Source: Actinomycetaceae bacterium
GTDB lineage: Bacteria > Actinomycetota > Actinomycetes > Actinomycetales > Actinomycetaceae
Direction: 5' to 3'
NCBI GenBank assembly: GCA_017934115.1
Contig: JAGBKC010000050.1
Span: 1 to 42,219, forward strand
DNA length: 42,219 nt
Shown in pieces: positions 1-42,219 of this stretch (positions are counted from its first letter, which is position 1; every line of letters begins with the position of its first letter). Under the pieces are notes generated by a model that was given only the letters and a program-made list of their open reading frames with translations, did no database searches and was not told where the DNA came from. A program made the translations under genes and the position numbers.

Positions 1-1240
1 TCACTAAGCGCACCAGTCTTCGGATCGACCGTCTTGATACCTGTTAAATTCACCGACTGCTCAACATCATCAGTTACAGCATTACCGTTTTCATCCCAAT
101 ACTTAAAATGAATAGTACGAGTAGCAGCATCCGTCACACGATTATCCACCACATGAGGCGTATACGTCGTAACAGCAGACTCACCATTCTTATCTGTTCC
201 ACGAACATTTACAGGTGTTGGATCACCAACAAAATCAGTATCAGGAGTAAAGGTAATCGTACCATCACCGTTTAACGTATACGTGCCACCATCAACACTC
301 ACCGAAGTAGAAGGATTACCATCCTTATCCAATAACTCAACCTTATCAATCTCATTATCAGAACCATCCGGAACAGTAGATGTCGACACATTAAACGTGA
401 CAGTACCAGTCTGCGACTCATTAACCCCACCATAAGTTACATCAGGCGTACCAACTGGTTTCTTTGGAGTATAAACAACATGCTCAATGGCATCTTGGCC
501 TCGTTGCGCAGCTACTTCATCAACAGAATTTCTATTTGCATTCCATCCCTCAACAGTAGGCGATGTAACGGCAGCGAAAGTTGGCGCGTCACTCCAGTCA
601 CCCCACTGTGTAGCACCGCTTGTGGCCACAGTACCGTTACGGCTAAATTCACCTAACTGAACAACATCAGCAGATGCAACTTCGCCGTTTTCTTCCACAT
701 ACCAATAGTGGATCGTTCGTTTTGCGAACTCTGTTTCAACAATTGCGCTTGGGTTGTCTGCAGCCGGGATATCTGGAGTTCCAATAGTAGCAGTATTCGT
801 AATCTTGCTGCCGTCAGTTACTTTCACCGTCACCGTGGCTGTAGCAGTCCCTCCACCTGCGAGTGTGCCTACTTTCCACACGCTGCCATCTACCGTGCCT
901 GCGCTTGACGTAATGGAGACAAGTTCGGCTCCGCCAGTTAAAGCGTCTGTCACCGATACGTTTTCAGCATCTCCTGCGCCAGTGTTTTTAGCTGTGATCG
1001 TGTAGGTGATGGTATCGCCAATCTTTGTGGCTTTATCACCATCAGCACGCACTTTTTCAACACTCAAAACGGGGAACGTGATTGTGACGCGATCTTGCTG
1101 ATCATCATCATCATCAACACTAACGTTTTCTTTTGGAACTGCAAAGCTCATAACAGGATGAGCTGGGCTGGCTACTTTTACACTATTCGCTATCGAACCA
1201 CCATTAAGTGAGGTCACCTTAGCTTTCACGGTGCTGTAAG
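1..1240 (-). pseudogene. Frameshifted downstream part of the adhesin: DUF11, Mub-like and CshA-type repeats (partial)
   Basis: Read on the minus strand from the codons for T-V-K-A-K-V-T (around 1232), this frame is open through base 1 with no stop and no plausible start of its own. It completes the DUF11 domain interrupted upstream and adds another DUF11 domain (I-G-D-T-I-T-Y-T-I-T-A-K-N-T-G). It then has a Mub-B2-like module starting R-T-I-H-Y-W-Y-V-E-E-N-G, a CshA-type fibril repeat (G-T-Y-T-L-N-G-D-G-T-I-T-F-T-P-D) and a second Mub-like module starting R-T-I-H-F-K-Y-W-D-E-N-G. Such modules are known from mucin- or host-binding surface proteins. The C-terminus is outside the window. Confidence 0.75.
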
Positions 1241-4200
1241 CACTTCACCTGCAGCCATATCACCAATAGTCCACACAGATCCGTTTACCGTCCCCTTGGC
1301 AGTATCAGGAGTAATGCTTGTGATCTGCAAGCCAGCACCAGGTGTATCTGTTACCTCAACACCTGTATCACTAGCTAAACCAGTGTTTTTCACCGTAATC
1401 TTGTAGGTAAGTTCATCACCGATTTTCACGTTCTTTGGAGCATCACTTACAAGCGCCTTGTCGATCTTGAGTTCTGTTGCTTCTAAAACAACATAATCGC
1501 CTTGGTCGTCATCAGTGTCGACACTATCGTTAGGCTTTATACCAGTAGGATTTGTTTCCTCATCATACATGCCTCTACCTGCAGGAGCATCAAGCTCGCT
1601 AGAACTTGCGACAGCATAGTTGATTGCTTTTTGGGTAGTCACATCAAAATTTGAATTTAGTTTCATCGTTACCGTGGCGGAAGCCTGCGCGCCTGGTTGA
1701 AGAGTACCAACAACCCATGCGGAATCATTTGCGTAGCCTTGTGAAACAGAAGGATACGAGATTGTATCCGCATCAAATGCGTCACCTGGGATGTCATCGA
1801 CAACAACATTGTTTGCATCACCATCACCAGTGTTTTTCACGGTGATTGTATATGAAATCGTATTACCCTTCTTTACTGTACCGCTCTTGTATTCTTTATT
1901 GACAGCAAGCTTCGGGCTTTTGATAGTGTGCGTAGTAGTGGCTTTACCGCCCCCATATTCTTCTGGGACGCTCACCTGATTTGTAAGCGTTTTATTGCCA
2001 CCGCTATTGGCTCGAGCATACTTCACTGTATATTTGAAGGTGTCTGACTGCCCAGCAGTAAGAGGGCGCGATGAAGATGGGCTCCACGTAATAGTTTTCG
2101 CACTAAGATTCACTTCAGCTGAGCCTCGCGATGCTGTTTGAGCAAAAGTTACCCAGTCCGCATCATCGAGCACGTCAGAAAGATCATCAACAACATTTGC
2201 ATTATAGCGCACATCGCCCGGGCCAGTGTTTTTCACAGTGACCGTATATGTGATCGAATCGCCAAGTTTAATATTGTTCAGATCTCCGCTCGAGACAGCT
2301 GTTTTTGTGACTTCAAGCTTCGGCATAAGCACCGATGCAGAGCCTGTTTGCCCAGGAGCATTAGCAGGGCGTGCCAGATTTTTCAGCTCGCCATCACTAC
2401 CCCACGTTGTAAGCTCAGTGATATAGGTAAGGTGATATGTTTTTCCGGCTTCAAGCGGCCCCTTCCACACGATCACATGTGTAATGCCACTATCTTTGCC
2501 GATAGAACACGAATCATTAAGCGGAGTTTCGCCTGCATAGAACGTACCAGATTTCACCCCGGCAACACCTTCACACATAACAGGTGCGCCACTACCGTCT
2601 ACATCTGCTTTGAAGGTGATGTCGCTGCTATATTCAGCAGTACCACCTATGCGTGTGCCATTGTCGTCAAACACACCTATCGTGTCGGTAAGAACATCCG
2701 CATTATCGACAACATTGCTAAGATCGTCCCAAATAACAGCAGGGTAGTTGTTTGAATAGGAAATATCTCCCGTATTCGTAAATGCTACATCCCACTTAGC
2801 GAACGTGCCTGGAATGAAATCGGTATTAAAATCAGCAATATCTGTACCGTTGCGTGTTTTACCAACTTTTAAACTCTTATCAAGATCGATCACCGTATCC
2901 CACTTGACGCGGTAATCTTCTACTTCGCCCTGGGAAATATATGTGCCTGAGGGGTGTGCTGCGTGAGCAGAATCAGCATTGATTCGCAGACGCATAAAAC
3001 TAAACCCATTTGCCACATTCGAATTTGGATCTATATTACCTTCAGGGATCTCCCATTTAAGCGTCGTTTTGCCACCAGAACATGTGCCGGATGCATGCTC
3101 GTAACCGCTTTCATCGAAAGTGCCGCTATTATCCCAATCGATCCATCCGTGCACCTCTACAGGGGTAGAAGCTTGGCAGGCAACATCGATCTCATATGTG
3201 TACACACCATCAGCAAACTTTATATCATTCGTAATATTTTTGCCGTTCGTGAAAGCATCCTCATCATCACCCGGATAGGCGTCCGCATCTGCTTCGTCCC
3301 CAGAAGCAGTGACATCCATCGTGTTTCCCTTGAAGAAATCAAGATCACGCTTTGCGCCGAGATAATAATCATCATCAGGCTCGGCACCAACGCTATAGCC
3401 AGTAACAGTTGTGCCTTTTGGTTCTTGAACTTCGCCAGTAATAGCAGATATTTTGCTTGTACCTGCCGGAATATCGCCATTCTGCCATGTTGGCTTCCAT
3501 ATAGCGCCAGCACCACCATAGCTCACCGGAGCATCACCAAAATCGGCTGCCACAAGCACACCCACAGAAATAGCGGTAGCACTCGAATCGCTATTGCCAC
3601 GAGTATGCAACTTCACATGTATATTACCCTCAGTGCCAAGCCCATCCACAGCCAGCACAGAAGCAGGGCCCTTACCGCCACTAGCGTTACATTCACGCTC
3701 ATCAGAATGCATGCGCACAGTGTCATCACTTATATGCGTCACAGACGAAGATGCACCGCAACCACTCCACTGTTCAAGCACGCGCCACGTAGGATTATTA
3801 GCGTTCACAGCAGTTAAATCAAACCATTCCTTTTGGTTATAATATGCAGAATCAACATCAGGATTCGCTATATCACCAGCGCTAGATTCAAGATCTTGTC
3901 CGGCAGCAACCGTACCATTTGATTCAGCATCACCAACCACATAGCTAAACGGCACATCCTGCCCATCTAGCTTTACAGAACACTGAACATCAAAGCCCAT
4001 ATCAGAAGGAAAAGTTGGCCACCCTGTAACATAACCAACATTTATAATTTCTTCAATAGCATAAAGTTCGTTCAGAAAAAGACTATCTTCGGGTTCGCCC
4101 CATATCCATTCTGGATCCAACTGGGGCCTATCTTCTAGATATTTGTCCACATAATCTTTCCATTCAAACAGAGTCGTAGCCCACTGTGTATCATAAACCT

Positions 4201-4633
4201 CGATACCTGCATCTATAAACAGCTTATACCACGGATAGGCAGGATTATCCTCATCAGGAACAGTCCCATAAGTCGTATCCAGACCAGATCCCGTAACAGA
4301 TTCCAGATCGAGTCTACCCGAACCATATTCCTGAAGCTTATGTTTCATAATTGACTTCAAAGGAGAAGAATTCTCACGGCCATACATAAGACCATTAATC
4401 AACGTATTACCATCACCAGTAGTGCCAGAATTATACAACCACGCCATACCATCACCGCCCCAGCCGGCACCACCAATGGAAGACGGAATCTTAGACACAA
4501 GGAATTGATCAATATTATAGACATTACAATCAACCGTAAGCGTTTCACCACTAGGTAACGTAACCGTATCAACCGAATGATTATCACTGCCAGTAATCAA
4601 CTGCTTCACCGAATCGGCAGTCCACCAAAACAC
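1226..4633 (-). CDS. Main open segment of the broken adhesin: CshA-like region plus DUF11 repeats
   Basis: This is the longest intact piece (1135 codons from a GTG that is probably not a real start, because it directly follows the TAA that cuts off the signal peptide and has no ribosome-binding site). Residues about 360-590 carry the D-F-G-D-A-P-x-S-Y motif and the G-E-V-E-D-Y motif of CshA/GEVED surface proteins. Then come DUF11 (conserved repeat) domains with the signature K-x-G-D-x-x-x-Y-x-x-T-V-K-N-T-G at roughly residues 800, 930 and 1065. The last visible residues, G-E-V-L-T-A-P, end inside a DUF11 domain at the frameshift. Without its signal peptide this product could not be exported. 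Asp, Gly and Thr are abundant and Cys is rare, as usual for wall-anchored adhesins. Confidence 0.6.
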   Translation of the reverse strand: MFWWTADSVKQLITGSDNHSVDTVTLPSGETLTVDCNVYNIDQFLVSKIPSSIGGAGWGGDGMAWLYNSGTTGDGNTLINGLMYGRENSSPLKSIMKHKLQEYGSGRLDLESVTGSGLDTTYGTVPDEDNPAYPWYKLFIDAGIEVYDTQWATTLFEWKDYVDKYLEDRPQLDPEWIWGEPEDSLFLNELYAIEEIINVGYVTGWPTFPSDMGFDVQCSVKLDGQDVPFSYVVGDAESNGTVAAGQDLESSAGDIANPDVDSAYYNQKEWFDLTAVNANNPTWRVLEQWSGCGASSSVTHISDDTVRMHSDERECNASGGKGPASVLAVDGLGTEGNIHVKLHTRGNSDSSATAISVGVLVAADFGDAPVSYGGAGAIWKPTWQNGDIPAGTSKISAITGEVQEPKGTTVTGYSVGAEPDDDYYLGAKRDLDFFKGNTMDVTASGDEADADAYPGDDEDAFTNGKNITNDIKFADGVYTYEIDVACQASTPVEVHGWIDWDNSGTFDESGYEHASGTCSGGKTTLKWEIPEGNIDPNSNVANGFSFMRLRINADSAHAAHPSGTYISQGEVEDYRVKWDTVIDLDKSLKVGKTRNGTDIADFNTDFIPGTFAKWDVAFTNTGDISYSNNYPAVIWDDLSNVVDNADVLTDTIGVFDDNGTRIGGTAEYSSDITFKADVDGSGAPVMCEGVAGVKSGTFYAGETPLNDSCSIGKDSGITHVIVWKGPLEAGKTYHLTYITELTTWGSDGELKNLARPANAPGQTGSASVLMPKLEVTKTAVSSGDLNNIKLGDSITYTVTVKNTGPGDVRYNANVVDDLSDVLDDADWVTFAQTASRGSAEVNLSAKTITWSPSSSRPLTAGQSDTFKYTVKYARANSGGNKTLTNQVSVPEEYGGGKATTTHTIKSPKLAVNKEYKSGTVKKGNTISYTITVKNTGDGDANNVVVDDIPGDAFDADTISYPSVSQGYANDSAWVVGTLQPGAQASATVTMKLNSNFDVTTQKAINYAVASSSELDAPAGRGMYDEETNPTGIKPNDSVDTDDDQGDYVVLEATELKIDKALVSDAPKNVKIGDELTYKITVKNTGLASDTGVEVTDTPGAGLQITSITPDTAKGTVNGSVWTIGDMAAGEVLTAP

Positions 4634-4891
4634 TTAGTCGGTATATTGCGATTGCGGCCCATACTTACCGCCCGAACCTGCAGTAACGGACTGGTCAGCT
4701 TGCGCCACAATACTACCAGAAGCCGCCACAGCCGAAACAGCCAAAAGGGCCGCGAATTTGGCCCAAAGATTTTTTATAGACATCTTTGACATCATCATCC
4801 CCTTATTTTTTTTTTATTATACCTATCTAAATTGGCTGCTTTTACTTCAAAAGTCCTATATATCTTGTGGAAATGAAAATGATGTTTACAG

Positions 4892-4921
4892 TTTACAAAA
4901 AAAAAAGCACTCATATACAAT
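4892..4921 (+). promoter_or_regulatory. Candidate sigma-A type promoter of the DUF805 gene
   Basis: TTTACA (4892-4897) and TACAAT (4916-4921) are separated by 18 bases. The predicted start near 4928 leaves a leader of about 30 bases containing AAAGAGGAG before the ATG at 4959. Confidence 0.5.
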
Positions 4922-4958
4922 ATGGGGTGATAAATAACATCTAAAGAGGAGTTTTCTC

Positions 4959-5864
4959 ATGAACAACAATACATTTTCTAATAATACCAATTTACCCCAC
5001 TACCCCACTAACAATACTGACAATACACGTGAAGAAGAAGTTACACAAACTCAATACTCTCCCTACACCCAACACCCCCAAGAACCCAACTGGAATCTTC
5101 CTAACTACCCTCAAACCACTGGTACACCTTATAACTCATCTCAACCAGTAAACGAGCCACCGCTTCATCTGCCTTGGTATGGTATCGGCTTGATAGACGC
5201 AACAAAGCGGTTTTTCAAAAAATACGCAACTTTTAGCGGCAGAGCATCGCGTTCAGAATTTTGGTGGTCATATCTCGCAACTACCTTAATTGGCTTTGCA
5301 GTAGGAATCCTTACAATTGGTGTTGGTAGCTCTCTATGGTCGCTGGCCACACTCATTCCTTCACTTGCCATAGCTGTTCGCCGTCTACACGATACGAATC
5401 GGTCAGGTTGGTGGCTTCTTGCGCCAATCGGGATGATGTTCATAAGCGTTATTCCTATGTTTATCGCTTTTGCAGCCAGCGTTTCCATATCTGATGATGG
5501 CTATATAGACGAAAATGAAATAGGTCAATCGTTTATATTCGCTGTTATAGCAACAATGGTTATCATGATAGCTTCATTCGCATTCTACATATATTTAATG
5601 GCAGCAAAATCTCATCCTGACGGTATACGATTTGATGAAAATTTAGAGCAAACAATGCGATATGCTGCTCCTACACCTACATACACAACTACACAAACAC
5701 CGTATACCACAACTCCTCAACCGCAAGCTGCTTTCAATGAATACACAACACCAAATATGCCTGGTCAAAGCACTACGACATTTCCAACCAACACACAACC
5801 GAATACGAACGTAAGTGAAACATCAGCCAACACACAATCAACAGAAGATAAACAAGAAAAATAA
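4959..5864 (+). CDS. DUF805 family membrane protein with disordered N- and C-terminal arms
   Basis: The core of about 140 residues (roughly 70-225) is a DUF805 domain: F-S-G-R-A-S-R-S-E-F-W-W, then hydrophobic helices, and the signature R-R-L-H-D-T-N-R-S-G-W-W-L. About four transmembrane helices are visible. DUF805 proteins are small integral membrane proteins of unknown biochemical function. Unusually, the core is flanked by a roughly 65-residue Asn/Thr/Pro/Gln-rich N-terminal arm and a 70-residue Thr/Gln/Pro-rich C-terminal arm, both low-complexity and likely cytoplasmic. The start is supported by AAAGAGGAG upstream of 4959. The gene is monocistronic, with its own promoter and a terminator shared with nrdF. 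Confidence 0.85.
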   Translation: MNNNTFSNNTNLPHYPTNNTDNTREEEVTQTQYSPYTQHPQEPNWNLPNYPQTTGTPYNSSQPVNEPPLHLPWYGIGLIDATKRFFKKYATFSGRASRSEFWWSYLATTLIGFAVGILTIGVGSSLWSLATLIPSLAIAVRRLHDTNRSGWWLLAPIGMMFISVIPMFIAFAASVSISDDGYIDENEIGQSFIFAVIATMVIMIASFAFYIYLMAAKSHPDGIRFDENLEQTMRYAAPTPTYTTTQTPYTTTPQPQAAFNEYTTPNMPGQSTTTFPTNTQPNTNVSETSANTQSTEDKQEK

Positions 5865-5874
5865 TAAATGCAAT

Positions 5875-5906
5875 AAATATGGGAGGTTTACAAGCCTCCC
5901 ATATTT
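5875..5906. terminator. Bidirectional rho-independent terminator between DUF805 gene and nrdF
   Basis: A perfect 12-bp inverted repeat (AAATATGGGAGG / CCTCCCATATTT) flanks an 8-base loop. The A/T ends of the stem supply the U-tract in both directions. It sits between convergent stops at 5864 and 5921. Confidence 0.85.
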
Positions 5907-5920
5907 CATATCATAAAAGT

Positions 5921-6955
<1,035 letters not shown>

Positions 6956-7000
6956 CTATAAACATATCTCTACATACGAATAAATAGGAACCTTATATGT

Positions 7001-7039
7001 AGAAAAAATAAGGGCGTAGAAGAAAAGACTTCCACGCCC
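7001..7039 (-). terminator. Rho-independent terminator ending the kinase/FHA gene run
   Basis: On the minus strand an 11-bp stem (GGGCGTGGAAG / CTTCTACGCCC, one G-U pair) is followed by TTATTTTTTCT. It begins 14 bases after the FHA-gene stop at 7053. Confidence 0.88.
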
Positions 7040-7052
7040 ATTAAAAACGCTT

Positions 7053-8249
7053 CTATCGTTGAGCCACTAAAGTCAATGTGTAGTTAGGGCCAAGAGTAAA
7101 TTCGCCTTCAACCTTCACTTCAACATCAGGAGTGATCTCAACATCATTCGGCTTGCGCCCTAAACTCACACCATTAGTCGAATTCAAATCTGTGATATAC
7201 CAATCGCCGTCATGGAAAACAAGACGGGCGTGTGTTTTAGACACTGTACGATCAACATTCAAATTCACAACTTGCGCACCACGGGTAATTGGACCACGTG
7301 GTTTACGACCAAGGATGACAATATCTTGAGTAAGATTAATTGTTTCACCATCAGCTGTAAGCAACGAAGATATTGGACGCTCAACAGCATTAACGATAAT
7401 CGTTTCATCATCTTCATCAAGAAAATCAGACTGTGGAACTTGCTGGGCCGCAACGGAAGAACGGCGACCTTGAGCAACCTCAGCTTGAATGGACGCCAAT
7501 TCATTTTCTAAATTAACAGCAGATGGTGATGAATCTTGCCCTTTAGCGCGAGCGATAGCTGCTTCGCGAAGACGTTTTTCTTCTTCAACGCGAGCGATGG
7601 CTGCTTCACGAGAACGGCGTTCTTCTTCATCACGAGCTGCTTGCTCAACACGAGCTCGATTATTAACAGCTTGTCTCTCTTCTTCGCGACGACGTGCAAC
7701 TTCAGCTAACCGACGCTCTTCTTCATCACGCTTATCACGCAAAGCTTGGAGTTTTTGCTCTTCAGTAAGGCGAGCTTCTTCGATTGCCTTCAAACGAGCC
7801 GCTTCTTCTGCCTGACGCTTTTCAATGACCGCACGTAAATCTGCATCGCGTTCTTGTTCTGCATGCTTACGCTTCGCCTCACTACGACGTGAAGGTGCAG
7901 CTTGAGCTGGAGCACTCAAAACATCTGCAGCTTTTTCAGCATTTTTCAGCAAATCGGGGTTACTTGCTGGCTTTTGCGTTGCCTTTTGAGCGTCCTTAGC
8001 CTTAAGATCTGCGAGCTTCTTTGCTGCGCGTGCTTTCTCTTGAGCTTTCACGGCACGTTCGTACTGTTCAACCATAGCTTCTTGAACAGCAGTACCACCA
8101 TTTGTCCACAACCACTGACGCAATGGTTCGTCAACATTTGGATTACAAGCAACAGTTACATATAACGAGCGATCTTTCTTAATGATTTCACGCATACGCT
8201 GAGGGGTGGTGCGTGGATTAGCCGCTTCCTCTGCTAATGATTGAGACAT
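7053..8249 (-). CDS. FHA-domain protein with LRV-like N-terminus and coiled coil
   Basis: A cytoplasmic phospho-threonine reader of 398 residues. Residues 1-60 resemble the variant leucine-rich repeat (LRV-like) module seen at the N-terminus of some actinobacterial FHA proteins. Residues about 125-236 are Glu/Arg/Ala-rich coiled coil with an internal duplication of about 14 residues (R-E-A-A-I-A-R). The C-terminal FHA domain (about 305-398) has the key G-R, S-K-T-H-A and N-S-T-N-G residues. T283 in D-D-E-T-I-I-V, about 20 residues before the FHA fold, resembles the regulatory phospho-site position of GarA/OdhI (my analogy). The ATG at 8249 is chosen over 8270 because AGGAACAGG lies just upstream of it. 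It is the last gene of the run, 57 bases after the transglutaminase-fold gene and before a strong terminator. Confidence 0.88.
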   Translation of the reverse strand: MSQSLAEEAANPRTTPQRMREIIKKDRSLYVTVACNPNVDEPLRQWLWTNGGTAVQEAMVEQYERAVKAQEKARAAKKLADLKAKDAQKATQKPASNPDLLKNAEKAADVLSAPAQAAPSRRSEAKRKHAEQERDADLRAVIEKRQAEEAARLKAIEEARLTEEQKLQALRDKRDEEERRLAEVARRREEERQAVNNRARVEQAARDEEERRSREAAIARVEEEKRLREAAIARAKGQDSSPSAVNLENELASIQAEVAQGRRSSVAAQQVPQSDFLDEDDETIIVNAVERPISSLLTADGETINLTQDIVILGRKPRGPITRGAQVVNLNVDRTVSKTHARLVFHDGDWYITDLNSTNGVSLGRKPNDVEITPDVEVKVEGEFTLGPNYTLTLVAQR

Positions 8250-8306
8250 ATACCTGTTCCTATCTACCATTAAGATACATTCGTAACTTATTTTAACGAT
8301 GTTACG

Positions 8307-10790
8307 CTATTTTTTCTTACGATAATGTAAAAATGATCGAATTGATATCCTCGTACGCAAGCGCCCTAAAAACTTTTGTGTGCGCACATGGGATTTCTGC
8401 TCTTCAATGACCTCCCGCCAGTATTCTTGGGCATACTCAGATGAGACATCCTGACCTGAGAATGCAGCATAATTAGCTTTTTGAGCTAACGACGTTACAT
8501 GATCATTAGCTTCTTCAGCAATTTCATTACGCGTTTGGTAACGCATCACAGCAACGCCAGAATCACGAATGGTATCAACATATTCGCGCCAGCCAGCAAT
8601 GACCTTTTGATTCGGATCACCCTTGCGCTTACGACGCGTACGGCGAATAAACTTTGCCAATAGCACACCCCATAATGGCGATGTTACAAGCAAAATAACT
8701 CCGCCTATCTTGGCAACCATGACCAGATAGACCATGATCTTCGAGAACGATGTTTCCTCACGATCACGAGTTTCCTCTTCACCAGCATTTGTCGGGTCTT
8801 TATCGGGCGGATCCATAGGAACAGCATTTTCTTGAGAAATTGCAGGGTTGTACTTACGGTAGGAATCTTTATCAGGTTGCTCGACGAAATCATTATCAAT
8901 ACGCGGGTCAACATCAAGAGATATCCACGTACCAGTAGCATCTTGGATTTCTACCCAAATAATTGTATCGCTTCCTTTGATTTCGCCAGTTTCATTGATA
9001 TTAGCACCAAAAACAACGCGAGACGGGAAACCAAGAACGCGTGCAATAAGCGCAGTAGCTGTTGCATACTGTTCTTCATCGCCAACGTGAGCAGCACATT
9101 TACCTACTCCTGTTGTATCGTCACATGAACGGTATTTACCATCAAGCATGGCAGAGAACAATCCGTCAATACGGCCAATACTTGAACCGGCGTCAGAACC
9201 GCGGAAAGTATAATCTTTTGGCATCCATGTGGTATCACCTTCAGGTTCCATCTTAGAGCGCCCCAAATATGAGCGTTCCATCAAGGCGTCGCGCAGACGA
9301 ATAACCTCGCCAACCGAACCACCACCAGTTTCCTGCGCCTTGATCCACTTATGAAGATTCGGCATATCATCCTCATTAGGAGGTGTAATGATTGCATTTT
9401 CTGGTGCTCTTCTCGAAGATACATCCGAAGAATCTTCACCGATAATATTGTGGTCTGTATACGTCAAAGTATAAGAATCGTCTTGACGCAAGGCAGATGA
9501 ACCGTCACGCTGAAAATTTTCAAAGGCAGATTGTGCCTCTTGATTGAAATAGAATCCATGAGAAAGATCAAGTTGAGAAGCACCTGAAAAATCAATTCTC
9601 TTCAATTGATCGGTAAGCGGGATCCATGGACTCTCATATGACTCAATCGTGATAGTTAATTCGTGTTCCTTACCAGTCGTATTCATAATCTGATAAGGAA
9701 CGCGCGCATACGTAGAATTCAAAGGATCTACCGTTTGCGTCGATACATTATCTACCATGTCTTTTGTATCTTGATACGCCTTAAACGCGGTACCGTCATA
9801 GTATCCCAACGCTGCAAAACGCAAACGGCTTGGAGCTTCACCATCGACACGCAACAAGACCGTATTCAAATTTTCAGACGTAAAAAAGCTGCGATAAGCC
9901 GAAATCGGGCTTGTTACTTCAGGTACTTCGTGTTCAACCTCAACAGCACTACGAGGTACCGAACGGTCACGCATATTTGTTAATGGAATAGCAATAATAA
10001 GAGCTAAAAATACAGCTGTCATCACCATCAATAACGCTGTAAAATGCTGGCGAAAAGCTTTTCTTTTTTCTTTACCTGTAGGTAAATTCGTGCCAGTTTG
10101 ACGCCCAGCTTTAATGCGTTCTGCGCGTTCTCTTCGAGTACGCAAAATAGGCCATCCAAGCAAGACAGCAAAACTTGCCAAGCCTGCAAATTGGTGAAAT
10201 GGCGAGGAAAAAACAAAAGAGCCAATAATAAGAGGTTCTTCTTCAACGGCAGAACCGAAAAGCGTAGGAAAAAACAACGCAAAAGTCAGTGGAATAAGCC
10301 CCATAAACCACTGACGCTTAGGATGCAGTAAAAAATAGGTCGCGATAGACGTAGCCCCATATAAAACTAAGAAAAGAGGAATTTGTGCATCTTCAAAATC
10401 TCCGGCAGGAAGTGGAATAGTAAGTAAGTTTTTCCAGCTAAAAATTGGGCCAGTAAAAACAAGACGTGCACCTTGAAGTAGTGAGGCTGGAAGCGCATAA
10501 AGCATCCATGTCATCGTGCCGACAAAAGCACCAATGAGATAAAGAAGAATAGTTGTTATTGTTGTTCCAAGAACACGCAGCCGGTATTTCACGACGATAA
10601 TTCCCAGCAGAACACCAAAGAAAGATGCCGAAAGGCCAGTTATACCAACCGTATATTTAACGTAAATAGGCCACGATGCCAAAGTAACAAGCATTGCCAA
10701 GGCAACAATAGAAAACAGACCAAGCAATGCGGAGCGGTCCAGCGTAATTTTACGCGGAGGTATTTTCTTCTTTTCACGTTGACGAGCCAT
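8307..10790 (-). CDS. Membrane protein with transglutaminase-like domain (TgM type), catalytic residues degenerate
   Basis: 827 residues: about six to seven transmembrane helices (20-270), a large extracytoplasmic region, the transglutaminase-like core (about 540-640), a further transmembrane helix near 685-710 and a basic cytoplasmic tail. This is the DUF3488/transglutaminase arrangement found beside MoxR and DUF58 genes. In the core, where the family has G-x-C-x-Q-[FY]-A, this protein has G-D-E-E-Q-Y-A (E572 for Cys). The H-A-W-V-E position reads I-I-W-V-E (I610 for His); D626 of the L-D motif remains. It is therefore unlikely to be a classical thiol transglutaminase or protease. Its start overlaps the DUF58 stop by one base (TAATG), implying translational coupling. 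Confidence 0.88.
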   Translation of the reverse strand: MARQREKKKIPPRKITLDRSALLGLFSIVALAMLVTLASWPIYVKYTVGITGLSASFFGVLLGIIVVKYRLRVLGTTITTILLYLIGAFVGTMTWMLYALPASLLQGARLVFTGPIFSWKNLLTIPLPAGDFEDAQIPLFLVLYGATSIATYFLLHPKRQWFMGLIPLTFALFFPTLFGSAVEEEPLIIGSFVFSSPFHQFAGLASFAVLLGWPILRTRRERAERIKAGRQTGTNLPTGKEKRKAFRQHFTALLMVMTAVFLALIIAIPLTNMRDRSVPRSAVEVEHEVPEVTSPISAYRSFFTSENLNTVLLRVDGEAPSRLRFAALGYYDGTAFKAYQDTKDMVDNVSTQTVDPLNSTYARVPYQIMNTTGKEHELTITIESYESPWIPLTDQLKRIDFSGASQLDLSHGFYFNQEAQSAFENFQRDGSSALRQDDSYTLTYTDHNIIGEDSSDVSSRRAPENAIITPPNEDDMPNLHKWIKAQETGGGSVGEVIRLRDALMERSYLGRSKMEPEGDTTWMPKDYTFRGSDAGSSIGRIDGLFSAMLDGKYRSCDDTTGVGKCAAHVGDEEQYATATALIARVLGFPSRVVFGANINETGEIKGSDTIIWVEIQDATGTWISLDVDPRIDNDFVEQPDKDSYRKYNPAISQENAVPMDPPDKDPTNAGEEETRDREETSFSKIMVYLVMVAKIGGVILLVTSPLWGVLLAKFIRRTRRKRKGDPNQKVIAGWREYVDTIRDSGVAVMRYQTRNEIAEEANDHVTSLAQKANYAAFSGQDVSSEYAQEYWREVIEEQKSHVRTQKFLGRLRTRISIRSFLHYRKKK

Positions 10791-12178
10791 TATGCTTGCA
10801 CCAGCCTTAACATAAGATGTTGCAAATCATCTAAAGTGCCGAGCGTAAAAACATTCATATCTTGAATTTGCTGGACACGTGGCTGTGATTCCACATCGAC
10901 GCGTATGACTGTCACGGCCGTATCTGGCGAAAACCTGCGGGCACTTACCTGCAATTCTGAAAGCTCAACACTACTTCCTGCCACCATAAAAACATTAGAA
11001 AGGAAATCAATGCCTGTTGCCGCCACCAAAGCAACATCGTCAAGAGGCATCATCATCTCAGAGTGTCCTAACAACGTAAATTCATTTAAGGTGCCCACAA
11101 GACCGCCTGTCGTAAACACACGGCGTGCAGATTTAGCAACATCTCGCGCCCCTTCAGGAATTTCATCACTCACGATCACATCGAGATCCTGATTATCACG
11201 AATGAGACGCAAAGCAAGCGAAGCTGCAGCACTCACACCCAACTCAAATTCTTCTTCATCTCTATATTCGCCATCATTAAGGGAAAGCAAAACACCCACC
11301 AAAGAACGACGTGTTTCTTCAAATTGACGCACCATCAACTGGCCAGTTTTTGCCGTTGTTTTCCAATGAATAGAGTGCATGGAATCGCCATTGACATATT
11401 CACGAATGGCATGGAAAGAAATATCGTCATTGACAAGATGATTCGATGGAGTACCTTCGAGATCTCGAATAAACCCTTGCGCCATCGATGGCAACATGAC
11501 TGTACGAGGATGAACATACAAAGTATGCTTATCAGTCCACTGTAAATCACGATGCAAAAGACCTACAGGATCAGCACGGATGGAACGCACAGGTCCCACC
11601 TCAATAACGCCACGTTTACGGGCAGGTATATCGAGTTCCTGTTTGTTTTTGCCACGCGGCAACAAGAAAGGAACTCCGGCTTCAGCAATGGCTTCACCAA
11701 TAGGGATTTCCAATGTGCCTGGCAAAAGAGGAGTTTTACCAGTATTAGTAACAGTGATAGAAGCAGTAACACCTTCACCTGCTGTGACATGATCTTGTAA
11801 AATTCCTAGATCAACATCGTAATTATTACCACCGAAAAGGAAGAAAGAAGAAAGAACAAGAAGAAAAAAAGCAGCTAAACCCGGTAAGATCCATTCGCCA
11901 ATACCAAAAGCAACACCAAAAGGAGTACACACAAGTGCTACCAAAATAGCCAAACGGCCAGGCACAGTAACATGCTCCTTAAACCATTGGGAAGCACGCG
12001 AGTAGCTATGAGCCACACTCTTGCTTGCATCATTGCGCAAAAAAGCCCACGATGCTTGCAAACGCTGGCGAAATGTACGACGCCCACCAACCGATAAAGA
12101 ATCGCTTGGCACACTCGTTGTACCACCCGTACGCGCTGTAACTGATCGAGTAGTAACTTCTAACCGGGTATCAGGCAT
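10790..12178 (-). CDS. DUF58 domain membrane protein
   Basis: 462 residues. Two adjacent transmembrane helices (about 72-115) precede a beta-rich segment and the DUF58 domain. The domain has the signature N-G-D-S-M-H-S-I-H-W-K-T-T-A around residue 267 and then Q-F-E-E. DUF58 proteins carry a von Willebrand A-like fold and act with MoxR-type AAA ATPases; the client is not known. One-base stop/start overlaps (TAATG) with both the MoxR gene upstream and the transglutaminase-fold gene downstream argue for stoichiometric co-production. There is no recognisable secretion signal apart from the membrane helices, and the DUF58 part is expected in the cytoplasm. Confidence 0.92.
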   Translation of the reverse strand: MPDTRLEVTTRSVTARTGGTTSVPSDSLSVGGRRTFRQRLQASWAFLRNDASKSVAHSYSRASQWFKEHVTVPGRLAILVALVCTPFGVAFGIGEWILPGLAAFFLLVLSSFFLFGGNNYDVDLGILQDHVTAGEGVTASITVTNTGKTPLLPGTLEIPIGEAIAEAGVPFLLPRGKNKQELDIPARKRGVIEVGPVRSIRADPVGLLHRDLQWTDKHTLYVHPRTVMLPSMAQGFIRDLEGTPSNHLVNDDISFHAIREYVNGDSMHSIHWKTTAKTGQLMVRQFEETRRSLVGVLLSLNDGEYRDEEEFELGVSAAASLALRLIRDNQDLDVIVSDEIPEGARDVAKSARRVFTTGGLVGTLNEFTLLGHSEMMMPLDDVALVAATGIDFLSNVFMVAGSSVELSELQVSARRFSPDTAVTVIRVDVESQPRVQQIQDMNVFTLGTLDDLQHLMLRLVQA

Positions 12179-13326
12179 TATTTATCTATTCCTCGCTCAG
12201 GTGGTGGTGTATCAAGAATGATTTGACCGATGATAGAATCAGATGTAACACCATCAAACTCTGCTTCAGGATCCAAAATAAGACGATGGCTCAATACAGG
12301 AATAGCAAGAGTTTTGATGTCATCCGGAATAACAAAAGAACGTCCATGTGCTAATGCCCATGTGCGAGCAGCATTCGTTAACGCCAAAGCACCTCGCACA
12401 GATGATCCCAAACGCGTTTGAGCAGCATCACGAGTAGCCTCAATGATGCGCGTAATGTAATCAACAATCGCAGGAGCAATGGCGACTTGACGAGCCATTT
12501 GCGCCATTGTTGTTACTTCACTAGGCGTAATAACAGATTCGATCGTATCAGTCGACACATTGCGCCCTTCGATAATCTGACGCGTTGATGCCGTATCAGG
12601 ATAACCAACAGAGGTTTTCATAATGAAACGATCCAGCTGCGCTTCTGGCAAACGGTATGTACCAGCCTGTTCCACAGGATTTTGCGTTGCAATGACCATG
12701 AACGGCTTCGGCATTGCCCACTGCACACCATCAACTGTAGCTTGACCTTCTTCCATTACTTCCAAAAGAGCTGACTGTGTTTTTGGCGATGCACGGTTAA
12801 TTTCGTCTGCAAGAACGATGTTAGAAAAAATTGGGCCGCGATGAAACTCGAATTTCTGTTGCTGCTGGTTGTAAATATTCACACCAGTAATGTCTGCAGG
12901 AAGAAGATCAGGAGTGAACTGGATACGTGACGTATTACCACCAATAGTGCGCGAAAGAGCACGTGCTAATGCGGTTTTCCCTGTTCCCGGAACATCCTCA
13001 AGAAGAAGATGGCCTTCAGAAAACAAAGCTGTATATGCCAATTCAATAACGTGTTTCTTACCAACAATGGCTGTGCTGACTGCAGCTACAAGATTATTGA
13101 AATTATGTGCAAACCACTCTTCATTGATGCGAGGCGTCTGCCCTTGCGCCTTCGGGGCACGCTGAGCGGCTTGTGGAGCTTGTGCCTGCCCTGGCGATGC
13201 AGGAGTGCCCGCAGATGGACGCACTCCACCTTGAGGAATTCCACCTTGTGGGCGCATCTGCGCAGCTGCTGGATCTGCCTCGCGCCTACGAGGGCGACGT
13301 GCTGGCATTTGTTCTGCTTCACTCAT
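12178..13326 (-). CDS. moxR: MoxR-family AAA+ ATPase
   Basis: 382 residues. A 70-residue Pro/Ala/Gln-rich disordered N-terminal extension precedes a standard MoxR AAA core. Walker A is G-T-G-K-T in L-E-D-V-P-G-T-G-K-T-A, Walker B is V-L-A-D-E-I-N-R-A, and sensor 1 lies in A-T-Q-N-P-V-E. The ATPase lid helical domain follows. MoxR proteins act as chaperones that remodel or activate client complexes, usually with a VWA-type partner; here the DUF58 protein encoded immediately downstream fills that role by position. The ATG at 13326 has GGAAGGAA upstream. The gene lies 36 bases after the giant Ig/FN3 gene. Confidence 0.95.
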   Translation of the reverse strand: MSEAEQMPARRPRRREADPAAAQMRPQGGIPQGGVRPSAGTPASPGQAQAPQAAQRAPKAQGQTPRINEEWFAHNFNNLVAAVSTAIVGKKHVIELAYTALFSEGHLLLEDVPGTGKTALARALSRTIGGNTSRIQFTPDLLPADITGVNIYNQQQQKFEFHRGPIFSNIVLADEINRASPKTQSALLEVMEEGQATVDGVQWAMPKPFMVIATQNPVEQAGTYRLPEAQLDRFIMKTSVGYPDTASTRQIIEGRNVSTDTIESVITPSEVTTMAQMARQVAIAPAIVDYITRIIEATRDAAQTRLGSSVRGALALTNAARTWALAHGRSFVIPDDIKTLAIPVLSHRLILDPEAEFDGVTSDSIIGQIILDTPPPERGIDK

Positions 13327-13362
13327 AAATATTCCTTCCCGACTCTTCCCTATTCTAACGCC

Positions 13363-16300
13363 TTACATAACGCTCGCTTTGAAGATGATCGTTTGTGTTT
13401 TCGTACCTAAATGCCCTAACTTATTCTTATAGTTCACGGAGATAGCCACTAATTGTTGCGCGCCTGCGTACCCTCGAACATTCTCAAGAGTAATGACTCC
13501 GTTATCAATAGAACAAGAACTAATTGAGCCCGACGCTTGGCAAGAAAGTTCATAGTCACTCGTATTGCTTGGCAAACCATCAACGGCAATCTTGATAGTG
13601 GTTCGCGCACTATAGAGTGCGTCGCTAACTTCAGTGGTTCCCCCATTGATAGCGACAGAACCATCATTATGCGAACCAACCCAACGTGCCTGCAAACCGC
13701 TTGCATTATATGGATATGCGATTCCGGCATTTGCATTATGTTGCAATTGGATCTTCTTGTAATTTTCAGCCTGCGTATTAGTCAAATTACCATTGTCAAT
13801 GAGGAACCAGCCAATCCATACTGATTCACCCTTAGCTTCGACAACACGCGCATAATACTGGCCATCAGGAGACTTAAAGCAGTTATCCTTTGAAATTTCA
13901 CTGACCTTCTTATGAGTGGAATCTTTAGCAAGCCATAGTTCCGTACCCGAATAGAAGTACGTAATTCCGTTGGTATCTGTTGGCGCATCATTAAGCCACT
14001 TTGTTTCAATACTTGATGTGCCTTTTACCGAAGAACCAAAGACAGTTCCACTGCTGACCGGCCACACCTCAAGAGTAATATTATTGGTACCCTTCTTAGT
14101 GACCGATGAATCAATTGTAGCATCAATTTCTAAGCGCACTTCTTGATCGCTTGTGATGCGCTGACGTGTGCCACTTGCTTGACCATTGACATACCACTGA
14201 TATTCAGCACCATCTGCGTTTGTCGTGATATAGAAGCGAGAAATGATCTTCTTTCCGCTTGTATTTGTTGCTACATGGCGAACTTGAGGCACACCCACAC
14301 CCCAAACAGTTATTTCATTGGAGCGTGATGTAAGTGTGCTTGGGACCTGCAAAGCTGCTGGCGGATTCACTGACGAGCGCGCTTCAGCATACACACGCGT
14401 TGCATTTGCTTTACCATTTGGAATGCCCGTAAGCTTAACTTCACCCGACTTCGTCACTTGAATACGCGGCTTCATACCACTGCCATCATTAGCACTGTAG
14501 TAGATATATGCCTTCTGCCCAGAAGCAACCCCCATATCAACATTAATGTAAGCAACGCCGTTATGGTCATTTTCGCGCGGAGCACCCTCCCACGAAATTG
14601 TCGGCTTAATCGGGGCACCATATGCATATACACCTGTAAGGCGTGTAGCTTCTGAATCACCCTTCGACGAATGTGCTGTCACAGTAACAGTAATATTCTC
14701 GAAGTTCGTTAAATCGTCAATTCGGCATGTGCCTTCACTACAATGCTTTGAACCATTACCACCGGCACCCGACCATACAACATTGTAATATTCCACAGGA
14801 GGATTCGAAGATCCGCCTGAGGTAATACGGACAACCACATATCCATCACCAGCGGTTTGCAATGCCAATGTTGGTGTTGGTGGAGCTGCTGAAACAGTAA
14901 CACTGATACTAATAACACCAGAATTCTTTTGAGAATCTTGAATGCGCACTGAACCATTCCATGTGCCACCATAAGCATTTTGACCGGCAGTTACTTGAAC
15001 TGTATTGCCCACTACTTGACCAGATAATCCAGAGTTTGATGGGAAGCTCACCGACCCAGCAACCAAAGAAAGTTCACCATAATGACGCACATTCTGATTC
15101 ATCGCCACTAAATCATCTGTTGTAGCTGTTCGTGATTGTGCAGTATCGATCGTCAACGATGTACCGCGAGGATTGAGTGAAAGAGGAGCAAGAGTTCCTA
15201 CTTTAATACGCAAGCGCCCTGTTGGTGCACCCTGAGGATAGTTACCAGAAGTGATGCGAACATCAAAGACAGCAGTTGCACCTTGCTGTGCTGTTACATC
15301 TGCACTGATAGTTGCCGTGCTACCGTTACATGTGATCGTCACGCCTTGAGCACCTACAGCATTGCCACAAGCAAATGCCAAAGAATCAAAGTCTTTATCT
15401 GAACGCCAGGAAACAGACTGACGCAAGTCGTATGTTGTTGTTTGGCCAGGATCTACAACTGCAACCTGCTGGCTAACAATAGATGGCGGCGGATCTGCCA
15501 AAACAATATGGATAGGCAAGGAAATTTGTGTAACCGACTTATCATAACCCTGCCACTTCACTGTTACAAGGCAAGCGTCATATTCACCACTATTAGCATC
15601 ACCTGCACGATATTGAAGAACATTACCTGCAATAATGCAGTTAGCACCTTGACGTCCGCCCGATGTGCGCGCGGCAGATACCTCTAATGTGCGCCCTGCC
15701 AGATCTGCAACAGCATCGAGCATATTGATATCAAGAGTTTCTCCCTGATTTACCTCATATACATGCGTTGGATTCTTCAATTCTGGAACAACCGTTTGTG
15801 TTTGCGGAACACGCACAAATCCCCATGTTTTTACATCTTCATTATTCGGCGTTGTACCAGCAACTTCAAAGACGATAATTTGGCGCGCCTCCGTTAAAGA
15901 ACCTTCAATACGGTTGTTATTCAAATTCGCATCAACATCACCTAAAATGCGTGTCATTAAAGGCGACCCCGACCATACAACCTTATTTGTCAAAACATCT
16001 GCTGAATAATCTTCATTATTTATGTCATCAGAGCTGATGTATGTATCTCGCACAATCGGATAAATCGGTAAAGCAGATTCCAAAGCATTGACAACAATAA
16101 TGCCTTCTGCCTTAGTGCCTTCATTTTCAGTACCTTGAACAACTTCGGCAGTATCATCACCCTGAGCACTCAATGTATAACGATAAATCAGCTTTCCAGC
16201 TTCTTCTGGCACCTGCAAGGTCACCATATTATCTTCACCAACAGTGGCCGTAGCTTTTTCTTCTTCGCCAGTTACTTCTTCATTATCAAGAGCATTATTC

Positions 16301-19300
16301 AATGGCTGCAATGCAACATCTTCAACAACAAGTTTTTGCGAACCAACTGTACGGTCATTCAAAGTCGGATTAATAGTAACGGTTCCTACACCGGGTTTTA
16401 CTTCGACATAATCATTATAGGCAACAGGTGCACGTGGAGTATCCACAATAACACCAACTTTCACCTGGGCTGTTGATGTTGCACCTTGAGAATCCATCAA
16501 CGTATATTCAAATTCGATCGGACCTGATTCATCCGTTGATGTAATACGAATGCGCCCATCAGAAAGCAATTGAGCTGAACCATGTTCAGCAGGTTGAGTC
16601 ACTGATGAAACCACTAAATCATCACCATCTGGGTCAACACCAAAGGTGGGAATAGTGATCAAAGTAGAATTTCGCGCTTCGACACGTGCCTGCACTAATT
16701 GTGCCTCAGGCGCTTTATTTGTTCCATCACCAATGACATGAACATTTACGCGGCCCTGCGTTTTTTCATCTGAATATCCTTGAGCATACGCAGTGTAGAA
16801 CAATGTGTAATAACCTGGTTCTGTTGGTGCTAAATATCGTAAGGTCGTATCAGAGGAAAACGAAAGACCTGTTTCATCATCAACCGACTGAGTTGCATCC
16901 AACGTAAGAGTCGTACCAGCAGCAGGAATATCATTATTGAGCACAGGAATATCTACTTGACTTCCTGCACGAACTGTTACTTGATCGGTAATAGTAACTG
17001 GCTTGGTAGAAGCAGAATCGTCAAGTTCAAAAACAGTGACGTATCCTGTTGCACTCTCTTCACCATCAGTAATGGTATACGAAGCACTACCAATACGACC
17101 AGCAGAGTTATTAGCTGTTTGACCAGAAAAACGCAAAGTTGAACCTGCGATGGCTTCAGCTGTTAAGGCCGCACCTTCTGCAGGTTGAGATTGCGCATCT
17201 CGAACCATGACGACACCATCAGAAGATTGCGTCGCTAACTCAAGAGGATCTATAGTGACATCTTCATTGGGGCGCAAAAAGACCGTTAGCGGTGGAACAG
17301 ACAGTTTCGTATTGGCAGCAAAGGAATTAACGAGCACAGTTCCTGTTGCTGTTGATGTACCCGATTCCACCTTGTATTTAATTGGATACACGCCTTCTTG
17401 CGTTGGAGTAACTATCAAAGAAAGCTCATCAGAATTCTTTACAATAGAAATATTTTGTTTGAGTTGTTCATCTTCTACATCAGCAGAAACAAGTTCAGCT
17501 CGCGCCGTGCGTGCATCATTGACAGAAACACCGCTAATAAATTGCGATAATTCGATTTTCTGTGTAGCACTTGTGGGAACTGAACGGGCAAAAGAACGTG
17601 CATATACTGCAGGAGATTCACTAACAGTAATATTAAAGTTTTGCGTTGACGAACCATCGCCGTGACCGTCAGCAACAGTGACTGCGATCTGCACTTCTCC
17701 TGCTTCTTGATCATCATCTGCCTGATAAGCAACTGTTCCTTGTGGAGTTGCTGCAACTGTACCTGCAGATGCACTTACGCCCGATATATATAATGGATCA
17801 CCATCAGGATCGACCCATCCGGCTAAACCGTCAAATGTCAAAGAGCCGCCAGGGGCAACTTGCAAATGGTTAAGATAATCTTCTTGCGCGCTACGGTATT
17901 CTGGCTTACTACGAACGTCATCACCATGAACAGATACTTGTGCTTCTGCTTGAACAGAGCAATTTCCTGAACCATCAGTAATGGTGTATGTAAAAGTTCC
18001 TGAACCAGATGTGGCCGAAGGAGTCAGTGAAACTGATTGGTTATTATTTGTTAACGATAATTCTCCAATACCATCGCCCTTCCAGTGAGGCGAATTTTCA
18101 GAAGGAATAATTGTGATGGTGTCATCAGCATTGGGATCAAGAGCTGAGGCTAAAACACTAATATTGGTTGCTTGCCCAGGGCGTACACCAAATTCTGCAG
18201 CGCGTCCTACAGCTGGTGATGGACACTCATTTGAAGAAGCATCTTGATTTTGCTGTTCATTTTGCTCGTCATTTTCTTTGGCATCTTCTTCCCATTGCAA
18301 AGAAGATTGCACAAATTTCCATTCATTTTTATATTTTTCCCACACCAAACCGGTAGTCGTATCATTCAAAATGAGTTGCTGCCCATTTGCACGTAATGTT
18401 GGTGTCGAATTTGTTGCATTCACGCTTGATGGATATTCGAGAGGCTCAATATTTCCACCACAACTCGATATCATCGCAGAAGAACCCGTTGTCCATGCAG
18501 CATACACACATCCGCCCATCCAATATGGAGACGCGGGAACGGCCGCACTTAAAGTGGAATTTGTTTGAGATCGTTCTTCTACTCCGTCTGTATTTAATTC
18601 GTGTAAACCGCTTTGGTCAGCAATAACGAGATGTGAAGCAGATTCAGAAGAGTTTGCTAAAGCACCAACACCTGTTACAGTAAAATCACTTTGTTTTCCA
18701 TCAACCCACAGATATGATCGCTGTTCATCACGTATAAGCAGACCCCAATGGTCTTCTTGAAAAACGGACATATCGACAGAAATAGCGTTATCAGGAATAG
18801 TGATATCAGTTTGCGTATCTTCGCGTTTACCATCCTTGACGTCATAACTCACCAACGTACCTAAAGAGGTAATGCCGTATAAAATACCCGATTCAGTAAC
18901 AGTTGCAGAAACGAATTCTTCACTTGCATTTTCTGCCTTTTCATTAACCGAGCTAACAGTTGCACCTTTGGCAAGTTCATCAATTGTGGTAACACCCAAA
19001 GAACCTGAACTTTGGTTCAAAAAGGCAACGTATTCGCCAGCCGTTACGACTTTATCAGCCCCTAGCGGTTTTGCAGGTAAAACATCTTGGCTATCAACAC
19101 TTACTGGATTCTTTTCATCAACAACTAGCATATTCTGATTTGAATACACGATGGTATGTGAAGCATTTTGAATAACACCAGTAATTTGGAAAGTAGAAGA
19201 GTTTCCTGAATGCACAGAAGAAAGTTCAGCAATTTCCGTATTGATGGCACCATAAAAAGAGCTGCCCCCTGAGCGCAAAGCCCATACAGACGAGCGCGCA

Positions 19301-19446
19301 ACCTTCACTTCTTGTTCTGTTGTACCCTTAGTAGCAGAAATTCCCACAATCGCTAACGCGCACACGACAAGAACACCAATAGCAGCCATAATGTTACGGC
19401 CAGTATTGCGTTTTTTTGCCCATGAAGATTGACCTGAAACTGCCAT
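13363..19446 (-). CDS. Giant membrane-anchored Ig-like/fibronectin III surface protein (FN3 of a PFNA-type cluster)
   Basis: 2027 residues. A short basic cytoplasmic N-terminus and one transmembrane helix (about 20-40) put the rest outside the cell. Residues about 45-390 are a repeat-poor region with short beta-strand periodicity, perhaps propeller-like. Next come about nine to ten Ig/cadherin-like repeats with D-x-D-G-D-x-L motifs, for example W-V-D-P-D-G-D-P-L and G-V-D-P-D-G-D-D-L. A fibronectin III domain begins around residue 1540, followed by a unique C-terminal region. No LPxTG motif is seen. The ATG at 19446 starts one base after the kinase stop, with GGATGG upstream. This coupling and the bare C-terminus of the kinase suggest it provides an extracellular sensing or adhesive domain for the kinase. 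A TTG at 19470 is the alternative start. Confidence 0.9.
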   Translation of the reverse strand: MAVSGQSSWAKKRNTGRNIMAAIGVLVVCALAIVGISATKGTTEQEVKVARSSVWALRSGGSSFYGAINTEIAELSSVHSGNSSTFQITGVIQNASHTIVYSNQNMLVVDEKNPVSVDSQDVLPAKPLGADKVVTAGEYVAFLNQSSGSLGVTTIDELAKGATVSSVNEKAENASEEFVSATVTESGILYGITSLGTLVSYDVKDGKREDTQTDITIPDNAISVDMSVFQEDHWGLLIRDEQRSYLWVDGKQSDFTVTGVGALANSSESASHLVIADQSGLHELNTDGVEERSQTNSTLSAAVPASPYWMGGCVYAAWTTGSSAMISSCGGNIEPLEYPSSVNATNSTPTLRANGQQLILNDTTTGLVWEKYKNEWKFVQSSLQWEEDAKENDEQNEQQNQDASSNECPSPAVGRAAEFGVRPGQATNISVLASALDPNADDTITIIPSENSPHWKGDGIGELSLTNNNQSVSLTPSATSGSGTFTYTITDGSGNCSVQAEAQVSVHGDDVRSKPEYRSAQEDYLNHLQVAPGGSLTFDGLAGWVDPDGDPLYISGVSASAGTVAATPQGTVAYQADDDQEAGEVQIAVTVADGHGDGSSTQNFNITVSESPAVYARSFARSVPTSATQKIELSQFISGVSVNDARTARAELVSADVEDEQLKQNISIVKNSDELSLIVTPTQEGVYPIKYKVESGTSTATGTVLVNSFAANTKLSVPPLTVFLRPNEDVTIDPLELATQSSDGVVMVRDAQSQPAEGAALTAEAIAGSTLRFSGQTANNSAGRIGSASYTITDGEESATGYVTVFELDDSASTKPVTITDQVTVRAGSQVDIPVLNNDIPAAGTTLTLDATQSVDDETGLSFSSDTTLRYLAPTEPGYYTLFYTAYAQGYSDEKTQGRVNVHVIGDGTNKAPEAQLVQARVEARNSTLITIPTFGVDPDGDDLVVSSVTQPAEHGSAQLLSDGRIRITSTDESGPIEFEYTLMDSQGATSTAQVKVGVIVDTPRAPVAYNDYVEVKPGVGTVTINPTLNDRTVGSQKLVVEDVALQPLNNALDNEEVTGEEEKATATVGEDNMVTLQVPEEAGKLIYRYTLSAQGDDTAEVVQGTENEGTKAEGIIVVNALESALPIYPIVRDTYISSDDINNEDYSADVLTNKVVWSGSPLMTRILGDVDANLNNNRIEGSLTEARQIIVFEVAGTTPNNEDVKTWGFVRVPQTQTVVPELKNPTHVYEVNQGETLDINMLDAVADLAGRTLEVSAARTSGGRQGANCIIAGNVLQYRAGDANSGEYDACLVTVKWQGYDKSVTQISLPIHIVLADPPPSIVSQQVAVVDPGQTTTYDLRQSVSWRSDKDFDSLAFACGNAVGAQGVTITCNGSTATISADVTAQQGATAVFDVRITSGNYPQGAPTGRLRIKVGTLAPLSLNPRGTSLTIDTAQSRTATTDDLVAMNQNVRHYGELSLVAGSVSFPSNSGLSGQVVGNTVQVTAGQNAYGGTWNGSVRIQDSQKNSGVISISVTVSAAPPTPTLALQTAGDGYVVVRITSGGSSNPPVEYYNVVWSGAGGNGSKHCSEGTCRIDDLTNFENITVTVTAHSSKGDSEATRLTGVYAYGAPIKPTISWEGAPRENDHNGVAYINVDMGVASGQKAYIYYSANDGSGMKPRIQVTKSGEVKLTGIPNGKANATRVYAEARSSVNPPAALQVPSTLTSRSNEITVWGVGVPQVRHVATNTSGKKIISRFYITTNADGAEYQWYVNGQASGTRQRITSDQEVRLEIDATIDSSVTKKGTNNITLEVWPVSSGTVFGSSVKGTSSIETKWLNDAPTDTNGITYFYSGTELWLAKDSTHKKVSEISKDNCFKSPDGQYYARVVEAKGESVWIGWFLIDNGNLTNTQAENYKKIQLQHNANAGIAYPYNASGLQARWVGSHNDGSVAINGGTTEVSDALYSARTTIKIAVDGLPSNTSDYELSCQASGSISSCSIDNGVITLENVRGYAGAQQLVAISVNYKNKLGHLGTKTQTIIFKASVM

Positions 19447-19447
19447 A

Positions 19448-20563
19448 TTACAACACCATCCATGCTCCAAAAAGAACGGCTAATACAACGCCTGCCCCAG
19501 CTAACGCTCCCCATACCCATGACGGAGTTTTGCTGACTGATGCTTCAAGTTCATTATTTTCACGCTCTGATGCCAAAGAAGCCACAGTCGTTTTGCGCGT
19601 GCGTCTCTTTGATTCATAAGCGACGGTAGAGCGGCCTTCCACACGTGTTTGAGAATCATCAAAATCGAGTTTGGCGCCAGCACCAGCCCATTCTTCAGAT
19701 GCAACATCACACGGCGTAACATTGAAACCCATTGCTTCTTGCACCATCTGAATATGCTGAGCAAATTCAAGTGCCGACTTTTGGCGGTTTTCTGGACGTG
19801 TAGATAATGATTGTTTCAAAATAGTGATGAGATCAGGGCTGACATCATCACGATCAAGAGGAGTCATGCGCCCACGCAAGACACGCTTACGCAATTCTTC
19901 CTTTGCGTTGCTGCCACCAGCGATTTCATAAGGAGAATGCCCAGCAAGAAGCGAATAAACGGTTGACCCTAAAGCATATACTTCCGTAGCAACTGTGCCC
20001 TTCGTTTTATATGTTAAAACCTCAGGAGCAGACCACGGCACTGACATTGCGAAAGTTTGATTTCCTGAACGCCCTGAAAGTGAGGTAGCAATACCAAAAT
20101 CAGCCAAAACCGGGGTACCGAACGAGGTGTACAAAATATTAGAAGGCTTGATATCTCGATGTAAAACACCAGAGCGATGCGCTGTTTCCAAAGCAGAACC
20201 AATGCGCACAGCAATATCGAGAACATCTTTCAAAGGCATCACTTCTCGCCTATAAGCGGGGCTCACCGAACGCGGACAATATTCCATTACCAAATAAGGG
20301 CGACCATCTGGAGCAATAGCTGCCTCATAAACAGTCAAAATAGAAGGATGTGAAGAAAGACGCGCCATCGTATCGGCTTCTGCGTTAAACATTTTAATGA
20401 CATCTTCATCAACAACATCAGCCAATAACACTTTCACAGCAACAGAACGACGCGGCATATTCTGTTCATATAAAAACACGTCAGCAAAACCACCCGTACC
20501 TAAAGGACGGATAGGGCTAAACCCAGAAAGCGTAGGAGGTGTTGATGGAAGACGTTTTGCCAT
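19448..20563 (-). CDS. Membrane-anchored Ser/Thr protein kinase (Pkb2-like)
   Basis: 371 residues. The kinase domain (about 12-275) has every catalytic element: G-loop G-T-G-G-F-A (22-27), K44, E62, H-R-D with D137, D-F-G with D155, and A-P-E at 179-181. It should phosphorylate Ser/Thr of cytoplasmic targets. A basic linker leads to a single transmembrane helix formed by the last 26 residues, so unlike PknB-type kinases it has no ectodomain of its own. GAAAGG lies upstream of the ATG at 20563. The gene follows the PP2C gene by 114 bases and abuts the Ig/FN3 gene. The order kinase, FN3, AAA ATPase, DUF58, TgM matches the PFNA cluster described in bifidobacteria. Confidence 0.95.
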   Translation of the reverse strand: MAKRLPSTPPTLSGFSPIRPLGTGGFADVFLYEQNMPRRSVAVKVLLADVVDEDVIKMFNAEADTMARLSSHPSILTVYEAAIAPDGRPYLVMEYCPRSVSPAYRREVMPLKDVLDIAVRIGSALETAHRSGVLHRDIKPSNILYTSFGTPVLADFGIATSLSGRSGNQTFAMSVPWSAPEVLTYKTKGTVATEVYALGSTVYSLLAGHSPYEIAGGSNAKEELRKRVLRGRMTPLDRDDVSPDLITILKQSLSTRPENRQKSALEFAQHIQMVQEAMGFNVTPCDVASEEWAGAGAKLDFDDSQTRVEGRSTVAYESKRRTRKTTVASLASERENNELEASVSKTPSWVWGALAGAGVVLAVLFGAWMVL

Positions 20564-20621
20564 CTGTTGCTACCTTTCAATACACACGTTAAGTATCAAT
20601 ATTACATTTTCTTTTCTTCAT

Positions 20622-20627
20622 ATTATA
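20622..20627 (-). promoter_or_regulatory. Possible -10 box (TATAAT) of an internal promoter for the kinase gene
   Basis: A perfect TATAAT lies on the minus strand in the 114-base gap between the phosphatase and kinase genes, about 55 bases before the kinase ATG. No -35 match is visible, and the hexamer is part of an imperfect hairpin (ATTATAGGG / CCCATAAT, 20622-20645). Transcription of the kinase may thus start here as well as upstream of the phosphatase. Confidence 0.25.
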
Positions 20628-20677
20628 GGGTCAGAGTCCCATAATATTTTTACTTCCCTTTATCTGGCATCACTCTA

Positions 20678-22282
20678 TTAAAAGCCTGTATTTGTCTGCG
20701 AATCCGACATTTTATAGATAAAACCACGCGGAGCATTCGCATGCGGATCAACATCAAGCGGATTGACTTCTTCAATGTCATACGATTCATCATCGTCATC
20801 ATCCAATTCAAAGAAATTATCATCTTCGATTTCCGGGGCAATAAAATCAAATTCTTCAGCTGATGATACTTGTGGAGCGACCGAGAATGTATCTTCATCT
20901 TCTTCGACCTGATGAACAGGTGTTTCGTAAAGCGAAGAATCTACTTTCTCCAAATTGGCAATACGAATTGGTTCAGTATCACGTGTAACTACGATCGTTT
21001 CATCCTCACCATCAGGAATATCTTGATCTGCGTCTTGTGCCACAATAGTATCGTCATTCACGATGAATGTTTCTTCATCATCGTCATAATGTGCATATTT
21101 ATCGACGACAAAAGTTTCATCATCCATTTCATCTTCGTTTTCTTCTGGATCGTAATAAGGGTTATATTGCGGCATCGCCGTTTCTGATCCTGTGAAGAAA
21201 GACGCTGATGTTTCGTGCGCAGGAGCCACACGTGTATCTTCGTTAATATTGCCAGGATTTTCATCACCAACACCGACACTCACCTCGAAACCAGCTACCT
21301 GAGTTGCACCTTCACGTGATGTGTCATCTGTATCGCCATGTTCATCATCAAAATCTATCGAGGAACCTGCAACCAAAGCCGCTTCGTCATCCTCAATGCC
21401 GGATTCTTCAAAATTATCAATAGCATTCGAACGTGGCACTTGCACACTTGTCGTATCCATGCCTATTGCTGCTGCACGCTTAACAGCGTTATCAAGAGAT
21501 TGATCAACAATAGATGAATCACCTTCACCTCCGCCAGTTAAACCGCCAGAGACCACATCGATAACGATCACCGTGATATTATCGTTTCCACCATTAACAA
21601 TAGCGCGTTCTACCAGTGCTTCTACTGTAGATTTTGGCGTTCCTGACATAATAAGCGAAGCCCGCAACGCCTCAGGATTCATCATAGAATAGAGGCCATC
21701 GGAACAAATAAGAAGACGTTCACCATTGACAACAGGAGCAAAAAAGAAATCCGGTTGAGAATCTGGAGCTCCGATCGCCTTGGTGATTTCATGGGAACGT
21801 GTTGACGTTAGCGCCTCTTGCGGAGTGATAATACCTTGATCGACCCACAACTGTATCACCGAATGATCGCGCGTCCACTGAGCTAGAGAATTACCTAAAC
21901 TTCTATACACACGTGAATCACCCACATTAAACACCAGCCAGTGAGGCACACCTTGGCGCATTACCAAAGCTATCCCTGAAACTGTTGAACCAGCACCGTG
22001 AGGTCGGTCGACCGACAGACGAGCCACACGCTCTTGAGCAGCTTTGAGAGCCTCAATAACTTTGCGCGTACTTGTTGGGCGCGGTTCACGCGGATCAGTG
22101 AGCTTTGCCAGCTCCTCTACAACAATTGCGCTAGCAACCTCACCAGAATCATGGCCACCCATACCATCAGCAATAGCAAAAACTGGAAATTGAGCTATCC
22201 CACTGTCCTCGTTGATTTTTCGACGCAAACCAATATCAGTTGCGATAGCCGCGTTAATGGTGACGGTTGACTGAGATTCCAT
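20678..22282 (-). CDS. PP2C-type Ser/Thr phosphatase with long acidic tail
   Basis: 534 residues. The PP2C domain (1-245) has metal-binding acids D26 (N-E-D), D39 (A-D-G-M-G-G-H), D195 (S-D-G) and D234 (G-N-D-N), so it should be an active Mn/Mg-dependent phosphatase opposing the neighbouring kinase. Unlike PstP it has no transmembrane segment. Instead a 290-residue Asp/Glu-rich, probably disordered tail carries repeated (D/E)-T-x-x-V motifs at T390, T405, T429 and T465, plus a related one at T412. The start is set at the ATG at 22282 because GGGAGC lies four bases upstream and homology begins there; the open frame runs 102 bases further upstream without a ribosome-binding site. It is the first gene of the minus-strand run. 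Confidence 0.93.
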   Translation of the reverse strand: MESQSTVTINAAIATDIGLRRKINEDSGIAQFPVFAIADGMGGHDSGEVASAIVVEELAKLTDPREPRPTSTRKVIEALKAAQERVARLSVDRPHGAGSTVSGIALVMRQGVPHWLVFNVGDSRVYRSLGNSLAQWTRDHSVIQLWVDQGIITPQEALTSTRSHEITKAIGAPDSQPDFFFAPVVNGERLLICSDGLYSMMNPEALRASLIMSGTPKSTVEALVERAIVNGGNDNITVIVIDVVSGGLTGGGEGDSSIVDQSLDNAVKRAAAIGMDTTSVQVPRSNAIDNFEESGIEDDEAALVAGSSIDFDDEHGDTDDTSREGATQVAGFEVSVGVGDENPGNINEDTRVAPAHETSASFFTGSETAMPQYNPYYDPEENEDEMDDETFVVDKYAHYDDDEETFIVNDDTIVAQDADQDIPDGEDETIVVTRDTEPIRIANLEKVDSSLYETPVHQVEEDEDTFSVAPQVSSAEEFDFIAPEIEDDNFFELDDDDDESYDIEEVNPLDVDPHANAPRGFIYKMSDSQTNTGF

Positions 22283-22516
22283 GTTGCTCCCTATACATAC
22301 ATGTACGGTAGATCTGCTTATTTCTAGTAGTTTACTCACATGTTGGCGCTGGTGCATGTATACAAAAAGGCGCGTCATACACACCTCATCACAACAACTC
22401 TTATTGTAGCTGGTCTTTTAGTCAATTTAGACCATATAAAGAAAAGCAAAATATGTTTTTGTTATAGTTGATACAAGCATGGAAGCAGAAACGAAACGCA
22501 GGGGAAAGGTTGTCAG

Positions 22517-25450
22517 ATGAATCCAGCGGACGTTAAAAAAGCAATACAAAAATACCACGCCAATCCTTCTGAAGAAGAATTGAAAAATGTGCGCAAAGTA
22601 TTTCGCCAAGCAGTTCTTTATATTCCCATCAATGGTGATTTTGATGGAACACATGCCGCTATTCCTTCCATCCATTCCGAAGACGGCAAAGCTTTCATTC
22701 CGCTTTATACATCTCAAGATGTAGTTCCATCTAACAAAAAAGCTGAAGGTGTCACAGCTGAAGACTGGGCACATATCCTTAAACAATGCCCAGATATTAC
22801 CGGCTTCGCTGTTGACCCATCGGATACGAACTTTGCCTTTACACGTCCTTTTATTGATTCAGTTCTTGCTCTTCCAGAAGAAGAGATAATAGCTTCTGAA
22901 ACTCCTCGCGATACACTACAAGGCGCCTCACGAACAAAGATGGACATTCCATCACCTGCCCCAACTACTTCTGCAGCTGCTTCTTCACCCGAAGCTACAG
23001 ACATCAAAGCTGTTGCTCATGTTACTCCATATGATTCCAATGAAAAATCCAATCAGCCAGAAGCACCTACACCTGCCACTCCAGAACAAGTAGATACCAA
23101 TAGTCCAACTGATGTGCCACAGCAAGAAGAGCCGTTCCACACACCTTCTGCAAACGCACATATTTCTGATTCGATTGAGAACCACAAACAAGAAAATCAA
23201 ACTGTATCGCACCAACAAAAAAACGAAATAGAACCGCAAAAATCGCGCATTCCTTCTGTTCAAGAAGTGTTAGGAACTCCATTTATGGTGCATCCGCTTC
23301 GCAATGAAGAACCTTCTCCTAAGCACCATACAAATATTTCTCATTATGTTCATGGTCTTCACACACGAGTTGCGCCTTTTACAGCCGATAACGCAGAACA
23401 ATCTAAAGAGCAACTTTCACTTGATGAAGAATTCACAAACGTCATTAATGGCGATAACAACATATCCTCTGAAAATGTTGTATCGGCAGATACATCCATA
23501 CCAGCTTCGCCTGGCTCACCAAGCAGCGCAAGCAGCGCGAGCTCACCAAGTGCAGATTCACCAGAAAGCCCCTATAGTGCAGATTCCTCTGACACATCTG
23601 ACACGGCAGATACAGCAGATACTCCAGAAGTTGCTGAAACTCCAAAAATTCCAGAAGATACCACAAACAGAACAGAAGACGAATCTCGCGAATCATCAGC
23701 AAAAGCACCTTCTTTTGAAATCGATGGCCCGTCTTTCCTTACCGGCACCCCTCAACTCACTACACAGCAACTCCAAGATATCCGCAACCACATTGCTCAG
23801 TCAAGTCAGTATGAAGCAACAAGCGAACCCATTGGGGATGATGAGCCACAGGGAGAGGGCACATCAAACATTCACCCACAGGAAATAGATGACAACGACA
23901 CCCAGATAGTTGAGAGCAGTAAGGCATCTGCTTCTCAAGATGAAGAACTTATTCACGATGAAACAACAAGTGAAGATGCTACATCATCAGAAGATATTTT
24001 CAATGTTCCACTTGAAGATGTTTATGCAGAACCTACAGAAGAAGATGCATCTAATATCAAAAATGTTGAACCTGAAACAAGTCCTATTACACCAATCTTA
24101 ACTAGCGAAAACACATCAACGTCTCACTTTGCTTTCAACGACATTTTAAGCACAGGAATTTACTTCCAAGAACCTATTGATGCTGAAGTTTCAAGCATAG
24201 TCAAAGATATAGCACAAACATCAGCTGATATAACAGGAACACCTGCTTGGTTGCTTGAAGTCTACACACCACAAGGCGCAGGCTATGGCGTTGTCCTTAA
24301 AACTACGCGCGAAATTTTAGAGACAAAGCGCCCTGAAATCGAAAATGCTATTACGGAAACTGATACACACCTCTATCTCATTCCACTTTTGGGTGAACTT
24401 GAACGTTTCCTTATCTTGCCAGCAGAAACATTTATGCCAAGCTTAACAGTTCCTCAAAGTTTCACATCATCGCCAACACCTCTCAAAGAGGCTCTTTCTA
24501 CAGATTCCCTCAACACTGAAACTCATGATTTTGATAACCTTGGTCATACAGATGATGTCACCTCGTCTATTGTGTCAGCAGCACACGCAGCAGGTTTCCA
24601 TACATCTCAGGCGCAAGAAATAATTTCTTTTGAAGAATCTCCTCTTCATAACGAGACGCCTTCATCACAAACCATATTTCACAATGATGCCATCTCTTCC
24701 AACAATGATGCCCCCTCTCAAGATGAGGAATATGACAACACAAATGTAGAACCAGAAGGTGACTACTCGTCTCCTATTACTCCCATCAAACCTACTGCTC
24801 CTATTAGTGCACCTTCACCTCTCGATCCGCAAGGACATTCTGCTTATAACACCCATTTAACAACTGCTATTCCTAACTATAGCGAATTAGTACACGAAGA
24901 CGTCCAGTTCACGAATCACCAGCTTCACAATGTCCCTATTGATGAAGAACCTGTGACCCCGCAAATGGAATACGTGGAAACTCCACATCCACATACTAGC
25001 GTTGATACAGGCGTCATTCAACCGAACTATGTGCCACCGCAAGCAACACAACAGCAGTCACAACAAACAACACAGAATGAAGAAACGGATACGTTTCTTA
25101 CTGCCGATCCGCAATTCCCCGAAATTACTGCAGAATATCATGAACCTGAAATTGAAGAATATGCGCAAGAAGTTCCTGAAAAGGCTGCACCTTCACAAAG
25201 TCCACAGGTATCTCAGCAACCTCGTTTTGAAGTTTCGCCTAATTCAGGTACGTTAGCGTCACCTGTTCAAGCATATAATTCTCAAGATTTTGCCCAACCT
25301 CATGTGGAAAATTCTGGTAAAGCAAACCCACAACCGTATAAGCAGCAAAAAATTGAAGAATTAGCACAAAATTTCGATAAAACTATCCATACTCAATCAC
25401 ATAAAAACGAAACTGGATTCTTCAAAAAATTATTTGGAAAAGAAAACTAA
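22517..25450 (+). CDS. Long, mostly disordered protein with SseB-like domains
   Basis: 977 residues. Residues 1-120 resemble the SseB N-terminal domain: repeated short strands with F-I-P-L-Y-T-S and a conserved F-A-V-D-P. About 420 residues of Ser/Asp/Glu/Pro/Thr-rich sequence follow, then a second folded module (about 540-640), ending R-F-L-I-L-P, that may be the SseB C-terminal half. Another 300 residues are acidic and Gln/Pro-rich, and the protein closes with a basic K-K-L-F-G-K tail. No signal peptide or membrane helix is present, so it is expected in the cytoplasm. SseB function is poorly known. The ATG at 22517 has GGGGAAAGG upstream. The gene ends in its own terminator, is divergent from the phosphatase gene, and is rich in potential kinase sites. 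Confidence 0.75.
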   Translation: MNPADVKKAIQKYHANPSEEELKNVRKVFRQAVLYIPINGDFDGTHAAIPSIHSEDGKAFIPLYTSQDVVPSNKKAEGVTAEDWAHILKQCPDITGFAVDPSDTNFAFTRPFIDSVLALPEEEIIASETPRDTLQGASRTKMDIPSPAPTTSAAASSPEATDIKAVAHVTPYDSNEKSNQPEAPTPATPEQVDTNSPTDVPQQEEPFHTPSANAHISDSIENHKQENQTVSHQQKNEIEPQKSRIPSVQEVLGTPFMVHPLRNEEPSPKHHTNISHYVHGLHTRVAPFTADNAEQSKEQLSLDEEFTNVINGDNNISSENVVSADTSIPASPGSPSSASSASSPSADSPESPYSADSSDTSDTADTADTPEVAETPKIPEDTTNRTEDESRESSAKAPSFEIDGPSFLTGTPQLTTQQLQDIRNHIAQSSQYEATSEPIGDDEPQGEGTSNIHPQEIDDNDTQIVESSKASASQDEELIHDETTSEDATSSEDIFNVPLEDVYAEPTEEDASNIKNVEPETSPITPILTSENTSTSHFAFNDILSTGIYFQEPIDAEVSSIVKDIAQTSADITGTPAWLLEVYTPQGAGYGVVLKTTREILETKRPEIENAITETDTHLYLIPLLGELERFLILPAETFMPSLTVPQSFTSSPTPLKEALSTDSLNTETHDFDNLGHTDDVTSSIVSAAHAAGFHTSQAQEIISFEESPLHNETPSSQTIFHNDAISSNNDAPSQDEEYDNTNVEPEGDYSSPITPIKPTAPISAPSPLDPQGHSAYNTHLTTAIPNYSELVHEDVQFTNHQLHNVPIDEEPVTPQMEYVETPHPHTSVDTGVIQPNYVPPQATQQQSQQTTQNEETDTFLTADPQFPEITAEYHEPEIEEYAQEVPEKAAPSQSPQVSQQPRFEVSPNSGTLASPVQAYNSQDFAQPHVENSGKANPQPYKQQKIEELAQNFDKTIHTQSHKNETGFFKKLFGKEN

Positions 25451-25466
25451 AACAACATACAATGCA

Positions 25467-25503
25467 AAAATGGAGGAGCTCGAAGCCCTCCATTTTATTT
25501 TTC
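25467..25503 (+). terminator. Rho-independent terminator after the SseB-like gene
   Basis: Stem AAAATGGAGG / CCTCCATTTT (25467-25496) with an inner GCT/AGC extension, followed by ATTTTTC. Confidence 0.85.
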
Positions 25504-25592
25504 TATTTACATCCAATAGAGACATGCCACATTGAAAACATCCCTCTTAACTGACGAGTAAAATGTGGAGAACTGATAGAAAGAAGGAAATC

Positions 25593-25907
25593 GTGCCAAC
25601 CTACACTTATCGTTGCAAAGAATGTGAATACCAATTCGACATAAAACAGTCTTTTTCTGATGCACCCATCGAACTCTGTAGCGAATGTGGCGGAAAACTT
25701 CGCAAAGTCTTTTCCCCTGTAGGCGTTGTCTTTAAAGGTTCTGGTTTCTATCGAACAGACACAAAAAACAATGGGACAATCACTTCTTCATCCACGCCTT
25801 CTGCCTCATCATCAACGCAAAAAGCTTCTGCAAGTCCATCTTCTTCTTCCGAGTCTCCAAGCTCCTCTCCGGTTTCTACGCCCTCTTCTTCACCATCAGA
25901 TAACTAA
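25593..25907 (+). CDS. FmdB-family zinc-ribbon protein
   Basis: 104 residues. It starts P-T-Y-T-Y-R-C-K-E-C, the standard FmdB N-terminus, and has a second Cys pair in C-S-E-C-G-G-K. Together these form a four-Cys zinc ribbon within residues 8-35, ending in R-K-V-F-S-P. A Ser/Pro/Thr-rich low-complexity tail of about 50 residues follows, also typical of actinobacterial members. The family is a putative regulatory zinc-ribbon protein of unknown molecular role. The GTG at 25593, with AGAAGGAAATC just before it, gives the canonical N-terminus; a frame extension to 25563 adds ten unrelated residues and is rejected. It lies 38 bases before the second kinase gene, probably in the same transcript. 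Confidence 0.9.
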   Translation: MPTYTYRCKECEYQFDIKQSFSDAPIELCSECGGKLRKVFSPVGVVFKGSGFYRTDTKNNGTITSSSTPSASSSTQKASASPSSSSESPSSSPVSTPSSSPSDN

Positions 25908-25945
25908 AATTTTGCAGGCATAACCCCATATAGATACAAGAAATC

Positions 25946-27484
25946 GTGACTCCTCATAATATAGGCGGATACAAAATCCTTAAAACTCTTGGTAGCGGTG
26001 GCATGTCAACCGTCTACGAAGCAGAAAACGGCAATGGCGAACATGTTGCCTTAAAAGTTCTTTCTGAAGCTTATGCAGATGCTACTGGGCGCGAACGTTT
26101 GGCACGCGAAGTTCAGTTGATGTTAGGCATCGACAGCGACGCAATTGCGCGCATTATCGATGCTGAAACCGACGACTCTCCGTGCTTCATTGTTACTGAA
26201 CTCATCGATGGACTCACTTTAGATAAAGATGTGTCCGCTAACGGCCTCTATGAAGGGGATGACCTAGTACACTTGGCTACTGAACTCTATGACGCCATCC
26301 AAACTATTCACACAGCTGGTGTTCTTCATCGCGACCTTAAACCATCAAATGTCATAATAAGCAGCCGAGGACCTGTAATCATTGATTTTGGCATTTCCAT
26401 GCTTGAAACAGACACTCGCCTGACTACACCTGGAAATATACTCTTAACCCCAGGATACTGCGACCCGCGTATCATCAACAACAACACACCTGATGAAGAG
26501 GCAGATCTATGGGCATTAGCTGCCGTTTTACTATTTGCAGCTACTGGCGAACCTCCGTTTGGCACTGGAAATACTCAAGCAATTTTTCACCGAGTACTCA
26601 CTGGCGACATAAACACAACTGGTCTTGAACCACATCTTGCTAGAGCTTTTACAATGGCTCTGGCACCTGAAAACCGCATGAGTTTCCCTGATCTGCTTGA
26701 ATGTCTTAAAAATCCAGATCACATCACCATAATAGAAACTCAACCAGCACAAACATCTGCTCATACAGCACAAACAACACGCCTATATTCATCATTACCT
26801 TCTGATAATATCCCCAGCTTTCCTCCCGCTTCTGAAACTATCGGCACTTCTGAGTACGCTCCGCCCTCTTCAGAACGATCCATCAGCACAGCTCCACCTG
26901 AACAGCACGATAGATCATCTTCATTACCACGTCATTACCCACTCTTCACTCATGGTATTTTTCTTTTTTCCCTCCTCGCCCTTATATCTTTTTCCCCCTT
27001 TTATCCCCTCATTTCCTTCCTTATTATCTACATGTCAATAACACTAGGGGGAATTTACGCACATACCTCATACCGTTTTTTTGCCAGCTCACCTAAAGAA
27101 TTATCTTTGCGCTCTCAGCCTTATAACATCATCAGTGGCACAATAAAAACAGTTACGCACGTAACATTTACAAGCGTTGTTCTTTTAGTTTTGTGCACAC
27201 TGATCGAATATTTTTTTGAAATAACATATATTATGGCAACGCATCATATCTTAATAACCCTCACTACCATTATCATCAGTATCTTTTATATTTTTCCGAC
27301 ATCTCGTCTTGGGTATAAAGGAATACGTGCAGGAATTTACACATATTCTCAAACATTTTCACACAAACTTATGTGGCTTATTCTTCTTATCCTCACAACC
27401 ATCGTTTTATTTTCTCTCTATGAAGTAAATCCACAGACCTCATGGTTTCCCTTCGAACATATTCCCTATCTCCCTAGCATATAA
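25946..27484 (+). CDS. Second Ser/Thr protein kinase with multi-pass membrane C-terminus
   Basis: 512 residues. The kinase domain (about 8-260) has G-loop G-S-G-G-M-S (16-21), K37, H-R-D-L-K-P-S-N with D130 and D-F-G with D147. Catalysis should be intact, although the A-P-E motif is replaced by C-D-P-R. A Ser/Pro-rich linker (about 265-330) leads to five or six predicted transmembrane helices (about 335-505) with short loops and no sizeable external domain, so it is unlike the PASTA type. The start is GTG at 25946; AAGAAATC upstream is a weak ribosome-binding site. It sits between the FmdB-type gene and the DsbA-like gene. Confidence 0.92.
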   Translation: MTPHNIGGYKILKTLGSGGMSTVYEAENGNGEHVALKVLSEAYADATGRERLAREVQLMLGIDSDAIARIIDAETDDSPCFIVTELIDGLTLDKDVSANGLYEGDDLVHLATELYDAIQTIHTAGVLHRDLKPSNVIISSRGPVIIDFGISMLETDTRLTTPGNILLTPGYCDPRIINNNTPDEEADLWALAAVLLFAATGEPPFGTGNTQAIFHRVLTGDINTTGLEPHLARAFTMALAPENRMSFPDLLECLKNPDHITIIETQPAQTSAHTAQTTRLYSSLPSDNIPSFPPASETIGTSEYAPPSSERSISTAPPEQHDRSSSLPRHYPLFTHGIFLFSLLALISFSPFYPLISFLIIYMSITLGGIYAHTSYRFFASSPKELSLRSQPYNIISGTIKTVTHVTFTSVVLLVLCTLIEYFFEITYIMATHHILITLTTIIISIFYIFPTSRLGYKGIRAGIYTYSQTFSHKLMWLILLILTTIVLFSLYEVNPQTSWFPFEHIPYLPSI

Positions 27485-27532
27485 ATCCACAACACCACTG
27501 GGGCATATAGCAAGTACTTTTCCTTTTTGTTT

Positions 27533-27538
27533 TAGAAT
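27533..27538 (+). promoter_or_regulatory. Candidate -10 box for a leaderless transcript of the DsbA-like gene
   Basis: TAGAAT ends 6 bases before the ATG at 27545, so the transcript would begin at or next to the start codon. No ribosome-binding site is visible, and no clear -35 is seen. Confidence 0.35.
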
Positions 27539-27544
27539 GAAGCT

Positions 27545-28417
27545 ATGGCATCTTCAAGTAAAGCTCAATCAGCGCGAGATAAAGCAAAGAGCATGCGTAA
27601 TAAAGAACAAAAGAATCGTAAGCTACTTATTATTTCTATTTCCATCGGCATCATTGTTCTTGTTGCAGCCCTTATTATAAGCGCGATTTTTTTGGTAAAT
27701 AAAAATTCCGGTGGCCCTTCAAATCTCACGCACGGTGAAAAAGTCATTACATCTGTTACGCCTGCTAATGTTACCGAATGGGGAGGTATTAGCGTAGGTA
27801 AAGATGGAAAAGCAGGAACAAAGAATGAGAATGCCGAAAAAGTCATTGACTTGTATTTCGATTATGGATGCAGCCACTGCAACGAACTCGAAGATGAATT
27901 TGGAGATAAAATCGGTGAACTTGTTAAAAATGGAAAAGCAACTCTTATTCTCCATCCACTAACAATTATGGGTACGCAGTACAGCTATTTCGGCGCTAAT
28001 GCTGAACTTTTCATTGCAGAAAATGCACCTGAAATCTACTACGATTTTCATGTAAACGCGCATAAGAAACTCACATCGCCTATGTGGGAGGAAATGATCA
28101 AAAAACAACGTGAAGCTAAAGAAAAGAACGAAGATTTCAACGGAATCCAAGGACCAAGTTTGGAAGATATCGTCAAAGTTGCCACTGATCTTGGATTATC
28201 CCCAGATAAAGCAGAAAATATGAAAACTGCCCTTCAACAAGCATCTTTAGCGCAAGTTAACGGCGAATCCCAATATGTTCCTGGTGCGTACGCAAAACAC
28301 TTGCAAGAATACGTCAATCAATTCGTTAAGGATGGCAACACAGGTACACCTGCTGTATATGTCAATGGCGAAAATGTGAAGAGCTGGTCTAGTGACCTCG
28401 AAAAGAAACTTTCATAA
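27545..28417 (+). CDS. Membrane-anchored DsbA-like thiol oxidoreductase
   Basis: 290 residues. A basic N-terminus and one transmembrane helix (about 28-50) anchor an extracytoplasmic thioredoxin-fold domain of the DsbA/Thioredoxin_4 type. The active-site motif C-S-H-C is at 109-112, preceded by L-Y-F-D-Y-G. The cis-proline loop is G-T-P-A-V near residue 270, and a helical insert lies between them. It probably introduces disulfide bonds into exported proteins. Known Actinomyces enzymes of this type have C-P-H-C; Ser in the second position here may change the redox potential. No electron-accepting partner (VKOR or DsbB) is in the window. Confidence 0.92.
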   Translation: MASSSKAQSARDKAKSMRNKEQKNRKLLIISISIGIIVLVAALIISAIFLVNKNSGGPSNLTHGEKVITSVTPANVTEWGGISVGKDGKAGTKNENAEKVIDLYFDYGCSHCNELEDEFGDKIGELVKNGKATLILHPLTIMGTQYSYFGANAELFIAENAPEIYYDFHVNAHKKLTSPMWEEMIKKQREAKEKNEDFNGIQGPSLEDIVKVATDLGLSPDKAENMKTALQQASLAQVNGESQYVPGAYAKHLQEYVNQFVKDGNTGTPAVYVNGENVKSWSSDLEKKLS

Positions 28418-28438
28418 ATTTATTCCATTTATATGAAT

Positions 28439-28488
28439 ATATATAAATAAATAAAGGGCATTTTGATGCCTTTTATTTATTTATATAT
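28439..28488. terminator. Strong bidirectional terminator between convergent genes
   Basis: A 23-bp stem (one G-U pair) with loop TTTG. The core is GGGCAT/ATGCC, flanked by 17 bp of A/T repeats that give U-rich ends on both strands. It separates the DsbA-like gene (+) from the acyltransferase gene (-). Confidence 0.88.
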
Positions 28489-28526
28489 TTTATTAAAGCA
28501 ACCTACATCTCTTCTTATATTTCATT

Positions 28527-29663
28527 TTAGATTCTTCGAGCTGCCCTATAAAGAACGTAAGAGAATATAACCACGTACACAACACGTGCAACTGCCACAT
28601 AGTACATAGGATGATTCGTCAACTCGTCAAAAACAAAAATATGAAACCATGCAACTACACCATCGAGAGAATGCACAAAATAAATCAAAAGAGAATTTTT
28701 ACCCGCCCATACAAAGAAACTTTTCACCCAGGCCAATATAGGCAATGAACCAATTTTTTCTACAACAGTACTGAGCGCAAGAATAACGATCGATGATACC
28801 AATGAAAGCACAAGAGACAATACTGGAGAAGAAAAATGCCTTACACCCATATCAAGCCTGACTCCTCTTATTAAAAGGACATACCAAGCAAGAAAAAATA
28901 ATGGAATGACATACCATCTTTTGAGAAGCGTCTCAACAAGATGCACATTCTTGGCAACATAGCCCAAAAGCATATAACCGGTAGCTATAAGCACTAAATC
29001 CAATTCAAAAGGAAAAACAAATCGAAAAACTGGCACAAATTTTATTCCGGCAAAAAGAAATATAAGCGCACTACCTGTATAAAAAAACATTTTTGCCCGT
29101 AAAGAAGAAAAAGAAAATTTTTCTAACTGCATCATAATTTCATTAAGAAAAACGCGCGCAAAAGACAAAACGAGAATAAACCATATAATACCATAAGCAT
29201 AGTTATGTGGAGTAAACATTTTCCCCATCCAAATGTGTGCTTCAGACATTATGCCCCACTTCTGAGCAATACTTGCTGATGCAATAGGGTTGAAGAAAAA
29301 TAATACGTACTCTTTTATGAGATGCCATACACTCAATTCTTCATACCAAGAGCCACCCAGAAAATTCCGAACCATACCCAAAAAAGCCATCAAAATATAC
29401 GGCAAGCCAAGAGTGAAAAATGTTGATTTTATAACGTCTTTACGCGGTTTAACGCGAAAAGTAAACCCAGCTAATATAAAAAACAGCGGCATATGGAAAG
29501 AATAGAAAATTGCCCTTCCAAAACTATCATTTTCTAATGTATGCCCAAAAATAACCGCAAGAATAGCTATCCCTTTAGAAATATCAAGCCAGTCAAATCT
29601 TTTTTTGTATTTACTACCGCCCCCCTGTGAAAGTGGCTTATCACTCATATTTTCTTCATTCAC
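28527..29663 (-). CDS. Acyltransferase-3 family membrane protein (NolL/OatA-like)
   Basis: 378 residues with about ten transmembrane helices. The N-terminal signature is D-W-L-D-I-S-K-G-I-A-I-L-A-V-I-F-G-H-T, followed by F-H-M-P-L-F-F-I-L-A-G-F. These are the hallmark of membrane O-acyltransferases that acetylate sugars such as fucose or surface polysaccharides; the substrate here is unknown. The start is GTG at 29663, with AGAGG about seven bases upstream; an in-frame ATG at 29648 is the alternative. It lies 12 bases after the Wzz-like gene and is the last gene of the minus-strand run with the polymerase and Wzz-like genes, so it probably decorates the same polymer. Confidence 0.9.
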   Translation of the reverse strand: MNEENMSDKPLSQGGGSKYKKRFDWLDISKGIAILAVIFGHTLENDSFGRAIFYSFHMPLFFILAGFTFRVKPRKDVIKSTFFTLGLPYILMAFLGMVRNFLGGSWYEELSVWHLIKEYVLFFFNPIASASIAQKWGIMSEAHIWMGKMFTPHNYAYGIIWFILVLSFARVFLNEIMMQLEKFSFSSLRAKMFFYTGSALIFLFAGIKFVPVFRFVFPFELDLVLIATGYMLLGYVAKNVHLVETLLKRWYVIPLFFLAWYVLLIRGVRLDMGVRHFSSPVLSLVLSLVSSIVILALSTVVEKIGSLPILAWVKSFFVWAGKNSLLIYFVHSLDGVVAWFHIFVFDELTNHPMYYVAVARVVYVVIFSYVLYRAARRI

Positions 29664-29675
29664 AATACACCTCTT

Positions 29676-31058
29676 TTATATCACATAAGCGCAGTCGTGA
29701 GTTTCTTTACTATAACGCAACTTATATGTTAACGATGCAGGAACATCAGTCAATATCACGCCATCAATGACATGGTTACCATATTTGATATTCTTTTGTG
29801 CCTTCAATACATCTGTATAAATGGTATTACCCGATGAAATAGTAAAAATAACATGAGAATCAGGCAGTGAAGGAACAAGAGCAGCAGCATTATCGAGTAC
29901 ACCTGGAGCATTAACAATAATATGCCACCCCTCCTCGATACATGCTCGCACAAAATCAGCATATTGAGGAGACGCTAAAATATCGCCACATTCACTTTCT
30001 TGAACATCACGTGGAACGAGATAGCACCCATGAGATATTTCCGTAAAATCACTGTGAATATTGTCAGATAAAGAGCTCTTCACAACTGCTGCAAGCCCTT
30101 TATCACCCTCTACCTGAGTATCAATATACAGAACTTTTTGTTGAGCCATTCCAAGCCTTATCGCAAGGGCTTTTGCAATAACAGAAGTATCCGAAGACAG
30201 TCGAGGCGATGTAAAAACAGTATGTCGGCCTACTTTATCTTTATTTCCTCTGATTAAAGCTGAACGCAATGTAGAAATAACCGGATGATTCTCAATATTT
30301 TTACTTTGAGGCAAGGCACCAATAATATCATCAGATACAATTTGGCTAGCATCACCCAAGGTATAGATCTTCTTATCAGATACCCATCGAACAAAAGCCT
30401 GAAGCACACCTAACACAAGACCAAGCGCAAAGGCTATAGCAAGTATTTTCTTCTTCCCAAGTGGTGTAGGCTCATTTTCTTTGACAGTCTTTAGTGCAGT
30501 ATCTTCTACCAAATCTTCTATATCAAAAGAAGAATCTACTTCTTCTACAGTCGTTTCGTTATTACGAACAACCGAATATCCAGCTTTTTCAGATGATACA
30601 CGTTTAATGTCATCAAGAGCATTGCTCACGATCGATGTAGCGATATCATGTGCCTGATCTTTATTAACATCCAATACATACACAGTTGTTGTAAAATCTG
30701 ACATAGATGTCAAAACTTTTGTTTGTTTACGCAAGTCATCGATAGTGATCTCTAAAGAATTCTCATTAATAACTTTTTCAAAAACATTATCAGAAGTATA
30801 GTACGGAAGATTATCTCGCTGCTGAGCATCAAAAAGTAAAACAACAGAATTACTTGTCTGTATATTATTGATAGATTCATTATTTTGCATATTTATGCGC
30901 AAATGAGTAGATGCACTTGCCAAATATTTCTTTTCTACAGCAGTTGGCGTAGAACCAGCTTTAACATATGCAAAACCAGCAATAATACTGACAGCTACAA
31001 TCAATATAATTGATACAGCATATCGACGCATGCCTCGCAGAAAATCTATACCCGTCAT
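29676..31058 (-). CDS. Wzz-like polysaccharide co-polymerase with degenerate BY-kinase domain
   Basis: 460 residues. Transmembrane helices at about 12-32 and 203-225 bracket an extracytoplasmic Wzz-like domain, and a cytoplasmic ATPase-like domain (about 240-460) follows. This is the layout of Gram-positive polysaccharide co-polymerases fused to a bacterial tyrosine kinase. The kinase half looks dead. The P-loop (normally G-E-G-K-S-T) reads L-S-S-D-T-S at 287-292, and the Walker B aspartate is Asn (I-I-V-N-A-P, N383), though the Walker A' aspartate D313 remains. The C-terminus has scattered tyrosines rather than a tyrosine cluster. The ATG at 31058 has GAGAGG upstream. It probably controls the chain length of a surface polymer without phosphotransfer. 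Confidence 0.88.
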   Translation of the reverse strand: MTGIDFLRGMRRYAVSIILIVAVSIIAGFAYVKAGSTPTAVEKKYLASASTHLRINMQNNESINNIQTSNSVVLLFDAQQRDNLPYYTSDNVFEKVINENSLEITIDDLRKQTKVLTSMSDFTTTVYVLDVNKDQAHDIATSIVSNALDDIKRVSSEKAGYSVVRNNETTVEEVDSSFDIEDLVEDTALKTVKENEPTPLGKKKILAIAFALGLVLGVLQAFVRWVSDKKIYTLGDASQIVSDDIIGALPQSKNIENHPVISTLRSALIRGNKDKVGRHTVFTSPRLSSDTSVIAKALAIRLGMAQQKVLYIDTQVEGDKGLAAVVKSSLSDNIHSDFTEISHGCYLVPRDVQESECGDILASPQYADFVRACIEEGWHIIVNAPGVLDNAAALVPSLPDSHVIFTISSGNTIYTDVLKAQKNIKYGNHVIDGVILTDVPASLTYKLRYSKETHDCAYVI

Positions 31059-31106
31059 TTACTATCCTCTCGTAACTTTACCCATTGTAGACATAAAACA
31101 TCCACT

Positions 31107-32465
31107 TTATATTGTTTCTTCTTTCTTCACACACCCCGCTGGGCCATGTATATAACGATTGAGATAATAGTTGCCTTGTAATTTTCCATAAGGCTGCCGT
31201 TTTTCCTCATAAATAGCAGTATCAAAAGTTGTTAGCAAGAAAAGAAAAGGAGTAAACATAAGAGAAAGAAGCTGTTCATCAATAAGTGAGCGAACCGCTA
31301 TAAAGAATAAAATAACGGATACATAAGCCATATTATTTCGAGCAGATCTATACCCTACATAAAACAACAATGCAAGCATGACAACAGCAAACACCCATCC
31401 GTTATAAATAAGTATTTGCATGAAAGAGTTATCGACATAATTAGTTGAATAATCTCCTGCTGCATCCTTGGGCGATGTGCCATCACTGTTAATACCGTTA
31501 CCAACAATTTGCAACTGCTGACCAAAAAGTGGAATTCCTGCTTCCTCAAGTGTCGCTTTTGTTTGAGCCAAACGATTAGAAAGAGCAGAATTCAAGGCTT
31601 TATGCCATGCAACATGAGGATTATATATCGCAGCCATCATATAGCTAATAAGCGCAAAAATCGGCCACACAAAGGCAGCAGACAATAATTGCAAAAAAGG
31701 CGTATATGCACTGATAATAACGCGAAATTTAAAAAGAAGGATCACAACAAGAGCACCCGTAACAAGAATGAATGACGTTCTTGCATCCGTCAAGGTATAC
31801 ATACCGAAATTAACAAGCATCAACAGTGCAATAACACTATATTTTGCCTGTTCACGTGCTAAATACATGTACAGCAAAACAATAGAGAGAAAAAATTGCG
31901 CCGGATAAATCGGATACTTAAATCCTAAGCCATGACGCACATACATACCAGGGTCACGTTGCCATAAATAATCAATTACTACACCGAATTGCGAGGTTAT
32001 CACTACAAAAGAAAGAGTAAAAATCGTAGTAACAAAAGCAATAAGAGCAATCTTTTTGAAGTTTGCATGCCTGCCAACGAAGAAAAGCAAAACATAGTCA
32101 ACTAAAATTAATGACCCTGTATGCCTGCCTATCCAAAAAATAAAAATAAGAAAAGCTATTGCCCAGATAGTTTTTCTATTCTGCTGCATCCGTATTTCAG
32201 TAAGAGCAAGAAGAACAAAAATACCTAAACGAATAGGAATTTCACCAAATGTAAAAAGATAAACATCATAGAGAGAAACAGAAAGTATACGATAAACCAT
32301 CCACAATGCAAATGCAAGATAAAAAAAGAAAAGTTTATGACTAAGCAGATTCTTCAGCCATGTGTATCTTCCAGCTTGCGGCTCAGTATACGCATGTGCA
32401 GGTTGGGCTAAATACACATCCCTCCCCTTCACACTTTTTTGTTCATCATCTTTTCTTTCACACAT
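31107..32465 (-). CDS. O-antigen polymerase/ligase-like multi-pass membrane protein (Wzy-type)
   Basis: About 452 residues with ten or more transmembrane helices and one large extracytoplasmic loop (around nucleotides 31440-31620). The loop contains the N-x-x-S-N-R-L-x-x-x-K segment followed by I-x-L-F-G-Q, a pattern seen in polysaccharide polymerases. It most likely polymerises lipid-linked repeat units of a surface polysaccharide. Sequence conservation in the family is low, so the call rests on topology and on the Wzz-like gene directly downstream. The start is uncertain: ATG at 32465 is used here; a TTG at 32519, 9 bases after the aroB stop, would add 18 Cys-rich residues. Neither has a strong ribosome-binding site. 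Confidence 0.8.
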   Translation of the reverse strand: MCERKDDEQKSVKGRDVYLAQPAHAYTEPQAGRYTWLKNLLSHKLFFFYLAFALWMVYRILSVSLYDVYLFTFGEIPIRLGIFVLLALTEIRMQQNRKTIWAIAFLIFIFWIGRHTGSLILVDYVLLFFVGRHANFKKIALIAFVTTIFTLSFVVITSQFGVVIDYLWQRDPGMYVRHGLGFKYPIYPAQFFLSIVLLYMYLAREQAKYSVIALLMLVNFGMYTLTDARTSFILVTGALVVILLFKFRVIISAYTPFLQLLSAAFVWPIFALISYMMAAIYNPHVAWHKALNSALSNRLAQTKATLEEAGIPLFGQQLQIVGNGINSDGTSPKDAAGDYSTNYVDNSFMQILIYNGWVFAVVMLALLFYVGYRSARNNMAYVSVILFFIAVRSLIDEQLLSLMFTPFLFLLTTFDTAIYEEKRQPYGKLQGNYYLNRYIHGPAGCVKKEETI

Positions 32466-32528
32466 TCTATACAAAAAAGTGCATCCATATAGACATACAG
32501 ATGCACAATAAAATAACAATTAGTACGC

Positions 32529-33665
32529 CTATTTTTGCGAATTCAAGAAGGCTATAATCTCTTCTTCACTCACATTACGGGCATACATGCCATCATCAAA
32601 GGTCATTAAACCGCCTATTCCCTTTTGAAACACAAAACGAATATTTCCCGATTCTGCCTTTTTATCATGACGCATAGATTCCATAATTTTTTCCACAGCA
32701 ACATTTTCAGGGAGTTCTGTTGGCAATCCTGCATTCTTCAAGACATTTTCCACTCGTGATGCATCTTCTGCGGTAATGTAACCAAACTGCACACCCCAGC
32801 GAGCTTGCAAGTTCAATCCAACTGCCACACATGCGCCGTGTGTCATCTTGTAATCCATGGCAGCTTCTAATGCCCGACCAATAGTATGACCTAAATTAAG
32901 GCCCATACGACGATTGCCTTCATGCACATCTGACATCACAAAGTCTCTTTTGATTTCACAATTTTTACGTGCAACAACACTAACGATCTCTTCGTCTCGC
33001 ACAAAATCAAGAGGTGAAAGGCCACGATTAACAAAAGCATCTTCAAGCAGCTCAAAGAATTCTTTATCGGCAATGCATGCTTGTTTGATCGTTTCGCCAA
33101 GCCCATCCAAAATATGTTCATCTTTCAAGGTAAGCCAGCGATTCAAATCGATGACCACTGCTTGAGGCTGATGGAACGCACCAATAAGATTAGTTGCAGT
33201 TGGTGTATTGACGGCCGTTTTACCTCCGACAGATGCATCAGCAGCTCCCACAAGTGTTGTAGGAACAGAAATATATGGAACGCCGCGAGTAAATGTAGAG
33301 GCAATAAAGCCAGCTAAATCAGTCACAACACCGCCACCAAAAGCAATGATAAGAGTATCTCGCCCATAACCAGCATCAATCATGTAATTTTCAAGATGTT
33401 CTTTAACTTCACGAGTTTTATATTCTTCACCTGCAGGGAACGTGAAAGCCTGACCTTGGCGTCCGCTTGCCGCCAATGCACTGATCATTTCATCACCAGC
33501 GATACGGGCCACGTTCGAATCAGTAATAAGAGCAATGCGCCTATTTTTCAAATGCTCTTGATTGGCGATTTCTAAAACTTTATCAGCTAAATCGCGCCCA
33601 ATAATAATGGGATAGCTTTCATCGATTTCGCGTTTTAATTCAATGCGGATTTCTTGTGGTTGCAC
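32529..33665 (-). CDS. aroB: 3-dehydroquinate synthase
   Basis: Converts DAHP to 3-dehydroquinate, the second step of the shikimate pathway to aromatic amino acids, using NAD and a divalent metal. 378 residues, normal length. The NAD-binding motif G-G-G-V-V-T-D-L-A-G-F is followed by P-T-T-L-V-G-A-A-D-A-S-V-G-G-K-T. Metal ligands lie in G-L-G-E-T-I-K, N-L-G-H-T-I-G-R-A and M-T-H-G. The start is GTG at 33665, with AGGAGG upstream. Other shikimate genes (aroC, aroK) usually next to aroB are absent; instead polysaccharide genes follow directly. Confidence 0.97.
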   Translation of the reverse strand: MQPQEIRIELKREIDESYPIIIGRDLADKVLEIANQEHLKNRRIALITDSNVARIAGDEMISALAASGRQGQAFTFPAGEEYKTREVKEHLENYMIDAGYGRDTLIIAFGGGVVTDLAGFIASTFTRGVPYISVPTTLVGAADASVGGKTAVNTPTATNLIGAFHQPQAVVIDLNRWLTLKDEHILDGLGETIKQACIADKEFFELLEDAFVNRGLSPLDFVRDEEIVSVVARKNCEIKRDFVMSDVHEGNRRMGLNLGHTIGRALEAAMDYKMTHGACVAVGLNLQARWGVQFGYITAEDASRVENVLKNAGLPTELPENVAVEKIMESMRHDKKAESGNIRFVFQKGIGGLMTFDDGMYARNVSEEEIIAFLNSQK

Positions 33666-33771
33666 TCTTCCTCCTTCATATTCTCCTCATTGTATTGTGT
33701 GTAGTCTTTATCTTCAAGGTAGCAAATCACCGTTGCGGCTCACCATAACACACTTGAAACATTCACAGTAC

Positions 33772-33777
33772 TAAAGT
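33772..33777 (+). promoter_or_regulatory. Candidate -10 box for a leaderless ddh transcript
   Basis: TAAAGT ends 7 bases before the ATG at 33785, with no ribosome-binding site between. The same hexamer stands at the same distance before the NUDIX gene. Confidence 0.35.
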
Positions 33778-33784
33778 ATGGTGC

Positions 33785-34762
33785 ATGAGTTACAAAATAG
33801 CTATTAATGGATATGGAAATTTAGGCCGTGGAGCCGAATTAGCAATTGCAGCAGCCGAAGATCTTGAACTGGTTGCTATTTTTACTCGCCGCGATCCTTC
33901 GACTATCACAAGCGTAACGGGAGCTCCTGTTGTTCATCTCGACGATTTGCCACAATGGGCAGATAAGATTGACGTTCTTGCTAACTGTGGCGGTAGTGCT
34001 ACCGATTTAGCTACGCAGACACCTGCAGCTTTGAAGTATTGCAACACTGTTGACACCTTTGATACTCATCCAAAAATTCCTACATACTTCGCTTCTGTTG
34101 ATGAAGTTGCGCGCCAAAACAACAAAATCGCCCTTATTTCTGTCGGCTGGGATCCGGGGCTCTTCTCCATCGCACGCGTTTACGCAGAATCTGTATTACC
34201 CCAAGGCAGCACCACAACTTTCTGGGGTCGCGGCGTTTCACAAGGTCATTCTGATGCACTTCGCCGCATTGAAGGTGTTGCAGATGCAAAACAATACACC
34301 ATCCCACTTGAATCGGCCATTGAAGCTGCACGCAAGGGCGAAGCCGATTCTCTTACCACTCGCGAAAAGCACCTGCGTGAATGCTGGGTCGTTCTTGAAG
34401 AAGGTGCTGATGCTGAGAAAATCACTAACACTATCGTCAATATGCCAGATTACTTTGCCGATTACGACACAAAGGTCAACTTCATTTCTCAAGAAGAATT
34501 AGACGAGAAGCACTCTGGTATGCCACATGGTGGTTTCGTTGTTCGTAGCGGTTCAACCAGCGAAGGCAATAACCATACAGTCGAATTCTCTTTGGATCTC
34601 GATTCAAACCCAGAATTCACCGGCTCAATGGTTGCCGCTTCGGCTCGCGCAGTTGCTCGCATGGCAGAAAAAGGTGAAACAGGTGCACGTACATTGTTTG
34701 ATGTAGCTCCAGGGCTTCTTTTACCTCAATCTAGCGATGTTTTGCGTGCAACAATGCTCTAA
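33785..34762 (+). CDS. ddh: meso-Diaminopimelate dehydrogenase
   Basis: Makes meso-DAP in one step from tetrahydrodipicolinate, ammonia and NADPH (run in reverse), supplying lysine and the peptidoglycan cross-linking residue. 325 residues, the family's usual length. The N-terminal NADP-binding motif is I-N-G-Y-G-N-L-G-R-G-A. Family-specific segments include N-C-G-G-S-A-T-D, V-D-T-F-D-T-H, S-V-G-W-D-P-G-L-F-S and F-W-G-R-G-V-S-Q-G-H-S-D-A. The presence of this enzyme suggests DAP is made by the dehydrogenase bypass; it is phylogenetically patchy among Actinobacteria. Single gene with its own promoter and terminator. Confidence 0.97.
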   Translation: MSYKIAINGYGNLGRGAELAIAAAEDLELVAIFTRRDPSTITSVTGAPVVHLDDLPQWADKIDVLANCGGSATDLATQTPAALKYCNTVDTFDTHPKIPTYFASVDEVARQNNKIALISVGWDPGLFSIARVYAESVLPQGSTTTFWGRGVSQGHSDALRRIEGVADAKQYTIPLESAIEAARKGEADSLTTREKHLRECWVVLEEGADAEKITNTIVNMPDYFADYDTKVNFISQEELDEKHSGMPHGGFVVRSGSTSEGNNHTVEFSLDLDSNPEFTGSMVAASARAVARMAEKGETGARTLFDVAPGLLLPQSSDVLRATML

Positions 34763-34780
34763 ACATAACTGCATTACTAT

Positions 34781-34806
34781 AGGGGTGGTTCGCCACCCTT
34801 TTTTAT
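34781..34806 (+). terminator. Rho-independent terminator of ddh
   Basis: Stem GGGTGG / CCACCC with a stable TTCG tetraloop, extended by a G-U and an A-T pair, followed by a run of six T. Confidence 0.92.
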
Positions 34807-34903
34807 TCTCTTATCTTTTTTATACACGGGTATAAAGCACCTCATAAGAAAAGTCTTTTTTTTCGATAGACTTTACCTAGTTAAAACTAAAGAGGTGATA
34901 TAG

Positions 34904-35779
34904 ATGGCAAGCACTCATGTCAACAAAGTTGTTTGCGGCATCGATGGTTCAAAAGAATCGCTCAACGCTCTCACATGGGCAGCTAATGAAGCAAAAATGC
35001 TTAATGGGCATTTAGAAATCGTCTGCTCATATGAACATCCTACTTTTGCAGGACACACCTCTGATTCCGAATCGATTGACATCACAAGAGCAAAGAGCAT
35101 CCTTGCGCAAGCTGAAGAACATATCTCTTCTTTTGCCATTCCCGTAACTACCACCACAGATATAGAACATCCAGCAGCTATGTTGATCGAAAAATCTCAA
35201 ACTGCTAAACGTGTTGTCATCGGATCACAAAGTGGTAGAGGAATTGCCGATCGCTTTCTTGGTTCTGTGGCCACTGATGTATGTTCACGAGCATCATGCG
35301 CAACTATTGTAGTTCCTCCAGATGATGTCAATGCCGTTCTTCCTATTCGCCAAATTATTTGCGGAATCGACTCTTCAGCATCCTCGCAAAAAGCAATAGA
35401 GATTGCCGCAGAAGAAGCGAATCGCTGGAAGGCACGCCTCACATATGTCCATGCTGTTAATTTTGGCATTGGAAAAATTTCAGGCGAACATTATCGACAA
35501 AACACTCTCGATAAAGCTAAAAATGAGCTCGAAGAACTAGTTGCTAAAGTAACTGCACCTTATTCCATTGAAACTCGAGTTCACGCCGTTGAAGGAAATG
35601 CAGCAACTGTATTAACCCGTTTTTCTACCACAGCCGACCTGCTCATCGTTGGCACACGCGGACGCGGCGGATTTGCTGGCTTACTCCTTGGCTCAACAAG
35701 CCAATCTATTTTACAGCGCTCCACTTGCCCAACTCTCGTTGTGCGCACACAAAACAATGAAGATACCTCATTGTCATAA
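34904..35779 (+). CDS. Tandem universal stress protein (two UspA domains)
   Basis: 291 residues with two Usp domains, about 5-140 and 147-285. Each starts with a V-C-G-I-D-G-S or I-C-G-I-D-S-S strand. Each ends with an ATP-type motif: I-G-S-Q-S-G-R-G-I-A-D-R-F-L-G-S-V in the first and V-G-T-R-G-R-G-G-F-A-G-L-L-L-G-S-T in the second. Such G-x2-G-x9-G-(S/T) motifs bind ATP, and the proteins are usually raised in growth arrest, hypoxia or envelope stress. The ATG at 34904 follows AGAGGTGAT. An inverted repeat AAAGTCT/AGACTTT lies about 30-50 bases upstream and may be a regulatory site. Confidence 0.95.
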   Translation: MASTHVNKVVCGIDGSKESLNALTWAANEAKMLNGHLEIVCSYEHPTFAGHTSDSESIDITRAKSILAQAEEHISSFAIPVTTTTDIEHPAAMLIEKSQTAKRVVIGSQSGRGIADRFLGSVATDVCSRASCATIVVPPDDVNAVLPIRQIICGIDSSASSQKAIEIAAEEANRWKARLTYVHAVNFGIGKISGEHYRQNTLDKAKNELEELVAKVTAPYSIETRVHAVEGNAATVLTRFSTTADLLIVGTRGRGGFAGLLLGSTSQSILQRSTCPTLVVRTQNNEDTSLS

Positions 35780-35875
35780 TGAATACATGTGCAATTAAAA
35801 GTGATACCCCATATACTTTGACTGTTGGATACTGAGAATGCACCTAGTGAACTAAAATACTAGTGTACTTTTCTT

Positions 35876-35947
35876 GCACTCGTAGCTCAGTGGAAGAGCA
35901 ACCGCCTCCTAAGCGGTAGGTCGGACGTTCGAATCGTCTCGGGGGCA
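35876..35947 (+). tRNA. tRNA-Arg, anticodon CCT
   Basis: A full cloverleaf can be drawn. The D-arm is GCTC/GAGC. The anticodon arm is ACCGC/GCGGT with loop CTCCTAA (anticodon 35908-35910, reading AGG). The variable loop is five bases, and the T-arm is GGACG/CGTCT with TTCGAAT. The acceptor stem GCACTCG / CGGGGGC has an A-G mismatch at the third pair and a T-G wobble at the fifth. The discriminator is A, and CCA is not fully encoded (ACAT). T-rich sequence after it, inside the 3' end of rnhA, can serve as terminator. Confidence 0.93.
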
Positions 35948-35953
35948 CATTTA

Positions 35954-36523
35954 TTAGTTTTTATTATTTTTGCTTACTTGCTTTGCAGCCTCCACCGCTA
36001 AATGGTCACACATTTCATTAGCCTTATCACCATTGTGGCCTTTTACCCATTCAATATCAATATTGTGTGCGCGGCGCACATATGATTCATAAACCTCTCG
36101 AACAAGTTTCTTATTTTTGATCGGTTTTTTATCGGTTTTCCTCCAACCGTTTTTTTTCCAGGTAGCTCCCCATGTTTTCATAACGTTGATGACGTACTGC
36201 GAATCGATTCGAAGAAGAATGCGTGTGTCTTTTTGGTGATATTTCAGTACCTCTAAAACTGCCGTCAACTCCATAACATTATTTGTTGTATTCATGCTGC
36301 CACCACTTGCATACTTACCACTTATTTGTTCCACCCACGCCCACCCACCAGGTCCAGGGTTTCCAATACACGAACCATCAGTAGCATAAATAGCATCGTA
36401 CCCTTTTTTAATGCTTCCAACAGGTCCACTGCCTTGAATAACATTGGCCTTTTGCAATGTTTCACGTGAAACATCTTGACCATCAAAACTTTTTCCACGC
36501 ATCGCAAAAAATAAATCTTCCAT
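35954..36523 (-). CDS. rnhA: Ribonuclease HI
   Basis: Cleaves the RNA strand of RNA-DNA hybrids such as R-loops and replication primers. 189 residues; the RNase H domain is about 42-183. All catalytic residues are present: D49 (A-T-D-G-S), E85 (N-V-M-E-L), D107 (R-I-D-S-Q), H163 (K-G-H-N-G-D) and D173 (M-C-D-H). The G-N-P-G-P-G-G-W-A motif and the basic handle (W-K-K-N-G-W-R) are also present. Some 40 extra N-terminal residues precede the fold; this segment is encoded over a perfect parS site. The ATG at 36523 has only GAGAAC upstream; an ATG at 36502 is the alternative. The stop is 6 bases from the convergent tRNA-Arg gene. Confidence 0.95.
   Translation of the reverse strand: MEDLFFAMRGKSFDGQDVSRETLQKANVIQGSGPVGSIKKGYDAIYATDGSCIGNPGPGGWAWVEQISGKYASGGSMNTTNNVMELTAVLEVLKYHQKDTRILLRIDSQYVINVMKTWGATWKKNGWRKTDKKPIKNKKLVREVYESYVRRAHNIDIEWVKGHNGDKANEMCDHLAVEAAKQVSKNNKN
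36458..36473. promoter_or_regulatory. parS: parS centromere site (ParB binding)
   Basis: TGTTTCACGTGAAACA is an exact match to the canonical bacterial parS palindrome, and one flanking base on each side extends the palindrome to 18 bp (36457-36474). It lies within codons 17-22 of rnhA. In bacteria such sites nucleate ParB for origin segregation and cluster around oriC. Confidence 0.92.
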
Positions 36524-36615
36524 CGGTTCTCATTTCACTATGTGGACACAAACGTCTTTTTCTGTGAAAAGAGTATCATGAACCTATCGCATATTTTTAG
36601 ATGAAAACATTAAAG

Positions 36616-36637
36616 TGCAACTACTCTGCAACTACTC
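36616..36637 (+). repeat. 11-bp perfect tandem repeat in the cysK leader
   Basis: TGCAACTACTC occurs twice head-to-tail between a possible -10 (TAAAGT, 36611-36616) and the ribosome-binding site of cysK. Confidence 0.85.
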
Positions 36638-36656
36638 GAAGAAGGGAAAGGTCACT

Positions 36657-37592
36657 ATGGCAAACATCGCAAATAACATCACCGAACTTATAGGAAATAC
36701 ACCTCTTGTTAAAATCAACAACTTATTTCCTGAAGCAAAAGCAAACATCTATGCCAAACTCGAGTTCTTTAACCCAGCATCTTCAGTGAAAGACCGCATT
36801 GCACTCTCTATCATTCGCGAGGCCGAAAAGAGTGGCGCTCTGAAACCTGGCGGAACGATCGTCGAATCGACATCTGGCAATACAGGTGTTGGCCTTGCAC
36901 TTGTCGGTGCTGCCTTAGGCTACAAAGTCATTATCACAATGCCAGAAACTATGTCTATTGAACGTCGCCTTCTTATCCAACTCTTAGGTGCACAACTCAT
37001 TTTGACACCTGCCGTTGAAGGAGTTGCTGGTTCAGTCAAGAAAGCTCAAGAAATCGTCGATAATGACGAGAATGCTATTCTTGCAAATCAGTTTGCTAAC
37101 CCAGCAAATCCTCTTATTCATTACAGCGTTACAGCCGAAGAAATTTGGAACGCGACAGATGGTAAAATTGACGCTTTTGTTGCTGGGATTGGCACTGGTG
37201 GCACTGTATCTGGTGTAGGTAAGTATCTGAAAGAAAAGAACCCTCATATTAAAGTTTTTGGTGCCGAACCTGCAGAATCACCACTCAATTCACAAGGAAA
37301 AGCTGGTCCACACAAAATTCAGGGGTGGGGCCCTAATCTCGTGCCTGACAACCTCGATCGCTCGGTCATTGATGAACTTCTCCTTGTCCCAGGTGAAGAG
37401 GCAATCGCGTATGCACGACGCGCAGCTGCTTGGGAAGGCATTTTAACAGGCATTTCTGGTGGCGGCGCACTTCATGCGGCCGAACAAGTAGCTTCACGCG
37501 AAGAATTTGCTGGAAAAAACGTTGTTGTCGTTATTGCAGATACGGCAGAGCGCTATCTATCCACAGCACTGGTTGACGGTTTAGAAGGATAA
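36657..37592 (+). CDS. cysK: O-acetylserine sulfhydrylase (cysteine synthase A)
   Basis: Makes L-cysteine from O-acetylserine and sulfide with pyridoxal phosphate. 311 residues. PLP lysine K45 sits in N-P-A-S-S-V-K-D-R. The substrate loop is S-T-S-G-N-T-G, and the phosphate-binding loop is G-T-G-G-T-V-S-G-V-G. The C-terminal S-G-G-G-A serine motif (usually S-S-G) is at I-S-G-G-G-A. The ATG at 36657 is preferred over an in-frame GTG at 36615 because GAAGGGAAAGG lies just upstream and the protein then begins like known CysK proteins. cysE, often adjacent, is absent. It is followed by its own terminator. Confidence 0.96.
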   Translation: MANIANNITELIGNTPLVKINNLFPEAKANIYAKLEFFNPASSVKDRIALSIIREAEKSGALKPGGTIVESTSGNTGVGLALVGAALGYKVIITMPETMSIERRLLIQLLGAQLILTPAVEGVAGSVKKAQEIVDNDENAILANQFANPANPLIHYSVTAEEIWNATDGKIDAFVAGIGTGGTVSGVGKYLKEKNPHIKVFGAEPAESPLNSQGKAGPHKIQGWGPNLVPDNLDRSVIDELLLVPGEEAIAYARRAAAWEGILTGISGGGALHAAEQVASREEFAGKNVVVVIADTAERYLSTALVDGLEG

Positions 37593-37614
37593 CATTCTTC
37601 TCGTACTTATATTC

Positions 37615-37660
37615 GCGGCATGGTGGACGCATACCTTCTACATGCCGCATTTTTTTATTT
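37615..37660 (+). terminator. Rho-independent terminator of cysK
   Basis: Stem GCGGCATG / CATGCCGC (37615-37622 and 37641-37648) with an 18-base loop, followed by ATTTTTTTATTTT. Confidence 0.85.
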
Positions 37661-37744
37661 TGCTTGCAATGCAATTAAAATCTAGGTATACATCTTTTAT
37701 TATTTCGCCATAGATTTTTAGCCACATCCACTGTGATTCACCAG

Positions 37745-37760
37745 CAATGCTTACGCATTG
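37745..37760 (-). other. Small hairpin with GNRA-type loop downstream of the CCA-transferase gene
   Basis: CAATGC-GTAA-GCATTG on the minus strand, 37 bases after the stop of the CCA-transferase gene. There is no U-tract, so it is not a classic terminator; it could be a 3'-end stabiliser. The rest of the 204-base gap between cysK and this gene holds only the cysK terminator and AT-rich sequence. Confidence 0.5.
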
Positions 37761-37796
37761 AGCAATTACGAGCATGACCAAAAAACTCAAGTGATG

Positions 37797-39332
37797 TCAA
37801 CAAACCTTATTTTCACGATTGTTCCACCACCCCATCAAACGCTTCACAGCTTCATCATACGGCAGAGGACCTTCTTCAAGACGTACATCCAGCATATACT
37901 GACGTGCCTGCCCCACAAGCCGTCCAGGTTTCAAGTGAAGTATTTCCATGATCTGTTCACCGGATAAATCAGGACGAATCGCATCTAATTCTTCTTGTTT
38001 TTTCAGCTCGGTTATTCTGCGCGCCAGCTCGTCATTTCCCTGATGTAAAGAAGAAATCCTCTTCGCATTCTGTGATGTCACATCTGCTCTTATAAGGCGC
38101 AACAAGCGCGGTAATTCTTCTCCTGCATCACGCACAAAACGGCGAACAGCACTGTCTGTCCATCCCGCTTCAGCAAACCCAAAAGCACGCAAATGTAACT
38201 CAATAAGGCGCGTAACTGTCTTAATCGTCTGTTTATCAAAATGCAAAGCTCGCAGACGTTTACGGGCCATTCGAGCACCAACGATATCATGCCCGCGAAA
38301 TGTCACTGACCCGTCACTTTCAAAGCGTCGCGTTGCAGGTTTGCCAATATCATGCAAAAGTGCCGCTAAACGCAAAGGAACATCAGGGCCAGGCAAAGAT
38401 CCGCCCAACATGTCATCTGGCAGTGCAGCAAGCGATTCAAGACGTCGATTCGCCATTACATCACGGGAATATTCACCTGCTTGCACATCTCTTTCTCCAC
38501 TTTCTAGTGCCATCACCTGCTCAAGTACCATCAGGGAATGTGTATATACATCCTTATGGCGCTTATGCGCATCTTCTGTACTCAAAAGTTCGCGCAATTC
38601 AGGCAATACCTCATCAATCACCCCTGTTTGCATCAACGCATCAATACCACGGCGAGGATTATCGCTCATAAGGAGTTTCACCAATTCATCGCGAATACGT
38701 TCAGCTGAAACGATGCGCAAACGTGACGCCATATCTTTCATTGCTTGACGCACATCTTCTTCTATGTCAAAAGAAAGCTGAGCTGCAAAGCGTCCTGCAC
38801 GCATAATCCGCAATGGATCATCATCAAAAGATTGGACAGCTTGCGCAGGAGTACGCAAAATACCTGCAACCAAATCGTCAAGGCCACCGCATGGATCAAC
38901 AAGCTCAATAGACGGCAAACGCACTGCCATCGCATTCACGGTGAAATCACGACGTGTCATATCGCCTTCAAGCGATGTACCATAAGTAACGGTCGGTTTA
39001 CGCGATGTGGCATCATATTCTTCACTACGATATGTTGTGATTTCTACCGTAATGTCATTACGCATACCGGCAATAGTGCCAAAATCCTTACCCACATCCC
39101 ATGTATTATTCGTCCACAAAGAGAGCAATTCTTGCGTTTGTTGTGGATGCGCATTCGTCGTTAAATCAAAATCATGAATCTCTCGACCCAAAAAGGCATC
39201 GCGCACAGGACCGCCAACCAAAGAAAGTTCGCATGAATGTTGCACAAAAATATCTGCAAGTTCAATAATGTCAGCAGGCAGATTTTCAAAAATACTATGA
39301 CCTTGCAAAAGAAATTGCGTTTTTTTATCCAT
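37797..39332 (-). CDS. cca: CCA tRNA nucleotidyltransferase
   Basis: Adds or repairs the 3' CCA end of tRNAs. 511 residues. The head domain has G-G-P-V-R-D-A-F-L-G, D-F-D-L-T-T (metal-binding DxD) and R-R-D-F-T-V-N-A, as in class II CCA enzymes. Then come the RNA-binding and neck region with D-D-P-L-R-I-M-R-A-x-R-F, and an HD phosphohydrolase domain with L-L-H-D-I-G-K-P. This HD-fused form is the actinobacterial type, often labelled pcnA. The ATG at 39332 follows AGAGGGAAAC. It is divergent from the NUDIX gene; the order CCA enzyme / NUDIX / DUF6049 is conserved near actinobacterial origins. The local tRNA-Arg needs this enzyme because its CCA is not encoded. Confidence 0.96.
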   Translation of the reverse strand: MDKKTQFLLQGHSIFENLPADIIELADIFVQHSCELSLVGGPVRDAFLGREIHDFDLTTNAHPQQTQELLSLWTNNTWDVGKDFGTIAGMRNDITVEITTYRSEEYDATSRKPTVTYGTSLEGDMTRRDFTVNAMAVRLPSIELVDPCGGLDDLVAGILRTPAQAVQSFDDDPLRIMRAGRFAAQLSFDIEEDVRQAMKDMASRLRIVSAERIRDELVKLLMSDNPRRGIDALMQTGVIDEVLPELRELLSTEDAHKRHKDVYTHSLMVLEQVMALESGERDVQAGEYSRDVMANRRLESLAALPDDMLGGSLPGPDVPLRLAALLHDIGKPATRRFESDGSVTFRGHDIVGARMARKRLRALHFDKQTIKTVTRLIELHLRAFGFAEAGWTDSAVRRFVRDAGEELPRLLRLIRADVTSQNAKRISSLHQGNDELARRITELKKQEELDAIRPDLSGEQIMEILHLKPGRLVGQARQYMLDVRLEEGPLPYDEAVKRLMGWWNNRENKVC

Positions 39333-39428
39333 GTTTCCCTCTCTTCACACCCTAAGCACTATATCCTACTTAACATAAAATAGTGCCACGCCCTAAGCGC
39401 AAAACCAACATAGAGAAATATATTTCAC

Positions 39429-39434
39429 TAAAGT
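39429..39434 (+). promoter_or_regulatory. Candidate -10 box for a leaderless NUDIX transcript
   Basis: TAAAGT ends 6 bases before the ATG at 39441; no ribosome-binding site is present. Confidence 0.35.
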
Positions 39435-39440
39435 AGAAGT

Positions 39441-39977
39441 ATGTCGAATGATAGGCCCATACCTACACCCAAAGGCATCAGCCAATGGGTGCGTGCTACA
39501 GCGCCTCAAAACCTTCGACGACATCGGTATCGCTCTCGCATTTCCAATGAAATAAGTGCAGGCGGTGTTGTTATTGCCGTTCAAAATGGACAACCTTTTA
39601 CAGCTTTGATTGCTAGACGTAATCGTCACGGTTATCTCGAATGGTGCTTACCTAAAGGTCATTTAGAAGAAAACGAAACAGCCGAAGAAGCCGCACTGCG
39701 CGAAATTTCTGAAGAAACAGGCATTCACGGACGTATCATTTATCCGCTTGACACAATCGATTACTGGTTTGCTAGTCCGCGTTCACGTATCCACAAAGTG
39801 GTACACCATTTTCTTGTTGAAGCTATTTCAGGTGAACTCACTGTCTTAAACGACCCAGATCATGAAGCTGAAGTGGCCGAATGGGTTCGCCTTGACAATG
39901 CTGCAGAGCGTCTTGCTTATGATAACGAGCGAGGAATCATCAAAAACGCATACACATTATTGGTGGGGCATGCGTAA
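39441..39977 (+). CDS. NUDIX hydrolase
   Basis: 178 residues. A perfect Nudix box runs from G-H-L-E-E-N-E to R-E-I-S-E-E-T-G-I (G-x5-E-x7-R-E-U-x-E-E-x-G-U) at about residues 73-95, in a fold starting at A-G-G-V-V. It hydrolyses a nucleoside diphosphate linked to some group X; the substrate cannot be read from the sequence. The first 35 residues are basic and Pro-rich. By position it corresponds to mycobacterial Rv3908 (MutT4). The first ATG follows a -10-like TAAAGT so closely that the message is probably leaderless. It overlaps the DUF6049 gene start by 8 bases. Confidence 0.94.
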   Translation: MSNDRPIPTPKGISQWVRATAPQNLRRHRYRSRISNEISAGGVVIAVQNGQPFTALIARRNRHGYLEWCLPKGHLEENETAEEAALREISEETGIHGRIIYPLDTIDYWFASPRSRIHKVVHHFLVEAISGELTVLNDPDHEAEVAEWVRLDNAAERLAYDNERGIIKNAYTLLVGHA

Positions 39978-42075
39978 ATCAACTGTATATAGATTTTTTT
40001 CTTTTTTTATCGTTACATTCATCCTAGGTATTTTTCCGCTTGTCACTTCTGTCTCATCTAACGCGTATGCCAATGTTATGAATAATGTAAATACACAGCA
40101 AGCACTCCTTACAGAAGATGACACAACTGAAAAAACCGAACCTATTTCACTTGAAATTACTGCGCTCAATACACCTCTCGTTGAAGACAACACCGATGTC
40201 GTCATTTCAGCCCGTATCACCAACATGACCGAGGAACCGATCCATTTTACTAACTCTCGTATTTCTTTACAAAACACCAACGAAAGCGCGCGCGAACACG
40301 CTCTTTCCTTTCTTGAGTTTAATAATAGCGAATTGACGGAAATATACACCGACTCCAACACTATTACTGTGGAACCAAAGAAAACACACGATTTTTCTCT
40401 TACCATTCCCCGCTCATCAATCGAGTGGAATAAAAAGAAATGGGGAGTTCGCGGACTTGAACTTGATATGAGTAATGATGATACATCTGCTCGTATAACA
40501 GATAGGACTCTCCTTATTATGAATCCTGGAGAAATCCGCCAAACCCCCACATCAATTGCGGTAATAATCAATGCTTCTACAGACGACTACACCAAACAAG
40601 AATATAGCTATAAAGCAAACTCTAATGTCGATATTCAGCGCATCACCACCTTACTCAAAGCCTTAGAAAAAACCGCTGCTTCTGTTGTCATAGAACCAGA
40701 ATTCGCACATCTACTCAATACAGATGTCTATTCCTCTCTAAGCAGCACACAAACAGAAGATAATATGCAAGAAAAAACAAATAGTACAGCTTCAATTTCT
40801 CCCACCGTTCTTCTTACTCCTCAATATGACGCTGATATTGACGCTTTATACGACACTAAAAAAGATCTTGTTACCCAGTTTGTAGATAAAGCAAAAACGA
40901 CAGCTGAAGAATTGAAGAAAACTTCCATATCAGCGCTCACAAACACCTTCGTAGCACCGCCTTTTATATCGCAATCTACTGTTGACCATGCTCAAAGTTT
41001 AGGGTACACGCGATTGATAACATCAAGTGAAGCATATTATCCTAAAAAAACTCTTAGTTATACTCCCAGTGCCCATACACATATTTCTACATCCAATGGC
41101 AACATCGATACACTTGTGAGCGATTCTATTGCATCATCCGCTTTATCTGGTTTTTTGCGCCATGTCTCTCCTCATAATAATTCTCTTTATTCATCACTTA
41201 GTAGCTTGAATTCCCAGCAACTCACTCTTGCTCTTTCAGCATTAACATATTTAGAACGCCCCAATGATGAGCGTCCACAACTACTTACCTATGAACGTGC
41301 TGGACTTAGCTATAATTCTGATACTCTTATCTCTGCAGATACTCTACGCAATAACATAACTGCACTTTTTCAGGCCCCATGGATAAAAGCACAAAATATT
41401 GATGATCTTTTTTCCACTCAGAGCAATACATTGACCTACACACCACTACCTCAAAAAAACAACTCAACTCTTACACAAGACCACATAACCACCGTTTTAA
41501 ACTCTATTTCAACCTGTCAAAATGTTGATTCGCTCAAAGAAGTCGCGCAGTCTGCGTACACATCCACAAAAGACTTTGGCTTTAGAAATTTTTCTCTTTC
41601 ATGGAATGGGCACCAAGAAAAACTAGTTACTTCTCTTGAAGATTTTTCTACTTACACATCTGCACGTGCGAAAGCTATTAGTATTGCCGATTCTTCCGAC
41701 ATCAACGTTATTGCCAAAGACACTGATATCCCTGTGCATATCCGTAACGATCTTCCTGTCGACGTATCTATAAGTGCCGTAACAGAAAGCTGGAACGCAC
41801 ATATTAAAATCAAAAACAATCCTACAGCTACACTACCAGCCTCATCAACGTCCATTGTGCGTATCCCTATTTCTGCTAAAGGATCAGGAAATGTCAGTAT
41901 AGATGTCAATCTTCACACCTCAGATGGCATCACCATTACACAACCGCACACTCTTCATATACGTGTTCGTGCTGAATGGGAATCACGCGCCACTTTCGTT
42001 ATTATTGGGCTACTTATTTTTGTTTTCGTCTTTGGTCTTATTCAATCTATTAGGCGAAAATTTTCTCGCAAATAG
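39970..42075 (+). CDS. DUF6049 family secreted, membrane-anchored protein
   Basis: 701 residues. A signal peptide (basic start, hydrophobic core about 8-27, A-Y-A cleavage region) leads to a beta-rich N-terminal domain (about 40-170). A middle region (about 185-560) is Thr/Ser-rich and resembles a glycosyl-hydrolase/deacetylase-like fold only vaguely. A C-terminal Ig-like domain, one transmembrane helix and a basic tail R-R-K-F-S-R-K follow. It thus resembles the mycobacterial Rv3909 family, of unknown function, found between NUDIX and murJ genes. The ATG at 39970 overlaps the NUDIX stop and gives a clean signal peptide; the open frame upstream (from 39862) lies over the NUDIX gene and is rejected as a start. 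Confidence 0.9.
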   Translation: MRKSTVYRFFSFFIVTFILGIFPLVTSVSSNAYANVMNNVNTQQALLTEDDTTEKTEPISLEITALNTPLVEDNTDVVISARITNMTEEPIHFTNSRISLQNTNESAREHALSFLEFNNSELTEIYTDSNTITVEPKKTHDFSLTIPRSSIEWNKKKWGVRGLELDMSNDDTSARITDRTLLIMNPGEIRQTPTSIAVIINASTDDYTKQEYSYKANSNVDIQRITTLLKALEKTAASVVIEPEFAHLLNTDVYSSLSSTQTEDNMQEKTNSTASISPTVLLTPQYDADIDALYDTKKDLVTQFVDKAKTTAEELKKTSISALTNTFVAPPFISQSTVDHAQSLGYTRLITSSEAYYPKKTLSYTPSAHTHISTSNGNIDTLVSDSIASSALSGFLRHVSPHNNSLYSSLSSLNSQQLTLALSALTYLERPNDERPQLLTYERAGLSYNSDTLISADTLRNNITALFQAPWIKAQNIDDLFSTQSNTLTYTPLPQKNNSTLTQDHITTVLNSISTCQNVDSLKEVAQSAYTSTKDFGFRNFSLSWNGHQEKLVTSLEDFSTYTSARAKAISIADSSDINVIAKDTDIPVHIRNDLPVDVSISAVTESWNAHIKIKNNPTATLPASSTSIVRIPISAKGSGNVSIDVNLHTSDGITITQPHTLHIRVRAEWESRATFVIIGLLIFVFVFGLIQSIRRKFSRK

Positions 42076-42151
42076 ATTTCACTATGTGCCTTCGTGTAGG
42101 TTATAGGCAAACACACTAAGATAGGAAATAGTATATTTGTTGGAGGATGTC

Positions 42152-42219
42152 ATGAGCGATTTTATGAAGTCGGGTCAGGTGCTTGGTAATCGATACCGCC
42201 TAACTGAACGCGAAACTGA
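42152..42219 (+). CDS. Start of a protein-kinase-like gene (cut by window edge)
   Basis: Only 22 codons are visible. The peptide begins M-S-D-F-M-K-S-G-Q-V-L-G-N-R-Y-R-L, resembling the first strand of Ser/Thr kinase or pseudokinase domains (G-x-R-Y-x-L). The ATG is preceded by TGGAGG at good distance. In many Actinobacteria murJ, sometimes with a fused pseudokinase, follows DUF6049; here the kinase-like part comes directly. Whether it is catalytic cannot be judged. Confidence 0.55.
   Translation, partial: MSDFMKSGQVLGNRYRLTERET

What the first reader, a model, noticed from the sequence alone, without database searches (positions are those of the whole stretch)
20880..21118. Array of (D/E)-T-x-x-V motifs in the phosphatase tail, also present in the FHA protein
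The PP2C tail repeats acidic motifs: D-D-E-T-F-V-V (T390), E-E-T-F-I-V (T405), D-E-T-I-V-V (T429) and D-E-D-T-F-S-V (T465), with a variant at T412. The FHA protein has D-D-E-T-I-I-V (T283) just before its FHA domain. Thr with a hydrophobic +3 residue fits FHA recognition, and the acidic context recalls the GarA/OdhI phospho-site. The tail may be a multivalent docking platform for the FHA protein, written by the neighbouring kinase.
Basis: inference. Interest (0 to 1): 0.65.

Follow-up and report, generated by a model that had tools for sequence, protein, structure and literature searches.

The report
Phosphatase tail with repeated phosphothreonine-like motifs
A bacterial protein phosphatase carries a floppy tail with four or five copies of the same short threonine motif that also sits beside the phosphothreonine-reading domain of a protein from the same operon; the copies are kept by natural selection in seven related genomes, so the tail is probably a phosphorylation-controlled docking strip, although no binding or phosphorylation has been shown.

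Summary
The PP2C tail (minus strand) holds four [DE][DE]Txx[VI] motifs (T390, T405, T429, T465) and a variant (T412). The same motif, DDETIIV, precedes the FHA domain of the last gene of the operon. Composition cannot explain it: shuffled tails average 0.17 copies (p=5e-5), and the equally acidic linker of the genome's own PstP has none.

The array is conserved. All three genomes of the genus and all four examined of the Pseudoclavibacter genus have such tails; the other PP2C orthologues collected do not. Tail-bearing PP2Cs form one clade (100/100) nested among Microbacteriaceae, so the operon probably moved horizontally. In a close pair, motif cores are 96% identical against 59% elsewhere, with mostly synonymous changes. 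Around the tails' threonines, V/I peaks at +3 and D/E at -1; serines show nothing. The threonine before the FHA domain is invariant in 31 orthologues.

Best reading: phosphosites written by the operon's kinase, read by the operon's FHA protein, erased by the phosphatase itself. This is a new variant of a known kind (GarA/OdhI, DgcB, Rv1747; PFNA-type operon). New are the array on the phosphatase itself and its apparent link with loss of a second FHA gene.

The parts
20678..22282 (-). PP2C-type Ser/Thr phosphatase with long disordered C-terminal tail (534 aa from the ATG at 22282; the ORF can start at the GTG at 22384)
   Evidence: Pfam PF13672; metal-site residues invariant in the alignment; AlphaFold model of the domain matches PstP 1txo, Foldseek E=2e-20
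21548..22282 (-). PP2C catalytic domain, about residues 1-245
   Evidence: pLDDT above 85 over most of it; 34% identity to PstP in the structural match
20678..21547 (-). acidic C-terminal tail, predicted disordered from about residue 302 on apart from a short strand near 356-364
   Evidence: pLDDT below 50 over 302-350 and most of 367-534
21104..21124 (-). motif DDETFVV, T390
21059..21079 (-). motif DEETFIV, T405
21038..21058 (-). variant motif NDDTIVA, T412
20987..21007 (-). motif EDETIVV, T429
20879..20899 (-). motif DEDTFSV, T465
20681..20737 (-). conserved C-terminal peptide NAPRGFIYKMSDSQTNTGF, alignable in all three genomes of the genus although the array before it is not
   Evidence: alignment
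19448..20563 (-). membrane-anchored Ser/Thr kinase, presumed writer; ends just after its transmembrane helix
   Evidence: Pfam PF00069 E=3e-42; HRDIKPSN and DFG present; tail comparison
13363..19470 (-). large FN3/Ig-repeat surface protein of the operon
   Evidence: orthologous to the operon protein in relatives; tandem-95 repeat match below cut-off
12178..13326 (-). MoxR AAA+ ATPase
   Evidence: PF07726 E=4e-63
10790..12178 (-). DUF58 protein
   Evidence: PF01882
8307..10790 (-). membrane transglutaminase-like protein
   Evidence: PF01841
7053..8270 (-). FHA protein (N-terminal LRV_2, long helix, disordered linker, FHA), presumed reader
   Evidence: PF25591 and PF00498; AlphaFold model; Foldseek to ArnA, OdhI, GarA, DgcB FHA
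   Evidence: T290 invariant in 31 orthologues
7056..7349 (-). FHA domain with the canonical GR...SxxH...STNG residues
   Evidence: invariant columns G321 R322 S344 H347 T365 N366 G367
7012..7039 (-). terminator-like hairpin just after the FHA gene, probable operon end
   Evidence: 11-bp stem followed by T-run

Best explanation
The tail is a multi-copy docking strip of acidic-T-hydrophobic short linear motifs. The operon's membrane kinase phosphorylates the threonines. The FHA domain of the operon's FHA protein binds the phosphothreonines, using V/I at +3, and can also bind its own pT290 as in OdhI/GarA. Several FHA proteins can therefore gather on one phosphatase when the kinase is active, bringing the phosphatase into the kinase/MoxR/DUF58/transglutaminase membrane complex. 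The phosphatase can erase the marks in cis and on T290, which makes the assembly self-limiting. Shown here by sequence: the array is real, Thr-specific, predicted disordered, selected, restricted to one clade, and matches an invariant Thr next to the operon's FHA domain. Inferred: which kinase writes, that FHA binds, and the effect on the phosphatase.
For: Array not explained by composition in six of seven tails; the seventh (L169) has one strict copy (p=0.10) and several relaxed ones. Tail-bearing PP2Cs are one clade, 100/100. Motif cores under purifying selection in a close pair: 24/25 against 74/125 identical residues (p=1e-4); synonymous:nonsynonymous changes 6:1 against 21:51. Over all 94 tail Thr: D/E at -1 62% (background 25%), V/I at +3 45% (background 13%, p=2e-13), nothing around Ser or Ala. 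Same-genome PstP acidic linker has no motif. Pre-FHA Thr invariant in 31 orthologues while its surroundings drift. FHA ligand residues kept. The typical operon has a second FHA gene between PP2C and kinase, missing where the tail is long. Published: the +3 Val of the DgcB self-peptide points into the FHA cleft (PMC6733907); mycobacterial phosphosites prefer acidic neighbours, and pThr near acidic residues rises most on PstP depletion (PMC6554272); the Bifidobacterium operon kinase Pkb2 phosphorylates the operon's MoxR (PMC8430577).
Against: No phosphorylation or binding data for any member. +3 V is not conserved in the wider FHA1 family (11 of 31). The AlphaFold model gives the T290 peptide low confidence and no defined place (unphosphorylated, so weak evidence). 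Several Microbacterium loci lack the second FHA gene and have short tails, so the link with gene loss is not strict. All tail-bearing sequences descend from one origin, so the residue statistics overstate independence.
Confidence: 0.6

Rival explanations
1. The threonines are kinase substrate sites that tune the phosphatase (activity, stability or cis-substrate competition), with no FHA reader; the motif is simply the kinase consensus.
For: Acidic residues around the phospho-Thr are the known preference of mycobacterial Ser/Thr kinases, and PknA/PknB are reported to phosphorylate and activate PstP (PMC6554272). The same motif in the FHA protein could equally reflect kinase preference.
Against: The V/I enrichment peaks sharply at +3 and stops at +4. 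Several interchangeable copies with turnover of position suggest multivalent docking rather than one regulatory site. A catalytic tuning site need not sit in a tail that other orthologues lack.
Confidence: 0.2
2. The array docks another FHA protein (GarA-like on contig C33, or one of the two FHA domains of the pknB-pstP cluster on C40) and couples this operon to the general kinase network.
For: Three other FHA domains exist in the genome. FHA domains commonly bind several phospho-Thr ligands.
Against: The matching motif is invariant beside the operon's own FHA domain, and array and operon travel together between distant lineages.
Confidence: 0.12
3. Phosphorylation-independent acidic-hydrophobic strips that add as beta-strands to a partner or to the phosphatase itself.
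For: The acidic run followed by V/I resembles beta-addition motifs; one tail segment near residues 356-364 is modelled as a strand.
Against: The pattern is specific to Thr: no V/I or D/E enrichment around Ser or Ala apart from a weak V/I signal at -3 of Ser; Thr is kept in a fast-evolving tail. The modelled strand lies outside the array.
Confidence: 0.06
4. Chance or composition effect of an acidic low-complexity tail.
For: The tail is 30% acidic.
Against: Shuffle tests, PstP-linker control, conservation and codon evidence.
Confidence: 0.02

Closest known systems
OdhI / GarA (Corynebacterium, Mycobacterium) FHA switch
   Same: A phosphorylatable Thr in a disordered stretch just N-terminal to a canonical FHA domain; invariant here in the operon FHA family.
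   Different: Different motif (DETIIV against ETTS-type, the latter from memory), larger protein with LRV and long helix; target unknown; motif also present as an array in a phosphatase tail.
Bdellovibrio DgcB FHA-tail (PMC6733907)
   Same: Self-peptide LEKpTSIV with Glu at -2 and I/V at +2/+3, very close to EKTVLV and DETIIV found here.
   Different: One site, effector is a diguanylate cyclase, no phosphatase tail array.
Rv1747 FHA module with disordered linker (described in PMC9312465)
   Same: Phosphorylation-tuned assembly of FHA domains through a disordered linker, reversed by the PstP phosphatase.
   Different: There both parts are on one ABC transporter; here the presumed strip is on the phosphatase that would erase the marks.
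PFNA operon of Bifidobacterium (pkb2-fn3-aaa-atp-duf58-tgm-prpC-fha; PMC8430577)
   Same: Same gene set; kinase Pkb2 phosphorylates the operon MoxR.
   Different: Gene order differs (phosphatase first here); the passages read of that review describe no tail array on prpC.
PpkA/PppA/Fha of type VI secretion (PMC12607579)
   Same: Kinase, PP2C phosphatase and FHA protein as a posttranslational switch; PppA is among the structural matches of this PP2C.
   Different: The marked Thr is on Fha, not in a phosphatase tail; no secretion apparatus in this operon.

Membership tests
PP2C (PPM) Ser/Thr phosphatase | PP2C fold and metal-binding Asp residues | tested here: met
   PF13672 over cut-off; D39, G40, D195, D234 invariant; Foldseek to PstP E=2e-20
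FHA domain protein | FHA fold with GR, SxxH and (S)TNG ligand residues | tested here: met
   PF00498, invariant columns, Foldseek
OdhI/GarA | Over the NCBIfam OdhI equivalog cut-off | tested here: not met
   21.6 bits against a cut-off of 200
OdhI/GarA-like self-switch (works like) | Conserved phosphorylatable Thr N-terminal to the FHA domain | tested here: met
   T290 invariant in 31
OdhI/GarA-like self-switch (works like) | Phosphorylation of that Thr and intramolecular binding | not testable with these tools
   needs a phosphopeptide or NMR assay
PFNA-type operon | kinase, FN3 protein, MoxR, DUF58, transglutaminase together, with phosphatase and FHA | tested here: met
Multivalent FHA ligand array | Several Thr motifs with FHA-type +3 residue in a disordered chain | tested here: met
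Multivalent FHA ligand array | Phospho-dependent binding of FHA | not testable with these tools
   no binding data

The most novel reading that the evidence does not exclude
A phosphatase that carries its own erasable, multivalent recruitment strip: kinase activity loads the PP2C with FHA proteins, and the phosphatase clears the loading sites in cis, giving a self-timed assembly that functionally replaces the second FHA scaffold lost from this operon.
Probability: 0.25. Interest if true: 0.75.

Novelty: new variant of a known kind. Interest (0 to 1): 0.55.

Why it matters
PP2C phosphatases of bacteria are usually regarded as broad erasers with little targeting. A selected array of presumed FHA ligands on the phosphatase itself would show how an eraser is brought to its reader and writer. 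It would also make the poorly understood MoxR-DUF58-transglutaminase-FN3 operon, widespread in Actinobacteria, open to direct peptide-binding tests.

Tried and rejected
Composition artefact: rejected by global and local shuffles, reversed-motif and Ser controls, and the PstP linker. Genome-wide use of the motif: no excess; the strict matches inspected lie mostly in folded enzymes or exported proteins, with one membrane protein (L160) as a possible further client. Recent DNA duplication of the motifs: codons differ. Docking of the T290 peptide or of the tail in AlphaFold models: both have low confidence there. PDB sequence search with the FHA protein: no match. A second operon copy in Pseudoclavibacter as internal control: the second PP2C has no operon genes around it. 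Kinase juxtamembrane Thr: the window's QTRV and STVA are not conserved in congeners. The peptide strings printed are wrongly offset; only the tail lengths, gaps and number of strings from that call are used. Papers on the kinase consensus and on Rv1747 condensates were not held.

Full report
What is there. The window is a contig (C35) of a 1.46-Mb genome assembly; its nearest named relative is an uncultured Actinomyces MAG, RUG11864 (L005). On the minus strand lies a seven-gene operon: PP2C phosphatase (20678-22282), Ser/Thr kinase, a 2035-aa FN3/Ig-repeat protein, MoxR, DUF58, transglutaminase-like protein and an LRV/FHA protein (7053-8270) followed by a terminator-like hairpin at 7039-7012. 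The same set is known as the PFNA cluster in Bifidobacterium, where the kinase Pkb2 phosphorylates the operon's MoxR (PMC8430577).

The motif. The PP2C tail holds DDETFVV (T390), DEETFIV (T405), NDDTIVA (T412), EDETIVV (T429) and DEDTFSV (T465), and the FHA protein holds DDETIIV just before its FHA domain. In the window's 200-aa tail the strict motif [DE][DE]Txx[VI] occurs 4 times against 0.17 in shuffles (p=5e-5) and 0.20 in 20-aa local shuffles; the reversed motif and the Ser version are not enriched. The genome's own PstP has a 178-aa linker, 28% acidic with 9 Thr, and no copy.

Strict motif counts are 4 in the G002 tail, 3 in the last 200 residues of G001 (plus EDTTTV further upstream and relaxed ADTVLV, DEDTVLA), 3 in P. 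caeni, 5 in Pseudoclavibacter 13-3, 3 in G154 and 1 in G153, which has several relaxed copies such as HDTVLVRR, DDQTIVVRR and DAETVLVRP. Shuffle p-values are at most 4e-4 (8e-4 in local shuffles) except G153 (0.10). Other operon-type orthologues have tails of mostly 10-60 aa without the motif; L060, with a 229-aa tail, has no strict copy. In the PP2C-domain tree the seven tail-bearing proteins are one clade with 100/100 support and lie among Microbacteriaceae, away from other Actinomycetaceae copies. Kinase (66-67%) and MoxR (72-74%) identities to Pseudoclavibacter, against 35-50% and 59-65% for the other loci compared, agree. Horizontal movement of the operon is the simplest reading; direction was not tested.

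Selection on the motifs. Within the genus the catalytic domain, a block after it and the C-terminal peptide NAPRxFIYxIxDADTNTGF align well, while the array between them does not align, which is motif turnover. In the close pair Pseudoclavibacter 13-3/G154, motif cores (-1 to +3) are identical at 24 of 25 positions, the rest of the tail at 74 of 125; differing codons are 6 synonymous to 1 nonsynonymous in cores, 21 to 51 elsewhere (Fisher p=1e-4 and 0.006). Core windows were chosen by the motif in either sequence, so some bias remains.

What surrounds Thr. Over all 94 Thr of the seven tails, without choosing motifs, D/E is 43, 49 and 62% at -3, -2 and -1 (background 25%), V/I is 29, 26 and 45% at +1, +2 and +3 (background 13%) and falls to background at +4; Ser and Ala show no such profile. 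Sequences share ancestry, so p-values are too small, but Ser in the same chains is a fair control. A Thr requirement with a hydrophobic +3 is the expected signature of an FHA ligand; in DgcB the +3 Val points into the FHA cleft (PMC6733907). The acidic side fits mycobacterial phosphosites (PMC6554272).

The FHA partner. In 31 operon FHA proteins from several families the pre-domain Thr is invariant, with D/E at -2 in 30, V/R/I at +1 in 29 and mostly hydrophobic residues at +2; +3 is V in 11 and S or A in 16. In the tail-bearing clade +3 is V in all seven (TIIV, TIIV, TVVV, TVLV x4). The ligand-contact residues GR, SxxH and TNG are invariant. AlphaFold gives a confident FHA domain with a low-confidence motif; Foldseek matches include ArnA, OdhI, GarA, FhaA and DgcB FHA structures. 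The AlphaFold model of the PP2C has a confident catalytic domain and a disordered tail.

Gene content. Most relatives have a second FHA gene between PP2C and kinase; 44 ORFs in the collected loci carry DHDGxT, usually followed by I or V, and an SxxH-like pattern, and those read in full have it shortly before an FHA domain; some have a second Thr motif, LWGxT. In the five tail-bearing genomes read this far there is no room for a gene between PP2C and kinase. Some Microbacterium loci also lack it and have short tails, so loss of the second FHA gene is neither sufficient nor proven causal. The tail-bearing kinases also end just after the membrane helix, without the extracellular part of other relatives.

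Mechanism, with status. Shown: array, disorder prediction, Thr specificity, conservation, single clade, active-site conservation of the phosphatase, conserved FHA ligand pocket. Inferred: phosphorylation by the operon kinase, binding by the operon FHA domain, multivalent assembly, cis dephosphorylation. I put 0.6 on FHA docking as the main function, 0.2 on kinase-site regulation without a reader, and smaller weights on other readers or phospho-independent binding.

Novelty. FHA self-switches (OdhI, GarA, DgcB), linker-driven FHA assembly (Rv1747) and kinase-phosphatase-FHA modules (type VI secretion) are known. In the papers held here I found no description of a multi-copy FHA-ligand-like array on a bacterial PP2C phosphatase; that search was limited to an open-licence library. 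I class it as a new variant of a known kind.

Noticed in passing
L017, L018, L019, L051, L070, L073 and others, gene between PP2C and kinase: The second FHA protein of this operon type carries a strongly conserved DHDGxT(I/V) motif before its FHA domain and in several loci a second motif LWGxTV; both look like further phospho-Thr ligands.
   Followed up: partly
window 19448-20563 and L005, L118, L006, L007: Kinases of the tail-bearing clade end right after the transmembrane helix, whereas other relatives have a long extracellular part; the sensor seems lost together with the second FHA gene.
   Followed up: partly
window 7053-22282 against L006, L007, L168, L169: The whole operon of this Actinomycetaceae genus is closest to that of Pseudoclavibacter (Microbacteriaceae), suggesting horizontal transfer.
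   Followed up: partly
window 20681-20737: The last 19-28 residues of the phosphatase (NAPRxFIYxIxDADTNTGF) are conserved in the genus although the tail before them is scrambled; a separate docking peptide is likely.
   Followed up: no
window 22517-25450: Divergent gene for a 977-aa protein with an SseB domain and a long disordered region; it contains one NDTQIV site; a second kinase gene follows at 25946-27484.
   Followed up: no
L160 (contig C81 of the same genome) 452-1783: Membrane protein with an acidic cytoplasmic-looking tail that contains DEDTVFV, a possible further client of the same reader.
   Followed up: no
L063: Contig labelled Stenotrophomonas maltophilia P13 carries a Microbacterium-like copy of this operon; probably contamination of that assembly.
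   Followed up: no
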